This document shows, piece after piece, positions 1 through 64,000 of a stretch of DNA of 64,000 nucleotides. The position numbers and the translations under genes were made by a program. The DNA is from a virus. Below the pieces are notes generated by a model. The model had not been told where the DNA came from. It ran no database searches and saw only the letters and a list, made by a program, of their open reading frames with translations. The number at the start of each line of letters is the position of its first letter. Positions within the stretch are counted from its first letter, which is position 1. The stretch is from IMG/VR virus record IMGVR_UViG_3300032316_000329, positions 62,001 to 126,000 of that record, one strand, 5' to 3'.

Positions 1-2
1 AA

Positions 3-2114
3 ACCCTGACCGGCCTTGAAGATGTTACAAATAAATTTACTGTTGATAGAGGACACCGTGCTGAATGGTACGATCACGCCTCTGTTAAAGTTAAAGCAGG
101 ATTCAATCTTCCTCAAGGTCATTATATTGTCTGCTGCCGTTATTATTCACATTCTGCCGATTCAGGATTCTTTGCGGTAAATTCTTATCAAAACTTGAAT
201 ACAATTATCTTAGAAGATAACATTCCAATTGATACAGGATATGCAAACATTCCTGTTGTTAATGGCACTAGAATGTCGGATATAATTGATTTTAGACCGT
301 CAAGACCAAGTGCCTCAGGTACATCTAATTGGAACTTCTCTTTTGCTAGAGTTCCAATTGCAACCACAAACTTTAACTGCGATTTCTCTTATTATCGTGA
401 AAGAAGAGATATTGTTGTTATGACTGTTAATGATGAACTTAAACTTATTCAAGGTGATTCAACGGGTAATTTTTTCCCAGAAACGCCAGCTAGAAGTTTA
501 TTGCTTCATAAGATTAGAGTATTACCATATACAATTTCCAGGAACGATGTTTTTGTTGAATCTCTGGATCATCGTCGTTATACGATGGCAGATATCGGTG
601 CTATTGATCGCCGTCTAAAGTCCATGGAGTATAATGTTGCTCTAAACTTCCTAGAAAAGAACGCACAAGGATTGGTTATTAAAGATGTTAATGGCCTTGA
701 TAGATCAAAGTATGGTATTCTTGCCGAGGACTTTTCTAGCCATCTACTAGGGGATACCAACAATCCTGATTATTCGTGTGCTGTTGATGTTAATGGAACA
801 TATTCACCAACTGGTGGTATTATGATGCCGCGAGTTATCAGCAATCTTGTTAAGCTAGATGCTAATAACGAATCAGCAGTTGGATTGAGCGTATCAGATG
901 ATAAAGTAATGCTTGCTTATAAAACAACACCTGCTATCGTCCAAGATAAGGCAACAAAATCTGTCCCTGTTGCTGATTATCTATTTGGTGATTTCAGAGG
1001 CCAGATCATTACAACTCCAGAACAAGATATCTGGAAAGATATTACAACCCTACCACCAGAGGTTGCTTCTATTCCAAAACCTGTAATGCAGTTTGATATC
1101 ACTATGACTGAAATTACAAATATCACTAATAATCAGACTAACACAACAAATATTAAAAAAGAGATCACTAATGTTCATCCATCAAATACAATAACTATTA
1201 TTGAAAGATCAGATCCGCCACCTCCACCACCAACAACAACAACTTATGATAAGTTACTATTAACATTTACCAATGGATTTGCTAAACTAGGTCAGTTGAA
1301 GTGGAGGTATTTTGGTAAGGATCTACATCAAACATTTGGAGATCCTACAAGAGATTACTTTATTACAACTGTTTTAACACCACATCAAATTTGGGAGACA
1401 GGTGAATTTTATGGTGATTATGGTGCTTCCGATGTAGATGGTTCCGGTCGTGTTAATACTACTGCATTAAATACTTTACAACTTTATGCTTTGACTAGAA
1501 AAGGAATTGATGCAGTCGGATTTCCTATCGGTTCAGGTGCTCTATCCGTTTCGGACCAGAGAATTGAATTTATTTTTGATGTTTATAGTGCCATTCTTAA
1601 CAGACCTCCGGATTTCCCTGGCCTCTGTTTCTGGTGCATAAAAAGCGCACATTTTAAATGGTCGGAACAGCAAACAAGAGAAGCAATGAATACAGCGGCT
1701 ATTCAGAATAATGAGTTAGGTTCCGGTATGGATCCTAATTTAACAGCTGTATTAACGCCTATTTATATTATAGGTGATGATTTAAATGCGGCTCTTGTAG
1801 GTAGTCAATCTGTAAGAGGAACTGGCGATGTTCTAAATTATGAGACAATGAAAACACCAGATGGTAGAACAGCGGTTGCAGCGAGAACACCGGAAAGTAT
1901 GATTAGGTCTTTCTATGAAACATATCTGGGAAGAGACGCGGAAGAAGGCGGATTGGGATTCTGGATGGGACAGTATAATGATTGGGTTAAGCAATATGGT
2001 GATACTGCTGATGGAAGAGCAAAGGCTGCCCAATTACTTGAAGCAGGATTCAAAAATTCACCAGAAAGACAAACTATTGGCGGAGATAATTTTAAAAGTG
2101 AATACTACTACTAA
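3..2114 (+). CDS. Large virion structural protein (DUF4815-like), 5' truncated, DUF4214-like C-terminus
   Basis: The reading frame is open from the window edge to the stop at 2114, so the start lies outside; 703 residues are visible. The N-terminal visible part runs through a Tyr/Ser-rich stretch to MSDIIDFRPSR (about residues 92-102), the pattern of the DUF4815-type tail/baseplate-region structural proteins of T4-like cyanophages. After a Thr/Asn linker and a poly-Pro run (about residue 405) come two segments resembling DUF4214: one around ILNRPPDFPGLCFW and one SFYETYLGRDAEEGGLGFW near the C-terminus. DUF4214-like segments occur in secreted and adhesive proteins. It is probably a tail-fibre-attachment or baseplate-periphery protein; the exact role is not known. 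The next gene follows after 21 bases. Confidence 0.6.
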   Translation, partial: TLTGLEDVTNKFTVDRGHRAEWYDHASVKVKAGFNLPQGHYIVCCRYYSHSADSGFFAVNSYQNLNTIILEDNIPIDTGYANIPVVNGTRMSDIIDFRPSRPSASGTSNWNFSFARVPIATTNFNCDFSYYRERRDIVVMTVNDELKLIQGDSTGNFFPETPARSLLLHKIRVLPYTISRNDVFVESLDHRRYTMADIGAIDRRLKSMEYNVALNFLEKNAQGLVIKDVNGLDRSKYGILAEDFSSHLLGDTNNPDYSCAVDVNGTYSPTGGIMMPRVISNLVKLDANNESAVGLSVSDDKVMLAYKTTPAIVQDKATKSVPVADYLFGDFRGQIITTPEQDIWKDITTLPPEVASIPKPVMQFDITMTEITNITNNQTNTTNIKKEITNVHPSNTITIIERSDPPPPPPTTTTYDKLLLTFTNGFAKLGQLKWRYFGKDLHQTFGDPTRDYFITTVLTPHQIWETGEFYGDYGASDVDGSGRVNTTALNTLQLYALTRKGIDAVGFPIGSGALSVSDQRIEFIFDVYSAILNRPPDFPGLCFWCIKSAHFKWSEQQTREAMNTAAIQNNELGSGMDPNLTAVLTPIYIIGDDLNAALVGSQSVRGTGDVLNYETMKTPDGRTAVAARTPESMIRSFYETYLGRDAEEGGLGFWMGQYNDWVKQYGDTADGRAKAAQLLEAGFKNSPERQTIGGDNFKSEYYY

Positions 2115-2135
2115 TAAATTAGAGGAACAATTTTA

Positions 2136-5129
2136 ATGATAGGAATAAAACGACCAAGCACGGATTTAGATTCAATTACAGCGACTAGCATTGCTGTGGA
2201 TCCAAATAAAACAGTTGTTACACACCCCACACAGGAAGTAACAGAGCAAGAAGCAGTCAGCACATTTTCAACTTCTTCCGAGACTTCTGCTGTTGTAAAT
2301 CATTATATTCACCAGACCACATCTGTTCCTCAAACTACCTCGGTTAGTTATGTTGGTGATGTTAATACATATGCATTTGTTAGAAAGCAAAAAATTGATT
2401 TTGTTTCCTATAATATGCGTCCGAATAGAAGAGTATATCCATTTTTTGATAGTAAGGATGTTACAAGACTAATTCAAGCACCAAATATTATTGAATTGGA
2501 TAACAGTTCCGCATTTTATGGTATTGCTCCTTTTGCTATTAAAAACCATAATGAGATTACTGCTAATTCAACTGTTCCTGCAATCGTTTCACAAATTGAT
2601 ACCTCTAGAGATATAGTTTATTTTGATGCTTCTGGTGATACATTTGCTTATGTTTATCACAATGAAAAAACAGCAACAGGTAATACAAGACTATATGTTT
2701 CCGAAATTATTAGAAATAACACAAATGTTGCGATTACAGCAGGAACTCGCGTTTATAAATGGGCGACCGGTGGTCCTGGTTCTAATCCTAGTGGTCCTGG
2801 AATAGGATTATATTACTTTTATCAACTGGCAGCAAATGTCGTAACATACCAGCATCAAAGTGGTATTATGGCTTTTGATACCACTGTTCCTAATTATACA
2901 TCAACTTCAAATGTGTATTATACAGCAACGGCCAATACATATACAACCGCTAATACTATGTTTAATATGAAGGTTGTAACACTTGCTTATGATGCATCCG
3001 ATGAAGATGAATACTACACTGGTAATACCATTACACTCATTAATGCATATGTCCCAGGAGAAATCTGTGAAATTGTTTCATATAATGGTGATTCAAAAAT
3101 TGCTGTTGTAGAACCAGGATTCCTTGGTGGTATAGGTGTTGATGAAGAATTAATTTATACCATTGGTGATTCTCGTTCGGCAGAAGAAGAAGTTGCCAAA
3201 GATAGATATGCAAATAATGCATTATACACCACATCAAAAGGTTTCTTTTCAGGATCCCTTTATATACCATCACCGTGGAAACCAGGCGGATTCAATTTTA
3301 GAGTTGGTGAGAAACTATTTAAGATTACAGATTCACCAAATAACAATTCTTCTGATGCAACCACAATTTCTGAATATATCTATAACACCTTTGGTATTAG
3401 TATTTCAAAGGGTCAGTTAAACATTAATTATTTTAGCAATGAAACTGTAACAACAGGTGGTGATTTACCTTCATATGGTTCGCTTTCAAGACTATCGCCT
3501 ATTCAGAATCCAACCACCTCTGGTGATATTATTGAGGTTGATGATACAACAGAATTTTTAGGTCAGTCACCTATTCGTTCTGTTAAGACAAATCCTATGG
3601 CTCAGTCTTTCTATGTTTCAGAGATTGATTATCCAAGAGGATTTTATATTCCTTATATTGACCTATTCTTTGCTAATAAAGGTACACTTGGTATTGAATT
3701 ACAGATTAGACCTATTGTTAATGGATATCCAGATGCCAAGAATATTCTTCCAAACGCCGTAGCATTTATGCAGGCCGAAGATGTTAATGAAACTCCTTTG
3801 CCAAATGTAAATGATCCGGAATCATATACAAGATTTACTTTTAAGTCTCCTGTATATGTTATGCCTGGTCAAGAGTATTGCTTCGTCCTTTCTACAAACG
3901 ATTTTGAATATGATGTTTATGTATCAGAATTAGGCGAAAGAACAATTGGAACAAATAGACTTGTTTCCGAACAACCATATCTTGGTTCTCTATTCAAGTC
4001 ACAAAATTCATCCACTTATGATGCTATTCAATCTGAAGATTTGATGTTTGTTATTCATAAGTGCCAGTTTGTTAATTCTGGATTTATAGAGTTTCACGAA
4101 GAAAAATCTAATTCTCCTGCTAAAGAATTGTTTAACTATTACTATAATGGTAATACTACTATGGATACCTTTGAGGTACAGTCTAATATTATCAAACTAC
4201 CAGGAACAGATGTTGGATTTAGTTATAAAGCAACATCAATTGCTGATAATACACTAGATGCTGAGTTTTCAACAATCAAACCAGACTCTAGAGTTATTCT
4301 TATGAATAGAAAGAAGATTATATCATCTACTTTCCCAACCGAATCATTTAAAACGAGAATTGATCTATCAACGACGAATAGAGATATCTCACCGATTATC
4401 TTTAAGAGCCAAATTCAACTATACACCGGTGCTGTTCTAATTAATGATCTAGAACTTAGAGCTCCACTTGTTTCTGTTGCTAATAGTGGATCCGGATATA
4501 CTTATAGCAATACATCAATTGCTATTACATCCAATGGTAGTGGTTCTGGTGCAAATGCCACAATCATTGTTCCATTTGAAGATTACTCAACTGGTAGAAT
4601 AGACAGTCTGTTATTTGATTATAGCGGACAGAGTTACTATGATGATATTAAAGTGACTGTTACTGGTACCGGATCAGGAGCAAATGTTTCCATTAAATCC
4701 GAAACAGATCCATCAGGTGGCCCTGGTCTTGCCAAGTATATCTCTAAAACTGTTACACTAGCACCAGAATTTGATGCAGGTGATCTTAGAGTATTCGTAA
4801 CTGCTGCTAAACCACAGGGTTCGGAAATTCTTGTTTATTATAAGGTTAATAACCCTTATGATGAAGATGATATTGCTAACAAAAATTGGGTAAGAATGGA
4901 AAGAGTAACAGGTAAAATTGAATATTCTTCTGTGTTAGAACCAATTGAATATGAGTATCGTCCTTCGTTATCATCAAACAATATTGTTTATTCAACATCT
5001 ACAGCAACTTTTGATTCATTCAATCAGTTTAAGATTAAGATCGTCTTAGCATCTGTTTCAACATCACTGGCTGAAATTCCATATGTTTATGATATGAGAG
5101 CAGTTGCCTTACCTGCGGATAGTTACTAA
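2136..5129 (+). CDS. Large virion structural protein, tail/baseplate region
   Basis: The product has 997 residues, with a Shine-Dalgarno (gaggaa) 10 bases before the ATG. The N-terminal 100 residues contain a Gln/Thr/Val-rich segment, then FVRKQKIDFVSYNMRPNRRV. The centre (about residues 490-660) carries the pattern seen in large T4-like cyanophage structural proteins: AQSFYVSE, then a beta-rich domain with GIELQIRPIVNGYP, SPVYVMPGQEYCFVLS and QPYLGSLFKSQNSS. Gly/Ser-rich segments follow (about 790-850). In related phages these modules tend to sit in one long chain with the DUF4815-like part, which is here the preceding gene. Its stop overlaps the next start (TAATG). A structural role is likely; the precise position in the tail is inferred only from context. 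Confidence 0.6.
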   Translation: MIGIKRPSTDLDSITATSIAVDPNKTVVTHPTQEVTEQEAVSTFSTSSETSAVVNHYIHQTTSVPQTTSVSYVGDVNTYAFVRKQKIDFVSYNMRPNRRVYPFFDSKDVTRLIQAPNIIELDNSSAFYGIAPFAIKNHNEITANSTVPAIVSQIDTSRDIVYFDASGDTFAYVYHNEKTATGNTRLYVSEIIRNNTNVAITAGTRVYKWATGGPGSNPSGPGIGLYYFYQLAANVVTYQHQSGIMAFDTTVPNYTSTSNVYYTATANTYTTANTMFNMKVVTLAYDASDEDEYYTGNTITLINAYVPGEICEIVSYNGDSKIAVVEPGFLGGIGVDEELIYTIGDSRSAEEEVAKDRYANNALYTTSKGFFSGSLYIPSPWKPGGFNFRVGEKLFKITDSPNNNSSDATTISEYIYNTFGISISKGQLNINYFSNETVTTGGDLPSYGSLSRLSPIQNPTTSGDIIEVDDTTEFLGQSPIRSVKTNPMAQSFYVSEIDYPRGFYIPYIDLFFANKGTLGIELQIRPIVNGYPDAKNILPNAVAFMQAEDVNETPLPNVNDPESYTRFTFKSPVYVMPGQEYCFVLSTNDFEYDVYVSELGERTIGTNRLVSEQPYLGSLFKSQNSSTYDAIQSEDLMFVIHKCQFVNSGFIEFHEEKSNSPAKELFNYYYNGNTTMDTFEVQSNIIKLPGTDVGFSYKATSIADNTLDAEFSTIKPDSRVILMNRKKIISSTFPTESFKTRIDLSTTNRDISPIIFKSQIQLYTGAVLINDLELRAPLVSVANSGSGYTYSNTSIAITSNGSGSGANATIIVPFEDYSTGRIDSLLFDYSGQSYYDDIKVTVTGTGSGANVSIKSETDPSGGPGLAKYISKTVTLAPEFDAGDLRVFVTAAKPQGSEILVYYKVNNPYDEDDIANKNWVRMERVTGKIEYSSVLEPIEYEYRPSLSSNNIVYSTSTATFDSFNQFKIKIVLASVSTSLAEIPYVYDMRAVALPADSY

Positions 5130-5371
5130 TGTTTATTAAAGTTAAAGATCATCCAGGATTGGTTAAGGATTCATATAGCGGCGCCATTTTAAATGTGGAT
5201 AAAAGGGCCGCCGAAGAATATCATAGACAAAAAAATATGCTAAATACCAATAATAAAAATAAAGAAGAAATTGCCGAGATTAAAGAAAAACTCGGTGAGA
5301 TTGATTCTCTCAAAAATGATATGAATGAGATTAAATCTCTTCTCAACAAACTTGTAGATAAAGGACAATAG
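5129..5371 (+). CDS. Small coiled-coil phage protein
   Basis: This 80-residue protein starts at the ATG that overlaps the previous stop. The N-terminal 35 residues look globular (FIKVKDHPGLVKDSYSGAI followed by a Tyr/Glu-rich stretch). The C-terminal half is a predicted coiled coil rich in Lys, Glu, Ile and Leu in heptad-like spacing (EEIAEIKEKLGEIDSLKND). Small proteins of this shape sit next to the large tail structural genes in many T4-like cyanophages. No function is known to me; an oligomerisation or assembly role is possible. Confidence 0.55.
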   Translation: MFIKVKDHPGLVKDSYSGAILNVDKRAAEEYHRQKNMLNTNNKNKEEIAEIKEKLGEIDSLKNDMNEIKSLLNKLVDKGQ

Positions 5372-5376
5372 ATAAA

Positions 5377-6174
5377 ATGCCAATCACAACCGTTTCTCTA
5401 ACAAATACGTTTGACGAGTGGAGAATCAAAACTAACCAGACTATCGTTGCTTTAGATGACGACTCTACTGGTATTTTGAGAGGTAATACCACTCTTACCG
5501 GATCAATTATTCTTACCAACCCCAATAAGTATGGTAGTAATGTAACTCTTAACGTTTCTAGCGGTATGATTAAGGGCGACGGTGGATTACTGACAAATCT
5601 CACTTTCCAAGGTGTTAATACTATTCAGAATGTTGTTACAGTAATTTACAACACCTCAAATACAGTTTATAATTTAACAAATACCGCCTATAATACAGCA
5701 AACGCCGCATTTGATGTTGCCAATGCTGCTGCCACATCTACAAATGCGGCCTCTGGATTTTCGGTTGCTAATGCGGCATTTAATAAAGCCAATGCTGCTC
5801 TTGCTAACACTACAACCACTTATGTCGGTGATCTAACTGTTGTAGGTAAGGTAATTCATACCGGCCGTTATAGTCAGACAGTAACAGCAGTATCAGCGTC
5901 AGCAATTGACTGTTCGCAGGGTAATTACTTTACTAAAACTGCTTCTAGCGGACTAACCTGGACATTTACAAATGTTCCAGCAAGTGGTGCTTATGTTGCC
6001 GTTTTAGAACTAACAAATGGTGGCACCGGAACACAGACATGGCCAGCAGCAGTTAAGTGGCCAAGTGGTGTAGCACCTGTTCTAACAACTTCTGGTGTTG
6101 ATTTGCTAGTGTTCATCACCGATGATGGTGGGACAAACTGGCGTGGGTTACAGTCAATGAGGGATAGTAAGTAA
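5377..6174 (+). CDS. Tail fibre-like protein with Ala/Asn repeats
   Basis: The product has 265 residues. The N-terminus (ITTVSLTNTFDEWRIKTNQ) resembles the attachment segment of several phage fibre proteins. Residues about 95-145 contain the repeat family NTANAAF/VANAAA/KANAAL that recurs in fibres across this window and probably forms a trimeric shaft. The C-terminal about 110 residues form a beta-rich tip with Thr/Ser/Trp-rich sequence (LTWTFTNVPASG, WPAAVKWPSG, GTNWRGLQSM). This is the same type of tip as in the gene ending at 9874. It is probably a short fibre or fibre subunit; the receptor is unknown. Confidence 0.6.
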   Translation: MPITTVSLTNTFDEWRIKTNQTIVALDDDSTGILRGNTTLTGSIILTNPNKYGSNVTLNVSSGMIKGDGGLLTNLTFQGVNTIQNVVTVIYNTSNTVYNLTNTAYNTANAAFDVANAAATSTNAASGFSVANAAFNKANAALANTTTTYVGDLTVVGKVIHTGRYSQTVTAVSASAIDCSQGNYFTKTASSGLTWTFTNVPASGAYVAVLELTNGGTGTQTWPAAVKWPSGVAPVLTTSGVDLLVFITDDGGTNWRGLQSMRDSK

Positions 6175-8276
6175 TGATTAATAATTGGTTATTAACAGGT
6201 GCTGATGTTGTTCCTGATCAATTTACTCTTACAGATATAACGAATGCATCGCTTAATACAACTTATATCACTACATTAACACCTGTAGGATATGATGGTT
6301 TTGCAGCATGGAGTATTGATTCAGGTCTTGCCAATACTACGGGTAATACAACATTAGGAACATCTGGACTGATAGGATCTGGACAATCACTTTTTATTCG
6401 TAAAACATCTAGTTCTAATTATAATACAACCGTTGATACTGTTTTATCTATTAATGGTATTTCTGATACCTGGTCAATAACCACAAGAGCAGCGGATACG
6501 GTACCGAATCCATTTACTTTTACAAATGTAACATCTGCCGAAAGATCAAATACTTATTCTTCTTCTGTTATTTTAACAGATTATGATTTTGCTTCTTGGA
6601 ATGTTACCGCAGTTGGTGGAGAAGCACAAGGCAGTAATACTGGAACAACTTGGTCTACATCTGGTACAATCTTCTCTGGAGAAACTTTTTATATAAGAGC
6701 AAATTCAGGATCTGCTTTCGGTAATACAGTTATTGCTACTGCTAATGTTGGTGGAATTTCAAACACTTTTACTGTTACCTGTAGAGACGCAGATATATCT
6801 CCTGTTTCTAATAGTGATATCTTTATTGGTGCTGCTATTTTTACAGAATATACCAGTAATACATTAACTATCACAGGATTAGAAGCAAATTTTCCCGTTA
6901 ATGTTAGTGTTAGCGGATCAACAACAGCGTCGAGTCCGTCTTTTTCTGTTGGAACAAGTTCGATTAGCGGAACTTATTTATCTTCTAATACCACAGTAAC
7001 AACAAGCGGAAGCGGAACATTTGTTATTTCCGTGAAGGGAACAACAGGTTCTTCTTTAAATACAAATTATTATACTTATTTAAATGTAGGATCAACCAAT
7101 AATGCTGTAACTTTTAATATACTAACAAGACAAGCAGATGAAACTCCTAGTCAGTTTAACTTTACTGACATTAATGATGCTGTTTTATCCACACAATATA
7201 CAACTTCTACGGTTGTGGTGTCTGGACTAGAACCTAATTATCCAATAACAATTTCAGCATCCGGTGGAACAATTGATGCCGGGACATCATCATTAAGTGG
7301 CACCTTTGCATCGTCTAAGACGGTTAATACTTCTGCTTCCGGAACATTAGTAATGGCAGCAAGAGTGACATCTAGTTCATTTTATCTAACAACAGTAAAT
7401 TGTACCGTTACAATAGGCGGTGTTTCTGATATATATTCTGTTACAACTGGCGCTGTTGGAGAAGATGTTTATACTGCTCCGGGCACTTATTCTTGGACTG
7501 CGCCAGCTAACGTCACTTCCGTATGTGTGGTATGTGTGGGAGGCGGAGGCGGCGGTGGCCGCAACCACCCCAGCGGCGGCATGTATCGTGGCGGCGGAGG
7601 CGGCGGGTTAGGTTATGTTAACAATGTTTCTGTAACTCCAGGATTGAGTTATACTGTAGTAGTTGGAAGTGGTGGTACTGGTTTGAGTTCCGGGGTTAAT
7701 GGATCATCTGGTGGAGAGTCCAGATTTGCTACAACATGTTATGGATACGGCGGCGGAGGCGGCACCGGTTGTGTAGGAACGGGATGCACCGCATCTGCTT
7801 CTTCGGGTGGTAGTTATAGTGGCAGCGGCGGAGGTACCGGAGGTAACTCTCCGCAGCCTGCGGGTTCAACGACGACCTGGCCCAGGACCGGTGGAGGCGG
7901 CGCCGGCGGTTATAGTGGTAACGGCGGTGGCGGCGGAGATTCTGGTTCGGAACGACCTGGAACAGCAGGCAGCGGCGGCGCAGGTGGTGGTGCCGGGGGC
8001 GGTGGAAATGTTACCGGCGGCGGCGGCGGCGTAGGATTATACGGACAAGGAGCAAATGGTGCCGGAGGGATTGACAACGCAGGCGGAGGCGGAGGATCAG
8101 GAGGCAGCAGCGGAGGTACCGGAGGTAACCTTGGATCTACGCCTGGTGGATCATATGGAGGCGGCGGCGGCGCAACAACTAATGGCGACGGTTTACAAGT
8201 TGGATCAAGTGGCGCCGGCGGCGCCGTTCGTATTATTTGGGGTCCAGGTCGTTCATTCCCCAATAATGCAACTTAA
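6174..8276 (+). CDS. Large Ig-like repeat fibre with glycine-rich C-terminal domain
   Basis: The 700-residue protein starts at an ATG overlapping the previous stop (TAATG). Residues about 1-430 hold four beta-sandwich-like repeats of roughly 90-110 residues; the first three end in the recurring pattern T/C-R-x-AD followed by a proline. The last 270 residues begin YTAPGTYSWTAPANVTSV and are extremely Gly-rich, ending VRIIWGPGRS. This is the architecture of phage and bacterial glycine-rich adhesin domains. Ig-like repeats usually bind surface carbohydrate weakly, so a receptor-binding or decoration role is likely. Base composition of the Gly-rich part is far more GC-rich than its surroundings because of GGC/GGA codons. 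Confidence 0.6.
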   Translation: MINNWLLTGADVVPDQFTLTDITNASLNTTYITTLTPVGYDGFAAWSIDSGLANTTGNTTLGTSGLIGSGQSLFIRKTSSSNYNTTVDTVLSINGISDTWSITTRAADTVPNPFTFTNVTSAERSNTYSSSVILTDYDFASWNVTAVGGEAQGSNTGTTWSTSGTIFSGETFYIRANSGSAFGNTVIATANVGGISNTFTVTCRDADISPVSNSDIFIGAAIFTEYTSNTLTITGLEANFPVNVSVSGSTTASSPSFSVGTSSISGTYLSSNTTVTTSGSGTFVISVKGTTGSSLNTNYYTYLNVGSTNNAVTFNILTRQADETPSQFNFTDINDAVLSTQYTTSTVVVSGLEPNYPITISASGGTIDAGTSSLSGTFASSKTVNTSASGTLVMAARVTSSSFYLTTVNCTVTIGGVSDIYSVTTGAVGEDVYTAPGTYSWTAPANVTSVCVVCVGGGGGGGRNHPSGGMYRGGGGGGLGYVNNVSVTPGLSYTVVVGSGGTGLSSGVNGSSGGESRFATTCYGYGGGGGTGCVGTGCTASASSGGSYSGSGGGTGGNSPQPAGSTTTWPRTGGGGAGGYSGNGGGGGDSGSERPGTAGSGGAGGGAGGGGNVTGGGGGVGLYGQGANGAGGIDNAGGGGGSGGSSGGTGGNLGSTPGGSYGGGGGATTNGDGLQVGSSGAGGAVRIIWGPGRSFPNNAT

Positions 8277-8285
8277 GGTAATAAA

Positions 8286-8474
8286 ATGAAGTATGATCTA
8301 GAATTTATTAATCCACTTGGTAATCCTGGTACTCATTATGCTTTTGAGGCAGAAACCATTGAAGAAGCTGAGACACTATCTCCGCATTGGTTATCTGCTT
8401 CAAGTCAATGGAGACCAGAACAATTTAAAATAGTTTCTGTTAAAAAATCAATTTATGAAGAAAATAAGGAATAA
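8286..8474 (+). CDS. Small unknown phage protein
   Basis: The protein has 62 residues, starting at an ATG 9 bases after the previous stop and preceded by aaggtaat. It is mixed and slightly acidic, with the pattern KYDLEFINPLGNPGTHYAFE at its start and two Trp residues (HWLSASSQWRPEQF). It has no membrane segment or Cys motif. It lies between the Ig-like fibre and a putative tail-fibre chaperone and ends two bases before the next start, so it is likely co-translated with the fibre genes. I do not recognise it. Confidence 0.5.
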   Translation: MKYDLEFINPLGNPGTHYAFEAETIEEAETLSPHWLSASSQWRPEQFKIVSVKKSIYEENKE

Positions 8475-8476
8475 AA

Positions 8477-8926
8477 ATGGCTTATGTCAATACTAAAACA
8501 AAAAAGGCACTAACACCTTTTGAAGTTAGAGCAGAAAATCCGAACATTAGTTTTCCTAATGGACCGTGGGACGATAAACTTTTATCTTCATTAGGATATG
8601 CAGAATTGCGTTTTCCTGATGAACACCCTCATCCAGGTCTTTATCAGAAGTTGGTTGAAGGTGAACCAAAACTAATTGGCAATGAATGGTTTAGAACACT
8701 TGCCGTTATTGATCTAACAGACGATGAAAAAAAATTATTATTAATTAATAAATGGTTAGAAGTTCGCCAGAATAGAAATGATCTACTTTCTGCTTGTGAT
8801 TGGACTCAACTCGCAGATGCGCCAATTACTAATAAAGAAGCATGGGTAGAGTATCGCCAGTTACTAAGAGACGTTACCAAAGTTGATGATCCACATAATG
8901 TAGTTTGGCCACAACCACCAGTATAA
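8477..8926 (+). CDS. Putative tail fibre assembly chaperone (Phage_tail_APC-like)
   Basis: The 149-residue protein has a C-terminal third matching the pattern of phage tail assembly chaperones of the Phage_tail_APC type: an Arg/Asn-Asp-Leu-Leu helix, CDWTQLADAPI, WVEYRQLLRDVT and a final VVWPQPP. The N-terminal part is variable, which fits a protein matched to one particular fibre. It is immediately followed by a fibre gene (8939) and preceded by another. A second, diverged copy of the same C-terminal pattern is encoded at 13308-13715. The role as a chaperone is inferred from family resemblance and context. Confidence 0.6.
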   Translation: MAYVNTKTKKALTPFEVRAENPNISFPNGPWDDKLLSSLGYAELRFPDEHPHPGLYQKLVEGEPKLIGNEWFRTLAVIDLTDDEKKLLLINKWLEVRQNRNDLLSACDWTQLADAPITNKEAWVEYRQLLRDVTKVDDPHNVVWPQPPV

Positions 8927-8938
8927 GAAAGATAACAA

Positions 8939-9874
8939 ATGGCAAGTTTAGATTTTCCCAGCAGCCCGACAAACGGTCAGCAATATACACTTAATGGTAT
9001 AACATATTATTACGATTCTACTGTCGGTGCGTGGCTAACATCTGTAGTGGCTACAACATTTGATATACCAACACTATTTTCTGTATCTAATGCCTCTTAT
9101 GGTACCGCCAATGCCGCTTTTGAATTTGCTAATGGTGTATCAACCAATACCACGGCAGCATTTGCCTTTGCTAACGGTGTTGCTGTAAACGCGGCCGCTG
9201 CCTTTGCCGCCGGTAATGCCGAGTTCGCTTTTAGTAATACGATCTATGCGGCCGTTAATAGTGCCTTTGGTGTCATTAATGCTGCCTACACAAGTTCTAA
9301 TGCTGACTATGTGCTTACTAATGCTGCTTTTACAGTTACTAATGCGGCATTCGGTGTAGCAAATAATGCCTATACCGCAACTAATGGTGCTGCGGCATTT
9401 GCCTTTGCTAACGGTGTTGCGACTAATACAACTGCGGCATTTGCTAAGGCCAATGCAGCATTAGCAAATACTACCACAACACTAAACGGAACATTAACAA
9501 CTACCGGTGGTATTACAGTTGAATCTGATCTATCTATTAAAAAGGTTTCAGAAACTACTGTAGCATTAGGTAATAGTGGAACCGCTATAACAATCAACAT
9601 TGGAACAGGAACAGTATTCACCTGCACCTTAACAGGAAGTTGTACCTTTACTCTTTCAAATGTTACATCATCAAAAGCAGCATCTTTTAGTCTAATATTA
9701 ACTAACGACGCAACAGCAGGAAGATCAGTTGCTTGGTCTGGTGGAACTTTTCGTTATCCCGGAGGTTCTGTTTCCAGAACAACAGGCGCAAATGCGATTG
9801 ATATCTGGACTGGATTTACTCCAGACGGTGGAACAACTTGGTATCTAAATATACCTATGAAAAACATTTCTTAA
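8939..9874 (+). CDS. Tail fibre protein with Ala/Asn repeats
   Basis: The product has 311 residues. The N-terminus (FPSSPTNGQQYTLNGITYYY) is a short module shared almost unchanged with the fibre at 22233, suggesting a common attachment domain. Residues about 50-180 are repeats such as NAAFEFANGV, TAAFAFANGV and NAAFGVANNA. The C-terminal about 120 residues are a beta-rich tip (TITINIGTGTVFTCTLTG, WSGGTFRYPGG, WTGFTPDGGTTWYL). It is a structural adhesin or shaft protein by pattern; the target is unknown. Confidence 0.65.
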   Translation: MASLDFPSSPTNGQQYTLNGITYYYDSTVGAWLTSVVATTFDIPTLFSVSNASYGTANAAFEFANGVSTNTTAAFAFANGVAVNAAAAFAAGNAEFAFSNTIYAAVNSAFGVINAAYTSSNADYVLTNAAFTVTNAAFGVANNAYTATNGAAAFAFANGVATNTTAAFAKANAALANTTTTLNGTLTTTGGITVESDLSIKKVSETTVALGNSGTAITINIGTGTVFTCTLTGSCTFTLSNVTSSKAASFSLILTNDATAGRSVAWSGGTFRYPGGSVSRTTGANAIDIWTGFTPDGGTTWYLNIPMKNIS

Positions 9875-9891
9875 TTTAAGGAGAAAATTTA

Positions 9892-10092
9892 ATGGCACTT
9901 ACAACAGATCAATTAGACCAATTGGAATACAGAAAAGCTGAACAAGTAATATCATTAAAATCCGAAATGGTTCGAGTAGCAAAAGATATTCTGATAGAAA
10001 ATAGTCGTAATAGTCCTGTTTCTGAAAGAGAGATAACCTCAAATAATGTTATTCAATTTGCAAGCGATCTGATTAACTTTATAATAGAATAA
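9892..10092 (+). CDS. Small unknown helical protein
   Basis: The protein has 66 residues with a strong Shine-Dalgarno (aaggag) before the ATG. It appears mostly helical and charged (LDQLEYRKAEQVISLKSEMV) with a more hydrophobic C-terminus (VIQFASDLINFIIE). It lies between a fibre gene and the first of three 2OG-Fe(II) oxygenase-like genes. I do not recognise a family. The strong ribosome-binding site and position in an uninterrupted gene row support it being real. Confidence 0.5.
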   Translation: MALTTDQLDQLEYRKAEQVISLKSEMVRVAKDILIENSRNSPVSEREITSNNVIQFASDLINFIIE

Positions 10093-10107
10093 AAGGATTT
10101 TTTTATA

Positions 10108-10689
10108 ATGGAATATATGTTGACACCATATAGTGATAAAATTGAATCTTTTGTTTACTGGGAAAATGCTTTTAACAAAGAGGAGTTAAACTATCTTCAA
10201 AATATTGCTGTGAAATCTCAACAAAATTCTTATGTCTCTGGAGGTGAAAACGGTATAATTAATGAAGATATTAGAAGATCAAAAGTTACTTGGTTACATA
10301 ACAATAAAGACTCTGAATGGTTATATCAAAGAATTGCTAATATTGTGTCTGAGTTGAACTCAAGGTTTTTTAGATTCAATCTGACTGGATTTGGTGAACC
10401 TTTTCAATTAACAAACTATGATAGTAGTTATCAAGGTACATATAATTGGCATCAAGATTTTGGTAGTAAAATAAGTAGGAAATTGTCTTGTGTTATGCAG
10501 TTAACAGATCCAAGTGAATATGAAGGAGGTAATCTAGAAATAATGACCTCTTCTACTTCTACAAAAATTAATAAATGTAGAGGTCTGATAACAATTTTTC
10601 CCTCTTGGACTTTACATAGAGTTTCTCCAGTTACGCAAGGTAGTAGACAATCTTTAGTTTCTTGGATATCGGGCCCGGAGTTTAAATAA
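10108..10689 (+). CDS. 2-oxoglutarate/Fe(II)-dependent oxygenase, prolyl 4-hydroxylase-like
   Basis: This 193-residue protein shows the double-stranded beta-helix signature of prolyl 4-hydroxylase-like enzymes. Iron ligands fit H115 and D117 (in NWHQDFG) and H170 (in PSWTLHRVSPV); R180 (in GSRQSLVSWI) is the expected 2-oxoglutarate-binding Arg. The GGNLEI segment before the distal His is also typical. The family hydroxylates protein side chains or small molecules using O2 and 2-oxoglutarate. Its stop overlaps the start of the next oxygenase (TAATG). Such enzymes are common in T4-like cyanophages, but their substrates are mostly unknown; a fibre protein is a plausible substrate here. Confidence 0.8.
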   Translation: MEYMLTPYSDKIESFVYWENAFNKEELNYLQNIAVKSQQNSYVSGGENGIINEDIRRSKVTWLHNNKDSEWLYQRIANIVSELNSRFFRFNLTGFGEPFQLTNYDSSYQGTYNWHQDFGSKISRKLSCVMQLTDPSEYEGGNLEIMTSSTSTKINKCRGLITIFPSWTLHRVSPVTQGSRQSLVSWISGPEFK

Positions 10690-11282
10690 TGAGAACTGAA
10701 TTTAAAGAATTTTTTGGTATTTTTGATGATGTTTATCCTGAAAACTTTTGCGAACATTTGATAAATGAGTTTGAAAGAGTTCGGCAAGTTGGAGCAGGAA
10801 GCAACAGAATTAATTCAGAGGGCACTCTTCGCCATTATAAAGATGATTATCAGATATTTGATTTCAAATCGAGAGATTTGATAGATTTTGAACAGCAGAG
10901 ACCTGTGGATGTCTTTTTCAACGGACTTCAAAGTTGTTTTGAACGATATACCGAAAATTTTTCTACACTAAAGGACGTCAACATATATTGTGACACACTA
11001 AAAGCGCAAAAAACCGATCCCGGACAAGGGTATCATATTTGGCACGCCGAAAAGTCCTATAAAGAAATACAGAGAGTATTAGTTTATTGTTTATATTTGA
11101 ATAATCTTGAATCAGATGCCGGAGGCGAGACCGAGTTTTTATATCAAAGAATAAGATTCAAACCTATAAAAAACAGAATGTTAATTTGGCCAGCAGATTT
11201 TACTCATGTTCATAGAGGAAATGTTGTTCTAGGAAATGATTCAAAATATGTTATAACAGGATGGTTCCATTATGATAAATGA
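10689..11282 (+). CDS. 2OG-Fe(II) oxygenase-like protein, HxE variant
   Basis: The product has 197 residues and is the second oxygenase in the tandem set. The core reads YHIWHAEKS (H119, E121), then GGETEFLYQ, RMLIWPADFTHVHRGN (H175 probable distal ligand) and SKYVITGWF (K186 in the position of the 2OG-binding base). The first carboxylate is Glu instead of the more common Asp, which some members of the superfamily have. The stop overlaps the next gene by 11 bases, so translation is coupled. The substrate is unknown. The family assignment rests on the order and spacing of these motifs. Confidence 0.65.
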   Translation: MRTEFKEFFGIFDDVYPENFCEHLINEFERVRQVGAGSNRINSEGTLRHYKDDYQIFDFKSRDLIDFEQQRPVDVFFNGLQSCFERYTENFSTLKDVNIYCDTLKAQKTDPGQGYHIWHAEKSYKEIQRVLVYCLYLNNLESDAGGETEFLYQRIRFKPIKNRMLIWPADFTHVHRGNVVLGNDSKYVITGWFHYDK

Positions 11283-11874
11283 ATATTTTAATTTTTTTAA
11301 ACAAAAAGGATATGTATTCATTCCGAATTTAATTGATGATCATTCTATAAAGATGGTATCTAAATATTTTGAGAACTGTTTAAAACAAAATCTATGGAAA
11401 TTAAAAAGCAACGATAATGATAAGGATTTGATAAGTTCATACAGTAGATATGCTGATCCTTTAGTAGAGATTATTTTGGAAAATTGTGTAGAAGATGTAA
11501 AGACTGTAACAGGTAAATCAGTAGTTCCAACATACTCATATTCAAGAATATATCTTAAAGGGGATGAATTAAAGAGACACACTGATAGACCTTCTTGCGA
11601 ATATTCAGTAACAGTTAATGTTGCTTCGGTAGGAGAAAAGTTGTCCCCTGTTTGGGTTAAGGCATTTAATGGTGAATCTAGAAAATATAATTTACAACCA
11701 GGTGATGCAATAATATATAAAGGTTGTGAGATAGAGCATTGGAGAGATCCTCTTACGGACACCGATATAAATGTTCAATTCATGTTACATTATGTTGATT
11801 TAAATGGACCTTATGCTGAATACAAGTGGGATAAAAGAGAATCCTTAGCTTTACCTAGTTCAGAAAGGAAATAA
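11272..11874 (+). CDS. 2OG-Fe(II) oxygenase-like protein
   Basis: The third tandem oxygenase-like gene encodes 200 residues. The likely iron triad is H103 and D105 (in LKRHTDRPSCEYS) and H156 (in GCEIEHWRDP), with R158 near the 2OG site and LQPGDAIIYKG forming the usual turn before the distal His. It starts inside the previous gene and ends one base before the glycine-rich fibre gene at 11876. This tight coupling to a fibre with many X-Pro-Gly sites suggests, but does not prove, that it modifies that fibre or another virion protein. Confidence 0.65.
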   Translation: MINEYFNFFKQKGYVFIPNLIDDHSIKMVSKYFENCLKQNLWKLKSNDNDKDLISSYSRYADPLVEIILENCVEDVKTVTGKSVVPTYSYSRIYLKGDELKRHTDRPSCEYSVTVNVASVGEKLSPVWVKAFNGESRKYNLQPGDAIIYKGCEIEHWRDPLTDTDINVQFMLHYVDLNGPYAEYKWDKRESLALPSSERK

Positions 11875-11875
11875 T

Positions 11876-12817
11876 ATGTCTTTGATTTTTTCAAGGATTG
11901 GTAGACTTGGTGCAGGGTTAACGCCAGGTGGAACACAAACATTCAATTCAACAGGGACATTTACAATTCCTTCTGGAGTTACTAAAGTAAATGTTACTGG
12001 TTTAGGTGGAACAGGTAATCCTGGAAATCCAGGTAATCCAGGAACTCCCGGAGGAGGTGCTGGTGGGGGTGGAGGCGGCGGCGCAGGAGGCGCAGGTTCA
12101 CCATGGACGCCAGGCGGTACAGGTGGAGCCGGATACGGATCACCACAGCTGGCAGCGCCGCCCAGTTGGCCGGTAAATAATAGACAATGGAATGGACGCA
12201 GTGGAAGCTATTACTCTGCGCCCGCGGGTACTACCGGTACATCGGCCGATTGTGGACCTTCAGCTTGTAAGTACGGATCACCATTGGGATTATCCGGAAA
12301 TCCCGGCAGTGCTGGAATAGCGGGAAATCCATCTACAGCTTTTGGTTATAATTTTGCTGGAGGAAACTCAGGACCAGGGGGAACAGGCGGTTCGGGCGGA
12401 ACTACTGGACCTGGCGGGTATGGAGGAGGTGTAGGTCCATTAAATGTTGCTACTGCTGGTAATCCAGGTGGAGGTCCAGGGGCAGGAAATGGTGGCGCAG
12501 CTGGTGGGCCCCCTTCAACGCCAGGACAAAGTTTTGTTGGAAAAAACGGCAATCCGGGCACTTTATTTCAAAACTCAGGTGGAGGAGGAGGAGGCGGCGG
12601 CTTCAAGGCGGTAGGCTCACCGTTCACTCCCGACAATGGATCAGGTGGTGGAGGAGGAGGCGGCGGCCAATCTGGTAATCCAGGTAATTCAGGTGGGCCA
12701 GCTGGTCCTGTATCTCCATCTCAATTCAACTGTATTCCTGTCACCCCAGGTAGTCCTTATCCAATAGTAGTCGGATCTTCAGGTGGTCAAGTTACGATTT
12801 CGTGGAATCCACAATAA
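11876..12817 (+). CDS. Glycine-rich fibre with collagen-like Gly-Asn-Pro repeats
   Basis: The product has 313 residues. After a beta-rich start (GTQTFNSTGTFTIPSGVTKV) comes GNPGNPGNPGTPGGG at residues 47-61. A long Gly-rich region follows with more than ten further X-Pro-Gly sites (WTPGG, GNPGS, GPGG, GNPGGGPG, STPGQ, GNPGT, GNPGN, VTPGS). It ends VGSSGGQVTISWNP, the closing strand seen in other glycine-rich phage adhesins. Pro placed directly before Gly is the classical target context of prolyl 4-hydroxylases, and three oxygenase-like genes end immediately upstream. Collagen-like phage fibres are known; hydroxylation here is only inferred. Codon use is GC-rich because of the glycine. Confidence 0.65.
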   Translation: MSLIFSRIGRLGAGLTPGGTQTFNSTGTFTIPSGVTKVNVTGLGGTGNPGNPGNPGTPGGGAGGGGGGGAGGAGSPWTPGGTGGAGYGSPQLAAPPSWPVNNRQWNGRSGSYYSAPAGTTGTSADCGPSACKYGSPLGLSGNPGSAGIAGNPSTAFGYNFAGGNSGPGGTGGSGGTTGPGGYGGGVGPLNVATAGNPGGGPGAGNGGAAGGPPSTPGQSFVGKNGNPGTLFQNSGGGGGGGGFKAVGSPFTPDNGSGGGGGGGGQSGNPGNSGGPAGPVSPSQFNCIPVTPGSPYPIVVGSSGGQVTISWNPQ

Positions 12818-12831
12818 TTTGAGGTTATAAA

Positions 12832-13293
12832 ATGAAACTAGAAAATATGTCTAATTTAGAACTTAATGAAGAACTAGATAAACATGAGAAGTATATGTCT
12901 CTTTGTTCTTCAAAAGAAAGAATAAACAGAGCAAGGTCGTTTTGTGTTGGTACTGCTTTTGGAAACACGACCGAGATCATTATGAGAGCAGATGATAAAT
13001 ATATATGGGCAACTTTCAATCAACAAGAGATAGTTGAAATTATACATCAACTTGCTTCTAATATTGGATGTAACATATCTTTACAGCCAAGAGACGATTT
13101 TGCTTCTAGCGAGAGATGGAAAAATAGTAAAGAGAATACACCCTTAAATACTATATTTAATTCCTACTCTACTGTTTTTCATGGTTTACCAGGTTCTCCA
13201 GGATATAGTTTATACAACGAAGCGGGAACAAATAATCCTAGAGAAGTGCCGGGTGGATTAGGCGGCGGCCAAAGATTACCGGAAGAAGAATAA
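12832..13293 (+). CDS. Unknown protein with Gly/Pro-rich tail
   Basis: The protein has 153 residues. The N-terminal about 45 residues are charged and helical (LELNEELDKHEKYMSLCSS). The middle is mixed alpha/beta (RADDKYIWATFNQQEIVEII). The C-terminus is flexible and Gly/Pro-rich (HGLPGSPGYSLYN, REVPGGLGGGQRL) and also contains X-Pro-Gly sites, although fewer than the preceding fibre. It lies between the glycine-rich fibre and a putative fibre chaperone, which suggests a fibre-related accessory protein. I do not recognise a family. Confidence 0.45.
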   Translation: MKLENMSNLELNEELDKHEKYMSLCSSKERINRARSFCVGTAFGNTTEIIMRADDKYIWATFNQQEIVEIIHQLASNIGCNISLQPRDDFASSERWKNSKENTPLNTIFNSYSTVFHGLPGSPGYSLYNEAGTNNPREVPGGLGGGQRLPEEE

Positions 13294-13307
13294 AATAGGA
13301 GAATAAA

Positions 13308-13715
13308 ATGTCCATTCTATGGCAACTAAAAAAGATTTCTACAGGGGAACCATTAAATGAACCTCAGGTTCTTCCCGAAAACTGGGGACCTATCTTCGGT
13401 ATGGAGGGTTTTAAAGATAAATTAAGTGATTTATCTTGGGTTGGTATTGAAGATCAAGGCTGGTTTATTGTTGGTGAAGGTGAAGGTTCTTCTCCTCAGA
13501 CAACTCCAAAGAAAGTTTTGGAATGGGAAAGAGCAAAACAACTATTAAGAGATTCAGATTGGTCTATGATGTCTGATGTTCAAATGACCAATGCTGAAAA
13601 ACAAGCATGGGAATTATATAGAAAGAATTTAAGAGAAATTACATTACAAAGTGGATTTCCTGATAATATCAAATGGCCTACTATTCCTGAGACACCTAAA
13701 TTTAATATGATGTAA
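13308..13715 (+). CDS. Putative tail fibre assembly chaperone (Phage_tail_APC-like)
   Basis: The protein has 135 residues with a good ribosome-binding site (aggagaat). The C-terminal half carries the chaperone pattern also seen in the gene at 8477: RAKQLLRDSDWSMMSDVQMT, then WELYRKNLREIT and FPDNIKWPTIPE. The N-terminal 70 residues differ completely from the first copy (ILWQLKKISTGEPLNEPQV), as expected if each copy serves a different fibre. It probably helps fold or attach one of the neighbouring fibre proteins; the partner cannot be told from the sequence. Confidence 0.6.
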   Translation: MSILWQLKKISTGEPLNEPQVLPENWGPIFGMEGFKDKLSDLSWVGIEDQGWFIVGEGEGSSPQTTPKKVLEWERAKQLLRDSDWSMMSDVQMTNAEKQAWELYRKNLREITLQSGFPDNIKWPTIPETPKFNMM

Positions 13716-13734
13716 AAATTAAAGGTTTTTTATT

Positions 13735-14367
13735 ATGTATAATGATGTTATAAGATTTGACTATTTTCCATCTTCAATTTTTCGTGTTGAAAAGTATGAA
13801 TATTTGAACAATGTAAAAAATGTTTCTTATGAATATTTGAAAAAATCTAATCAAACAACAAAATTTAATGAAATATATCCTGTAACGATGACAGAAAATT
13901 TTAATAATGATGTAAGGCTATTAGATTTTACAGGATATATTTCTCAACTTGGGTGGGACATATTATCTTCACAAGGATATAGTGTAGAAGATAAACAAAC
14001 ATATATTACTGAAATGTGGTTACAAGATCATCAAAAATATTCTTCTATGGACTATCATGTGCATGGAGGAGATACTAAATTGATAGGATTTTATTTTTTA
14101 GAATGTTACGACAATGGATCAAAACTATCATTTCATGATCCAAGACCGAGTAAAATACAATCTGGTATACCAGAAAATAATATTGAAGAACTAACATATG
14201 CTAGTAATTCAGCTATGTTTACTCCCAAACCAGGAACATTAATAATTGCTAATTCTTGGTTGCCTCATTCTTTTACCAGAAATCCTTTAGATAAACCTAT
14301 AAGACTTATTCATTTTTGTCTAAGTATAGGTTCATTCCGAAATAATAATTCAGCAATAATAGTATGA
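13735..14367 (+). CDS. Putative 2OG-Fe(II) oxygenase (2OG-FeII_Oxy_5-like)
   Basis: The product has 210 residues. The second half follows the 2OG-FeII_Oxy_5 pattern: an aromatic/acidic strand, MDYHVHGGD (H108/H110), GFYFLECYDNGSKLSFHDPR with the family's DPR, PKPGTLIIANSWLPHSF (H178, distal iron ligand) and PIRLIHFCLS (R190, probable 2OG ligand). It is the fourth oxygenase-like gene of the fibre region and of a different subfamily from the three at 10108-11874. Its stop overlaps the next start by four bases (ATGA). The substrate is unknown. Confidence 0.65.
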   Translation: MYNDVIRFDYFPSSIFRVEKYEYLNNVKNVSYEYLKKSNQTTKFNEIYPVTMTENFNNDVRLLDFTGYISQLGWDILSSQGYSVEDKQTYITEMWLQDHQKYSSMDYHVHGGDTKLIGFYFLECYDNGSKLSFHDPRPSKIQSGIPENNIEELTYASNSAMFTPKPGTLIIANSWLPHSFTRNPLDKPIRLIHFCLSIGSFRNNNSAIIV

Positions 14368-14591
14368 AAAAATATTATATAAGATTCAACAAGACAAGAG
14401 GACAACCATACAGAGGTTCTATAGATCATGTTTGGAGGGTTTTTGAAGAAGATCAAGAATATATTTGTAAGAATGTTGAAATAAATGTTCCTTCACACGG
14501 CGAAAAAACAGGAGAAGATTGGAGTATTTGTTGTAATGGTGTTCTGACTATAGATAATGTTACTTCTACTGCTATTATAAATAAAGGGTAG
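14364..14591 (+). CDS. Small unknown phage protein
   Basis: The protein has 75 residues and a start overlapping the previous stop (ATGA), so it is probably translated together with the oxygenase. It contains the pattern RGQPYRGSIDHVWRVFE, a short strand-rich centre and EDWSICCNGVLTID near the C-terminus. The His-Val-Trp-Arg-Val-Phe and Ser-Ile-Cys-Cys-Asn-Gly segments recall small proteins of marine T4-like phages, but I know of no function. A late-type promoter follows directly, so it ends a transcription block. Confidence 0.5.
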   Translation: MKKYYIRFNKTRGQPYRGSIDHVWRVFEEDQEYICKNVEINVPSHGEKTGEDWSICCNGVLTIDNVTSTAIINKG

Positions 14592-14600
14592 TATAGAATA

Positions 14601-14607
14601 CTAAATA
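14601..14607 (+). promoter_or_regulatory. Putative T4-type late promoter
   Basis: The heptamer CTAAATA lies 23 bases before the ATG at 14631. It resembles the T4 late promoter core TATAAATA with C in place of the first A of ATAAATA. The same heptamer recurs before many structural genes here. Confidence 0.5.
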
Positions 14608-14630
14608 ATAGTAGAACATAAAGGACAAAC

Positions 14631-14975
14631 ATGGCCGAGTATGTAGAACTCTATATTGATAAAGGTACCAACTTTAGCACCACTATCAATATCAATAATG
14701 ATGATACAAATTTGCCACAGAACCTTGCTGGATTTATTGTTACCAGTCAGTTAAGAAAGTCATTACTATCCGTTAATGCTTCTGCTAACTTAACTTGTTC
14801 TGTTTCAGATGCTCCTAATGGCGAGATTACACTAGCACTATCTTCTGCTAATTCTAGTAATCTATCAGCAGGTAGATATTTCTTTGATGTCAAAACTGTT
14901 GATACTCGGGCCGCGAACGCGGTTTCTAGGTTGATTGAAGGAATTATTATTGTTTCTCCATCAATAACTGGATAA
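14631..14975 (+). CDS. Small beta-rich structural protein
   Basis: The protein has 114 residues with a clear Shine-Dalgarno (aaagga) before the ATG. It begins EYVELYIDKGTNFSTTININ and shows alternating hydrophobic and polar residues throughout, consistent with one immunoglobulin-like beta sandwich (GFIVTSQLRKS, GEITLALSSAN, GRYFFDVKTVD). Similar small strand-rich proteins sit next to fibre genes in T4-like phages and resemble the N-terminal domain of baseplate upper proteins. A virion connector role is plausible but not shown. Confidence 0.5.
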   Translation: MAEYVELYIDKGTNFSTTININNDDTNLPQNLAGFIVTSQLRKSLLSVNASANLTCSVSDAPNGEITLALSSANSSNLSAGRYFFDVKTVDTRAANAVSRLIEGIIIVSPSITG

Positions 14976-14978
14976 CAA

Positions 14979-15224
14979 ATGTCAAAAATCACAGTAACCA
15001 CAACACCTAAAAATCGGATTTCTATAAATACTCAACAGAAAGGTGTAGTCAGGGTTGGCAGCACAGGACTAACCGGAGCAGGTTTAGGTTCAACAAATAG
15101 ATTGGCCAATATGCTTGATGTTGATGCCTCTGACGCTGATACTAACGAAACATTAGTTTATGATGAAGGAACTGGAAAGTTTGTTGTGAAAGAATTACCT
15201 GTCCTCAATGGAGGGACATTTTAA
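14979..15224 (+). CDS. Small fibre-associated protein ending GGTF
   Basis: The protein has 81 residues. The first half is basic and strand-like (KITVTTTPKNRISINTQQKG), the second acidic and Asp-rich (MLDVDASDADTNETLVYD). It ends LNGGTF, almost the same as the end of the following fibre (LDGGTF), suggesting a shared C-terminal fold or a common assembly signal. It sits four bases after the beta-rich protein and 26 bases before a long fibre. The function is unknown. Confidence 0.5.
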   Translation: MSKITVTTTPKNRISINTQQKGVVRVGSTGLTGAGLGSTNRLANMLDVDASDADTNETLVYDEGTGKFVVKELPVLNGGTF

Positions 15225-15250
15225 GAATTAAATAACCAGGGAAAATTTAA

Positions 15251-16687
15251 ATGGCTAACACAACAATCCAGATTAAACGCTCTGGCGTTACATCACAACC
15301 GGCGTCACTAGCGGCCGCCGAACCAGCGTATTCCTATCTTTCTGATAAACTCTTTATAGGTAATGCCACAGGTTCAGGTGTTATCGCCATTGGCGGTAAG
15401 TATTTTATCGACCAGTTAAATGTTGCCTTTGCTGTTGCCAATGCCGCTTATGGTGTTGCTAATAGTTCAACGGTTGCTAATGCCGCATACGATGTTGCCA
15501 ATGCGGCATTCGGTAAAGCCAATGCGGCCAATGTTCTTGCTTATAATACCGGTATCGGTGCTAATGCCTATGCTACTTTGGTTGGTACATCAGGTAATGC
15601 CTATGCTACTTTGGTTGGTACATCAGGTAATGCCTATGCTGATGTAGTAGGTGCGGCATCTAATGCTTGGGCCAATACAGTTGGTACATCAGGTAATGCT
15701 TACGCATCCGTAGTTGGTACAAATGCCAATAACTATTCTAATGCTACATTCGTTAAATTAGTGGCAGGTTCACAAACAATCACCGGTGATTTTAGTATTA
15801 CTGGTAATCTGTTTATTGGTGGCAATACCACTTCTGTTTCAGCCAATAACTTGGTTGTTAACGATCCATTAATTTACTTGGCAAACGGTAATCCTTCGGA
15901 CATTGTTGATATCGGATTCGTTGGTAGTTATGTTAATGGCACATCAGCACACGTCCATACCGGTCTTTTCAGAGATCATTCTAGTAAGCAATATTACTTG
16001 TTTCAAGGATTTGATGCTGATCCAGAGTTGAATAATGATCTTACACCATATGCCAATAATATGGTTAATGCTACCTTGATTGCCGACTTTGTTACAAGCA
16101 ATCTAACTCTTGGTGGTGCTAATGCTATTGTTTGGATTAAGTCTGCTTACGATAATGCGAATGGTGGTTTTGGTGTTACAAATGCGGCATTCGGACACTC
16201 AAATACCACATATGCAGCAGTTAATTCCGCTTTTGGTGTTATTAATGCTTCCTTTGGTGTTGCTAATGCTTCTTACGGACAAGTTAATACACTTGCCACA
16301 TCAGCAAATGCTTATGCTACTGCCGTCGGAGCAGCCGGTAATGCTTACACAGTTTCAGTTGGAACATCTGGTAATGCTTATGCTTCTGCTGTTGGTACTT
16401 CTGCCAATGTATATGCCGCGGCAGTTGGTACATCTGCCAATGCTTATGCTGACATTGTTGGTGGTGCTGCTAATACAAATGCTGCTAATGCTTCTTACCT
16501 ATCAACAGGAACAGTAATCGTCGCAAGAGGCGGTACTGGATTAAACTCAATTACTGCAAATGGTGTTATCTATGGTAACGGAACAGGTGCTGTTGGAGTA
16601 ACCTCGGCCGGATCCGAAGGCAATGTTCTACAGGTAAATGCTTCTGGTATACCAGCATTTGGTATGCTCGATGGAGGTACTTTCTAA
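15251..16687 (+). CDS. Long tail fibre with Ala/Asn and 11-residue repeats
   Basis: The product has 478 residues. The N-terminus (NTTIQIKRSGVTSQPASLAA, then LFIGNATGSG) is of the type used by T4-like phage fibres to begin a trimeric adhesin, and similar starts occur at 17222 and 17884. The shaft has NAAFGKANAAN-type repeats and 11-residue units such as NAYATLVGTSG. A domain of about 130 residues in the middle (ITGDFSITGNLFIGGN to GGANAIVWIKSAYDN) is duplicated in the fibre at 17884. The C-terminus ends MLDGGTF. It is very likely a virion adhesin or shaft. Confidence 0.65.
   Translation: MANTTIQIKRSGVTSQPASLAAAEPAYSYLSDKLFIGNATGSGVIAIGGKYFIDQLNVAFAVANAAYGVANSSTVANAAYDVANAAFGKANAANVLAYNTGIGANAYATLVGTSGNAYATLVGTSGNAYADVVGAASNAWANTVGTSGNAYASVVGTNANNYSNATFVKLVAGSQTITGDFSITGNLFIGGNTTSVSANNLVVNDPLIYLANGNPSDIVDIGFVGSYVNGTSAHVHTGLFRDHSSKQYYLFQGFDADPELNNDLTPYANNMVNATLIADFVTSNLTLGGANAIVWIKSAYDNANGGFGVTNAAFGHSNTTYAAVNSAFGVINASFGVANASYGQVNTLATSANAYATAVGAAGNAYTVSVGTSGNAYASAVGTSANVYAAAVGTSANAYADIVGGAANTNAANASYLSTGTVIVARGGTGLNSITANGVIYGNGTGAVGVTSAGSEGNVLQVNASGIPAFGMLDGGTF
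15563..15628 (+). repeat. Two perfect 33-bp tandem repeats in a fibre gene
   Basis: Two identical 33-base units lie head to tail at 15563-15595 and 15596-15628, with a third degenerate unit after them. Each encodes 11 residues (NAYATLVGTSG). The frame is kept, so slippage would lengthen or shorten the shaft by whole 11-residue steps. Confidence 0.85.
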
Positions 16688-16712
16688 TTATTAACAAAGT
16701 GGAGATTTGATT

Positions 16713-17222
16713 ATGGATCAACAAAAATATATTAATACATATGTTGATAAGTCAGTGGGAATGTTACACGAATATGTCAGTATTATTCTCCAGTTACGAA
16801 CACAACTACACATAGCAAATGACCTGATTAAAGAAAAAGATCAGGTCATTTCCGACCTACAAGAAAAAGCACAACAATTTAATAATGATGCTCAGGAATT
16901 GGATACGGCCAAGAATAATGCTCGTTCATGGGAAGATCAATATAATGCTATGAAGAATAAACTATCTCATATGGATACATTGATCAATCAGATCAATGAA
17001 ATGAAACAGGCATTAATATCAAAGAATACAGAAGCAGATGAACTAAGAAAAAATTTTGATAATGTTAATAACGAATTGATTAATAAAAATAATGAAATCA
17101 ATAATCTTCGTAAACTAGTTCCCAAAGAAACCACTCCTAAAAAGGCCATAAATACAAAGAGTAAAATTAAACCTTTTGTTATTGAAAATGAAAAACCGGT
17201 AGAAGAGACTGACGACTTTTAA
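16713..17222 (+). CDS. Coiled-coil protein between fibre genes
   Basis: The protein has 169 residues; I chose the ATG at 16713 because GGAG lies eight bases before it. It begins with a short helical region (QQKYINTYVDKSVGMLHEYV). The rest is a long coiled coil from about residue 30 to 135, rich in Leu, Ile, Asn, Lys and Glu (LRTQLHIANDLIKEKDQVIS, NEMKQALISKNTEADELRKN). The basic C-terminal tail is followed by an acidic end. Its stop overlaps the next fibre start (TAATG). It is probably a structural or assembly rod for the neighbouring fibres; the function is unknown. Confidence 0.55.
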   Translation: MDQQKYINTYVDKSVGMLHEYVSIILQLRTQLHIANDLIKEKDQVISDLQEKAQQFNNDAQELDTAKNNARSWEDQYNAMKNKLSHMDTLINQINEMKQALISKNTEADELRKNFDNVNNELINKNNEINNLRKLVPKETTPKKAINTKSKIKPFVIENEKPVEETDDF

Positions 17223-17884
17223 TGGCCAACACAGTAATCCAATTAAAGAAATCTGCGGTACCAACAGCACAACCGAATGCGGGGTCGTTAGCTAATGGTG
17301 AACTTGCTATTAACTATGCTGACGGTAAACTCTTCTATAAAGATTCCTCAGGCCTTATACAACAAATTTCTAGTGGTGGTAATACATTTTCTACCATCAA
17401 TGCTGCTGGTACATTGCTTGTTTCAGACTTACCTGGTGATATTCTAACAATTGACCAAGGTGATAATATCATCATTGTTCCTGAACCACTTAATGATAAA
17501 CTAACTATTTCGGCCAATCTATCGCCTGCCAACAATTACGCCGGGGCTATGGCCAACTCGGTCAATGCCTACACATCAACAACATATTCTACACTAACAC
17601 AATTTGGTTCTGTATTTGGTGTTGCTAATGCAGCGTTTGATAAGGCTAATACAGGATCAACAAATGTAAATACGTTTTCGTCTATTGCTGTTGCTGGTCA
17701 AGGTACCATATTAGCCTCATTGGAAGATACTCTAAACTTATCAGATGGTAATGGTATAAATATACAGACAGATCCGGTTACAAAAACAGTTTCATTTGGT
17801 ATAGTGCCAGGTACATATTCGGGAGATTACGGATTAATAACAGAACCGGTTAATATGATACACGACTACGGGGGTCTAGGATAA
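17222..17884 (+). CDS. Tail fibre-like protein
   Basis: The product has 220 residues, and its start overlaps the previous stop. The N-terminus NTVIQLKKSAVPTAQPNAGS then GELAINYADGKLFYKDSSG is a widespread phage fibre attachment module. A short shaft with NVANAAFDKANT-type repeats follows, and the C-terminus (GINIQTDPVTKTVSFGI, ITEPVNMIHDYGGLG) differs from the other fibres. It ends with overlap onto the giant fibre at 17884, so the two are made together and may form one appendage. Confidence 0.6.
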   Translation: MANTVIQLKKSAVPTAQPNAGSLANGELAINYADGKLFYKDSSGLIQQISSGGNTFSTINAAGTLLVSDLPGDILTIDQGDNIIIVPEPLNDKLTISANLSPANNYAGAMANSVNAYTSTTYSTLTQFGSVFGVANAAFDKANTGSTNVNTFSSIAVAGQGTILASLEDTLNLSDGNGINIQTDPVTKTVSFGIVPGTYSGDYGLITEPVNMIHDYGGLG

Positions 17885-20499
17885 TGTCCGTTCAGGTACA
17901 AATAAGAAGAGGTAATACAGCTCAAACTTCGGCATTTACCGGTGCTGTTGCTGAAATTACCGTCGATACAGATAAACAAACATTAGTTGTTCATAACGGA
18001 TCAAAGTCTGGTGGATTTCCTCTTGCTCCTAATACCGCTTTTGATGTCGCCAATGCTGCTTTCAACTCCGCAAACAATGTAGCACCTCAGGTTGCCCCCT
18101 CTTTTAATACTGCTAATGCTGCCTTTGATAAGGCCAATTCGGCCAATGTCCTTGCCTATAATACAGGTATTGGTGCAAATGCTTATACTGTATCCGTAGG
18201 TTCATCCGGTAATAATTATGCTGGTGCTATGGCCAACAGCATTAACGCATACACTACTGCCACTTATGCTACTCAAACAGATTTAAGTACCGGTCTCTCT
18301 GCTGGTAATACTTATACAGTTTCCGTTGGAACGAGTGCTAATAATTATGCAGGCGCAATGGCGAATGCCGCCAATGCATATGCAACGGCAACTTACGAAA
18401 CTCAAATTGTAGTATCAACCGGTCTTGCTTCTGGTAATGCTTATGCTAATTTTGTTGGAACGTCAGCAAACTCTTATGCCAATACTTCTACGGAAGCGGC
18501 AAATAACTATGCCGGATTTATGGCAAACGCATCCAATGCCTATGCTGCTTCATTAACACCAGATTTATCTCCGGCATTTAACAAGGCAAACGATGCCTAT
18601 ACACAGGCAAATGCTGCCTATTCCCATGCCAATGATGTGGCAACAGGTGCCAATGCCTATTCCGTTTCTGTTGGCGCCGCTGGTAATGCTTATGTTAATC
18701 TATCTACTGGTGCTGCAAATTCTTATACCGTAACAGTCGGTACATCTGCCAATAATTATGCCGGTGTTATGGCAAACTCAGCAAACGGAATTGCTGATGC
18801 TACTTACATCAAAAAAACTGCAACTACACAGATAATAACCGGTGATATACAGATTACTGGTAATTTGATACTATCTGGTAATGCTACCCAGATTTCTGCT
18901 AACAATCTGTCTATCCAGGATCCTCTTATATTCCTTGCCACAAACAATATCAGCGACATTGTTGATATTGGATTTATAGGTCATTATAACAATGGTTCCG
19001 CAAACGTTCATACAGGTGTCTATAGAGACCACGCATCTAAAGAATATTATATATTCAATGGTCTATTCGGTGAACCAGAACTAGTCAATGATATTGTTCC
19101 ATATGCTAACAATATGGTTAACGCCGTTCTTAATGCTGATTTAAGAACCAGTAATCTAAATCTTGGTGGTGCTAATGCTATTGTTTGGATTAGATCAGCA
19201 TATGATAACTCTAATGCTGCGTATAACAATGCTAATTCAATTGCCACTTCTGCCAATAATTATGCAGGAGCAATGGCTAATGCGGCTAATGCTTATGCAT
19301 CGTCTTTAACGCCAGATTTAACTCCAGCATTTAATAAGGCAAACGATGCCTATACTATTGCTAACGGAGCATTTGATAAGGCCAATTCTGCCAATGTTCT
19401 TGCTTATAATACAGGAATTGGTAGTAATGCTTATACTAATGTAGTAGGAACATCCGCAAATAACTATGCTGGTGCTATGGCTAATTCTGCCAATGCATAT
19501 GCTCTTTCATTAACACCAGATTTATCTCCTGCTTTTAATGTTGCTAATGGAGCCTTTAACAAGGCAAACTCTGCTAATGTATTGGCCAAGGCAGCATATG
19601 ATTATGCTAATACAATTACAGGCGGTGCTGTTGTTTCAGCAACAGCACCTTCATCACCTTCTGCGGGTTCATTTTGGTGGAATACTACTTATGGTAGACT
19701 ATTTGTTTATTACAATGATGGTAATACATCTCAATGGGTTGATGCTACTGCTACTGCTACTGCTGCAAGAGTAGTAACTACTGATACCGTACCAAACGGT
19801 GCGGTGGACGGACAACTTTGGTGGAACTCAGAATACGGTAGATTGTTTGTCTATTATAATGACGGTGATACTAGTCAATGGGTTGACACCAATCCTGCTA
19901 CGGATATTGGTGGTATAACGGACATTGCAAATGCTGCTTTTGATAAGGCTAATACAGGTGCCACCTTTGCTTATGTAAATACTTCTGCGGCCGCAGCAAA
20001 TGCTTATACCAATGTTTCAACAGGTGCTGCTAATGCTTATACCAATGTTTCAACAGGTGCTGCTAATGCTTATACCAATGTTTCTACGGCCGCGGCAAAT
20101 AATTGGGCAAACACAAAATTAGCAAACACAAATGTCGTCCTTGCTGGCAATTTAACATCTACACAAGGTGTTGCTGATAGGATAGGTGATGTAAGAAACT
20201 TACCAATTGTAAATCAAACATCATCATATACACTAACACTTGCTGATAATGGTGAGGTTATTTCTTTAACAACTGGTAACGTTTTTGTTACTGCTGGCAT
20301 ATTTTTTCCAGGTAATACTGTTTCTGTGTTTAACAATTCATCGGCAAATATAACCATCACACAGAATACCAGTGTTACATTGTATTCCGCTGGTACTTCT
20401 AATACTGGTAATAGAATCTTGCAGCAAAGAGGTATTGCTACAATCGTTTGCGTTGCTGCAAATACATTTGTTGTTACAGGTGCGGGTATGGTTCCATGA
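17884..20499 (+). CDS. Giant tail fibre with Ala/Asn repeats and Trp-rich modules
   Basis: The 871-residue protein starts at TAATG. It has an N-terminal module (VQVQIRRGNTAQTSAFTGAV) and a shaft of many NAAFDKANSAN, NNYAGAMANAANAY and NAYTNVSTGAA repeats. It also has the about 130-residue domain shared with the fibre at 15251 (ITGDIQITGNLILSGN onward) and two copies of a small Trp-rich module (SAGSFWWNTTYGRLFVYYND and DGQLWWNSEYGRLFVYYND). The C-terminus is a beta-rich tip (FFPGNTVSVFNNSSANITIT). The Trp-rich module recurs in the fibre at 37322. It is very likely a main long tail fibre component. Confidence 0.65.
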   Translation: MSVQVQIRRGNTAQTSAFTGAVAEITVDTDKQTLVVHNGSKSGGFPLAPNTAFDVANAAFNSANNVAPQVAPSFNTANAAFDKANSANVLAYNTGIGANAYTVSVGSSGNNYAGAMANSINAYTTATYATQTDLSTGLSAGNTYTVSVGTSANNYAGAMANAANAYATATYETQIVVSTGLASGNAYANFVGTSANSYANTSTEAANNYAGFMANASNAYAASLTPDLSPAFNKANDAYTQANAAYSHANDVATGANAYSVSVGAAGNAYVNLSTGAANSYTVTVGTSANNYAGVMANSANGIADATYIKKTATTQIITGDIQITGNLILSGNATQISANNLSIQDPLIFLATNNISDIVDIGFIGHYNNGSANVHTGVYRDHASKEYYIFNGLFGEPELVNDIVPYANNMVNAVLNADLRTSNLNLGGANAIVWIRSAYDNSNAAYNNANSIATSANNYAGAMANAANAYASSLTPDLTPAFNKANDAYTIANGAFDKANSANVLAYNTGIGSNAYTNVVGTSANNYAGAMANSANAYALSLTPDLSPAFNVANGAFNKANSANVLAKAAYDYANTITGGAVVSATAPSSPSAGSFWWNTTYGRLFVYYNDGNTSQWVDATATATAARVVTTDTVPNGAVDGQLWWNSEYGRLFVYYNDGDTSQWVDTNPATDIGGITDIANAAFDKANTGATFAYVNTSAAAANAYTNVSTGAANAYTNVSTGAANAYTNVSTAAANNWANTKLANTNVVLAGNLTSTQGVADRIGDVRNLPIVNQTSSYTLTLADNGEVISLTTGNVFVTAGIFFPGNTVSVFNNSSANITITQNTSVTLYSAGTSNTGNRILQQRGIATIVCVAANTFVVTGAGMVP
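19999..20097 (+). repeat. 33-bp tandem repeats in giant fibre gene
   Basis: Two perfect 33-base units (19999-20031 and 20032-20064) are followed by a partial third. Each encodes the 11-residue unit NAYTNVSTGAA. They match in length the repeats at 15563 and 39023 but differ in sequence. Confidence 0.85.
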
Positions 20500-21476
20500 C
20501 GATGATGAGTATATTGGCAGGAAATGCTTTCACTCCATCTGCATCATCGAGTGCTTTTGCATCAGCAACAGGTGGCACTCTGACTACTGCCACTATTAAT
20601 GGATTTTCTTACAATATTCATACATTTACTACAGTTGGCTCCAATAGCATAACTTTTACGAATGGCGGACCGATAGAAGTTTTTATGGTAGGTGGAGGCG
20701 GCGGTGGTGGATCTTTAGGCGGTGGTGGTGCTGGCGGCGCCGTGATGAATGTATCAAACACAATAGCATCAGGAACTTATTCTCTTACTGTTGGAGATGG
20801 TGGTGTTGGTGCTCAAGCTTGGTCCGTGTGTTGCCAAAATGGTTTAAATACAACAGGATTTGGTATAACTTGTTTTGCTGGTGGATCAGGATGTGTATAT
20901 TCGGCAGGTTGTCTAAACACTTATAACACAGCATCACAGGGAAACTTTGGTGGTAGATGTTTTGCGGTAAAATCCTATTCTAGTTCACCTACATCACCAT
21001 CAATACCCGCCGGTTGGTCAGGAATAGTTTATGCGGGTAATCTTGGCGGAACAATGACCGGTTCTTGTTGTCCTTGTAATGGTGCCGGCGGCGCCGGTGC
21101 TGGAGGTGCTGGTTCTAATCACAATGGTCCTCCAAATGGAGGCCCTGGTGTAACTGTTAATTTTACAGGTACATCTTATGTGTGGGCCGGCGGCGGAGGA
21201 GGTTCAGGTTATTGTTCTCAAGAAGCAGGTAATGGTGGATCTGGCGGAGGAGGTGGAGGAGGAACAACAACCGCAGGCGCCGTAGGAACCGGTGGTACCG
21301 GTGGATTAAATAATGGAAATCCTGGAGTCGGAACAACCGATCCTTCCGTTGGCGGCGCAGGTGGAAATAACACAGGTGCTGGTGGCGGCGCAGGTTCAAC
21401 CGGTTCAGGTACTGCCGGTGCCAACGGCGGCAAAGGTGGTTCAGGTATTATTATTGTTAGATATAGGACTTCATAA
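20496..21476 (+). CDS. Glycine-rich fibre or adhesin
   Basis: I place the start at the ATG at 20496, which overlaps the previous stop (ATGA); the frame is open further upstream inside the giant fibre, but that start would give an unlikely Cys-rich leader. The product has 326 residues. It has a Ser/Ala-rich start, a strand-rich part (GFSYNIHTFTTVGSNSITFT), then GPIEVFMVGGGGGGGSLGGG, a Cys-containing middle (SVCCQNG, GSCCPCNGAGG) and a long Gly-rich region ending SGIIIVRYRTS. This ending is typical of the glycine-rich domain found in phage fibres. It is the third such protein in the window. Confidence 0.65.
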   Translation: MTMMSILAGNAFTPSASSSAFASATGGTLTTATINGFSYNIHTFTTVGSNSITFTNGGPIEVFMVGGGGGGGSLGGGGAGGAVMNVSNTIASGTYSLTVGDGGVGAQAWSVCCQNGLNTTGFGITCFAGGSGCVYSAGCLNTYNTASQGNFGGRCFAVKSYSSSPTSPSIPAGWSGIVYAGNLGGTMTGSCCPCNGAGGAGAGGAGSNHNGPPNGGPGVTVNFTGTSYVWAGGGGGSGYCSQEAGNGGSGGGGGGGTTTAGAVGTGGTGGLNNGNPGVGTTDPSVGGAGGNNTGAGGGAGSTGSGTAGANGGKGGSGIIIVRYRTS

Positions 21477-22033
21477 TGAAAGATTTGAAAGTCACATTAG
21501 ATTTAAATACAGAACAATGGTGGATTGAAAATATACAGGACTTCAATCCAATCACAGAAGTTTTGTTCAATGTTAAACAAATAAACAAAGAAACTGTTTT
21601 CAACAATCTGAAGTTCGGTTTTACTTTAAAACTCAATGATATCATCATACAATCAATTAGCGAACCATCTGAAGGAATAACATATATCTCTTCTGATCAA
21701 GATTACTTAAAATCAATACCTATTAATGTTATCTACAACAGAGAATACGTCATTGACTTGTGGGTAGAAAACGATGGTAAGAGATATGAAAAATCTCATT
21801 ATATTACAACTCCTAAACCGGAACAACCATTCAATTCTTGGACATGGAATGAACAGTATGAATACTGGGAAGCACCGATAGCAAAACCAGAAAATCAACC
21901 AACTTATGTTTGGAGTGAAGATTCTAAAATGTGGGTACCACCTTTGAATTTAGATATGAAAACACCTGAAAATGCTATATGGAATCCTTCAACCAATCAA
22001 TGGGAGATATTGCCTGATTATGATCTCACATGA
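21476..22033 (+). CDS. Unknown protein with Trp-rich C-terminal repeats
   Basis: The 185-residue protein has a start that overlaps the previous stop (TAATG). The N-terminal about 115 residues look like a beta sandwich (FNNLKFGFTLKLNDIIIQS, YNREYVIDLWVENDGKRYE). The C-terminal 70 residues repeat a short aromatic unit three times: SWTWNEQYEYWEAP, TYVWSEDSKMWVPP and NAIWNPSTNQWEIL. Such W-x-(n)-W units are common in phage fibre-accessory proteins and may pack as small beta hairpins. It is coupled to a glycine-rich fibre upstream. The function is unknown. Confidence 0.5.
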   Translation: MKDLKVTLDLNTEQWWIENIQDFNPITEVLFNVKQINKETVFNNLKFGFTLKLNDIIIQSISEPSEGITYISSDQDYLKSIPINVIYNREYVIDLWVENDGKRYEKSHYITTPKPEQPFNSWTWNEQYEYWEAPIAKPENQPTYVWSEDSKMWVPPLNLDMKTPENAIWNPSTNQWEILPDYDLT

Positions 22034-22208
22034 TGCAAACACTACTTTTTTCTTAACCAAAGAAGAAGCACAAGAGAGATATAACATTTGTAAGCAATGT
22101 GATAGTTTTATACCTTTAACATCACAGTGTAAAGAATGTGGTTGTCTCATGAAAATAAAAGCAAAGATTAGAAATTCCGACTGTCCATTATCAAAATGGA
22201 AAAACTAA
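22020..22208 (+). CDS. Small four-cysteine (CxxC...CxxC) zinc-ribbon-like protein
   Basis: This 62-residue protein starts at the ATG at 22020, which overlaps the end of the previous gene by 14 bases. It contains CKQCDSF and CKECGCLM, two CxxC pairs spaced by about 13 residues, then a basic stretch and a final DCPLSKW. The pattern fits a zinc ribbon like small proteins frequent in T4-like cyanophages (DUF6171-like). The role is unknown; zinc binding is inferred. A late-type promoter overlaps its stop codon. Confidence 0.6.
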   Translation: MISHDANTTFFLTKEEAQERYNICKQCDSFIPLTSQCKECGCLMKIKAKIRNSDCPLSKWKN

Positions 22209-22211
22209 ATA
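22205..22211 (+). promoter_or_regulatory. Putative T4-type late promoter
   Basis: CTAAATA overlaps the TAA stop of the zinc-ribbon gene and lies 21 bases before the fibre start at 22233. Confidence 0.5.
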
Positions 22212-22232
22212 CTACAAACAAGTAGAGATTAA

Positions 22233-23237
22233 ATGGCAAAAATTAATTTTCCAAGTTCGCCAACTAATGGCCAAACATTCAATCAAAACGGAGTGTATTA
22301 TACATACGACTCTACTTTTGGTGCTTGGGTAACTGCTCTCGTTCCTAAACCTTTGGATAATAGCAGAAACACACAAATTATCTTTAATGATGCCACTTAT
22401 GCCAATGGTTCTAACGGTATGACTTTTAGTAAGTCTGCCAATACGGCATACCTTGCCAATGTAGCAGTTACACAGAATGTTTATGCCAACTATTTTATAG
22501 GTAATGGTGCCGCACTAACAGGTATTGTTACAGACTTTTCGCCAGCTTATAATACCGCTAATGGTGCCTATAATGTTGCCAATGGTGCCTATACGACCGC
22601 TAACGGTGGATATAATGTTGCCAATGCGGCCTTTGGCAGGGCCAACACCGCATTACAGAACACCTCAGGTACCGTATTTACTGGAAATTTCTTTGTTGCC
22701 AATAGCGTTGGTGTTGGTAGATCAACCACTGGTTATGCTCTTGATGTTGTTGGTACAGTTAATGCTTCGGCACTACTTATTAACGGAGCAGCCTTATCAG
22801 GTGGTGCCACTGTTTCCGATCAAACAACTTCCGCATCAACATTCTATCCTGTAATTACAACCACAACTAGTGGTACAATGTCTGTTGCGAATGTTTCAAC
22901 TACCAAACTCTACTTCGTTCCATCTACCGGTACATTATCAGCAACGGTGTTCAACTCATTATCCGATATCACATTAAAGACTGATATTGAAGAGATTAAC
23001 GGAATAGAACTAATAAATAAGATAAACCCAATAGGTTTCAGATGGAAAGAGAATGGCACAAAGTCTTATGGTGTTATTGCTCAGGAACTGGAACAAGTAT
23101 TGCCGGAGTTGGTTCAGACCAATGAAGGCCTTAAATCGGTTTCTTATACTCCTATGATTGCTATGTTGATTGATACTGTTAAGAAACAAGAAAAACGAAT
23201 AGAAAAACTTGAACAATTATTAAGTAATCAAAAGTAA
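22233..23237 (+). CDS. Tail fibre with Peptidase_S74 self-cleaving chaperone domain
   Basis: The product has 334 residues. The N-terminal module INFPSSPTNGQTFNQNGVYY is shared with the fibre at 8939. A short shaft of NVANGAYTTANGGY repeats follows, then a beta region ending LYFVPSTGTLSATVFNSL. From residue 244 the C-terminal 91 residues match the intramolecular chaperone domain of Peptidase_S74 (SDITLKTDIEE, GFRWKENGTKSYGVIAQELE) with a final coiled coil. In this family the domain drives trimer folding and then cuts itself off at the serine that opens it, here probably S244 with the nearby Lys as partner. The fibre is therefore expected to be processed after trimerisation. Confidence 0.8.
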   Translation: MAKINFPSSPTNGQTFNQNGVYYTYDSTFGAWVTALVPKPLDNSRNTQIIFNDATYANGSNGMTFSKSANTAYLANVAVTQNVYANYFIGNGAALTGIVTDFSPAYNTANGAYNVANGAYTTANGGYNVANAAFGRANTALQNTSGTVFTGNFFVANSVGVGRSTTGYALDVVGTVNASALLINGAALSGGATVSDQTTSASTFYPVITTTTSGTMSVANVSTTKLYFVPSTGTLSATVFNSLSDITLKTDIEEINGIELINKINPIGFRWKENGTKSYGVIAQELEQVLPELVQTNEGLKSVSYTPMIAMLIDTVKKQEKRIEKLEQLLSNQK

Positions 23238-23248
23238 CGGAATAAGAT

Positions 23249-24406
23249 ATGCCAAATTTTAATAGTCCAGAAGGCGAACTAACTGATCTGTTTATGACGG
23301 ATGTAAGTATCCTGGATAGTTTTGTTGGTAATGAGTTGTGGGGATGGGGACGTAATGGTTATGGACAACTTGGTGACAACACAAGAACCAAAAGATCCTC
23401 ACCAGTCCAGACCGTATCTGGTGGAACCAACTGGAAGTTCGTTGCTTGTGGTTTTAATTACACCACTACCATTAAAACAGATGGAACGTTGTGGTCGTGG
23501 GGAGGAAATAGTTATGGTCAACTAGGTGATAACTCCAGAACCCATAGATCCTCTCCAGTCCAAACTGTATCTGGTGGTACCAATTGGAAACTAGTTGCTT
23601 GTGGTAGTTATCACACCACTGCCATTAAAACAGATGGTACCCTTTGGACCTGGGGTCAGAGTATTTATGGTCAACTAGGTGATAACTCAACAAACAATAG
23701 ATCCTCACCAGTCCAGACCGTATCTGCTGGTACAAATTGGAAACAAGTTGCTGGTGGTTTCAATCACACCACTGCCATTAAAACAGATGGTACATTATGG
23801 ACATGGGGAGGTAATGGTTATGGTCAACTAGGTGATAACTCAACAACCAGTAGATCCTCACCAGTTCAGACCGTATCTGCTGGTACCAATTGGAAACAGG
23901 TTGCTTGTGGTCAACACACTGCCGCCATCAAAACAGATGGTACATTATGGTTGTGGGGACGTAATGAATACGGTGCACTAGGTGATAATACAACAACCAA
24001 TAGATCCTCACCAGTCCAAACCGTATCTGGTGGAACCAACTGGAAACAAGTTGCTGGTGGTATTTACCACACCGCTGCCATTAAGACTGATGGAACCCTT
24101 TGGACCTGGGGATATAATACTGACGGTCAACTAGGTGACAATACAACAACCGATAGATCCTCACCAGTCCAAACCGTATCTGGTGGTACCAACTGGAAAC
24201 AGGTTGCTGGTGGTCGGTTTAACACTGCTGCCATTAAAACTGATGGTACATTGTGGGGATGGGGACGTAATACTGACGGTCAACTAGGTGATAACTCCAT
24301 AACCCATAGATCCTCACCGGTCCAGACTGTATCTAGTGGAACCAACTGGAAACTGGTTGCTGGTGGTAGTTATCACACTGCTGCCGTAACCTATACAGAA
24401 TCATAA
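23249..24406 (+). CDS. RCC1-repeat seven-bladed beta-propeller protein, copy 1
   Basis: The 385-residue protein has a short unique N-terminus of about 30 residues followed by seven RCC1-type blades of about 51 residues. Each blade has the core LWxWGxNxxGQLGDN, then SSPVQTVSGGTNWK, VACG and HTTAIKTDGT. Positions inside the WGxNxxGxLGDN loop vary (RNGY, GNSY, QSIY, RNEY, YNTD) while the rest is nearly constant. RCC1 propellers bind proteins or surfaces in many organisms. In a phage fibre region a receptor-binding or decoration role is likely, but no phage homologue of known function is recalled. Two similar copies follow at 25099 and 26820. Confidence 0.75.
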   Translation: MPNFNSPEGELTDLFMTDVSILDSFVGNELWGWGRNGYGQLGDNTRTKRSSPVQTVSGGTNWKFVACGFNYTTTIKTDGTLWSWGGNSYGQLGDNSRTHRSSPVQTVSGGTNWKLVACGSYHTTAIKTDGTLWTWGQSIYGQLGDNSTNNRSSPVQTVSAGTNWKQVAGGFNHTTAIKTDGTLWTWGGNGYGQLGDNSTTSRSSPVQTVSAGTNWKQVACGQHTAAIKTDGTLWLWGRNEYGALGDNTTTNRSSPVQTVSGGTNWKQVAGGIYHTAAIKTDGTLWTWGYNTDGQLGDNTTTDRSSPVQTVSGGTNWKQVAGGRFNTAAIKTDGTLWGWGRNTDGQLGDNSITHRSSPVQTVSSGTNWKLVAGGSYHTAAVTYTES

Positions 24407-24423
24407 TAAGAGGAAACAAAAAG

Positions 24424-25089
24424 ATGTTTGTAATCGTTCAAGACAATTTTGTAATAGATGGACCAAGGGATTGGAACAAGAAGAAGTTTGAAGAAGTTCT
24501 TTTAGAAGATTGTGAAGTAGATTTCACACTTGAAACCAGAAACGAATCCAACCTTCCAATCGTTGTTTCCGACACTGTTAAGATTCTTCCGGTAACCAAA
24601 CTTCCTGATCCAGTATTTAATTCCAAGACACAGATTCTTCAAGGGCCATTCTGGAACCTATCAGACACATTGGCCGAAGAATATTACACCGCGCAAGATA
24701 TGCCAGTGGATGCTGTTAAGAACTTTCTTACCTCTATTGTTGCTAATGCTCGGTATATTAAAGAAACTGCTGGTATTAAAATGACTATTCAAGGAACTCA
24801 GGTTTCTGTTGATACTGCTCGTGGTTCAAGAGATATATTCTTTCAGGCATTTTTATCTATTGGTGAAACTGAAACAATGAACTGGAAGTTTCCTGAGACC
24901 TGGTTAGAACTCACAAAGAGTGATCTGGGTTTGATTGTTTCTGCGGGTCGTAACCATATTCAGACATCTTTTGATTGGGAGAATGGTTGGGTCAATAGAG
25001 TTAGTGCTGCTGTTACATTGAATGATCTTAATACACTTTATAATGAACTGGAAGCGGAATTAAAACCACAGACAAATCCAACAGTATAA
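24424..25089 (+). CDS. DUF4376-like protein
   Basis: The 221-residue protein has a Shine-Dalgarno (agagga) 10 bases upstream. The N-terminal about 80 residues are variable. The rest has the pattern of DUF4376-containing phage proteins: YIKETAGIKMTIQGTQVSVD, then RDIFFQAFLSIGE, MNWKFPETWLELTKSDLGLI and AGRNHIQTSFDWENGW. Such proteins often accompany tail fibre genes and may act as attachment or assembly factors. It lies between two RCC1-repeat genes, suggesting it serves those adhesins. Confidence 0.55.
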   Translation: MFVIVQDNFVIDGPRDWNKKKFEEVLLEDCEVDFTLETRNESNLPIVVSDTVKILPVTKLPDPVFNSKTQILQGPFWNLSDTLAEEYYTAQDMPVDAVKNFLTSIVANARYIKETAGIKMTIQGTQVSVDTARGSRDIFFQAFLSIGETETMNWKFPETWLELTKSDLGLIVSAGRNHIQTSFDWENGWVNRVSAAVTLNDLNTLYNELEAELKPQTNPTV

Positions 25090-25098
25090 GGTCGTATA

Positions 25099-26316
25099 AT
25101 GGCATATGGTTCAAATACAAATTATACTATTAGTGGTGTTGATGTAGGTAGACAACTTGTAACTAAAAGTTACTTGATTGATGTTTATCCATCTTTGGTT
25201 GGTACGTTTAAACAGGCAGGGTTATGGACCTGGGGGCGTAATGGTGCCGGTCAACTAGGTGACAATACAACAACCGGTAGATCATCTCCAGTTCAAACTG
25301 TATCTGGTGGTACAAATTGGAAACTGGTTGCTGGTGGTGGTTATCACACTGCTGCCATTAAGACTGATGGAACCCTATGGACCTGGGGAGGTAATTCTTA
25401 CGGTGCACTAGGCGACAATTCAACAAACTTTAGATCCTCACCAGTCCAGACTGTATCTGCTGGTACAAATTGGAAACAGGTTGCTTGTGGTTTTTTTCAC
25501 ACTGCTGCTATTAAGACTGATGGAACGTTATGGTTATGGGGAGATAATAGAAACGGTCAACTAGGTGACAATACAACAGCCCATAGATCCTCTCCAGTCC
25601 AAACTGTATCTAGTGGAACTAACTGGAAACTGGTTGCTAGTGGTCGTTATCACACCGCTGCCATTAAAACCGACGGAACCCTTTGGACCTGGGGAGCTAA
25701 TTATTCCGGTCAACTAGGTGACAATTCAACAAACCGTAAATCCTCACCAGTCCAGACCGTATCTGGAGGAACCAACTGGAAACTGGTTGCTTGTGGTGGT
25801 TTTCACAATGCTGCCATTAAAACTGATGGAACCCTTTGGACCTGGGGAGCTAATTATGCCGGTAATCTAGGTGATAACTCAATAACCAGTAAATCCTCAC
25901 CAGTCCAAACCGTATCTACTGGTACAAATTGGAAACTGGTTGCTGGTGGTAGTAGTCACACCTCTGCCATTAAGACTGATGGAACCCTATGGACCTGGGG
26001 ACATAATGGTTACGGTACACTAGGTGATAACTCCAGAACCCATAGATCCTCACCAGTCCAGACCGTATCTGGAGGAACCAACTGGAAACTGGTTGCTTGT
26101 GGTGGTTTTCACAATGCTGCCATTAAGACTGATGGAACCCTTTGGACCTGGGGATTTAATGCTTACGGTGCACTAGGTGATAACTCCGAAACCCGTAGAT
26201 CCTCACCAGTCCAAACCGTATCTGGTGGAACCAACTGGAAACAAGTTGCTGTTGGTGGTTATTACACTGCCTGTATCCGTGACGATTCAGCAGACATTTT
26301 CGGAAACACTATATGA
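25099..26316 (+). CDS. RCC1-repeat seven-bladed beta-propeller protein, copy 2
   Basis: The product has 405 residues. The N-terminal about 40 residues (YTISGVDVGRQLVTKSYLID) differ from the other two copies. Seven RCC1 blades follow, with loop variants RNGAGQ, GNSYGA, DNRNGQ, ANYSGQ, ANYAGN, HNGYGT and FNAYGA in front of LGDN. The last blade ends GGYYTACIRDDS. Much of the nucleotide sequence between blades is identical or nearly so, so blades can be exchanged by recombination. Its stop overlaps the next start (ATGA). It is a probable adhesin or virion surface protein. Confidence 0.75.
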   Translation: MAYGSNTNYTISGVDVGRQLVTKSYLIDVYPSLVGTFKQAGLWTWGRNGAGQLGDNTTTGRSSPVQTVSGGTNWKLVAGGGYHTAAIKTDGTLWTWGGNSYGALGDNSTNFRSSPVQTVSAGTNWKQVACGFFHTAAIKTDGTLWLWGDNRNGQLGDNTTAHRSSPVQTVSSGTNWKLVASGRYHTAAIKTDGTLWTWGANYSGQLGDNSTNRKSSPVQTVSGGTNWKLVACGGFHNAAIKTDGTLWTWGANYAGNLGDNSITSKSSPVQTVSTGTNWKLVAGGSSHTSAIKTDGTLWTWGHNGYGTLGDNSRTHRSSPVQTVSGGTNWKLVACGGFHNAAIKTDGTLWTWGFNAYGALGDNSETRRSSPVQTVSGGTNWKQVAVGGYYTACIRDDSADIFGNTI

Positions 26317-26819
26317 TCCATCCTCTTGTGAAGATTATAACCATTGATGGTTTTTTTAGTCAAGAAGAGGCCACCAGATTAGGTGAAATAACCAGAAACC
26401 TTCAATACACTCAAAACCAATTAGGTCAAGAGATAGAACATTTCAATATGGTTCCAGAAAACGCCAATGAAATGTTCTCTTTCATTCTAAATACAAAGAT
26501 AGAGGTGGATGAAGATCGTTCAGGTATATTCAGAAAGCCAGAGTTATTCATACACTTTGAGGAATTTGATACTCTTGATGAATGGGTTTTTGTTTGTGTT
26601 CTGGAACATACTATGTTTAATATATATCAGCACGAAAGCGGTGCCAAGAGTGCTTTGGATGGGTATCAGTTTAATTACAGGAACCTTATGGAATGGGGTT
26701 CTAATACAAAAGTTTCCTATGAACTATTGCCTGGAGAAGGCGTTCTGTTTAGACCGTGGTTGTTTCATTCGTTTAGTGGTGGTTTAATTCAGATATTCAG
26801 ATTAAAAGAGAGAGAATAG
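26313..26819 (+). CDS. Conserved phage protein, possible double-stranded beta-helix fold
   Basis: The 168-residue protein starts inside the stop of the RCC1 gene (ATGA) and ends directly before the next RCC1 gene. It has LFIHFEEFDTLDEWVF, HESGAKSALDGYQFNYRNL and LLPGEGVLFRPWLFHSFSGG, then IQIFRLKE. The Pro-Gly turn and H152 in WLFHSF resemble the C-terminal half of a 2OG-Fe(II) oxygenase or cupin; H81 and E83 could be the other metal ligands. The usual catalytic motifs are not clear, so it may be a degenerate or different fold. Similar proteins occur in T4-like cyanophages as far as I recall. Confidence 0.45.
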   Translation: MIHPLVKIITIDGFFSQEEATRLGEITRNLQYTQNQLGQEIEHFNMVPENANEMFSFILNTKIEVDEDRSGIFRKPELFIHFEEFDTLDEWVFVCVLEHTMFNIYQHESGAKSALDGYQFNYRNLMEWGSNTKVSYELLPGEGVLFRPWLFHSFSGGLIQIFRLKERE

Positions 26820-27971
26820 ATGCCAACTTTTTATCAGGTTAACGGTGTATCGTTTGATGATCTGTTTGTAAGAAATGATTCATTCACAGAAGGTGGGTTG
26901 TGGACCTGGGGAAATAATGGTCTGGGTGAATTAGGTGATAACTCCAGAACCCATAGATCATCTCCAGTCCAAACCGTATCTGCTGGTACAAATTGGAAAC
27001 AGGTTGCTGGTGGTGGTAATCACACCGCTGCCATTAAAACTGATGGAACATTATGGTTATGGGGTAGTAATTTTTTTGGCCGATTAGGTGACAATACACA
27101 AACCGATAGATCCTCACCAGTTCAAACTGTATCTGCTGGTACAAATTGGAAACAGGTTGCTTGTGGTGGTACTCATACCGCTGCCATTAAGACTGACGGA
27201 ACCCTATGGACATGGGGACGTAATTATAATGGCCGATTAGGTGACAATACAACAACCGATACAACCTCACCAGTCCAAACCGTATCTGCTGGTACAAATT
27301 GGAAACAGGTTGCTTGTGGTGGTAATCACACCGCTGCCATTAAGACTGATGGAACCCTTTGGACCTGGGGACGTAATACTAACGGTCAACTAGGTGATAA
27401 CTCTTTAACCCATAGATCCTCACCAGTTCAAACTGTATCTGGAGGAACCAATTGGAAACAAGTTGCTGGTGGCGATAGTCATACTGCTGCCGTTAAAACT
27501 GATGGAACATTATGGATGTGGGGAGGCAATAGTTATGGTCAACTAGGTGATAACTCTTTAACCCATAGATCCTCACCAGTTCAAACTGTATCTGCTGGTA
27601 CAAATTGGAAGTTTGTTGCCAGTGGATATTATGCACATACTGCTGCCATTAAGACTGATGGAACCCTATGGACATGGGGACGTAATAATTTCGGTCAACT
27701 AGGTGATAACTCTTTAACCCATAGATCCTCACCAGTTCAAACTGTATCTGGTGGTGCCAATTGGAAACAAGTTTCTTGTGGTCGTTTTTACACAACTACC
27801 ATTAAAACTGATGGAACCCTGTGGACATGGGGACGTAATAGTTATGGTCAACTAGGTGATAATACAACAACCGGTAGATCATCACCAGTCCAAACCGTAT
27901 CTGCTGGTACAAATTGGAAACTAGTTGCTTGTGGCACTTATTTTACCGTCTCCATCCGAGATCAGTGGTAA
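26820..27971 (+). CDS. RCC1-repeat seven-bladed beta-propeller protein, copy 3
   Basis: The product has 383 residues and starts at the base after the previous stop. The N-terminal about 28 residues are FYQVNGVSFDDLFVRNDSFT-like. Seven RCC1 blades follow with loop variants NNGLGE, SNFFGR, RNYNGR, RNTNGQ, GNSYGQ, RNNFGQ and RNSYGQ. It ends CGTYFTVSIRDQW, close to copy 2. All three copies keep seven blades, the number needed to close a propeller, which argues that they are folded and selected rather than random repeat expansions. A late-type promoter follows downstream. Confidence 0.75.
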   Translation: MPTFYQVNGVSFDDLFVRNDSFTEGGLWTWGNNGLGELGDNSRTHRSSPVQTVSAGTNWKQVAGGGNHTAAIKTDGTLWLWGSNFFGRLGDNTQTDRSSPVQTVSAGTNWKQVACGGTHTAAIKTDGTLWTWGRNYNGRLGDNTTTDTTSPVQTVSAGTNWKQVACGGNHTAAIKTDGTLWTWGRNTNGQLGDNSLTHRSSPVQTVSGGTNWKQVAGGDSHTAAVKTDGTLWMWGGNSYGQLGDNSLTHRSSPVQTVSAGTNWKFVASGYYAHTAAIKTDGTLWTWGRNNFGQLGDNSLTHRSSPVQTVSGGANWKQVSCGRFYTTTIKTDGTLWTWGRNSYGQLGDNTTTGRSSPVQTVSAGTNWKLVACGTYFTVSIRDQW

Positions 27972-27980
27972 TTTACAAGA

Positions 27981-27987
27981 CTAAATA
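27981..27987 (+). promoter_or_regulatory. Putative T4-type late promoter before glycan cassette
   Basis: CTAAATA lies 33 bases before the chosen start of the methyltransferase at 28021. If it is active, the glycan-modification cassette would be expressed late, with the virion genes. Confidence 0.45.
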
Positions 27988-28020
27988 CCAAAGTTAGACA
28001 ATTATTTTATGAGGGTTGTT

Positions 28021-28566
28021 ATGATAAAGTTGAACCTTGGTTCTGGTTACAAACATATTGATGGTTATCTAAATATTGATTCGGATCCAAAGTGTAATCC
28101 AGATCACTTACTAAACCTTGAAACCGACAGACTTCCCTTTGATGATAACACGGTAGACGAAGTTCTCTGCCACCATATTCTAGAACACATTGGTGATGGT
28201 TTCATTCATTTAATGAAAGAAATCTACCGAGTTTGTAAAAACGGTGCTATACTAGACATAGCAGTTCCACATCCCAGGCACGATGTTTTCCTCATAGACC
28301 CCACTCATAAACGGCCAATCTACTCTGATACTATTGATATGTTCTCTAAAAAAAGGAACCAAAAAACTATTGAAAATAAAGGTATGGAAACAACTCTTGG
28401 TATAATGAATGACATTGACATAGAAGTATTTGCCACTGACTATGTTCTTGATGAATACTATCAAAAACTCTTTCAAACATTACCAAACGAACAATGTGAT
28501 ATAATTGCTCGGTCTTATAATAATGTTATTATTGAAATCCTAATCAAGGCAATGGTGAATAAGTGA
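28021..28566 (+). CDS. SAM-dependent methyltransferase (Methyltransf_11-like)
   Basis: The product has 181 residues from the ATG at 28021, chosen because gaggg lies five bases before it; an in-frame ATG at 28009 lacks such a site. The N-terminus KLNLGSGYKHIDGYLNID is the class I methyltransferase motif I with its following acidic residue. LPFDDNTVDEVLCHHILEHI is motif II/III as in Methyltransf_11 enzymes, and LMKEIYRVCKNGAILDIAVP is the next conserved block. Such enzymes next to glycosyltransferases often methylate sugars, but protein or small-molecule targets are possible. The next gene starts at a GTG overlapping its stop. Confidence 0.75.
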   Translation: MIKLNLGSGYKHIDGYLNIDSDPKCNPDHLLNLETDRLPFDDNTVDEVLCHHILEHIGDGFIHLMKEIYRVCKNGAILDIAVPHPRHDVFLIDPTHKRPIYSDTIDMFSKKRNQKTIENKGMETTLGIMNDIDIEVFATDYVLDEYYQKLFQTLPNEQCDIIARSYNNVIIEILIKAMVNK

Positions 28567-29885
28567 CAGTAGAATATCCAAACTGTGATCCTCTCGGAAC
28601 TGCCAAGTTTTTTATCAATTTAAAACAACCTGAAAAGGCCAAAGTTTCCCTTGATCAAGTAAAACCATATTGTCAGACAGTTCAACAGTTAGATGCTATT
28701 GGCAAACTCTATGCTGATTGTAGAGAATGGAATGATTCTCTTGAAATTGCCAAGAAGATTCATTCCCTACTTCCAAACAATCAATCCAAATATGATATTA
28801 GAACAAATATTGTTCGTTCTTTACTCAATTTAAACAATCCAGAAGAAGCACTAATTTATATCAATATGAATGAAAAGGTGAATCCAAACGATCATCCTAA
28901 TCGTATGGATAAAGCAATGGCTTTATTTCTACTAAACAAAAAAATAGAAGCCGAAGCAATACTGCGACAAATATTAGAAGAACCACATAATGATGATATT
29001 GACACAAGAGTAAAATTTAATCTAGGAACCTATGACATTAGAAATGGTAATTTTAAAGATGGTATCAAAAATTTTCTTCTTCACGGTAGAAAGTTAAATA
29101 TATGGGAGTCATATACTCTTCCGAAAAATAATTATTGGAAAGGCGATATACAACCTGGTAAAACTATTCTGATGTGTCACGATGGTGGTATTGGTGATGA
29201 AATAATCAATATAAGGTTTCAGAAACACATTAAAAAACTTGGTATGAATCCTATTTGGTTTACAGCAAGAAAAGACCTGGCTAAAGTCTTTGAAAGAAAT
29301 GGATTTACTGTAACAACAAATCCTAATGATTATAAATCTGATTGGTTGTGGTATTATTCAATGACTTCGCCAGTATTGCTTGATGTTGATGAGAATGACT
29401 TGTGGGATGGTCCTTATATAGAACCAATCAGAAAAGCAGAGAAACTTTCTGGTAAATTAAAGATCGGCCTAAAATGTGTTGGTAATCCAAAATATGATCA
29501 GGATCTAAACAGAACAGTTCCCTATAAAGAAGTTCTTGATATTTTACCAAAAGATGCGACGGTCTATTCATTTCATATTGACGAAGATATTGATGATCCT
29601 AGATTGATATCTCTTAAAGATAAGATCAAAACTTGGGACGATACGCTTGACTTTATAGATCAAATGGACTATATGATATCTAGTTGTACCTCAACAGCAC
29701 ACGCGGCATCTGCTATGGGTAAAAAGACTTTTGTTATGGTTCCTATCCTTAATTATTACCTTTGGGCAAAACCAGAAAACCACTCAAAGTGGTATTCGGA
29801 AAATACCAGAATAATCAGACAAACAACATATAAAAATTGGTATGATCCGATCAAAGAGTTGAAAGAACTCCTCAATGGTCAATAG
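28563..29885 (+). CDS. TPR protein with GT9-like glycosyltransferase domain
   Basis: The product has 440 residues from a GTG overlapping the previous stop. Residues about 1-190 show tetratricopeptide-like helical pairs (AIGKLYADCREWNDSLEIAK, VRSLLNLNNPEEALIYIN). The C-terminal part has GKTILMCHDGGIGDEIINIR, KIGLKCVGNPKYDQDLNRTV, FIDQMDYMISSCTSTAHAAS and AMGKKTF. These follow the pattern of the TPR/glycosyltransferase family 9 (heptosyltransferase-like) proteins, where the last block contacts the nucleotide-sugar. ADP-heptose enzymes are encoded 3 kb away on the other strand, making a heptosyl transfer role attractive but unproven. Confidence 0.7.
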   Translation: MTVEYPNCDPLGTAKFFINLKQPEKAKVSLDQVKPYCQTVQQLDAIGKLYADCREWNDSLEIAKKIHSLLPNNQSKYDIRTNIVRSLLNLNNPEEALIYINMNEKVNPNDHPNRMDKAMALFLLNKKIEAEAILRQILEEPHNDDIDTRVKFNLGTYDIRNGNFKDGIKNFLLHGRKLNIWESYTLPKNNYWKGDIQPGKTILMCHDGGIGDEIINIRFQKHIKKLGMNPIWFTARKDLAKVFERNGFTVTTNPNDYKSDWLWYYSMTSPVLLDVDENDLWDGPYIEPIRKAEKLSGKLKIGLKCVGNPKYDQDLNRTVPYKEVLDILPKDATVYSFHIDEDIDDPRLISLKDKIKTWDDTLDFIDQMDYMISSCTSTAHAASAMGKKTFVMVPILNYYLWAKPENHSKWYSENTRIIRQTTYKNWYDPIKELKELLNGQ

Positions 29886-30240
29886 AATTGTCAATTCGGT
29901 CAATATTAATTTAACTTCCATATCAACGAATGAACCGATTTCGGATGTTCCTTGTGGTTCGTGTAATATGTGTTGTAAGTTGTTATCACCTTTTCTCACA
30001 ACCGAAGAGATTGCTTCTGGTAAATATCCATTAAGTATAATTAACCCTTCTAATACAAACGAAGGGCCAACGGTGGTTTTGTTTAGAAATATAGAGGGTG
30101 GTTGTGGTATGTTAATAGATAATAAGTGTTCTATCTATGATGATAGACCTATTGCTTGTCGGCAATTTGATTGTCGCAGAGGTCATCATCCAAAAACAAA
30201 TATTGTGGCTAAAGAAAAGTTTGGAATTGATATACAATGA
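29875..30240 (+). CDS. YkgJ-type cysteine-cluster protein
   Basis: The 121-residue protein overlaps the end of the glycosyltransferase gene by 11 bases. It has the cluster VPCGSCNMCCKLLSPF, then GGCGMLIDNKCSIYDDRP and IACRQFDCRRGHH, the eight-cysteine arrangement typical of the YkgJ/Fe-S-or-zinc cluster family. Members are common in bacteria and phages but poorly characterised; metal binding is inferred. Its place inside a coupled glycan cassette (next start overlaps its stop as ATGA) hints at a role in modification chemistry, perhaps a metal-dependent one. Confidence 0.7.
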   Translation: MVNRIVNSVNINLTSISTNEPISDVPCGSCNMCCKLLSPFLTTEEIASGKYPLSIINPSNTNEGPTVVLFRNIEGGCGMLIDNKCSIYDDRPIACRQFDCRRGHHPKTNIVAKEKFGIDIQ

Positions 30241-31067
30241 AACACGGAAAAACAGCTGTCTATACAATCCTCAAAAACGAAAAAAAATATATTGAAAAAT
30301 GGTTATACTATGCCAATCCTTTTGACTATAAGGTTCTTCTTGACACGGGATCAACCGATGGTTCTTGGGAACTATTACAAGAATATGCCTCAAAAGATCC
30401 TAAACTAATCATTGAACAAAAAACCTTCGATCCATGGCGGTTTGATACAGCAAGAAACTATAATCTCAACATGGTACCAGAAGAAGTCGTCTGGTGCCTC
30501 TCTCCTGACTTGGACGAGTATTATTCCATCAATACACACGATGAAATGGAAGTTATTATATCTGCTGTTCCTGATATTACTTGTATTGCTTCCGATAGAT
30601 TAGATATTTATTCCCGTGTTGTTCGTGTCGGGCCTCCAAATCTACAAGCAACTAACAAGATTCACAGAAGGCACGATTATATCTGGAAAGAAAGAATCTA
30701 CGAACACATCTCCTGGAAACATGGTGGGTATGAGAAAGAATTATATTCTGATGATATCTTTCTGGTTCATGATCAAGACTTTAAAAAGAAAGAGAGATCA
30801 GAACTCTATATCAGACTAATGGAAGAGGAATGGGCCGAGAATCCTAAAAACTCATGGAATAATTGGTTTCTTCTTTATCATTACTTTAAGTCACAACAAC
30901 TGGAAAAGTATATTCCTGTTGCTTGTAATTACTTGCTATTTCACACAAAAAAACAAGATAAGAACTATGAGGATGTTACTAATACTCTAAAAGGAATTTT
31001 AGCGAGAGAGAAGATATCCGATCAACATAAACATTTAATTGTTGAAGCATTGAAGGTTGCTAGATGA
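30237..31067 (+). CDS. GT2-like glycosyltransferase
   Basis: The 276-residue protein is translated from an ATG overlapping the previous stop. The start GKTAVYTILKNEKKYIEKWL and VLLDTGSTDGSWELLQEYAS are the GT-A fold opening and the conserved acidic/GST-DGS motif of family 2 glycosyltransferases. WCLSPDLDEYYS gives the DxD-like metal site (DLD). The rest (RLDIYSRVVRVGPPNLQATN, HEDYIWKERIYEHISW-like) is typical of proteins annotated as GT2 in T4-like phages. Donor and acceptor are unknown. Its stop overlaps the sulfotransferase start. Confidence 0.7.
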   Translation: MKHGKTAVYTILKNEKKYIEKWLYYANPFDYKVLLDTGSTDGSWELLQEYASKDPKLIIEQKTFDPWRFDTARNYNLNMVPEEVVWCLSPDLDEYYSINTHDEMEVIISAVPDITCIASDRLDIYSRVVRVGPPNLQATNKIHRRHDYIWKERIYEHISWKHGGYEKELYSDDIFLVHDQDFKKKERSELYIRLMEEEWAENPKNSWNNWFLLYHYFKSQQLEKYIPVACNYLLFHTKKQDKNYEDVTNTLKGILAREKISDQHKHLIVEALKVAR

Positions 31068-31852
31068 AAACATTTCACTTTCTATCAGGATTACCTAGAA
31101 CAGGGTCAACGGTTCTTGAATCATTACTCAATCAAAATCCGCAAGTATATGTTACACCAACATCACCTCTACTACATCTATTAAATAAAAATCAAGAAGA
31201 GTTTCATCAATGTCCCGAGGTTATTGCTAATCCCGTCTCAGATATGCTTACTAATGTTTCTCGTGGTATGATAGAAGGTTGCTGGGAACACAGACCAGAA
31301 CCTATCATCATTGACAAGCATCGCGGTTGGGGTAAGAATATGCCGGCGACTACGATTGTTTTTGATAAAGAAATTAAAATGGTTGCTACTATCCGAGACA
31401 TACCTTCTATAATGGCCAGTTGGTTAACTCTTATTAGAAATCAACCAAACAACTTTATCAAAAGAACTGTTATTGAAAAAGGTTTTGAAGCAACAGAAGA
31501 AAATATGATGGCAGAAATGTGGTTTGGTCATGTTCTAGATTGTGTTGAGTCGGTTGCTATGGCAAGAAAGACAGCATCTAATAGAATGTTAGAAATACGG
31601 TATGATGACTTTATTAAAGATTCAAAACAACAGATTTCTAAAATTGAATCTTTTCTTGAACTACCTTCTTTTGAATATGATTTTGAAAACATACAAAATA
31701 ACAACATAAACAATGATCACGAAGCATTTGGATTCATTGATATGCATAAGGTCAGACCAAAGGTGGAAAAGATTGCTAAACATCCAAAAGATGTATTAGG
31801 TGATAGTCTTTACAATAGGTTTGTTGATCTTGAAAGGCAGTATTTGAGATGA
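31064..31852 (+). CDS. Sulfotransferase family protein
   Basis: The product has 262 residues. The N-terminus FHFLSGLPRTGSTVLESLL carries the 5'-phosphosulfate-binding loop (PRTGST at residues 11-16) of PAPS-dependent sulfotransferases. MVATIRDIPSIMASWL is the second conserved region (RD-P-x-x-x-x-S) that contacts the 3'-phosphate, and RYDDFIKDSKQQISKIESFL is the usual later helix. The enzyme is expected to move sulfate from PAPS to an acceptor, probably a sugar given the neighbours. Its gene overlaps both neighbours (ATGA), and the next gene encodes a probable PAPS-forming kinase. Confidence 0.75.
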   Translation: MKTFHFLSGLPRTGSTVLESLLNQNPQVYVTPTSPLLHLLNKNQEEFHQCPEVIANPVSDMLTNVSRGMIEGCWEHRPEPIIIDKHRGWGKNMPATTIVFDKEIKMVATIRDIPSIMASWLTLIRNQPNNFIKRTVIEKGFEATEENMMAEMWFGHVLDCVESVAMARKTASNRMLEIRYDDFIKDSKQQISKIESFLELPSFEYDFENIQNNNINNDHEAFGFIDMHKVRPKVEKIAKHPKDVLGDSLYNRFVDLERQYLR

Positions 31853-32274
31853 AAAAGATTTTAATTATGGGACTACCCGGTTCAGGCAAGACGACATTTG
31901 CCGAAGAGTTGAGAAAACAACTATTAGCAAAGAGTAGAACTGCGGCCTGGTTTAATGCCGATGTTATTCGTAAAATGCATAACGATTGGGACTTTTCACC
32001 AGAAGGTCGTATAAGACAGGCTAATAGAATGAGAATATTGGCCGATGGTATGATGACTGATTATGTTATCTGCGATTTTGTGGCACCAACAGAAGAAATC
32101 AGAACACAATTTAAGGCAGACTTTACAATTTGGATGGACACCGAAACAAAATCAGATTATGAAGATACTGATAAATTGTTTGAGCGTCCAACCAAATGGG
32201 ATTATATTGTTAAGATGAAAGATGTTCCTAATACAGTTAGTCCATGCGTTGAACAAATTCTGAAACTTGGGTAA
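31849..32274 (+). CDS. APS kinase-like P-loop protein (PAPS synthesis)
   Basis: The protein has 141 residues. The start KKILIMGLPGSGKTTFAEEL holds the Walker A loop (residues 8-15). The next block AAWFNADVIRKMHNDWDFSP and the Arg/Asn-rich helix after it align in order with the APS-binding region of CysC-type kinases (GD-x-x-R, FS-x-x-x-R). CDFVAPTEEIR corresponds to the F-I-S-P region. It is shorter than bacterial CysC (about 200 residues), so a different small kinase is possible. APS kinase makes PAPS, the donor used by the sulfotransferase encoded just before it. Its 3' end overlaps the convergent HldD gene by 38 bases. Confidence 0.65.
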   Translation: MKKILIMGLPGSGKTTFAEELRKQLLAKSRTAAWFNADVIRKMHNDWDFSPEGRIRQANRMRILADGMMTDYVICDFVAPTEEIRTQFKADFTIWMDTETKSDYEDTDKLFERPTKWDYIVKMKDVPNTVSPCVEQILKLG

Positions 32275-33049
32275 ACTTATGGTCAAATACTTTTCTCGCA
32301 CAACTGTATGTCTGATACTTGCCTTTAATAATCTCAGGCATATCAATGAACTTAACCGGAACATTATACTTATCAGCAACAATCACTGCCACATCTAAGA
32401 ATGAAATAGGATGGGAACAACCTAAATCAAAGATACCTTCTTTGGCATTTGTTGTAATAATCTTAATGATATCACCAACCCAAACAAAGTCACGATAGGT
32501 ATTTTCCGACCCTTTGAAAATCTTAATCACTCCATCATTCTTAGCCTGCTCCGAGAAACGATAGACTGGTGAGGTACAAAAGTCCGATTTCTTTTCATCG
32601 GCACCATATACATTGAAATAACGATAACCTGTAATCGGTGCGGTAAAAGATGACCTATTTTCCATAACCCACAAATCAACGGTATACTTAGAAACAGCAT
32701 AGTAGTTTAGTGGATTATAATCATATGTTTTATTAACCGCCATAGACTGGCCATATACAGAACCAGAAGATGCATAGTGAACAGGAATCTTATGCTTAAT
32801 GGCCTTCTCAAAAATCTCAACCGATGACTGGACATTCCATCGCATTACCTTCAATACATCTAGTTCGGTTGTATTAGAGATAGCACCTTGGTGATAAATC
32901 ATTGTAATCTTATCCCACGGTACCTGTTTTGCCAATTCAATTGGGTCACCATCTACGGCATCAAAACCATATACCTTATTACCTTGTTGTTCTAAATGCT
33001 TTACAAGGTTTCTACCAATAAATCCTTTATGTCCTGTAACTAAAATCAT
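32237..33049 (-). CDS. hldD: ADP-glyceromanno-heptose 6-epimerase HldD
   Basis: The 270-residue SDR-family protein starts with ILVTGHKGFIGRNLVKHLEQ, the NAD(P)-binding Rossmann loop. It has the HldD-type block IYHQGAISNTTELD, the catalytic Ser in ASSGSVYG (S95), the Tyr/Lys pair in NYYAVSKY (Y117, K121), and the strongly HldD-like GYRYFNVYGADE and KIFKGSENTYRDFVWVGDI. In bacteria this enzyme converts ADP-D-glycero- to ADP-L-glycero-manno-heptose for LPS core. E. coli HldD has about 310 residues, so this one is slightly short. It is the last gene of a three-gene minus-strand operon; its start overlaps the stop of the cupin gene. Confidence 0.85.
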   Translation of the reverse strand: MILVTGHKGFIGRNLVKHLEQQGNKVYGFDAVDGDPIELAKQVPWDKITMIYHQGAISNTTELDVLKVMRWNVQSSVEIFEKAIKHKIPVHYASSGSVYGQSMAVNKTYDYNPLNYYAVSKYTVDLWVMENRSSFTAPITGYRYFNVYGADEKKSDFCTSPVYRFSEQAKNDGVIKIFKGSENTYRDFVWVGDIIKIITTNAKEGIFDLGCSHPISFLDVAVIVADKYNVPVKFIDMPEIIKGKYQTYSCARKVFDHKFTQVSEFVQRMD

Positions 33050-33396
33050 TGTCCGTCTCCTGGTATAACTCTATAACTATCACTATCATAATGTGTGGTT
33101 GATACTTCTATAAGAACCGAATTGTCCTCTAGAGCCTCAATCTGATGTGGTCGACCTGGTTCATTTACCCAAGTATCACCTTCTTTAAGTATAATATTAT
33201 GTTTAGAGGCATCTTTTGTTTCTATCCAGTGGATTTTAAACATACCGCTTTGAACATAGAATGTTTCATGTTTCTTCATATGGAAATGCATTGACCCTTT
33301 TGAACCGGCCTTGTCGTGTATAAGGAGTTTGCCACAATACATTTCATTATTGGCAAAAATGACCTCTCTACCCCATTTCTTTTCAACAGTGTCCAT
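33046..33396 (-). CDS. Cupin-domain protein (sugar-phosphate isomerase-like)
   Basis: The protein has 116 residues. The start VEKKWGREVIFANNEMYCGK is the W-G-x-E opening of mannose-6-phosphate isomerase-type cupins. GSMHFHMKKHETFYVQSG is cupin motif 1 with the metal-binding His cluster, and WVNEPGRPHQIEAL is motif 2. It overlaps hldE upstream and hldD downstream, so it probably acts in the same sugar pathway, for example on an early heptose or other nucleotide-sugar intermediate. The exact reaction cannot be told from the sequence. Confidence 0.7.
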   Translation of the reverse strand: MDTVEKKWGREVIFANNEMYCGKLLIHDKAGSKGSMHFHMKKHETFYVQSGMFKIHWIETKDASKHNIILKEGDTWVNEPGRPHQIEALEDNSVLIEVSTTHYDSDSYRVIPGDGQ

Positions 33397-34561
33397 TCAA
33401 ATGCTCCAATATATTCGTGGTAGAAAATCCTTCAACATACGGTATAATAGTTGTAACAACTGGCCGTCCATTAACATCATATGTTTTAGAAACATAGTCA
33501 CCACCTTTTGTAATGATATCTGGATTAACTTTCTTGATCAACTCGTATGGTGAATCCTCTTCAAATATAATTACCTCGTCCACACAAGAAAGGGACTCCA
33601 ATATTAATTTTCGGTCCTCTTGTTTGTTAAACGGTCTATCGTTACCTTTGCGCCTTCTCACAGAATCATCCGAGTTCAAACCAACAATAAGATAATCACC
33701 AAGTTCTTTTGACTTTTGTAGATATTCAATATGTCCTTTGTGAATAACATCAAAGCAACCGTTGGTGAATACAATTTTCTTTTCTACGGTTCTTATATCA
33801 TCCTCAGTTAGTGTATAGGTTCCAAAGTGACTAACCGATAATGCTGCTAGTTTATTCGCCTTGACACAGGCCTTATGTATATCTTCTCCTTTGGCCAGAT
33901 AATATGTCATAGCGGCAATAAACACATCACCAGCACCCGTAACATCGGCAACCTCTTTATCAATACCTTCTAATTTGATTATCCGACCTTCCTCTACAAT
34001 AATAGGTCCTTTGCTACCACGAGTAATAACAAAAGTTCCAACATTGTAGAACTTTCTGGTATCTTGATAACTATCACCTACCATAGCAAACTTATGGTAT
34101 TCTTCCTCATTCATCTTGATAATATCGGCACCTTCATAGTTGACCAGAGATTTCTTTGGATCAACTATTACAATCTTACCCTGTTGTTTTAGTTTATGAA
34201 TTAGTTGCTGACTTTTAGATAAGACACCTTTATTATAATCGGAAAGAATGACATATTTGGTTTCTTCAGGAAATTCTATTTGAGAGATATCAGCGGTGCT
34301 AATCTTATCTTCATCCACACGGAACATAATGTGACCGTTACATACATATCTTTTCTTGACCGAATAATCAAGGGCATCAGAATAGTAATCTACACATACA
34401 CCAAGGTTTATTAGATTGTTATTAACATTAGAGGCGCCGCCGGCACGACTTTCTTCTTTAATGATATCAAAGATAGGAATGGGAGATTCTGGAGAGAACC
34501 GGTTCATTTTTCCATAAATATAGATATCCGATATATGATCACCAATCAATCCGATTTTCAT
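33383..34561 (-). CDS. hldE: Bifunctional heptose kinase/adenylyltransferase HldE
   Basis: The product has 392 residues from the ATG at 34561 on the minus strand, preceded by GGAG six bases upstream; longer in-frame starts overlap the promoter. Residues 1-250 form a PfkB-type kinase (NRFSPESPIPIFDI, RAGGASNVNNNL, DVTGAGDVFIAA with D212 as the catalytic base). Residues 260-390 form a nucleotidyltransferase (FTNGCFDVIHKGHIEYLQKS with the HxGH motif at 274-277). Bacterial HldE has about 477 residues, so both domains are shortened but the key residues are present. It would make ADP-heptose. It is the first gene of a minus-strand operon with a cupin and hldD. Confidence 0.85.
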   Translation of the reverse strand: MKIGLIGDHISDIYIYGKMNRFSPESPIPIFDIIKEESRAGGASNVNNNLINLGVCVDYYSDALDYSVKKRYVCNGHIMFRVDEDKISTADISQIEFPEETKYVILSDYNKGVLSKSQQLIHKLKQQGKIVIVDPKKSLVNYEGADIIKMNEEEYHKFAMVGDSYQDTRKFYNVGTFVITRGSKGPIIVEEGRIIKLEGIDKEVADVTGAGDVFIAAMTYYLAKGEDIHKACVKANKLAALSVSHFGTYTLTEDDIRTVEKKIVFTNGCFDVIHKGHIEYLQKSKELGDYLIVGLNSDDSVRRRKGNDRPFNKQEDRKLILESLSCVDEVIIFEEDSPYELIKKVNPDIITKGGDYVSKTYDVNGRPVVTTIIPYVEGFSTTNILEHLNGHC

Positions 34562-34583
34562 TATATACTCCGAGTTGTCGGAC

Positions 34584-34612
34584 ACTGTAACATAAATATA
34601 TATAGTAGTCAA
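34584..34612 (-). promoter_or_regulatory. Host-type promoter for the heptose operon
   Basis: On the minus strand TTGACT (34612-34607) is followed after 17 bases by TACAGT (34589-34584), 22 bases before the hldE start. The spacing is ideal for a sigma70-type promoter, though the -10 is imperfect. It overlaps a late-type motif on the plus strand. Confidence 0.5.
34592..34598 (+). promoter_or_regulatory. Putative late promoter before gp13
   Basis: ATAAATA lies 29 bases before the gp13 start at 34628 and inside the 17-base spacer of the opposite-strand promoter. Confidence 0.5.
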
Positions 34613-34627
34613 CCATAGGCCAGTGGA

Positions 34628-35377
34628 ATGTCACAATCTAAACCAGCAAATAAAGAAGAACTTAAAGATTTCTGCCTACGTCAGTTAGGATTTCCGGTCA
34701 TACAAATTAATGTGGATGATGTCCAGGTTGATGATGCTGTTGAACTGGCATTTGAGTATTGGAATGAGTTTCACTTTGACGGAACAGAACGGACATATGT
34801 TAAGCACCAAGTAACACAGACGAATAAAGACAATGGATATGTCCAGTTGTCTGATGCTATTATCGGTGCTGTAAGAATTTTCCCTGTTGGTGGCACCAAT
34901 CAGTCCATGGGTATGTTTGATTTGAGATATCAACTCCGTCTAAACGATTTATGGGATTTGTCATCAACATCTTATACCAACTATTCACTCACCATGCAGC
35001 ATTTAAGAACACTAGATATGTTGTTTTCTGGTGAAACACCAGTCCGTTTCAATAAGATTAACAACCGTCTTTATATAGATCAGGCCTGGGCCACCGATGT
35101 TGATGTTGGTGAATGGATTATTGTAGAGGCTATGGTTATTACCGACCCTAGTGCATATACAAAAGTATGGAATGATCGTATGTTAAAGAAACTATGCACC
35201 GCCTATGTTAAGAAACAATGGGGTGTTAATATGAAAAAGTTCGGCGGTATGCAGTTACCAGGTGGTGTCACTATGAACGGTCAGCAAATCTTTGATGAGG
35301 CGGTTAAAGAGATTACCGAGGCAGAAACCGAGATTAGAAATACATACGAGCAACCACCAATTTTTCTTGTAGGATAA
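34628..35377 (+). CDS. 13: Neck protein gp13
   Basis: The product has 249 residues (T4 gp13 has about 309). The pattern LKDFCLRQLGFPVIQINVDD at the start, then DDAVELAFEYWNEFHFDG, YVQLSDAIIGAVRIFPVGGT and a C-terminal MNGQQIFDEAVKEITEAETE, is typical of gp13 in T4-like cyanophages. gp13 and gp14 close the head after DNA packaging and form the joining site for the tail. It is followed two bases later by gp14, and the order gp13-gp14-gp15 is conserved in the group. The start has only a weak ribosome-binding site (gtgga). Confidence 0.85.
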   Translation: MSQSKPANKEELKDFCLRQLGFPVIQINVDDVQVDDAVELAFEYWNEFHFDGTERTYVKHQVTQTNKDNGYVQLSDAIIGAVRIFPVGGTNQSMGMFDLRYQLRLNDLWDLSSTSYTNYSLTMQHLRTLDMLFSGETPVRFNKINNRLYIDQAWATDVDVGEWIIVEAMVITDPSAYTKVWNDRMLKKLCTAYVKKQWGVNMKKFGGMQLPGGVTMNGQQIFDEAVKEITEAETEIRNTYEQPPIFLVG

Positions 35378-35378
35378 T

Positions 35379-36278
35379 ATGGCAGTCAACGGATACTTCA
35401 ACAATTTTCCAGGACAAGCAAGAATTAATAATGAACATATGCTCATGGAGGATGTTATTGTTGAAAGCATCCAGGTTATGGGCCATAATGTTTATTATAT
35501 TCCAAGAGAATCACTTGACAATGTAGATATGATCTTTGGTGAATCCACCAAGGTCAAGTTTAAACACGCTTATCTTATAGAAGCATACCTTGCGAATGTT
35601 GAAGGTTTTGAGGGTGATAACGATTTCTTCTCCAAGTTTGGTTTAGAGATTAGAGATACTTCCAACTTTGTTCTATCACGCCGGTCATTTGCCAAATATG
35701 TTCCTTCTTCTTTAAGACAGAGGCCACAGGAAGGCGATCTTGTTTATGTTCCAGTATTACATCGTATGTTTGAGATTAAGTTTATTGAAGAAGAATTAAT
35801 GTTCTTCTCATTAGGCAAGAGAAATCCTTTTGTCTATGAAATGCGTTGCGAACAGTTCCGTTATAGTCAAGAAGAGTTTGATACTGGCGTTGGTGAGGTT
35901 GATGAGGTTGAAGAAGAAAACGCATACACCATTAAGATTACACTAAACACAACTGGCACAGGTTCATTTATTGATGGTGAAACAATCTATCAATCACCAG
36001 ACAGGACATGGGCCAATAACTCGGCATCAGGTAGAATTAAAGAATGGTATGCTGCTAATGGTATGATGTTACTTTATGATGTTGAAGGATCATTTAGTGC
36101 TAATTCTAATGTTTATTCTAATACCACAAATGCAGTCTATAAAACAATTATTAGTGCAACTGGTATTGATATTATGACCGATTATAATGACTATGATATG
36201 TCCGATAATGAAGATTTTAATGAAGGTGCTACACTTATTCTTGATCTATCCGAACTTAACCCATTTGGCGTCCCATAA
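35379..36278 (+). CDS. 14: Neck protein gp14
   Basis: The product has 299 residues (T4 gp14 has about 256). The start AVNGYFNNFPGQARINNEHM, then VIVESIQVMGHNVYYIPRES, VDMIFGESTKVKFKHAYLIE and RRSFAKYVPSSLRQRPQEGD are strongly gp14-like. It forms the neck together with gp13, where collar and whisker parts attach. The C-terminal 100 residues (TIKITLNTTGTGSFIDGETI onward) are a Thr/Asn-rich extension not seen in T4. It is coupled to gp15 by a TAATG overlap. Confidence 0.85.
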   Translation: MAVNGYFNNFPGQARINNEHMLMEDVIVESIQVMGHNVYYIPRESLDNVDMIFGESTKVKFKHAYLIEAYLANVEGFEGDNDFFSKFGLEIRDTSNFVLSRRSFAKYVPSSLRQRPQEGDLVYVPVLHRMFEIKFIEEELMFFSLGKRNPFVYEMRCEQFRYSQEEFDTGVGEVDEVEEENAYTIKITLNTTGTGSFIDGETIYQSPDRTWANNSASGRIKEWYAANGMMLLYDVEGSFSANSNVYSNTTNAVYKTIISATGIDIMTDYNDYDMSDNEDFNEGATLILDLSELNPFGVP

Positions 36279-37285
36279 TGTTACAAAACGCACATTTTTA
36301 TCACCAACTTACACGCAAGGCAGTCATTCTATTCGGTAGATTGTTTGATGATGTTTTTGTTATCAGAAAGAATAATACCACCGGTAAAGAGGTAGACCGT
36401 TTCTTAGTTCCTATCATCTATTCTCCTAAGGAGAAGATGGTTACTCGTTTGTTTTCGGATCCGGATCTCCAGAAGCAACTTCAAGTTGTTTTACCAAGAA
36501 TGTCTTTTGAGATTACTGGTATTTCCTATGACGCAACCAGAAAACAAAATTCTCTATTAAGATCTGCTAAGTCTAATACATCTACCCGTGTTTCATCTTC
36601 ATATATGGGTGTTCCTTATGATATTACATTTTCTCTAAACATCTATGCAAGAAACATTGATGATGGCACTCATATTGTAGAACAGATTTTACCGTTCTTT
36701 AATCCAGATTTCACAGTAACAACTAATATGATTCCTGATCTAGGATTCTTAAAAGATATTCCTGTAATTCTGAATAGTGTAACAAACAATATTGAATATG
36801 AAGGTAACTTTGACTCTGTAAGATATGTGAATTGGACTTTAACATTCACTATGAAGATGCATTACTATGGCCCAATTAGTTATCCAAAGATTATTCGTAC
36901 CGTTTATGCAAACATCTATAATGATCCTAAATTGCAATCAGGTTATATAACAAGATTGAATGTTGTAAATGCTAATGGTACATTTAAACAAGAAGATATG
37001 GTTTATCAAGGTAGCAATTATAGAACCGCAAATGCATACGGTATCGTTGTTAGTTATAGTGCAAATAATTCTAAATTGATATTAGGTGCTACACAAGGTC
37101 AATTTGTGGTTAATAATACGATTCGTGCAGTATCAACAAACGGTGTATGCAAAATTCAATCTTTTGAGGCAACACCATTAAAATTGACGGAAATTAAAAT
37201 CCAACCGGATCCTATTACAGCGGAACCGGGCGATGATTATGGATATGATATTGAGATAACAGAGTGGCCTGACACAGAAACATAA
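36278..37285 (+). CDS. 15: Tail completion and sheath stabiliser protein gp15
   Basis: The product has 335 residues (T4 about 272). The order FYHQLTRKAVILFGRLFDDV, then VPIIYSPKEKMVTRLF, VVLPRMSFEITGISYDATRK and GVPYDITFSLNIYARNIDDG matches gp15 of T4-like phages. gp15 caps the top of the tail tube and sheath and mediates joining to the head. The C-terminal about 90 residues (GSNYRTANAYGIVVSYSANN onward) are an extension. A late-type motif overlaps its stop. Confidence 0.85.
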   Translation: MLQNAHFYHQLTRKAVILFGRLFDDVFVIRKNNTTGKEVDRFLVPIIYSPKEKMVTRLFSDPDLQKQLQVVLPRMSFEITGISYDATRKQNSLLRSAKSNTSTRVSSSYMGVPYDITFSLNIYARNIDDGTHIVEQILPFFNPDFTVTTNMIPDLGFLKDIPVILNSVTNNIEYEGNFDSVRYVNWTLTFTMKMHYYGPISYPKIIRTVYANIYNDPKLQSGYITRLNVVNANGTFKQEDMVYQGSNYRTANAYGIVVSYSANNSKLILGATQGQFVVNNTIRAVSTNGVCKIQSFEATPLKLTEIKIQPDPITAEPGDDYGYDIEITEWPDTET

Positions 37286-37288
37286 ATA
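37282..37288 (+). promoter_or_regulatory. Putative late promoter before S74 fibre
   Basis: ATAAATA overlaps the gp15 stop and lies 33 bases before the fibre start at 37322. Confidence 0.5.
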
Positions 37289-37321
37289 GGTTAAACCTTT
37301 AACAATTTAATAGGCAGAATT

Positions 37322-39613
37322 ATGCAAGAAGAAATTAATGTAGGTACAGTTGCTAATGATGGTACAGGTGACACGCTCCGAGTAGCATTTATCCGAACCA
37401 ATAACAACTTTTCCGAGTTGTATTATCACCACGCCAATACAACCGCCAACATTGCCAATCTTACAAATATTGTAAGTTCTTTTGACCTTTCCATTTATAC
37501 TACACTAAATTCAGCATTTAATGTTGCCAACTCTGCCTATGTGTTTGCAAACGGTGTTTCTGTTAATACGACATCTGGTTATGCTGTTATCAATAGTTCT
37601 TTTGGTTTTGCTAATTCAGTTTCTATTGTAGCAAACGCAGGATTTTCGGTATCAAACTCTGCATACGGTATTGCTAACATAGCATTTGGATTTGCCAATG
37701 GTGTTGCTACTAATACAACGGCAGCATTTGGATTTGCCAATGGTGTATCAACCAATACAACGGCAGGATATGCTGTTGCCAATTCGGCGTATAATTTTGC
37801 TAACGGTGTTTCAACAAACACCACGGCAGCATTTGGATTTGCTAACGGTGTTTCTACCAATACAACGGCCGCATTTGGATTTGCCAATACAGTTAATACA
37901 TTTGCCTACGGTGTTAATGCTAATTTAACATCTGGATATGCTGTTGCCAACTCCGCGTATAATTTTGCCAATGGTGTATCAACCAATACTTCTGCTGCAT
38001 TTGGATTTGCTAACGGTGTTTCCACCAACACAACTTCCGCATTTGATTTAGTTAATGTCGTTTTTGGTTATGCAAATACAATCTCGGTCGCAGGTAATGT
38101 TAATGCAACGGTAGAACTTATTACAGGTGTTTTTGGTGTTGCTAACATAGCATTTAATACTGCCAATGCCGCTTTTGGAAATGCTAATGCCGTCTTAGTA
38201 TTGGCATCAGCAGCATTTGACCGTGCCAATCTTTCCAATGATGTTCTTTATGTGGCATCTGCTTTTAATACCGCGAATGCCGCTTTTGGAAACTCAAACG
38301 CAATTTTGGTTTTAGCATCAGCAGCATTTGACCGTGCCAATCTTTCCAATGATGTTCTTTATGTGGCATCTGCTTTTGATAAAGCTAACGCAGCAAATGT
38401 TCTAGCATATGATACAGGTATTGCCGCCAATAATTATGCTGGTTCTATGGCAAATGCCGCTAATGCTTATGCGGCGTCATTAACACCAAACTTATCTCCT
38501 GTTTTCATCGTTGCCAATGCGGCCTTTAATGCTGCGAATAATGCGGTAACAGATTTTAGTCCTGCGTTTAATAAGGCTAATGATGCCTATACTTTGGCAA
38601 ATAATGCCTATATTTCATCAAATGGTGTTTTACTTGTGGCATCGGCCGCTTTCGCTCGGGCCAATGCTGCCAATGATGTTTTATTTGTAGCGGCCGCCTA
38701 TGATACTACTAATGCCGCATTTGGTAAAGCAAATGCTGCTTTTTCTAAGGCAAACATAGGTGCCGTATCAGTATCAAATACCGCACCTACTTCACCATCA
38801 GCAAATTCCCTTTGGTGGAATCCCGATTATGGTAGGATGTTCATATATTATAACGATGGTGACACCTCACAATGGGTTGATACTAATCGTGCTTCTGACT
38901 ATTCTAATATGTTTTCTGTTGCTAACGCAGCATTTAACTATGCCAATTCTACTAATACCTTTATCATTGCCAATTATGCTACTCAAACGTCACTATCTAC
39001 GGCATTTGGATTAGCCAATACTTATGCTGGATCTATGGCCAATTCAGCAAATGTTTATGCTGGATCTATGGCCAATTCAGCAAATGTTTATGCTGGATCT
39101 ATGGCAAATAGTGTTAATACATTCACCAGTGCTACATATGCCACTATAACAAATGCGGCCGCATCCTTTACAGTTGCTAATGCGGCATTTAATAAAGCAA
39201 ATACCGGTGGACTTTCCGTCAATACAGAAACATCATCATCTTCAACATATTATCCATTATTTACATCAAATACAACCGGAACTATCGCATATGCTAATAT
39301 TTCTAATAGTGGTTTATATTTTGTTCCATCAACCGGAACACTGTCAGCAACGGTGTTTAACTCATTATCTGATATAACAGTTAAAGAAAACATTTCACCA
39401 ATCAATAACGCACTAGACATTGTTGATAAAATGCAAGGTGTAGGATTTACATGGAAGAAAACCGGTCGTCCATCATTCGGTGTTATTGCTCAGGAACTAG
39501 AAAAGGTCGCGCCAGAATTGGTAGATCAGGTAGATGGACTAAAAACAGTTAACTATGATGCGATCATTGCGTTCCTTATTGAAGCAATTAAAGAATTAAA
39601 AAATAAAGAATGA
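37322..39613 (+). CDS. Giant tail fibre with Peptidase_S74 chaperone domain, between gp15 and gp16
   Basis: The product has 763 residues. The start EEINVGTVANDGTGDTLRVA then FIRTNNNFSELY is a common fibre N-terminus. A long shaft of FANGVSTNTTAAFG-type 14-residue repeats follows, then 11-residue YAGSMANSANV units and one Trp-rich module (SPSANSLWWNPDYGRMFIYY). From residue 683 the C-terminal 81 residues are a Peptidase_S74 domain (SDITVKENISP, GFTWKKTGRPSFGVIAQELE). The segment just before it (FVPSTGTLSATVFNSL) is shared with the fibre at 22233, so the two fibres probably share tip type and self-cleavage. Its place inside the conserved neck-terminase row suggests later insertion. Confidence 0.75.
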   Translation: MQEEINVGTVANDGTGDTLRVAFIRTNNNFSELYYHHANTTANIANLTNIVSSFDLSIYTTLNSAFNVANSAYVFANGVSVNTTSGYAVINSSFGFANSVSIVANAGFSVSNSAYGIANIAFGFANGVATNTTAAFGFANGVSTNTTAGYAVANSAYNFANGVSTNTTAAFGFANGVSTNTTAAFGFANTVNTFAYGVNANLTSGYAVANSAYNFANGVSTNTSAAFGFANGVSTNTTSAFDLVNVVFGYANTISVAGNVNATVELITGVFGVANIAFNTANAAFGNANAVLVLASAAFDRANLSNDVLYVASAFNTANAAFGNSNAILVLASAAFDRANLSNDVLYVASAFDKANAANVLAYDTGIAANNYAGSMANAANAYAASLTPNLSPVFIVANAAFNAANNAVTDFSPAFNKANDAYTLANNAYISSNGVLLVASAAFARANAANDVLFVAAAYDTTNAAFGKANAAFSKANIGAVSVSNTAPTSPSANSLWWNPDYGRMFIYYNDGDTSQWVDTNRASDYSNMFSVANAAFNYANSTNTFIIANYATQTSLSTAFGLANTYAGSMANSANVYAGSMANSANVYAGSMANSVNTFTSATYATITNAAASFTVANAAFNKANTGGLSVNTETSSSSTYYPLFTSNTTGTIAYANISNSGLYFVPSTGTLSATVFNSLSDITVKENISPINNALDIVDKMQGVGFTWKKTGRPSFGVIAQELEKVAPELVDQVDGLKTVNYDAIIAFLIEAIKELKNKE
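38204..38377 (+). repeat. Two direct 63-base repeats in fibre gene
   Basis: A 63-base stretch beginning gcatcagcagcatttgaccg occurs identically at 38204-38266 and 38315-38377, offset by 111 bases (37 codons). It encodes the ASAAFDRANLSNDVLYVASA segment and marks an internal duplication of the shaft. Confidence 0.75.
39023..39121 (+). repeat. 33-bp tandem repeats in fibre gene
   Basis: Two perfect 33-base units (39023-39055, 39056-39088) and a diverged third encode YAGSMANSANV. Together with those at 15563 and 19999 they show the same unit length in three genes. Confidence 0.85.
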
Positions 39614-39628
39614 TAAAGGTGTTATACT

Positions 39629-40111
39629 ATGGGCGTTGAAAAAAATCTATCAGATGCTTTGGGCATAGACCACGAAACACCTCCTGCTGAACCACGGCAG
39701 GAGGTTATTCCATATGAAGAACCTGAAACTCCTATTAATACAATGCAGGATCAAGAGGATGATTATCGTCTAGCAAGAAGGGTTCTTAGAAATCTTATCA
39801 CCAAAGGTAATGATGCGATTGAAGAAATTAGCCAGATTGCTAGACAGAATGAAAGTGCTAGAGGTTATGAGGTTGTTTCTACATTAATTAAAACGGTGGC
39901 AGATACGACTAAGGACCTATATAATGTTCAGAAGATGACAAAGGACTTAAAAGGTCCTGATCCTGACAGTGATCCACGTAAGAAAAGTGCGGACGCTGGC
40001 AATATCAACGTAGAACAAGCCGTATTCGTCGGTTCTGCGGCTGAATTGTTGGATGCTATTAAAAAGAAAAAAGAGCAAGATGGCCCGGACTCCTTACACA
40101 TATCAGAATAA
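39629..40111 (+). CDS. 16: Small terminase subunit gp16
   Basis: The product has 160 residues (T4 about 164). An acidic, Pro-rich N-terminus is followed by a helical centre (YRLARRVLRNLITKGNDAIE, SARGYEVVSTLIKTVADTTK) and a C-terminal GNINVEQAVFVGSAAELLDA, as in gp16 of T4-like phages. gp16 forms rings that recognise DNA and regulate the large subunit during packaging. The gene overlaps gp17 by 32 bases, so the two subunits are made in a linked way. Confidence 0.85.
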   Translation: MGVEKNLSDALGIDHETPPAEPRQEVIPYEEPETPINTMQDQEDDYRLARRVLRNLITKGNDAIEEISQIARQNESARGYEVVSTLIKTVADTTKDLYNVQKMTKDLKGPDPDSDPRKKSADAGNINVEQAVFVGSAAELLDAIKKKKEQDGPDSLHISE

Positions 40112-41756
40112 TCCTAACCTCCCTAACGAACAGTATAGGCACGCCTTTACTCAACATGAACTTGATGAATATATCAAGTGTGAGTCCGACCCAGTTTACT
40201 TTTCCACAAAGTATATCAAGATTGTTAACGTTGACCACGGTCTAATGCCTTTCAAGATGTGGGACTTTCAAAAAGATATGCTTTCAAAGTTTCATGAGAA
40301 TAGATTTAGTATTTGCAAACTACCACGACAGGTCGGTAAGTCTACCACATCGGTAGCATATATTTTACATCAAGTTCTATTCAATAAAGATATGATGATT
40401 GCCATCCTTGCTAACCGTGCGCCTACGGCCCGTGAGTTATTACAGAAACTAAAACTAGCATTTGAATACTTACCTATGTTTCTTAAACAAGGTATCAAAG
40501 AGTGGAACAAGGGTTCTATCTTTCTTGCTAATGGTTCTAGAGTTCTAGCAGATTCCACCTCAGGCAGTTCCGTCCGTGGTTTCTCATTTAACATTATCTT
40601 TCTTGACGAGTTTGCGTTCGTACCTAATAACATTGCCGAAGAGTTCTTTAACTCAACCTATCCTACCATTTCATCTGGTAAAACTTCCAAGGTCATTATC
40701 GTTTCTACACCAAACGGTATGAACCTATTCTACCGAATGTGGACAAAGGCCGTTGAAAAGTTAAGTGACTATGTGCCTATTGAAATCCACTGGTCTATGG
40801 TACCCGGCAGAGACGCAGCATGGGCAGAAGAAACTATCCGTAACACTAGTCAAAGACAATTTGACCAAGAGTTTGGTTGTGAGTTCCTAGGTTCATCTAA
40901 TACACTTATTGCTGGTTCTAAACTGGCATCATTGGCCATTAAGAATCCTATACAAAGTCAAGATTGCCTAGACATATACGATTTACCACAACCTAAACAC
41001 ACCTATGTAATGTGTGTAGATGTGGCCGAGGGACAAGGACTAGATTACTCTACATTCTCCATCTTTGACGTTACAGAAATACCATATAGGCAGGTTGCTA
41101 AATACCGTAACAACGAAATTAGTCCAATGCTTTTTCCGGCAGTCATATACTCGGCTGCTATGAGATATAACGAAGCATTTGTCCTTGTGGAAATTAACTC
41201 TATCGGATTACAGGTAGCAGACATTCTACACTTTGAGTTGAACTATGAGAACCTTCTAAAGTTCCAGATAAAAGGTAAACAAGGTATTCAGGCTTCTGGC
41301 GGTTTTGCTGCCGGTAAAAACAGACTTGCATTTGGTTTGAAGATTAGTCCTCAGACTAAAATGATTGGGTGTTCTAACCTAAAAACATTGATTGAGTCCG
41401 ATAAACTTATTGTCAATGATGAACATACAATTTCGGAACTATATTCTTTCTCGGCTGATAAGAAATCTTTTAGGGCCGAAGAAGGTAGTAACGACGACCT
41501 TGCAATGACATTGGTTCATTTTGGTTGGCTTACTGCACAAAAACTATTTAAAGAAACCGTATCTAATGACATTAGGTTCGTTTTGCAATCCGAGCAAGCA
41601 TATTTGCAAGATGTGGAAAATGTACCTTTTGGTTTTATTGATGACGGGTTAAATGAAACAGTGGAAAAAGATGCCAATGGTGACTTATGGAGTCGTGATA
41701 GAGAACAATTATATCCATTTGACGATTTCAACTATAGTTGGAACAGTCGCCTATAA
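40080..41756 (+). CDS. 17: Large terminase subunit gp17
   Basis: The product has 558 residues from the ATG at 40080, which gives an N-terminus (ARTPYTYQNNPNLPNEQYRH) like that of related phages; an upstream in-frame ATG is inside gp16. KLPRQVGKSTTSVAYI (residues about 80-95) is the ATPase Walker A, NIIFLDEFAF the Walker B, and VIIVSTPNGMNLFYRMW motif III. The C-terminal nuclease begins VMCVDVAEGQGLDYSTFSIF with its acidic residue and continues to EEGSNDDLAMTLVHF. It pumps DNA into the prohead and cuts it. The T4 protein has 610 residues. Confidence 0.9.
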   Translation: MARTPYTYQNNPNLPNEQYRHAFTQHELDEYIKCESDPVYFSTKYIKIVNVDHGLMPFKMWDFQKDMLSKFHENRFSICKLPRQVGKSTTSVAYILHQVLFNKDMMIAILANRAPTARELLQKLKLAFEYLPMFLKQGIKEWNKGSIFLANGSRVLADSTSGSSVRGFSFNIIFLDEFAFVPNNIAEEFFNSTYPTISSGKTSKVIIVSTPNGMNLFYRMWTKAVEKLSDYVPIEIHWSMVPGRDAAWAEETIRNTSQRQFDQEFGCEFLGSSNTLIAGSKLASLAIKNPIQSQDCLDIYDLPQPKHTYVMCVDVAEGQGLDYSTFSIFDVTEIPYRQVAKYRNNEISPMLFPAVIYSAAMRYNEAFVLVEINSIGLQVADILHFELNYENLLKFQIKGKQGIQASGGFAAGKNRLAFGLKISPQTKMIGCSNLKTLIESDKLIVNDEHTISELYSFSADKKSFRAEEGSNDDLAMTLVHFGWLTAQKLFKETVSNDIRFVLQSEQAYLQDVENVPFGFIDDGLNETVEKDANGDLWSRDREQLYPFDDFNYSWNSRL

Positions 41757-41776
41757 TTCTGAAAATCAACAAAACA

Positions 41777-41783
41777 ATAAATA
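41777..41783 (+). promoter_or_regulatory. Putative late promoter before gp18
   Basis: ATAAATA lies 49 bases before the gp18 start. A short imperfect hairpin (TTGGAAT with ATTCCAA) sits between motif and gene. Confidence 0.5.
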
Positions 41784-41832
41784 AAGGTATTGGAATACTT
41801 TACACCATTCCAACCTATAAAAGGAGTAAAAG

Positions 41833-43539
41833 ATGGCATATCAACTTTCACCAGGTGTGACATGGTCCGAAATAGATTTGACGACCGTTGTTCCCGCCGT
41901 TGCTACTACTGAAGGAGGTTTTGCCGGAGATTTTGATTGGGGTCCTGTTAATGAGATTAAGACCGTTGCCAATGAAGTAGAACTTGTTCGTTATTTTGGT
42001 AAACCAAGTGCTAATACCTTCAAATCATTTTTCACCGCTGCAAACTTTCTAAATTATGGACAGAACTTACGCCTAATTCGTTCTGCCAATACAACCGTTG
42101 CTAAAAACGCTACAAACGGTACAGCACTACTTATTAGGAATAAAGATCAGTATGAAGTAGAGTATATGGATCTTTCTGCCGCAAATACAGCAGGTATGTT
42201 TGCAGCACGTTATGCAGGCGATCTAGGAAATAGCATTAGAGTTTCGCTTTGGGCTTCTTCTAATTCCATAGCATTTAATAGCTGGACATATGCAGAAGAA
42301 TTTCCAGGTGCTACAGCAACATCAAACTTTACTGGTACAAGAGGTGGTGCTAATGACGAAATGCATATCATCGTAGTTGACGTTGATGGTAGAATTTCTG
42401 GTTACGCTAACACCGTTCTAGAAAAATTTGCCTATGTATCTAAAGCATTTGATGCAAAGAACGATGATGGTTCTTCTAATTACTGGGTAAATATTATTTC
42501 TGATAAGTCAGAATACATTTATGCCATGAATCCTGCACAGAACACCACTACACAGGTTGTAGAAACTACAACTTGGGGTTCAACTGCCGCAAATACTACA
42601 TTTGCTCAGACATCAAATGAATATACAGCAAGACTAGCAGGAGGTTCAGTTGCAGCACCAACCGATGCTGATCTATCTAGATCCTATGATCTATTTGTTA
42701 ATTCTGAAGATGTTGATGTTTCCTTAATTATGACCGGTGCTGCTTCTCAGACAGTTTCCGAATATATTATCAATAACATCGCAGAAGTTCGTAAAGATTG
42801 TGTTGTATTCATTTCACCACTTTACGCCGATGCTGTTAATAACGATGGCGGTGAGGTTACCGATATTGTTGCTTATCGTAACGATTTCCCATCTTCATCT
42901 TATGCTGTTCTAGATTCAGCATGGAAGAAACAGTTTGATAAATATAACAATGTTTATCGTTGGATTCCTTTCAATGGCGACATTGCCGGTCTTTGTGCCC
43001 GCACAGACTTTGATCGTGATCCATGGTGGTCACCAGCTGGTCTAAATCGTGGTATTATCAAGAATGTTACAAAACTTTCTTGGAATCCATCAAAAGCTGA
43101 AAGAGACGATCTTTATAAGAATGGTATTAACCCGATTGTTCAGTTTGCTGGCGAAGGCACAGTCCTTTACGGTGATAAGACAATGCTTGCTAAACCGTCT
43201 GCGTTTGATCGTATTAATGTCCGTCGTCTTTTTATTGTCCTTGAAAAGGCAATTTCAAGAGCGGCAAAATACTCACTCTTTGAGTTCAACGATGAATTTA
43301 CAAGAGCGCAGTTTATAGCCCTAGTTGAACCTTTCCTGCGTGATGTCAAGGGCCGTCGTGGTATCTATGACTTCAAGGTTGTTTGTGACGAAACAAACAA
43401 CACACCAGAGGTCATCGACAGAAACGAATTTGTCGGAGACATTTACATTAAGCCAGCCCGTGCCATTAACTTTATTCAGCTTAATTTCGTGGCTGTTAGA
43501 ACTGGTGTTGCCTTCTCCGAAGTTGTTGGCAAATTTTAA
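41833..43539 (+). CDS. 18: Tail sheath protein gp18
   Basis: The product has 568 residues (T4 about 659) with a strong Shine-Dalgarno (aaggag). The start AYQLSPGVTWSEIDLTTVVP, then GFAGDFDWGPVNEIKTVANE and FFTAANFLNYGQNLRLIRSA is the conserved sheath N-terminus. C-terminal blocks WNPSKAERDDLYKNGINPIV, RLFIVLEKAISRAAKYSLFE and IYIKPARAINFIQLNFVAVR are those that contact tube and neighbouring sheath subunits in T4. The shorter length reflects loss of an outer variable domain relative to T4. It forms the contractile sheath. Confidence 0.9.
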   Translation: MAYQLSPGVTWSEIDLTTVVPAVATTEGGFAGDFDWGPVNEIKTVANEVELVRYFGKPSANTFKSFFTAANFLNYGQNLRLIRSANTTVAKNATNGTALLIRNKDQYEVEYMDLSAANTAGMFAARYAGDLGNSIRVSLWASSNSIAFNSWTYAEEFPGATATSNFTGTRGGANDEMHIIVVDVDGRISGYANTVLEKFAYVSKAFDAKNDDGSSNYWVNIISDKSEYIYAMNPAQNTTTQVVETTTWGSTAANTTFAQTSNEYTARLAGGSVAAPTDADLSRSYDLFVNSEDVDVSLIMTGAASQTVSEYIINNIAEVRKDCVVFISPLYADAVNNDGGEVTDIVAYRNDFPSSSYAVLDSAWKKQFDKYNNVYRWIPFNGDIAGLCARTDFDRDPWWSPAGLNRGIIKNVTKLSWNPSKAERDDLYKNGINPIVQFAGEGTVLYGDKTMLAKPSAFDRINVRRLFIVLEKAISRAAKYSLFEFNDEFTRAQFIALVEPFLRDVKGRRGIYDFKVVCDETNNTPEVIDRNEFVGDIYIKPARAINFIQLNFVAVRTGVAFSEVVGKF

Positions 43540-43545
43540 TAAATA
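43539..43545 (+). promoter_or_regulatory. Putative late promoter before gp19
   Basis: ATAAATA overlaps the gp18 stop (TAATAAATA) and lies 21 bases before gp19. Confidence 0.5.
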
Positions 43546-43566
43546 GAAACAAAGGAGAAATCACAA

Positions 43567-44136
43567 ATGGCATTTAATGTTCAACAGTTTAGATCAAGTC
43601 TCGTTAATGACGGTGCAAGAGCCGCCCTTTTTGAGGTGATTATGACTTTACCTCCAACAATTGGAATTGGTGCTGCATTAGACCAAGAAGTTCGCTTCAA
43701 GGCTCGCGCGACATCACTACCAGGTGATTCAGTTTCTTCAATCTCCGTCAATTACTTTGGTCGTGAGATTAAGGTTGCTGGTACTAGAACATTCCCAGAT
43801 TGGTCAATCACAGTTATCAATGACGAGAACTTTAGAATCCGTAACAATCTAGAAATCTGGATGTCCGGTCTAAATTCACATGTTGGTAACCTACGTTCAC
43901 CAAATCTTGTCAATAATGCACAATATCAGACCGATGCTTGGGTTAATCAGTATGCCAAGAGCGGTCAGATCATTAAGCAATACAAGATTGTTGGACTATT
44001 TCCAACTGATGTTGCGCCGATCGATCTAGATTGGGCATCAGGTGACCAGATCGAGGAGTTTTCAGTAACCTGGGCATATCAGTGGTGGGAGTCACTATTC
44101 CCAGTAGTCACAACCGACTCGGTTGGTGCTATCTAA
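43567..44136 (+). CDS. 19: Tail tube protein gp19
   Basis: The product has 189 residues (T4 about 163) with an ideal ribosome-binding site (aaggag). The pattern FNVQQFRSSLVNDGARAALF, then FKARATSLPGDSVSSISVNY, FGREIKVAGTRTFPDWSITV and NDENFRIRNNLEIWMSGLNS is that of the T4-like tail tube. It polymerises into the inner tube through which DNA passes. A paralogous fold is encoded by gp3 at 53759. It is followed by a late-type motif and a strong hairpin before the portal gene. Confidence 0.9.
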   Translation: MAFNVQQFRSSLVNDGARAALFEVIMTLPPTIGIGAALDQEVRFKARATSLPGDSVSSISVNYFGREIKVAGTRTFPDWSITVINDENFRIRNNLEIWMSGLNSHVGNLRSPNLVNNAQYQTDAWVNQYAKSGQIIKQYKIVGLFPTDVAPIDLDWASGDQIEEFSVTWAYQWWESLFPVVTTDSVGAI

Positions 44137-44139
44137 ATA
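44133..44139 (+). promoter_or_regulatory. Putative late promoter before gp20
   Basis: CTAAATA overlaps the gp19 stop and lies 57 bases before the portal gene, with a hairpin between them. Confidence 0.5.
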
Positions 44140-44147
44140 CCTCTATA

Positions 44148-44175
44148 ATACCGTGGGGAGAAATCCCCACGGTAT
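44148..44175 (+). other. 12-bp stem-loop with GAAA loop between gp19 and gp20
   Basis: ATACCGTGGGGA pairs perfectly with TCCCCACGGTAT around a GAAA loop. No T-run follows, so it is not a standard intrinsic terminator; RNA stabilisation or processing is more likely. Confidence 0.7.
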
Positions 44176-44196
44176 CTAATAAAAAGGACAGTCATA

Positions 44197-46017
44197 GTGA
44201 AATTATTTGGTTTTCAAATTGGTGGTGATGATACTGACAAAAAAAAGCAGCAAGAACAGGATGTAAAGAATAAATCATTCACGCTACCTCAAAACGAGGA
44301 TGGCGCTGTTACCGTTGCTGGTGCTGGTTATTATGGTACATATGTTGACCTTGACGGTACCTTCCGTAACGAAACTCAATTAATCACCAAGTATAGAGAA
44401 ATGGCCATTCAACCAGAATTGGAAACGGCTATTGATGAAATTGTTAATGAAGCCATTGTTCATGAAGATGATGGACAGTCGGTTGAGATTAATACAGACA
44501 AAACTAAACTACCAGAAAATATTAAGAAAAGAATACAAGACGAATTTGAGTATATTCTAAAACTACTCAACTTTGGTAATATGGGCCATTAAATTCTTAG
44601 AAGATGGTATATTGATGGCCGTCTATTCTATCATATCGTTATTGACGAAACTAATCCAAATAACGGTATCATAGAGTTGAAGTATATCGATCCTCGTCGT
44701 ATTAGAAAGATCCGCGAAATCCAAAAGATGAAGGACCCTAATACAGGTATTGAATTAATCAAAAGACATATAGAGTATTACCTTTATAATGAAAAAGGTA
44801 TGATCGGTGCTGGTACCAATCTTGGTGCTAAGATTGCCGTTGACTCTATCGTAAATGTCAATTCAGGCATCATGGATCCAAAACAGACTATGGTGCTATC
44901 TTATATTCACAAGGCAATTAAACCACTTAATAACCTACGCATGATTGAAGATGCCACGGTTATCTACCGTCTCTCCAGAGCACCAGAACGCCGTATCTTT
45001 TATATTGATGTTGGTAATATGCCTACCATTAAAGCGGAACAATATGTCCGTGATATTATGGTCAAGTATCGTAACAAGTTGGTTTATAACTCCGATACTG
45101 GTGAAATCAAGGATGACCGTAAACATCTATCTATGCTTGAGGATTTTTGGTTACCACGTCGTGAAGGTTCTAAGGGAACCGAAATCTCTACACTACAAGG
45201 TGCTATGAACCTTGGTGAATTAGAAGATGTTAAGTATTTTGAAAAGAAACTAATGAAGGCCCTTGGTATTCCTATGTCTCGCCTTGAACAGAACCAGGGT
45301 TTCTCACTAGGTCGTACCACTGAGATTAGCAGAGATGAAATCAAGTTTAATAAATTTATTGAGCGTCTCCGTAATAAATTTGCCACTCTCTTTGACGACC
45401 TTCTTCGTGTTCAACTTGTAATGAAACGCATTTGTACCGAAGAAGAATGGAAAGAGTTCAAAGAAGATATTTGGTATGACTATAAGAAAGATAATAATTT
45501 TGATGAAATGAAAGAAGCCGAACTATTAAATGTTCGTGTTGATACACTCGCTAAGTTGGACCCTTTTGTTGGTAAGTATTTCAGTATTGAATGGGTTCGT
45601 AAGAATGTTCTACAACAGACCGATGAAGATATAGAAGAAATCAACGGTCAGATAGAACAAGAGGGTGCCGTTATTGCTCAACAGCAACAGCAACAAATGA
45701 TTGCCCAGCAACAAGCCGATGCCCAAGCACAACAAGATAATATGGAACTACAGGCACAGCAACAGTTTAATCAAGCCGCTATTCAAGATAAAATTCAAAA
45801 AACATTTGGTAATGATGAAAAAGAAATAGTCAATAAAGACCATGAACAGTCTGTGTTGGATAAGAAGATTGAATTGGAAAGACTTAAATCTAAAAAGACA
45901 ATTAAAGAGGCCAGAAATCTTGGTCTAACATATATTGGTAATAACCAATACGCTAATAATGAAGGACAAGTCACTCATTTAGCACAAAATGGTTATCTAG
46001 TTGAAATAACTAAATAA
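44197..46017 (+). pseudogene. 20: Portal vertex protein gp20 interrupted by an in-frame TAA
   Basis: The gene begins at a GTG (with aaaaagg upstream) and reads KLFGFQIGGDDTDKKKQQEQ. It contains FRNETQLITKYREMAIQPEL and EIVNEAIVHEDDGQSVEIN, all gp20-like. At 44590-44592 the codon after NFGNMGH is TAA. The same frame then continues without any shift as ILRRWYIDGRLFYHIVIDE and NNGIIELKYIDPRRIRKIRE to the stop at 46017. In related portals the position normally holds Glu, so a single G-to-T change explains it. The total frame is 606 codons plus stop. The downstream part has no good start until an ATG at 44728. Either sequencing error, nonsense mutation, or stop readthrough; since the portal is essential, an error or readthrough is favoured. 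Confidence 0.85.
46010..46016 (+). promoter_or_regulatory. Putative late promoter before prohead gene
   Basis: CTAAATA overlaps the end of gp20 and lies 11 bases before the TTG start at 46028, closer than at other genes. Confidence 0.4.
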
Positions 46018-46027
46018 GGATTAGGTT

Positions 46028-47524
46028 TTGGCAAAAGGTCTTAAAAGTGTTTCTACACTATCAGCAAAAGAGATTGCCGAAAAACACGGTTTATCTCTTG
46101 CTTATATCGCAAAGCAAATTGTTAAAGGTGTAAAGGTAGAGAAAGAACACACCAAGTCAACCAGAGAGGCAAATGAAATTGCCCGTGATCATCTTGGTGA
46201 GAGACCTGATTACTATATTAAACTAGATAAAATGGAAAAGACTAAAGTTATTAATGAACTAGGTGAGTATGATAATAAAGGTGGTTCACCAGTAGTTGGT
46301 GACTTGACGGGTTCATCTAGAAAAGTTTCTAAAGTAGATGAAGGTAAAAGATTAGACAAGGCAAAAAAAGCGGTTATGGCAGGAGTTACTGCTGCTAATA
46401 TGTATACCTTGGCAGATGTTGCTGGAAGAGCAACGGAGGGCGGACATGGTTCACCTAAAGGGGATATTGTTAGAGCCGCAACAGCATTACCAGGTGCCGC
46501 AGGATGGGGTGCTACTGCCGTCCATTATGGTAAAAAAGGTTATGATGCTGCAAAAGAAGTATTAAAGAAAAAGAAATCTTCTATGGAAGAAGAAACCGTT
46601 AAAGAAGATTTGCGTAAATGGTTTAGAGAAAAATGGGTTCGCTACGACACAAAAGGAAACATAAAAGGTCCTTGTGCGAGAGAAGAAGGTGAAGGTAAAC
46701 CAAAATGCAGACCACTTGCAAGTGCCAGAGCAATGAGTAAAGATGAAAGAGCGAAATCCGCAAGACGAAAAAGAAGGGAAGACCCAGTGGCAGATAGACC
46801 AGGAAAAGGTGGTAAACCTATTATGGTTAATACCAACGAAGAAACACTTTTAGAAAAAAATGTTCCTACAAATCCTGAGTTGTGGGCTAGAGCAAAGTCC
46901 CAAGCAAAAGCAAAGTTTGATGTTTATCCTTCTGCTTATGCTAATGGTTGGGCTTCCAAATGGTATAAATCAAAAGGTGGTGGATGGAAATCTGCTGCTA
47001 ATGAATCAGTTGATGAAGCGTGTTGGGATAATTATAAACAAGAGGGTATGAAGAAAAAAGGCAATAAGATGGTACCTAATTGTGTACCAGTTGAAGAACA
47101 AGGTCAGGTAATGTCAAGATATACCGAAAGACCAACTTACGAAAGTAGAACTACAAAAGGTGATACATTTGGTCAGTCTATTGAACGTGGAATTTATGAA
47201 AAGCAAATTGATGAAATCTCCGCAGAGTTAGTCGGCAAGGTTTCTAATGCTCGTTTCTGGAGAGGCGAAGTACCATCTAAGACACTGGCCCGTGCCATAA
47301 ATAAAAAGTTTATTGAATCTGGTAAGAAAAAAGATGTTAAAAAACAAACAGTAAAAGAGGAAACAATGGATACCAAAGAACAAATCCACGAAGCAATCGG
47401 AAATATTATGGAAGAGAATCTCCATGAAATGAAAGAAAACTTCCTTGCTGTTCTACAAGAAAAGGCTATTGAGAAACTTGAAGAACGCAAGAAAGAAATC
47501 GCAGCAAATTATTTCGGTCAGTAA
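46028..47524 (+). CDS. Basic head-region protein with gp67-like C-terminus
   Basis: The product has 498 residues from a TTG preceded by aaggattagg. Residues about 40-75 (STREANEIARDHLGERPDYY) resemble DUF5661. Residues about 190-270 (EDLRKWFREKWVRYDTKGNI, GEGKPKCRPLASARAMSKDE) and 285-320 (RAKSQAKAKFDVYPSAYANG) resemble DUF5872. The last 52 residues (EQIHEAIGNIMEENLHEMKE and a Lys/Glu helix ending IAANYFGQ) look like the small prohead core protein gp67 of T4-like cyanophages. It lies between portal and prohead protease, as gp67 does. It is probably packed in the prohead; DNA binding of the basic part is inferred. Confidence 0.6.
   Translation: MAKGLKSVSTLSAKEIAEKHGLSLAYIAKQIVKGVKVEKEHTKSTREANEIARDHLGERPDYYIKLDKMEKTKVINELGEYDNKGGSPVVGDLTGSSRKVSKVDEGKRLDKAKKAVMAGVTAANMYTLADVAGRATEGGHGSPKGDIVRAATALPGAAGWGATAVHYGKKGYDAAKEVLKKKKSSMEEETVKEDLRKWFREKWVRYDTKGNIKGPCAREEGEGKPKCRPLASARAMSKDERAKSARRKRREDPVADRPGKGGKPIMVNTNEETLLEKNVPTNPELWARAKSQAKAKFDVYPSAYANGWASKWYKSKGGGWKSAANESVDEACWDNYKQEGMKKKGNKMVPNCVPVEEQGQVMSRYTERPTYESRTTKGDTFGQSIERGIYEKQIDEISAELVGKVSNARFWRGEVPSKTLARAINKKFIESGKKKDVKKQTVKEETMDTKEQIHEAIGNIMEENLHEMKENFLAVLQEKAIEKLEERKKEIAANYFGQ
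47366..47524 (+). CDS. 67: Probable nested gp67-like prohead core protein (internal start)
   Basis: An ATG at 47366, in frame with the larger gene, is preceded by agagg at good spacing and would give a 52-residue protein DTKEQIHEAIGNIMEENL to the common stop. This is close to the whole length of small prohead core proteins in cyanophage relatives. Production of both the long and the short form is inferred from the ribosome-binding site, not shown. Confidence 0.45.
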   Translation: MDTKEQIHEAIGNIMEENLHEMKENFLAVLQEKAIEKLEERKKEIAANYFGQ

Positions 47525-47533
47525 GGAGATACG

Positions 47534-48826
47534 ATGAAAACGATCAAGCAGATTCGTGAAGAATACGATGCTAACTTTTTAGATCAGGTAGAATATCTAC
47601 CTGGTGAAATCGTGCTTGACGAGGCAAAGATATCTCCAAAATATACTGTGCCATCTTCTAGAGAAATGCCTGTTATGCTTATCTTTAGAAGAATTACTTA
47701 CCGAACATACCCAAATAAACAAACCGTAGCACTATACTATTCCAAGTTAGTTGATAAGTATCTTTCTATCCCATTTGGTCCAGGCGGTAATCTAAATCTT
47801 TCCGAAGCACAAGTTGTAGAAGGTAAGATGTTAGATGCTATTAAGGGCGGAGCAAAAGGAGCATTATCTGGTGCTTTAAAAGGTGCTGCGATAGGTAATG
47901 TAGCACATCTTCCTGGATCGGCCGCAGGTGCGGTTGTCGGTGGTGCTATTGGTGCTTATAAAGGTGCTAAAAAAGCATTACGAAACGAAGAAGAGATTGA
48001 TGAAGATTGGCAGTCAGTAAACCGTAAAGATAAGACCGATGGTCTATCTCAAAAGGCAGTTAATGCTTACCGTAGAGAGAACCCAGGTTCTAAATTGCAA
48101 ACTGCCGTTACAGAAAAGAATCCATCTGGTAAAAGAGCATCCCGCCGTAAATCATTCTGTTCGCGTATGGGTGGAATGAAAAAGAGATTAACATCTGCTA
48201 AAACAGCAAGAGATCCAGATTCAAGAATTAATAAGGCACTACGCCGTTGGAACTGTGAAGAAGATTTCCAGATAAAGTTATATGAACTTCGTGTGCAACA
48301 AGACGAAGGTGTTATGTGGGATACATTATCTGGTGCTGCCAAAGGAGCATTTGCAGGACGTGCTGGAGGAATACCAGGTATGGCGGCTGGTGCATTAGCA
48401 GGTGGTGCTGCCAGTTATTTAAAAAGCAAACTACAACAGAAACCGGAAGACAGTGAAAAACCCGAATCAGCGGAAACCGGAAGAAAATCTGGAGAAAAAA
48501 TTAGACCAGTTTCTGGTCCAAAAACATATAGTTCATTTAGTAAAAAACCTGAAGGTTCACCTATCACAAAAGAAAAAGAACGTCAACGTGTGATGAGTAT
48601 GAAAGAAAATAAAATTTCTGACATACAGAAGATGATTAGAGAAGGTATTGATTCTATAGACCTTCCCATTAATGGAAGGCAAGTTACACTAAATACCTCT
48701 ATGGCAAAAAGAATACTTGAAGTTTACGACTCGGTCAATACCAAAAACAAAAAGATTGTAGAAGGTATGTTAAATGATGACCTAGAGTCCTTCAAGAAAC
48801 TATTAAACTTTTCAATAAAGGCATAA
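47534..48826 (+). CDS. Head-region protein with DUF6321-like domain
   Basis: The product has 430 residues with a strong ribosome-binding site (aaggag). The N-terminal 80 residues form a unit with EYLPGEIVLDEAKISPKYTV. Two Gly/Ala-rich zipper-like stretches lie at about 104-148 and 258-300. Between them residues about 168-242 read DGLSQKAVNAYRRENPGSKL, RRKSFCSRMGGMKKRLTSAK and RINKALRRWNC, the DUF6321 pattern known from several large phages. The C-terminus is helical (RILEVYDSVNTKNKKIVEGM). LDE-A (28-31) and LSE-A (89-92) match the prohead protease rule. It is probably a head-internal protein; the function is unknown. Confidence 0.55.
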   Translation: MKTIKQIREEYDANFLDQVEYLPGEIVLDEAKISPKYTVPSSREMPVMLIFRRITYRTYPNKQTVALYYSKLVDKYLSIPFGPGGNLNLSEAQVVEGKMLDAIKGGAKGALSGALKGAAIGNVAHLPGSAAGAVVGGAIGAYKGAKKALRNEEEIDEDWQSVNRKDKTDGLSQKAVNAYRRENPGSKLQTAVTEKNPSGKRASRRKSFCSRMGGMKKRLTSAKTARDPDSRINKALRRWNCEEDFQIKLYELRVQQDEGVMWDTLSGAAKGAFAGRAGGIPGMAAGALAGGAASYLKSKLQQKPEDSEKPESAETGRKSGEKIRPVSGPKTYSSFSKKPEGSPITKEKERQRVMSMKENKISDIQKMIREGIDSIDLPINGRQVTLNTSMAKRILEVYDSVNTKNKKIVEGMLNDDLESFKKLLNFSIKA

Positions 48827-48830
48827 GTAA

Positions 48831-49340
48831 ATGGCAAACGTAATCACAGAGCAGAAGGTTATCGATAACCACAATAGAGCATTGCTAAAATATGTTATCC
48901 GTTTCGATGGGACAACAACTGCCAATACTCTTTTGGTTGATGTATCACAGTTGGCGTATGCCATGAATACTAGTAACAAAATTATGGTTTCTAATACTAA
49001 TCCAAAAACATCATATCATAACAGTATCAGAAGAATTTTTGGCCAAGGTCAATTCAAATCAGGATTTGGTGTAGCACTTGGTTGGCATTCAGATTCCAAT
49101 ACAGACATTGTTACAATCGGTAGCGGTATTTTTGATTACAATTTTGACCCACAAGGATTAACTGCTGCTATTCCAATGACAGGAGCAAATGCTACAGGCG
49201 ATATTCTTTTGAGTAATATTGGTAGTGTCGCCTCTGGTGATGCAGTTACCATTTTTATCGACCTTAAGAAAGATAATCGTGATTATGATAACGGTCAGAC
49301 TGCCGATCCATCCGCATTTAACGTTACAGGTATTCTATAA
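48831..49340 (+). CDS. Conserved virion structural protein
   Basis: The product has 169 residues, starting four bases after the previous stop. The sequence is strand-rich: ANVITEQKVIDNHNRALLKY, VIRFDGTTTANTLLVDVSQL, IRRIFGQGQFKSGFGVALGW and a C-terminal GDAVTIFIDLKKDNRDYDNG. Proteins of this type lie between portal and protease genes in T4-like phages of the marine group and are found in virions as far as I recall. No enzymatic motif is seen. The stop overlaps the next start. Confidence 0.5.
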   Translation: MANVITEQKVIDNHNRALLKYVIRFDGTTTANTLLVDVSQLAYAMNTSNKIMVSNTNPKTSYHNSIRRIFGQGQFKSGFGVALGWHSDSNTDIVTIGSGIFDYNFDPQGLTAAIPMTGANATGDILLSNIGSVASGDAVTIFIDLKKDNRDYDNGQTADPSAFNVTGIL

Positions 49341-50131
49341 TGTTTCAATTACTAGAACACATTCTCAATAAAGATTATCTTTCTGCCAATGAACTTTTTG
49401 AATCTTCATTAGATACAATCGTTGAGAAAAAACTATATGAAATAAAACGCATGATCCAATCTGAGGCTGCCGGTGGTATGTCTAGAGCAGATTTTGAACG
49501 CCGTAAAAAAGCAGGATTTATGAAAGCTTCTGATTATTTTGAGGCATTAAAGGCAGCAAAAGAAATTGAAAGAAAAGCAAAAAGTGATATCACACCTGGT
49601 ATAACCAAAAAGAAAAAAATATCGGAAGCAAATACAGGTATAGGTTCTGGTTCACAAGAAGAATTAGAAAAAAAAGCAAAAAAGTCCGCTGTTGCACTTG
49701 GTCAAGCAATTAAAAGTGCTTCAAAAGCACAGGCTGAAAGAGTTAGTCGTGAACAGGCAAAAAGAGCCGCTATGAAGAAAAGTGCCACTAAATCACAAGC
49801 AGCACCTGTTCCTCCTTCAGTACCTCAAAAACCTACTTCCGGTACGGTTCCTACAATAGAACCAGAGGTTAGAGTAAAGAAACTTGCTCCTAAATCCGCT
49901 GCTAAAACACCAGAAGATAGACAAAAGCAAGTTGCTAAAATAGCAGATATAGCCAAGCGTCTTAAAGCAAGAGGTCATAGCGATCCTTATGGAAAATTAA
50001 AAAAAGTATCTCCATTAGGTTATCAAACACATAAAGTCAAAACTGCTATGACAAATATTGGAGACTTTAAAAGAAAAGCAGATTCCAAAGCAGGTCAAAT
50101 TGCCGGACATTTTGGATCATCAGCAATTTAA
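49340..50131 (+). CDS. Prohead core-like protein (gp68-like N-terminus)
   Basis: The 263-residue, very basic protein overlaps the previous stop (TAATG). Residues 1-40 (FQLLEHILNKDYLSANELFE, LDTIVEKKLYEIKRMIQ) resemble the small core proteins gp67/gp68 of T4-like phages. Residues about 47-75 (MSRADFERRKKAGFMKASDY) follow, then a long Lys/Ala/Pro-rich low-complexity region. KKISEANTG (ISE-A at 94-97) fits the prohead protease rule, so cleavage could release the basic tail into the head. A role in the scaffold core is inferred. Confidence 0.5.
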   Translation: MFQLLEHILNKDYLSANELFESSLDTIVEKKLYEIKRMIQSEAAGGMSRADFERRKKAGFMKASDYFEALKAAKEIERKAKSDITPGITKKKKISEANTGIGSGSQEELEKKAKKSAVALGQAIKSASKAQAERVSREQAKRAAMKKSATKSQAAPVPPSVPQKPTSGTVPTIEPEVRVKKLAPKSAAKTPEDRQKQVAKIADIAKRLKARGHSDPYGKLKKVSPLGYQTHKVKTAMTNIGDFKRKADSKAGQIAGHFGSSAI

Positions 50132-50136
50132 AATAA

Positions 50137-50143
50137 CTAAATA
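50137..50143 (+). promoter_or_regulatory. Putative late promoter before gp21
   Basis: CTAAATA lies 19 bases before the gp21 start at 50163. Confidence 0.5.
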
Positions 50144-50162
50144 TACCTAATAGGTTAAAGAA

Positions 50163-50810
50163 ATGAAATTAATTACAGAAGAAATTCAAGATATTCAATA
50201 CCTCGTAGAGTCCGATGGTAAAGGTGGTAAAAACCACTTTATCACTGGTATCTTTATGCAGGCAGAGAAGCAGAACCGTAACGGTCGTGTATATCCTATG
50301 TCTGTTCTTTCAAAAGAGGCAGAAAGATATAACCGAGACTATGTTACGAAAGGCAGAGCATTTGGTGAACTAGGTCATCCAGAGAATCCTCAAATCAACC
50401 TAGACCGTGTGTCCCACATGATTACATCATTGAAACCTGAAGGGACAAACTTTATTGGTAAAGCAAAGATTTTAGATACTCCTAACGGTAAGATTGTTAA
50501 GAGTTTATTAGATGGAGGTGCAAGTCTTGGTGTATCAACGAGAGGCGTAGGGTCTCTAAAAGCATACAATGGATACCAGCAGGTACAAGACGATTATAAG
50601 TTAGCAACAGCAGCAGATGTTGTGGCCGACCCATCAGCACCAGACGCCTTCGTTCAGGGGATTATGGAAGGTAAAGAGTGGATCTTTGAGAATGGTAAGT
50701 GGAAAGAGCGTGATTTTTATCGTGCCAAGAAACTTATCACCGAAGCGTCTAAAAACGAAATTGAAGATGTAGCACTGAAAATTTTCAGTAACTATATTTC
50801 AAAACTTTGA
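50163..50810 (+). CDS. 21: Prohead core protease gp21
   Basis: The product has 215 residues (T4 212). FITGIFMQAEKQNRNGRVYP opens the protease domain. FGELGHPENPQINLDRVSHM contains the probable catalytic His (H72), and GGASLGVSTRGVGSLKAYNG the catalytic Ser (S125), the arrangement of phage prohead serine proteases. ADVVADPSAPDAFVQGIMEG is also conserved. In T4 the enzyme cleaves core and capsid proteins after (Leu or Ile)-x-Glu during head maturation. Several neighbouring head proteins carry such sites. Confidence 0.9.
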   Translation: MKLITEEIQDIQYLVESDGKGGKNHFITGIFMQAEKQNRNGRVYPMSVLSKEAERYNRDYVTKGRAFGELGHPENPQINLDRVSHMITSLKPEGTNFIGKAKILDTPNGKIVKSLLDGGASLGVSTRGVGSLKAYNGYQQVQDDYKLATAADVVADPSAPDAFVQGIMEGKEWIFENGKWKERDFYRAKKLITEASKNEIEDVALKIFSNYISKL

Positions 50811-50815
50811 AAATA

Positions 50816-50822
50816 CTAAATA
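50816..50822 (+). promoter_or_regulatory. Putative late promoter before gp22
   Basis: CTAAATA lies 31 bases before the gp22 start at 50854. Confidence 0.5.
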
Positions 50823-50853
50823 ACAATTAGGATAATAAAGGAGTATCTATCCA

Positions 50854-52266
50854 ATGGCATCACTAACTGAAACTGCAAAGGCAGTTCTAGAAGGTAAAAC
50901 GCTGGTAGAGGGTATCCCAACCGTTGGTTCAACCAGTGGCGGAGTTTCTAACCCAAACCCAGTAGACCCTTCAACCGCCTCTACAGGCAATGCTAAAACA
51001 CTACGCCCTGGTTCAAAGGCCAAGGATGAGCGTCACTCACAGAGCGCCGGTTCTGCCGACGTTTCATCATTCTCTGGTGTTGACGACCTCGATGGTGCTA
51101 CACCAACAGAAACACCTGACGAGAATCTTGGCGCCAATGCTGCTAAGAAAGTCGGCAAGGACACCTCTCGTTCATCTAAATCATCCGTTGCTGCTGATCC
51201 AACAAAGAAGCTAAATGCTATGGCAGAAGAAATGGAAGATGAAGGTGAAGTTGTTGAAGAAGGTATGACAGTTGCCGAGCGTTTAAAGGCCCTCAAAGAA
51301 GCCAAGAAAGAAAAGGCTGAAAAAGAGGAAGACCACGAAGAAGAAGATGATAAGCACGAAGGCAAGATGGAAAAGTGCGACGAAGAGGTTGAACTCTCCG
51401 AAGAACTAGAAGATTTCATCGCCGAGGCTATTGAAGCCGGTCTTTCAGAAGAAGAAATTCTTGCTGCTATTGACGAAAACTTTGAGTTTATCTCAGAAGA
51501 AGATGAATCAGAGATTTCAGAAGCCTTAGAGACCTACGAGGTCGATATGGCCGAACACGTTAATGCACTACTAGAAGGTGAAAACCTTTCAGAAGAGTTC
51601 CATGCTAAGGCTACAACAATCTTCGAAGCAGCCGTTAAGGCAAAGTTAGAAGAAGAAGTTGCCCTACTAGAGCAGGCTTATGCCGAGACTCTTGAGGAAC
51701 GTGTTGCTCAGATTGAAGAGGAACTATCTTCACAGGTTGACGAATATCTAAACTACGTTGTTGAACAGTGGATTGAAGAAAACGAAGTTGCTGTTGAGTC
51801 CGCTCTCCGTAGCGAACTTACAGAGGACTTTATCTCTGGTCTCCGTTCACTATTTGCAGAACACTACATTGACGTTCCTGAAGAGGAAGTTCAGGTAGTT
51901 GAGGAACTATCACAGACAGTTGAAGAACTTGAAGCAAAGCTAAACGAAGAAATTCAGCGTAATGTTGAACTAACCGGTATGCTTGCCGAGTCACGTAAGG
52001 TTGAATTGACCGCTGTTGTTTGTGAAGGCCTAACCAGCACCCAAGCTGCCAAACTACAGGCACTTGCTGAAGGTGTTGACTATACATCTGATGAACAATT
52101 TATAGAAAAAGTTTCTACACTTAAGGAAAATTATTTCCCAGTGTCGGCTAAGAACGATGCTGTCCTAGACAAAGTTGAGTCAAATGACCCACAGTCTCTT
52201 AATGAGAACCTAGAAGGTCCGATGTCTCGCTACGTTCAGGCTCTTGGCAGAAGTCTTCCAAATTAA
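50854..52266 (+). CDS. 22: Prohead scaffold protein gp22
   Basis: The 470-residue protein is much longer than T4 gp22 (about 269) but similar in size to cyanophage homologues. It begins ASLTETAKAVLEGKTLVEGI, has a Gly/Ser/Asp-rich linker, then a very acidic helical rod (EEMEDEGEVVEEGMTVAERL, ELEDFIAEAIEAGLSEEEIL) and coiled-coil segments rich in Glu. It ends LEGPMSRYVQALGRSLPN. gp22 is the main scaffold and is degraded by gp21 after assembly; it contains many L-x-E sites. The position directly before the capsid gene is conserved. Confidence 0.85.
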   Translation: MASLTETAKAVLEGKTLVEGIPTVGSTSGGVSNPNPVDPSTASTGNAKTLRPGSKAKDERHSQSAGSADVSSFSGVDDLDGATPTETPDENLGANAAKKVGKDTSRSSKSSVAADPTKKLNAMAEEMEDEGEVVEEGMTVAERLKALKEAKKEKAEKEEDHEEEDDKHEGKMEKCDEEVELSEELEDFIAEAIEAGLSEEEILAAIDENFEFISEEDESEISEALETYEVDMAEHVNALLEGENLSEEFHAKATTIFEAAVKAKLEEEVALLEQAYAETLEERVAQIEEELSSQVDEYLNYVVEQWIEENEVAVESALRSELTEDFISGLRSLFAEHYIDVPEEEVQVVEELSQTVEELEAKLNEEIQRNVELTGMLAESRKVELTAVVCEGLTSTQAAKLQALAEGVDYTSDEQFIEKVSTLKENYFPVSAKNDAVLDKVESNDPQSLNENLEGPMSRYVQALGRSLPN

Positions 52267-52302
52267 TTTAACTTAAAAAACATAGAAAGAAGGGTAAAAC
52301 AA

Positions 52303-53643
52303 ATGTATCTTACAGAAAACCTAGAGAAGAAGTGGTCACCAGTTCTTGACCACAACGGTCTCGACACCATTAAGGATTCATATCGCCGTGCTGTTACAGC
52401 GGTTATCCTTGAGAACCAAGAAAAGGCAATGGCTGAAGAGTCACGTGCCCTTAACGAAGCCGCTCCAACTAACGCTGGTGGCGGTCTCGGTGCAGGCACC
52501 AATGTTGCTTCATACGACCCAATTCTTATCTCACTCGTTCGTCGTGCGCTTCCTAACCTAATCGCATACGACATCTGCGGCGTTCAGCCAATGACCGGTC
52601 CAACCGGCCTTATCTTCGCAATGCGTTCTAAGTATAAGACAATGGATGGCGGCGAAGCACTATTTCTCGAAGCAAACACAGCATTTTCTTCACAGAACTC
52701 TGCTGGTGGTCTTGCTGGTGCTGTTTCTGGCGTTTCTGGTAACACCAACCCAGTTCTAGACCTTGGCGACTCCGCTACATTCGGTGTTGGTAAGGGCATG
52801 ACTACTGCTCAGTCAGAAGCTCTCGGCGATGCTGCTGGTAACATGTTTGCTGAAATGGCATTCTCAATCGAGAAGGTTACTGTAACCGCTCGTTCACGTG
52901 CCCTAAAAGCAGAATACACCACAGAACTTGCTCAGGATCTTAAGGCAATTCACGGCCTAGATGCTGAAACAGAACTTGCTAACATCCTTTCAACAGAGAT
53001 TCTTGCTGAAATTAACCGTGAGGTTATCCGCAGCATTTATCGTTCTGCTACAACAGGTGCTCAGTATGGTGTAACAACCGCTGGTACATTCGATCTTGAC
53101 ACAGACTCAAACGGCCGTTGGTCAGTTGAGAAGTTCAAGGGTCTTATTTTCCACATTGAGCGTGAAGCAAACGCAATCGCAAAAGCAACCCGTAGAGGCA
53201 AAGGCAATGTCCTTATCGTTTCTTCAGACGTTGCTTCAGCAATGGCTATGGCTGGTGTTCTCGACTACACCCCTGCTCTACAGGCTAACCTAACCGTTGA
53301 CGATACAGGCAACACATTTGTTGGCGTTCTTCACGGCCGTATTAAGGTCTATATCGACCCTTACTTCGGTGGTTCAGCAAACGGCGACGAACTCGTAACC
53401 GTTGGTTACCGTGGTTCTTCACCATTTGACGCTGGTCTATTCTACTGCCCATACGTTCCACTACAGATGGTTCGTGCTATCGGCCAGGATACATTCCAGC
53501 CAAAGATTGGATTTAAAACCCGCTACGGCATGGTTGCAAATCCATTCGCAACTTCAAATGCTGATGGTGTTGTTGGTGACCGCAATACTGCTGGTCAGGC
53601 AAACATCTACTATCGTATTTTCCGTGTGCGTAACCTCACATAA
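52303..53643 (+). CDS. 23: Major capsid protein gp23
   Basis: The product has 446 residues (T4 521). The first 52 residues (LTENLEKKWSPVLDHNGLDT onward) form the N-terminal region that gp21 removes: ALNE-AAPTNAG fits the (L/I)-x-E rule with cleavage after E52. The body has SLVRRALPNLIAYDICGVQP, MTGPTGLIFAMRSKY, FSIEKVTVTARSRALKAEYT and PKIGFKTRYGMVANPFATS, all typical of gp23 of the T4-like group. It builds the capsid shell. Codon use appears more optimised (few rare codons) than in neighbours, as expected for the most abundant virion protein. Confidence 0.95.
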   Translation: MYLTENLEKKWSPVLDHNGLDTIKDSYRRAVTAVILENQEKAMAEESRALNEAAPTNAGGGLGAGTNVASYDPILISLVRRALPNLIAYDICGVQPMTGPTGLIFAMRSKYKTMDGGEALFLEANTAFSSQNSAGGLAGAVSGVSGNTNPVLDLGDSATFGVGKGMTTAQSEALGDAAGNMFAEMAFSIEKVTVTARSRALKAEYTTELAQDLKAIHGLDAETELANILSTEILAEINREVIRSIYRSATTGAQYGVTTAGTFDLDTDSNGRWSVEKFKGLIFHIEREANAIAKATRRGKGNVLIVSSDVASAMAMAGVLDYTPALQANLTVDDTGNTFVGVLHGRIKVYIDPYFGGSANGDELVTVGYRGSSPFDAGLFYCPYVPLQMVRAIGQDTFQPKIGFKTRYGMVANPFATSNADGVVGDRNTAGQANIYYRIFRVRNLT

Positions 53644-53685
53644 AATCAATAACTTATACACACTTATAAGTGTATAAGCAAGACT

Positions 53686-53712
53686 GGCGGGGATTTATTC
53701 CCCGCCTTTTTT
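53686..53712 (+). terminator. Intrinsic terminator after gp23
   Basis: GGCGGGGA and TCCCCGCC form an 8-base stem with a TTTAT loop, followed by six T. It lies 43 bases after the capsid stop. A second AT-rich stem (CTTATACAC with GTGTATAAG, 53653-53678) precedes it. Confidence 0.9.
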
Positions 53713-53729
53713 GTGTCTTTTGGCAAGAC

Positions 53730-53736
53730 CTAAATA
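53730..53736 (+). promoter_or_regulatory. Putative late promoter before gp3
   Basis: CTAAATA lies 17 bases after the terminator and 22 bases before the gp3 start, so transcription would restart after the capsid gene. Confidence 0.55.
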
Positions 53737-53758
53737 CCTTGTAAAGAGGTAACCGCAA

Positions 53759-54286
53759 ATGACCACTGAAAGCCTTACATCTAATACACCTGAAAACACA
53801 TCAATATTACAAAGCACAAAATTTACGTTTATCATTCCTGATAAACCATTCTTAAAGTATTTCTGCCAAACAGTTCAGTTACCTTCTGTAACCACCTCCG
53901 AAGTCATGGTACCTACACCATTTTCCAATACATATCGACATGGTGACAAAATGTCATTTGAACCATTAACGGTTACAGCACTTATGGACGAAAATCTTCG
54001 TGTATGGGAAGAAACATATAAATGGATGGAATCTCTCACACGTCCATCTTCTTATGATCAGTATGCCAAGAAAACATTAAGAGACGTTCAGACACCTCTA
54101 TATTTTGATGGTTACCTAACTATTAATACAAATGCGAATAATCCTAATATTCGTGTTAAATTCCACAACTGTCATCCTACCTCAATCGGTATGATTAACT
54201 TTGATACCAAGGTTGATGCCGATGTTATTCCTACCGCAGACTTTACCTTCCGTTACGATATCTTTGAGATAGAACGCTTGACATAA
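53759..54286 (+). CDS. 3: Tail completion protein gp3
   Basis: The product has 175 residues (T4 gp3 176). It is built like the tail tube fold: STKFTFIIPDKPFLKYFCQT, VQLPSVTTSEVMVPTPFSNT, GDKMSFEPLTVTALMDENLR, VWEETYKWMESLTRPSSYDQ and a final DFTFRYDIFEIERL. gp3 ends the tail tube at its head-proximal side. The position after gp23 and before uvsY is the one it has in T4-like cyanophages. It has its own late-type promoter behind a terminator. Confidence 0.75.
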   Translation: MTTESLTSNTPENTSILQSTKFTFIIPDKPFLKYFCQTVQLPSVTTSEVMVPTPFSNTYRHGDKMSFEPLTVTALMDENLRVWEETYKWMESLTRPSSYDQYAKKTLRDVQTPLYFDGYLTINTNANNPNIRVKFHNCHPTSIGMINFDTKVDADVIPTADFTFRYDIFEIERLT

Positions 54287-54306
54287 TGATCTGTTTATGA
54301 TACATT
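54278..54306 (+). promoter_or_regulatory. Possible host-type promoter before uvsY
   Basis: TTGACA (54278-54283) at the end of gp3 is followed after 17 bases by TACATT. The -10 is weak. Three copies of TTTATGAT follow in the leader up to the uvsY start. Confidence 0.4.
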
Positions 54307-54346
54307 AAGATGGTTTATGATTCATTTATGATACAAAAGGAACACT

Positions 54347-54808
54347 ATGTTTTTGCGACCACCTGTAACCCTTGACCAGTTGAATGACGAATGGGAAAAA
54401 GATTGTAATATTGACCATACCGATATTGATTTGGAGTTGTTAAAGATTTCTTCTTTACATTCCAAGTATTGTCGTATCCGTTCCCATCATAAACAAGTAT
54501 CCTTTTCCCTAGATGAAAAGTATAGAAACATGAAAGAACTCCGTAGGGAGTGGATTGAAGGTAAATCGGAACAGGAAACTTTGGAAAAGTATGGATGGCA
54601 CCAGTATCAAGGTCAACCAGTCACCATGCGAACGGCTCAGGAATCTAAACTGGAGCACGATCCAGAACTCACCAAAATACTATTGAAGAAGAAACTACAG
54701 GACCTCATTGTAGAGCAATGTGACCTAAACATTAGAGAACTTAATAATAGAAACTTTGCCTTAAGAGGCGTCATTGATGTGAGAAGGTTCCTAAAGGGTA
54801 ATGATTAG
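54347..54808 (+). CDS. uvsY: Recombination mediator UvsY
   Basis: The product has 153 residues (T4 137). An N-terminal helical region (VTLDQLNDEWEKDCNIDHTD) is followed by a charged centre and a C-terminal helix ending RNFALRGVIDVRRFLKG, which matches the R-G-F-A-I/L end of UvsY. UvsY loads the UvsX recombinase onto single-stranded DNA covered by gp32. It overlaps uvsW by eight bases; the pair is conserved in order in T4-like cyanophages. Confidence 0.8.
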   Translation: MFLRPPVTLDQLNDEWEKDCNIDHTDIDLELLKISSLHSKYCRIRSHHKQVSFSLDEKYRNMKELRREWIEGKSEQETLEKYGWHQYQGQPVTMRTAQESKLEHDPELTKILLKKKLQDLIVEQCDLNIRELNNRNFALRGVIDVRRFLKGND

Positions 54809-56267
54809 AATTAGCAATAAAGATGAATCCTATATTAGGGTTGATTGTGAAGAAAGCATAGCATGGGAACTCCGTGATGCCTTCTCCTTCCGCCCACCTG
54901 GATTTCAGTTTGTTCCGGCCTATAAGCAAAAACTTTGGGATGGATATTTGCGCCTCTACGACACCAACAAAAGACAAATCTACCGTGGTCTAGCACCACA
55001 AGTTATGGAATGGGCAACTAAAAGAGGTTATACTTATGAATATGAAGATGAATCCTATGACACCGATTTTTCATTGGAAGAAGCCAATCAGTTCGTTGAG
55101 GTACTTAATCCAAAATACCCACCCCGTGACTACCAACTTAATTCCTTCGTTCATGCGATACGTTCTCAACGGCGTATTGTATTGTCACCAACTGGGTCTG
55201 GTAAATCTCTATTACTATATCTCATTAGCATGTATCTACTCCGGCAGGGAAAGAGAGGACTACTAATCGTTCCTCGTTCGGCCTTGGTTGAACAAATGTT
55301 CTCCGACTTTCAAGACTATTCTTGTAACAATGGTAAAGATATGTTCAAGTATTGTTGGAAAGTATATTCAGGTAGAGATAAAGACTCCGAGCATCCAATC
55401 ATTATCTCCACTTGGCAGTCATTACAGAGAATGCCTAAGGAGTATTTTGTAAAGTTTGATTATGTAATCTGTGATGAGGTTCATCTGGCACAAGCAAAAG
55501 CCCTATCTGATATTGTGACTAAGTGTACCAATGCCCAGTATAGACTTGGTGTTACCGGTACCTTATCTGGTGCCAAGGCACATGAATGGGTGCTAGTTGG
55601 TTTGTTTGGACAAATCTATAAGGCCACTACCTCAAAAGAACTAATGGATAAGAAGCAACTTGCGGAACTCACCATTAAATGTCTGCTATTGAAATATAGT
55701 GAAGAAGAATGTGAGTATATGAAACATGCTACTTACCAGCAGGAGATTGAGTATATCATTTCCAATAAGGCAAGAAATAAGTTCATATGTAATCTTACCC
55801 TCTCTTTAGATGGCAATAGTCTACTGCTATTCAACTATGTTGATAAGCATGGCACCGTCTTATACGACATGCTAAATAAGAAGGTTAAAGAAGGTCGAAA
55901 AGTATTCTTTATACATGGAGGAACAGATGTTGAGGATCGTGAACAGATTAGAAAGATTATGGAACAAGAAACCAATGCTATCATTGTTGGTTCTATCGGC
56001 GTTCTCAGTACCGGCACTAACATCGTGCGACTCAATAACATCATATTTGCATCCCCAAGTAAGTCCAAAATTAGGAATCTACAGTCAATCGGTAGGGGCC
56101 TCCGTGTTAATGACACCAAACAATCCGCCACTCTCTTTGACATTGCCGACGACTTTAGCTGGAAAAAGAAAGAAAACTTTACTCTTAAACACTTCTTCGA
56201 ACGCCTCAAAACCTACACAGAAGAACAGTTCAAGTTTAAACTCTACAAAATCCAAATCAAAGACTAA
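54801..56267 (+). CDS. uvsW: DNA helicase UvsW
   Basis: The 488-residue superfamily 2 helicase (T4 503) has VDCEESIAWELRDAFSFRPP in its N-terminal domain, RIVLSPTGSGKSLLLYLISM with Walker A at 131-136, VICDEVHLAQA with DEVH at 225-228, LGVTGTLSGAKA (motif III), and RNLQSIGRGLRVNDTKQS (motif VI). In T4 it unwinds branched and R-loop structures, shutting off origin replication and aiding recombination and fork repair. It starts inside the end of uvsY. Confidence 0.9.
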   Translation: MIRISNKDESYIRVDCEESIAWELRDAFSFRPPGFQFVPAYKQKLWDGYLRLYDTNKRQIYRGLAPQVMEWATKRGYTYEYEDESYDTDFSLEEANQFVEVLNPKYPPRDYQLNSFVHAIRSQRRIVLSPTGSGKSLLLYLISMYLLRQGKRGLLIVPRSALVEQMFSDFQDYSCNNGKDMFKYCWKVYSGRDKDSEHPIIISTWQSLQRMPKEYFVKFDYVICDEVHLAQAKALSDIVTKCTNAQYRLGVTGTLSGAKAHEWVLVGLFGQIYKATTSKELMDKKQLAELTIKCLLLKYSEEECEYMKHATYQQEIEYIISNKARNKFICNLTLSLDGNSLLLFNYVDKHGTVLYDMLNKKVKEGRKVFFIHGGTDVEDREQIRKIMEQETNAIIVGSIGVLSTGTNIVRLNNIIFASPSKSKIRNLQSIGRGLRVNDTKQSATLFDIADDFSWKKKENFTLKHFFERLKTYTEEQFKFKLYKIQIKD

Positions 56268-56276
56268 GAGAAGATA

Positions 56277-56708
56277 ATGAATGATGTAAGTGAAGAACCA
56301 TCTGTCAAATTTATCCGATTAAACAACGGTGATGATATTATAGCAGAAGTGGTAGAGGTAGGTGATGATACACAGACCGATTATATGGTAATTAATCCAT
56401 TAAAAGTAGTTTATATACCTTCCCAGAGAGGTTCATCGTATCTACAAGTGGCATTTATGCCTTGGGTTTTTACCAAAATCTGTGAAGAACAGGAGTTTCT
56501 AATTCATTCAGATGATATCGTTACCATAGGTAATGTAAGTGAATATATGTTAGAATATTACTGGAAGAATATGGATTACTTTATTACTTCGGAAGATTCA
56601 ACAGTGGTGAGTGAAGAAAAACCAGAACCAGAAGAAACAGAACCAGAAGAAACATCTTTAGAAGAACTATTAGAAGCAATCAAATCATCAAGAAGGACTT
56701 TTCACTAA
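56277..56708 (+). CDS. Lsm-like small beta-barrel protein (tentative)
   Basis: The product has 143 residues. The first 90 residues read KFIRLNNGDDIIAEVVEVGD, then TDYMVINPLKVVYIPSQRG and YLQVAFMPWVFTKICEEQEF, which follow the shape of Sm/Lsm-like barrels (L-x-N-G-x-x-I-x-A strand followed by a second half). The C-terminal 50 residues are very acidic (EEKPEPEETEPEETSLEELL). Similar proteins are found next to uvsW or gp55 in T4-like cyanophages as far as I recall. RNA binding would be the natural idea but is only inferred. The stop overlaps the next start. Confidence 0.45.
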   Translation: MNDVSEEPSVKFIRLNNGDDIIAEVVEVGDDTQTDYMVINPLKVVYIPSQRGSSYLQVAFMPWVFTKICEEQEFLIHSDDIVTIGNVSEYMLEYYWKNMDYFITSEDSTVVSEEKPEPEETEPEETSLEELLEAIKSSRRTFH

Positions 56709-57007
56709 TGGCAACCATAGCAACTAACGAATACCTTACACTAGATGATGCTGAACTTGTAGATGATTTCGGATTTACCTTTGGTAATGAGGACGATATC
56801 GTTGCCGAGGCCATCGCACCAGCATCCGACGAGATTACAGACCTTAAGAAAAGACTAGAGGCCGTTCGGAAGATTTATCTACCTCTCCTTGAAAACCTTA
56901 ATAAGAATTCCGACCAACCTATCATTAAGTGGCCAAATCGTGGTCCTATCCTTACAAAGCAGATTACAAAGTTAAAAATGCTCACCGAACCAGGTTTCGT
57001 TAAGTAG
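56708..57007 (+). CDS. Small conserved T4-like protein
   Basis: The 99-residue protein has a start that overlaps the previous stop (TAATG). The first half is acidic (LDDAELVDDFGFTFGNEDDI). The second half has ITDLKKRLEAVRKIYLPLLE and PIIKWPNRGPILTKQITKLK, where KWPNRGP is the most recognisable part; similar W-P-N-R peptides occur in small unnamed proteins of T4-like phages. The function is unknown. A possible attenuator-like element begins inside its stop codon. Confidence 0.5.
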   Translation: MATIATNEYLTLDDAELVDDFGFTFGNEDDIVAEAIAPASDEITDLKKRLEAVRKIYLPLLENLNKNSDQPIIKWPNRGPILTKQITKLKMLTEPGFVK

Positions 57008-57048
57008 TTGCTTCGCAACTGTCTCGCTACGCTCGACGGGTTGCTTTT
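57006..57048 (+). other. Mutually exclusive GC-rich stem-loops
   Basis: AGTTGC-ttc-GCAACT (57006-57020) is a perfect short hairpin. The same GCAAC (57015-57019) can instead pair with GTTGC at 57040-57044, enclosing a GTC/GAC pair, with TTTT directly after. Its GC-rich run stands out from the AT-rich phage background. Confidence 0.45.
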
Positions 57049-57133
57049 GGTTAATATTGGTGGTGGTTTTCTTTCCAAGATTATACACACAAAACTGGAA
57101 CCTTGTCAAGCCCCGGAATGAAAAAATCCGCCA

Positions 57134-57162
57134 TTGACAATAACTTTTTTTTATTATATAAT
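57134..57162 (+). promoter_or_regulatory. Consensus sigma70 promoter before gp55
   Basis: TTGACA (57134-57139), 17 bases, then TATAAT (57157-57162): a perfect match to the bacterial housekeeping consensus, 27 bases before gp55. The host polymerase alone should read it early in infection. Confidence 0.85.
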
Positions 57163-57189
57163 GTATCCAATAACTATAAGAGGATTGTT

Positions 57190-57738
57190 ATGGCAAAGAA
57201 ACCCAACCACTATGTAGATAACCAAAAGTTTTTAGCAGAGATTATTGAGTATAAGGACAAATGTAAAAAGGCCGCAGACAACGGCCTAGAAAAACCTCGG
57301 GTCTCAGAGTATATCGGATCTTGTATTCTATTGATTGCTGAAAGACTTAGTACCAAACCTAGGTTTATGAACTACTCATTCCGTGATGAGTTGGTTTCCG
57401 ATGCCTTAGAGAATTGCTTTCTATACTTTGATAATTTCAATCCAGAGATTAGTCAGAATCCTTTTGCCTACTTTACACAAATCATCTACTATGCCTTCCA
57501 TAGACGAATCTCAAAAGAAGAAAAAAATCGTTATATTATTTACAAAAAATTTCAAGAATCCGTCCTACATACCTCAGATGCATCCTTGATGATTGATGCT
57601 GATGATAATCACTTGATTTCCTCCGCAATGTATGATAACCTAAATGACTTCATAGGAAAGTTTGAAAAGCGAGAAGCGGAAAAGAAAGAGAAACGCAAGC
57701 AGGTCAAACAAGGATTAGAAAATTTTACCGAGGAGTGA
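57190..57738 (+). CDS. 55: Late transcription sigma factor gp55
   Basis: The product has 182 residues (T4 gp55 185) from the ATG at 57190, which has agagga upstream; the frame is open further up but would run through the promoter. SEYIGSCILLIAERLSTKPR, FMNYSFRDELVSDALENCFL and NPFAYFTQIIYYAFHRRISK follow the sigma region 2-like helix of gp55, which recognises the late promoter -10. Its own gene lies behind a host-type promoter, as expected if it must be made before late genes are read. Confidence 0.85.
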   Translation: MAKKPNHYVDNQKFLAEIIEYKDKCKKAADNGLEKPRVSEYIGSCILLIAERLSTKPRFMNYSFRDELVSDALENCFLYFDNFNPEISQNPFAYFTQIIYYAFHRRISKEEKNRYIIYKKFQESVLHTSDASLMIDADDNHLISSAMYDNLNDFIGKFEKREAEKKEKRKQVKQGLENFTEE

Positions 57739-57743
57739 AAACA

Positions 57744-57950
57744 ATGAAGGAAGAGTTTGACGTACCTTTTCAAGTTCAGATGGTGATTGACTCACTAAAG
57801 AACAAGAATGAACGACCAACTATTCGTGGTAATTACCGTATGCGATTAGATGGTATTCGTAAGGCCATTGATAATGCGATTAATGAATATGATACAGAAA
57901 TGGGAACGGCAAGTACCTTTGGTCGCCGTAAGTCCAATGGATCTAGATGA
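57744..57950 (+). CDS. Small unknown protein between gp55 and gp47
   Basis: The protein has 68 residues from the ATG at 57744 with gaggag upstream, six bases after gp55. KEEFDVPFQVQMVIDSLKNK, then RPTIRGNYRMRLDGIRKAID and a basic end. It looks helical. The gene overlaps the next by 14 bases. The function is unknown; small genes at this place are usual in related phages. Confidence 0.5.
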   Translation: MKEEFDVPFQVQMVIDSLKNKNERPTIRGNYRMRLDGIRKAIDNAINEYDTEMGTASTFGRRKSNGSR

Positions 57951-58119
57951 TATCGTAAAAGAGGTTGACCAGCAGATTGAATGGTTCTGTGATAAGGTTA
58001 TAGAGCCATATCCTATACATCGCAAAGATAAAGAAAAAATCTTTGAACGGATGAAAACCTTAGGATGGATTCGGCAATCAGAGATTGATACCTATAATGA
58101 AATTACCAAAGAAGATTGA
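57937..58119 (+). CDS. Small unknown helical protein
   Basis: The protein has 60 residues from the ATG at 57937 inside the previous gene. DLDDIVKEVDQQIEWFCDKV, then KDKEKIFERMKTLGWIRQSE. The compact helical composition suggests a small regulatory or binding protein, but I do not recognise it. The promoter for gp47 begins at its stop codon. Confidence 0.45.
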   Translation: MDLDDIVKEVDQQIEWFCDKVIEPYPIHRKDKEKIFERMKTLGWIRQSEIDTYNEITKED

Positions 58120-58144
58120 CGAGGTCATTTTTTTAGTATATACT
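58116..58144 (+). promoter_or_regulatory. Host-type promoter before gp47
   Basis: TTGACG (58116-58121), 17 bases, then TATACT (58139-58144), 38 bases before gp47. It overlaps the previous stop codon. Confidence 0.7.
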
Positions 58145-58182
58145 GTATCTAAGAGTTTGTTACTTGAACTAAAGGATAGATT

Positions 58183-59259
58183 ATGGCGTTGATTGCTATG
58201 CCGACTGATACACACGCCGGAGTAAGAAATGACAATCCAGCGTTTCAGTTGTATCAGAAGAAATGCTGGAAGTGGTTCTTTGATTACATTGATGAACATA
58301 ACATTAAGCATGTTGTTCATCTTGGTGATATCTATGACCGCCGTAAGTATGTGAATTTTATGTCCGCCAAGAGACTGCGTGAGGATTTTCTTGAACCTCT
58401 GGAGGAACGAGGCGTTGAGACACATATTATACAAGGCAATCATGATTCATATTACAAGGATACACACGAGGTTAATGCCTTAGATGAACTTGTCGCAGGA
58501 AAGTATAGGTATATTAGGACTCATTCTGTACCTAGCATTATCAATATTGATGGGTTGGATATCCAAATAATGCCTTGGATTACCGACAGTAATCGTGAAG
58601 AGGCATTTGAAGCAATAACAAAACCAAGAGCGCCAATACTAATGGGCCATTTAGAATTGAATGGTTTCCAAATGCATAGAGGCACTATTTCAGACCACGG
58701 AATGGATAGAAATGTATTTGATAAATTTGATGCGGTATACTCGGGACATTACCATCATCGTTCTACTATTGGTAATGTTTCTTACATTGGTGCCTTTGCT
58801 GAATATACTTGGTCTGATTACGACGACCCTCGAGGATTTAGTATATTGGATACTGAATCACGACAAACCACCTTTTTAAGAAATCCTTATAGGATGTTCA
58901 GACTGGCCAAGTATGATGATGTTGCAAATCCTAATATCATTGAGAAGATACAAAATACTGACTTTTCAAAATATGCTGACACTTATGTTAAACTGGTTGT
59001 TGTTAACAAAAGTAATCCGTATGCTTTTGACTTGTTGTTTGATAGCATATACAAGGCAGGGCCTCTTGACATTACTATTATTGAGGACCCTACGGTTTTA
59101 TTAGATAATGAAGAAGAAGCGGAAGTTAATGAAGCGGAAGATACCGCTACTATATTGAGAAAGTATATTGGCGGTCTTACTTTACCAATAGATAATGATA
59201 AAATGAAAGAGTTCATGCTTGATGTTTATCAAGAGGCCCTTCAAGTGGAAACTGTCTAA
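58183..59259 (+). CDS. 47: Recombination nuclease subunit gp47 (SbcD/Mre11-like)
   Basis: The product has 358 residues (T4 339). The phosphoesterase metal sites are visible: [15 protein letters not shown] (D9, H11), [14 protein letters not shown] (GD at 48-49), [12 protein letters not shown] (GNHD at 85-88), [10 protein letters not shown] and [12 protein letters not shown]. With gp46 it forms the T4 equivalent of SbcCD/Mre11-Rad50, resecting DNA ends and taking part in host DNA breakdown. In most T4-like phages gp46 follows closely; here an FtsH gene lies between. Confidence 0.9.
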
Positions 59260-59262
59260 ATA
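59256..59262 (+). promoter_or_regulatory. Late-type motif before ftsH
   Basis: CTAAATA overlaps the gp47 stop and lies 23 bases before the ftsH start, the same arrangement as at structural genes. A TATAAT also occurs just after it, without a matching -35. Confidence 0.45.
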
Positions 59263-59285
59263 GTATAATATGTATAGGAAGGTTT

Positions 59286-61079
59286 ATGAATATGAAAAAA
59301 TATTTCCCTTGGGTGCTGTTGATTGCCGTTACTATTGGTCTTGCAATCTTTATGATGGAAGGCCAGGGAAAGAAGGCAGTTGCGGATGTCAACTTTACAG
59401 ATTTTATTGCTCAGGTTGACCGTAATAACGTTCATGACGTTATCATTAGTGGTTCACATGTTGTAGGACATTTTAGAGATAGTAATAGGGTTTTTACAAC
59501 TACTATTGCAGGCATTTCATCACTATTACCTCGGTTAGAGGAACATAATGTTAACATTGAGATTAAAGGAGAAGGTGAGGATTCTTTCTGGACCACACTC
59601 TTTCTTAATGCTTTCCCTATGTTTATTTTTATTGCTGTTTGGATTTACTTTGCTCGTAGAGGTACCGGCGGCCCTGGTGGTATCTCCGCATTTGGTAAGT
59701 CAAAGGCCAAACTACTAACAGAGGCCACAGGCACAAAGACATTTGAAGATGTTGCTGGTGTTGATGAAGCAAAGGAAGACCTACAAGAGGTTGTAGAGTT
59801 TCTACAGGATCCCGGTAAGTTTGAACGTCTCGGTGGTCGTATTCCAAAGGGTGTTCTACTCGTTGGTCCACCTGGCACAGGTAAGACATTGCTTGCCCGT
59901 GCCGTTGCTGGTGAAGCAGGTGTTCCATTCTTCTCTATCTCTGGTTCAGACTTTGTTGAAATGTTTGTGGGTGTGGGTGCTTCCCGTGTCCGTGACATGT
60001 TTGAACAGGCCAAGAAAAACGCACCATGCATTATCTTCATTGACGAAATTGATGCCGTTGGTCGCTCCCGTGCCAATGGTATCTCAGGTAACGATGAAAG
60101 AGACCAGACACTAAACGCCATGCTGGTTGAAATGGACGGTTTCAATGATAATGAAGGTATCATTGTTATTGCTGCTACAAACCGTGTGGATGTTCTAGAT
60201 GCTGCATTAACACGTCCTGGTCGTTTTGACCGTCAGATTCAGGTTCCTAATCCTGACTTTGTTGGTCGTGAGAAAATCCTTAAAGTTCATTCTCGCAAGG
60301 TTCCAATCGGTCCTGATGTCAACCTCAAGACAGTTGCAAAGGGCACACCAGGGTTCTCTGGAGCAGACCTGGCGAACCTTGTAAACGAGGCCGCACTACT
60401 AGCAGCAAGACGTTCAAAGCGTATTGTTACTGCTAAGGAGTTTGAAGATGCCCGAGATAAAATCCTCATGGGTGCCGAGCGCCGAACTCTATTGATGACC
60501 GAAGAAGAAAAGAGTATGACTGCCTATCACGAAGCAGGTCACGCCCTTGTCTCTATGCGTATGCCTGCATCCACCCCTATTCATAAGGCAACAATCATTC
60601 CTCGTGGTCGTGCATTAGGTATGGTTCAGTCTCTACCAGAACGTGACCGTATCTCTATGCATTATGAAGAAATGATTGCTCAACTTGCTATGGCAATGGG
60701 TGGTCGTGTAGCAGAGGAATTAATCTTTGGTAAAGACAAGGTATCTTCTGGTGCTTCTGGTGATATTCAGCAAGCAACCCAGTTGGCCCGTGCCATGGTT
60801 ACCGAGTATGGGTTCTCCTCCAAGTTAGGAAGAATGGCATATACAACACCTAATGCTGATATGTTTCATACACCTAAGATTTCGGAGAAAACACAAGAAA
60901 CGGTAGATAAAGAAGTCCTTAAACTTGTAGAAGAAGGATATGATACTGCTAAGAAAATCTTGACGGATGAAAAGAAACATCTTGACACAATAGCAAAAAG
61001 TCTGATAGAATATGAAACTCTATCAGGTAATGAACTCAAGGACTTGTTAGAAGGAAAGAAGCCAACAAGAGATTATTGA
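59286..61079 (+). CDS. ftsH: FtsH-type membrane AAA+ zinc protease
   Basis: The 597-residue protein is close to bacterial FtsH in length and complete. It has two transmembrane segments (about 7-23 and 104-122) with a small periplasmic domain between, an AAA+ domain with GPPGTGKT (194-201), pore loop MFVGVG (226-231), FIDEID (251-256) and RPGRFDR, and a protease domain with zinc site HEAGH (415-419) and the third ligand in SGDIQQA (D493). FtsH degrades membrane and short-lived regulatory proteins. Its codon pattern looks slightly more regular than its neighbours. It may have been acquired from a host; phage copies are uncommon but known. Its stop overlaps gp46. Confidence 0.95.
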
Positions 61080-62800
61080 TGATTACTTTTCATTATGTCA
61101 AGTGGAAAAACTTTTTATCTGCTGGTAATAATTTTACTGAGATAGAACTAGACACACACAAGAATACCCTTATTATGGGACACAATGGGTCGGGGAAGTC
61201 AACCTTCCTCGACGCATTAACTTTTGCTCTATTCGGCAAACCTTTTCGTAAGGTAAACAAGGGTAATGTCGTTAACTCTATCAACCAAAAGAACTGCGAG
61301 GTTCAGATTGAGTTTACTATTTCCAATAAGAGATACAAAGTTATTCGTGGTGTAAAACCGAACATCTTTGAAATCTTTTGTGAAAGTGTTATGGTGAATC
61401 AAGATGCGGCCGCCAAGGACTACCAGGATTACCTTGAGAAGCACATTCTCAAGATGAACTTTAAATCATTCACACAGATTGTTATTCTAGGATCGGCCTC
61501 GTTTACTCCGTTTATGCAACTATCTCCCAATGACCGTAGAACTATCATCGAGGATCTTTTAGATATCCAAATCTTCTCGGCTATGTCTACTGTTGTTAAG
61601 AACCGATTACAATTGAACCGTGAAGGCCTAGAGAAGAATAGAATTACACTTACCAGCAAAGAAGAAAATAAAACTTACATTGAAACTACCTTAGCATCAT
61701 TAAGAGTAAATAATGAAGATAAACTTTCTCAATTGAGAGAAAAAGAACAGGAACTAAAAGATAGTTTAGTTTCCGAAAAATCAACAATTTCCCAGTTAGA
61801 GAATCAAAGAGATAAAATTTTAGAGAATGGTATTGACCTTACACCATTAAAGTCTAAGCATTCCAAACTAATTGGTTTCAAGGCCAAAATGGAAGGTAAT
61901 ATTGAGCGTATTCAAAAAGATAACTCGTTTTTTGAGACGAATGATACTTGTCCCACTTGCCGTCAGAGCATTGAAGAATCATTCAAAAAAGAAACAATCA
62001 ATTCTAACGAAAAGAAGATTACAGAAATTGATGATGGACTAAATAAGGTTTCCGAACAGATAGACTCAGTTCTAGCCGAGATAGAGAAAATAGATGCTGT
62101 CCTCCGAGAGATCAACCAAATTAAAATGGATCTTTCATCTGCTAATTCTACCTATAACAATATCTCTAATAATCTTAAACAAATTGTGGGTCAGATTGAG
62201 ACCTTCGCAGGATCAGACAAGACAACACAAGATAGCGAACGACAACTTGAAACCGTCCAATATGATATTTCCACCCTCGAAGAAGAAAAGAAGGCCCTTC
62301 TAGATGAAAGACAATATGTGGATTTGGCAACAACTCTTCTTAAAGACGGTGGCATTAAGACCAAGATTATTAAACAATATCTACCTATCATCAATAAGCA
62401 TATCAACAAATACCTGGCCAAACTGGGTTTCTTTGTTAACTTTAACATCAATGAATCCTTTGAAGAATCTATCAAGTCTAGATACAGAGACGAGTTCTCC
62501 TATCACAATTTCTCCGAAGGTGAGAAGTTGCGAATTGATTTGGCCATTCTACTGACATGGAGACAAATTGCCAAACTAAAGAACTCCGTAAATGTTAACA
62601 TTATTGTGTTTGATGAAATCCTTGACCGTGCTATGGACAATACTGGCATTGACGAGTTTATGAAGATTATGTGGGATGACCTGGGTAAAGATTCCAATGT
62701 CTTTGTCATTTCTCATAAGGAAACTATGACCGAAAGATTCCAAAGGACTCTTCGTTTTGAAAAGGTGAAAAACTTTAGTAGCTTGACAAAAGAGACCTGA
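61079..62800 (+). CDS. 46: Recombination nuclease subunit gp46 (SbcC/Rad50-like)
   Basis: The product has 573 residues (T4 560) from the ATG overlapping the ftsH stop (TGATG). The N-terminal ATPase half has LIMGHNGSGKSTFLDAL (Walker A 34-41). Long coiled coils flank the zinc hook DTCPTCRQS (C291, C294). The C-terminal half has the signature NFSEGEKLRIDLAILL and Walker B VNIIVFDEILDRAMD. It partners gp47 in end resection. The coupling to ftsH by overlap suggests that the two are translated together. Confidence 0.9.
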   Translation: MITFHYVKWKNFLSAGNNFTEIELDTHKNTLIMGHNGSGKSTFLDALTFALFGKPFRKVNKGNVVNSINQKNCEVQIEFTISNKRYKVIRGVKPNIFEIFCESVMVNQDAAAKDYQDYLEKHILKMNFKSFTQIVILGSASFTPFMQLSPNDRRTIIEDLLDIQIFSAMSTVVKNRLQLNREGLEKNRITLTSKEENKTYIETTLASLRVNNEDKLSQLREKEQELKDSLVSEKSTISQLENQRDKILENGIDLTPLKSKHSKLIGFKAKMEGNIERIQKDNSFFETNDTCPTCRQSIEESFKKETINSNEKKITEIDDGLNKVSEQIDSVLAEIEKIDAVLREINQIKMDLSSANSTYNNISNNLKQIVGQIETFAGSDKTTQDSERQLETVQYDISTLEEEKKALLDERQYVDLATTLLKDGGIKTKIIKQYLPIINKHINKYLAKLGFFVNFNINESFEESIKSRYRDEFSYHNFSEGEKLRIDLAILLTWRQIAKLKNSVNVNIIVFDEILDRAMDNTGIDEFMKIMWDDLGKDSNVFVISHKETMTERFQRTLRFEKVKNFSSLTKET

Positions 62801-62811
62801 TAGTCTATGAT
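62783..62811 (+). promoter_or_regulatory. Host-type promoter after gp46
   Basis: TTGACA (62783-62788) inside the end of gp46, 17 bases, then TATGAT (62806-62811), 23 bases before the next gene. Confidence 0.75.
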
Positions 62812-62834
62812 ATAGACCGTCGAAAGGAAAATCT

Positions 62835-63134
62835 ATGTTCAATAAGGAAATGATCCGAACATTGGCTGAATCCGAACGAATGATGGACCGAGGCGAAACT
62901 CCATTTGTTTGGATGATGTCTAATGGCGGACAATATGAACGAATGGCCGTTGCTCCTCAAATTATGGAAGAATTAGGATTAGAACAAGGTCAAACAATTA
63001 ACACTATCATACAGGATGCCATAGCACAACTATCTTTACAATTACTTGCTGAAAGATTGGATAAACTTGTTGAACAGGCACAAGATAGTTTACTAGATGA
63101 AAACTTTGACTTTCGTAAGGAGATGGATAAGTGA
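62835..63134 (+). CDS. Unknown small helical protein
   Basis: The 99-residue protein has a clear ribosome-binding site (aaagga). FNKEMIRTLAESERMMDRGE, then FVWMMSNGGQYERMAVAPQI and a helical C-terminal (AQLSLQLLAERLDKLVEQAQ). It has no metal or nucleotide motif. It opens a run of small overlapping genes behind a host-type promoter, where early phages often place host-takeover proteins. The function is unknown. Confidence 0.5.
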   Translation: MFNKEMIRTLAESERMMDRGETPFVWMMSNGGQYERMAVAPQIMEELGLEQGQTINTIIQDAIAQLSLQLLAERLDKLVEQAQDSLLDENFDFRKEMDK

Positions 63135-63244
63135 TTACTATTGTATATAATACACAGTATGGTTATCAGACATATAATCTAGATAATCTTTGGACTGGCC
63201 TTTTGCAAATGGGTGATGTGAATGTTAACCTCGAAACAAATTGA
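63131..63244 (+). CDS. Tiny ORF overlapping its neighbours
   Basis: The frame encodes 37 residues from a GTG that overlaps the previous stop (GTGA): ITIVYNTQYGYQTYNLDNLW and a short end. It overlaps the next gene by 23 bases. It fills the only gap in an otherwise continuous series of coupled starts, which is the main support; protein production is unproven. Confidence 0.3.
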   Translation: MITIVYNTQYGYQTYNLDNLWTGLLQMGDVNVNLETN

Positions 63245-63461
63245 ATTTTTCTTTGAGTGGGTTTCTACCTTCATTCTGTTGGCAGGTGCTGCTCTAACAT
63301 CTTTAAACATCTATCCTATGAATGTCTTCCTTTCATTGGCAGGCAATCTAGGGTGGTTAGTAGTTTCTCTAATGTGGCGTAAGCCCTCACTAATAGTAAT
63401 CCAGTTAGTGATATCCTTTATCTATGTTGCTGGTCTAATCGATAAAGGAGTTATTCTATGA
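63222..63461 (+). CDS. Small membrane protein
   Basis: The protein has 79 residues. Three hydrophobic stretches (WVSTFILLAGAALTSLNIYP, NVFLSLAGNLGWLVVSLMW, LIVIQLVISFIYVAGLI) suggest two to three membrane passes. No catalytic motif. The stop overlaps the next tiny frame. The role is unknown; small membrane proteins are common in early phage regions. Confidence 0.55.
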   Translation: MLTSKQIEFFFEWVSTFILLAGAALTSLNIYPMNVFLSLAGNLGWLVVSLMWRKPSLIVIQLVISFIYVAGLIDKGVIL

Positions 63462-63565
63462 GATATAATCACTGGTTCTGGAATAGTAGATTTATGAATT
63501 GCGTGGCCCGTTTATTCGTCAATGCTAACAACTATATCTGGAGTAAGCAGTATGGCAAAAACTGA
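63458..63565 (+). CDS. Tiny aromatic-rich ORF
   Basis: The frame encodes 35 residues from an ATG overlapping the membrane gene stop (ATGA): RYNHWFWNSRFMNCVARLFV and NNYIWSKQYGKN. It has a good upstream aaaggag. It overlaps the next gene by 14 bases. The expression is plausible from coupling; the function is unknown. Confidence 0.35.
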   Translation: MRYNHWFWNSRFMNCVARLFVNANNYIWSKQYGKN

Positions 63566-63728
63566 TCCATATAAAACACATAGTTATTCCCAAGATTACA
63601 TATTGATGACTGCCTTTCAAACAGAAATTAATAGCTTGACAGTCCGCAAAAATAATGATAATATAACACCTATAGTTGAAGAATACCTTAGAGACCGTGT
63701 AAAAGAGATTAAAGAACGATGGAAGTAA
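63552..63728 (+). CDS. Small unknown protein
   Basis: The protein has 58 residues from the ATG at 63552 (GGAG eight bases before). AKTDPYKTHSYSQDYILMTA, then a charged helix (EEYLRDRVKEIKERWK). It overlaps both neighbours. I do not recognise it. Confidence 0.45.
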   Translation: MAKTDPYKTHSYSQDYILMTAFQTEINSLTVRKNNDNITPIVEEYLRDRVKEIKERWK

Positions 63729-63898
63729 ATGTCGGCGACTTCTACTACCATAAACATATGTATCAAAAGTTCCAAGTTATGGCGATTGATAGTAATTATG
63801 TATGGTTGAAAAGTGAAGAATATTACCTCACTACAACTATAGGCGAATTGGAGAAAGAAAAGGCACCACTGCCTTTACCTGATAATGGAGTTAAGTGA
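63719..63898 (+). CDS. Small unknown protein
   Basis: The frame encodes 59 residues from an ATG overlapping the previous gene by ten bases. EVNVGDFYYHKHMYQKFQVM, then YVWLKSEEYYLTTTIGELEK and a Pro-rich end. The pattern VGDFYYHKHMYQKFQVM recalls small SH3-like phage proteins that start V-G-D-x-Y, but this is tentative. Confidence 0.45.
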   Translation: MEVNVGDFYYHKHMYQKFQVMAIDSNYVWLKSEEYYLTTTIGELEKEKAPLPLPDNGVK

Positions 63899-64000
63899 TT
63901 GGCAAAAAGTGAAGATGAACTAAAAGATGTTGAACGCCAGTGGGATCAGTTTCAAGAAACATTTGTAGCACCAGAGGCCCTTAATGATGACCAACTAAAA
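63899..64000 (+). CDS. Unknown protein, 3' truncated by window edge
   Basis: A TTG directly after the previous stop, with ggag upstream, opens a frame that continues to the end of the window: AKSEDELKDVERQWDQFQET and a further 14 residues. Too short to classify. It continues the coupled series of small genes. Confidence 0.35.
   Translation, partial: MAKSEDELKDVERQWDQFQETFVAPEALNDDQLK

Follow-up and report, generated by a model that had tools for sequence, protein, structure and literature searches.

Conservation of an oxygenase-fibre gene cassette in uncultured aquatic phages suggests modification of their own surface fibre

A gene cassette that is conserved in many uncultured aquatic phages suggests that these phages modify their own surface fibre. 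In the reading that we favor, with a probability of roughly 0.73, it is a phage-encoded fibre-modification cassette in which one 2OG-Fe(II) oxygenase (oxB) would hydroxylate the proline at the Y position of the Gly-X-Y triplets of the fibre, and the other oxygenases would add further hydroxylations. Self-hydroxylation of the fibre, as proposed in an initial annotation of this DNA, is thereby partly supported. A near-obligate pairing of oxB and fibre, a predicted prolyl-hydroxylase fold and a Pro-at-Y signature together provide strong comparative support, whereas the collagen nature of the fibre, the assignment of all oxygenases as prolyl 4-hydroxylases and the part given to the protein encoded at 12832 did not hold.

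Collagen prolyl 4-hydroxylases act on a proline directly before glycine. In the collagens of E. coli prophages and other viruses, proline occurs mainly at X and rarely at Y, which the authors attributed to the absence of prolyl hydroxylases; bacteria and viruses were said to lack the prolyl hydroxylases required for hydroxylating proline at Y (PMC3368898). Prolyl 4-hydroxylase genes have been reported in aquatic viruses, where their use was termed cryptic (PMC9301287). PBCV-1 is already known to encode a prolyl hydroxylase, and collagen is known to be hydroxylated in mimivirus. A literature search that covered few subscription papers yielded no report of a hydroxylase cassette dedicated to a phage fibre.

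Results

Layout of the cassette

The stretch of DNA analyzed here (the window, 64,000 nucleotides) spans positions 62001-126000 of an IMG/VR virus record with a length of 165 kb. The phage is T4-like: its capsid protein matches those of T4-type phages, with Pelagibacter phage Mosig as best match (67% identity). As claimed initially, three overlapping 2OG-Fe(II) oxygenase genes end one base short of a Gly-rich fibre gene (Table 1). According to the ORF coordinates, oxA and oxB overlap by 1 base and oxB and oxC by 11 bases, all on the plus strand, and the fibre ORF starts one base past the oxC stop. The fourth oxygenase that had been noted nearby (oxD) is borne out by its family match; it is located downstream of the chaperone gene here and directly upstream of oxA in most relatives. 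Small proteins of cluster c7 are encoded upstream of oxD/oxA in 18 relatives. A scan for promoters and terminators remained at chance level. Because of its make-up and the adjoining tail-fibre chaperone gene, the product of the gene starting at 11876 is presumably a virion fibre.

Table 1. Genes of the oxygenase-fibre cassette in the window and the evidence for their annotation
Feature	Position	Strand	Evidence
Small protein, tentative cassette member	9892..10092	+	likeness by eye to cluster c7
oxA, PKHD/PiuC-like 2OG-Fe(II) oxygenase	10108..10689	+	PF13640 3e-14; PDB 3dkq PKHD-type hydroxylase 3e-11
oxB, prolyl-hydroxylase-like 2OG-Fe(II) oxygenase, core partner of the fibre	10689..11282	+	PF13640 1.3e-11; PDB 5c5t 6.6e-4
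oxC, putative 2OG-Fe(II) oxygenase, missing in some cassettes	11272..11874	+	PHROGs 2954, 3531
Gly-rich fibre, 313 aa, Gly-Asn-Pro triplets, proposed substrate	11876..12817	+	composition, alignment, AF2 model
Conserved protein (cluster c3), after the fibre in most cassettes	12832..13293	+	neighborhood comparison
Tail (fibre) assembly chaperone Phage_tail_APC, in most cassettes	13308..13715	+	PF16778 1e-15
oxD, PF13759-type 2OG-Fe(II) oxygenase	13735..14367	+	PF13759 6.3e-8; PDB 3bvc 1.1e-9

Conservation of the cassette across viral loci

With the fibre sequence as query, 51 viral loci were collected, 49 of which contain oxB as detected with profiles grown from the oxygenases of the window. One of the two remaining loci has just 189 bases upstream of the fibre. 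The commonest gene order is oxD-oxA-oxB-oxC-fibre-unknown gene-tail-fibre chaperone, and in most loci the last oxygenase stops at most about 13 bases from the fibre start. oxC is missing between oxB and the fibre in eight loci. Since oxB is the only oxygenase adjoining the fibre in several loci (including L090), it is considered the core partner.

For the reverse test, loci were gathered by oxB and oxA irrespective of the fibre and pooled into a non-redundant set. The oxB scores in this pool form two groups, separated by an empty interval from 190 to 220 bits. In 103/106 loci above this gap, a Gly- and PG-rich fibre is located directly downstream; the next gene is hidden by ORF calling in two of the exceptions (L042 and L043), and an unknown gene intervenes in the third (L011). 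When the fibres from the first search were left out, the co-occurrence of oxygenase and Gly-Pro fibre that the initial annotation had put forward as a check was found, with the fibre directly downstream, in all 71 new non-redundant viral loci above the gap, versus none of the 35 more distant oxB relatives that remained below it once two truncated true members had been taken out (Fisher p=8e-29, which overstates independence because the loci are related by descent). In a second fibre search, 41 of 45 fibres were preceded by oxB or oxC, the other four being one second tandem fibre, one fibre with a broken oxB and two fibres without oxB on contig fragments (L249 and L250). The gene linkage is established by these counts.

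All fibre-linked oxB sequences are found on one side of a single tree branch (support 99/98). Judged from the sequences, the association of oxB with the fibre appears to be one event that was kept without loss in the sample, rather than the result of many independent gains. The cassette is present in at least two phage types, as L035 shares the T4-like baseplate-region gene phrog_358 with the window, whereas the 59.7-kb contig of L016, for which the phage type was assigned by PHROGs, encodes a phrog_1216 portal, a phrog_38 terminase and a phrog_17 DNA polymerase.

The cassette was absent from all isolated phages searched. In INPHARED, the fibre had no match, some matches possibly being hidden by low-complexity filtering, and none of the best oxB hits exceeded about 40% identity. 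Matches of oxB in bacterial genomes were mostly distant and had no Gly-Pro fibre. The only different case, a contig binned as Verrucomicrobiales (L287, JARGNI010000079.1), encodes oxA, oxB and the fibre; it is probably a phage contig inside a bacterial bin and for that reason offers only a weak hint at the host.

In two loci, L129 (5630-9292) and L182 (6208-9870), one oxB precedes three fibre-family genes in tandem, as if a single enzyme served several alternative fibres. In the marine cyanophages S-CAM3 (L213) and S-PM2 (L214), a gp12-type short tail fibre (annotated as such in S-PM2) that is not Gly-rich is immediately followed by a below-gap relative of oxB; the two may be a further fibre-modifying pair that acts at a different site.

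oxB resembles prolyl hydroxylases

A PDB search with the oxB sequence returned the prolyl 4-hydroxylase of PBCV-1 (5c5t) as the sole match (Table 1). The same structure was the best Foldseek match (E=5.5e-10) of the AF2 model of oxB (mean pLDDT 88.8), and the 50 matches listed were all prolyl hydroxylases of the collagen, HIF, EF-Tu or algal type. The membership of the predicted fold in the prolyl-hydroxylase group, as far as the matches listed extend, establishes the fold class. Four residues are invariant among 62 oxB sequences: the candidate metal ligands H119, E121 and H175, and K186 as the candidate 2OG-binding lysine. The resulting HxE motif is unusual, as it replaces the HxD of prolyl hydroxylases; HxE occurs in some Asn/Arg oxygenases.

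The tandem oxygenases had been likened collectively to prolyl 4-hydroxylases, a likeness that holds for oxB, which by its modeled fold appears to be the only clearly prolyl-hydroxylase-like enzyme among the four. In oxA, H115, D117, H170 and R180 (HxD...H...R) are invariant in an alignment of 16 sequences. With 65.4 bits against NCBIfam PRK05467, below the cut-off of 143, the oxA sequence seems related to the PKHD/PiuC hydroxylases without being a member. To our knowledge, no fibre modification has been described for that family. The oxD protein is PF13759/TIGR02466-like and resembles PDB 3bvc.

oxC remains unclassified, with no match in Pfam and no significant relative among PDB structures; its HxD...H motif (H103, D105, H156) is invariant. 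Its possible identity as a ferrochelatase, after the name of PHROG 2954, finds no support, given this motif and the lack of any ferrochelatase match in Pfam or NCBIfam. PHROGs 2954 and 274 bear the names ‘ferrochelatase’ and ‘DNA endonuclease V’ and are matched here by 2OG-Fe(II) oxygenase-type proteins. These names are probably wrong for the 2OG-Fe(II) oxygenase group and have been copied into public phage records.

Fibres differ in C, H, K and V with the presence of oxC or of oxA/oxD, but these differences are confounded with lineage, and none of the residues was assignable to oxA, oxC or oxD.

Proline sites in the fibre

The fibre of the window contains GNPGNPGNPGTPG and, in accordance with the more than ten further X-Pro-Gly sites reported before, 15 such sites in total, a number that does not exceed a composition shuffle (12.0 expected, p=0.18). 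Three related patterns do: Asn-Pro-Gly (7 vs 0.9 shuffled, p=0.00015), Gly-X-Pro-Gly (8 vs 2.6, p=0.004) and Gly with a period of three (58 vs 32.7, p=0.00005). Besides the cassette fibre, the window encodes two Gly-rich fibres (6174 and about 20508), both of which are Pro-poor (3% Pro, with 5 and 2 PG) and match Gly_rich_2 (PF21722). The cassette fibre of the window does not match this family, and 2/34 members of the fibre family do, with a best E of 0.021.

In the 103 partner fibres, 30.1% of the Gly-X-Y-Gly triplets have Pro in the Y position, 2.5% have it in the X position, and 46% have Asn at X, versus 4.2%, 9.2% and 2.5%, respectively, in other Gly-rich proteins of the cassette loci. Asn-Pro-Gly is 7.4-fold enriched over shuffled sequences in the partner fibres, Gly-Pro is depleted, and the fibre of L090, where oxB stands alone, has 84 PG in 1091 aa. 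This establishes the site pattern. Proline at Y with Asn at X would be the pattern that prolyl 4-hydroxylases need, and it suggests that oxB hydroxylates the proline before glycine.

The protein encoded at 12832, noted initially as a further bearer of X-Pro-Gly, was considered as a second substrate. These sites are not conserved, numbering 0-3 per protein in relatives, and we have dropped this possibility.

Fold and class of the fibre

In the viral relatives found with the fibre, the ends of the protein are conserved and the middle is hypervariable. A single-chain AF2 model is confident at about residues 11-60, 141-180 and 271-313, is poor in the variable middle and displays beta strands at both ends. 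Foldseek returned no significant match for this model, only weak ones such as the ALK glycine-rich region (E 5-8). Pfam Collagen (PF01391) does not match the window fibre and matches 1/34 family members weakly; the longest strict Gly-X-Y run of the window fibre spans 5 triplets (4-6 in most relatives). The hydroxyproline-stabilized, collagen-like triple helix that was initially envisaged is not supported by these data. Some relatives come closer to collagen: a few, such as the fibre of L192 with 62.6 bits, pass the cut-off of 27.2, and that of L090 is near it (26.9).

Conserved Gly-rich stretches flanking hypervariable loops, as described for the gp38 adhesins of the T-even phages S16 and PP01 (PMC12892980), are also found in the fibre. 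By this analogy, the window fibre looks less like a collagen than like a polyglycine-II adhesin such as gp38, although no significant fold or sequence match connects the two. We know of no hydroxylation of gp38.

Other genes of the window and its relatives

At 23249-27971, small unknown genes are interspersed with genes for three fibre-like proteins that contain repeated WGxNxxGQLGDN motifs (RCC1-like by eye). The gene at 26313-26819, which is located between them, was considered as a fifth oxygenase and rejected, as its product has no family match. On the minus strand, positions 28009-34612 encode a methyltransferase, a family-2 glycosyltransferase, a sulfotransferase (PF00685 1.2e-14) and sugar-metabolism-like genes, as if the block served glycan modification. 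A small CxxCxxCC-type protein (YkgJ-like by eye) is encoded at 29875-30240, and such proteins (cluster c22) are also found downstream of the fibre in L012, L017, L028, L047 and L051; a link to the iron supply of the oxygenases is mentioned purely as speculation. A complete FtsH-like AAA/M41 membrane protease (59286-61079; PF01434 2.6e-66, FtsH_ext 5.7e-8; phrog_30773) is flanked by genes resembling recombination nuclease subunits.

Discussion

The modification that we propose would take place during infection, when the oxygenases would draw on the host cell for 2-oxoglutarate, Fe(II) and O2. The newly made fibre would be modified before it folds, on the nascent or unfolded chain, with oxB hydroxylating the proline at Y of Gly-Asn-Pro-Gly and oxA, oxC and oxD adding further hydroxylations to the fibre. 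The modified chain would then form a polyglycine/polyproline-II helix bundle with beta-strand caps, possibly with help from the 12832 protein and the chaperone encoded downstream, before the folded fibre is attached. The added hydroxyls may make inter-helix or receptor contacts, and the hypervariable loops would determine host specificity, as in the gp38 adhesins. We infer catalysis, its timing, the residue specificity of oxA, oxC and oxD, and any role in stability or receptor binding.

Alternatively, the oxygenases would target a surface glycan, a lipid, a nucleotide or a small metabolite and be mere passengers that share a host-range module with the fibre. In Kyanoviridae, 2OG-Fe(II) oxygenases commonly occur in runs without a Gly-Pro fibre, and oxA resembles PiuC/PKHD, a family with no fibre substrates known to us. 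We nevertheless consider such a target unlikely: the oxB clade is always accompanied by the fibre in our sample and its near relatives never are, oxB can be the lone oxygenase neighbor of the fibre, and the fibre bears proline at Y with Asn at X. That the fibre is a hydroxyproline-stabilized collagen triple helix, and that each of the three or four oxygenases is a collagen prolyl 4-hydroxylase, is quite improbable. The Gly-X-Pro-Gly sites with proline at Y, the resemblance of oxB to a viral collagen prolyl hydroxylase and the collagen scores of the L192 and L090 fibres would fit this picture, but the short strict runs, the near-absence of Pfam collagen matches in the family, and the matches of oxA, oxC and oxD to other oxygenase types or to none do not.

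We give least credence to the idea that oxB acts on the Asn of Gly-Asn-Pro-Gly, or that the oxygenases share the work, for instance by Asn beta-hydroxylation along with proline hydroxylation. Asn at X is indeed more frequent than proline at Y, and the HxE of oxB recalls some Asn/Arg oxygenases; all listed fold matches of oxB are nonetheless prolyl hydroxylases, and Asn at X may be purely structural. Modification of the Y-position proline by oxB remains our preferred explanation, against which we note the HxE motif itself, the L249 and L250 fibres without oxB on their contig fragments, the single association event and the lack of an assignable residue for oxA, oxC and oxD.

Among known systems, the vCPH of PBCV-1 (5c5t/5c5u) is virus-encoded like oxB and is its nearest solved relative by sequence and predicted fold. 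It differs in its algal host, the absence of a cassette and its HxD motif, and shares 17-18% identity with oxB in the structural alignment. Microbial or viral hydroxylation tied to a collagen-like surface protein is likewise represented by the prolyl 4-hydroxylase and BclA of B. anthracis and by collagen hydroxylation in mimivirus (PMC8968730), but these substrates are true collagen repeats, whereas the present fibre mostly fails collagen criteria and belongs to a conserved phage cassette of adjoining genes. The collagen-like fibres of phages and prophages (PF01391, EPclP) share Gly-X-Y repeats with the cassette fibre, yet carry proline mainly at X with few at Y (PMC3368898), in contrast to the short runs with proline at Y and Asn at X found here. 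The Kyanoviridae oxygenase runs belong to the same PHROG families (61, 81 and 2954) and are likewise in tandem and near tail genes; they score below the oxB gap, and no Gly-Pro fibre is located directly downstream in any of the 35 low-scoring loci.

A wider picture, which we put forward tentatively and rate at somewhat below even odds, is that of a distinct type of post-translational modification system in phages, formed by a mobile cassette with up to four dedicated oxygenases that moves between unrelated phage backbones. Its target would be a receptor-binding protein of the polyglycine-II type with hypervariable parts, hydroxylated on several residue types (proline, and probably also Asn or others) at sites involved in host recognition or virion stability.

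If fibre self-hydroxylation is true, a concrete substrate can be named for a phage prolyl hydroxylase, and compact hydroxylases with a defined Asn-Pro-Gly site would be on offer. One class of the aquatic oxygenase genes regarded as ‘auxiliary’ would then serve virion building instead of host metabolism, and phages would broaden the chemistry of their surface fibres by hydroxylation.
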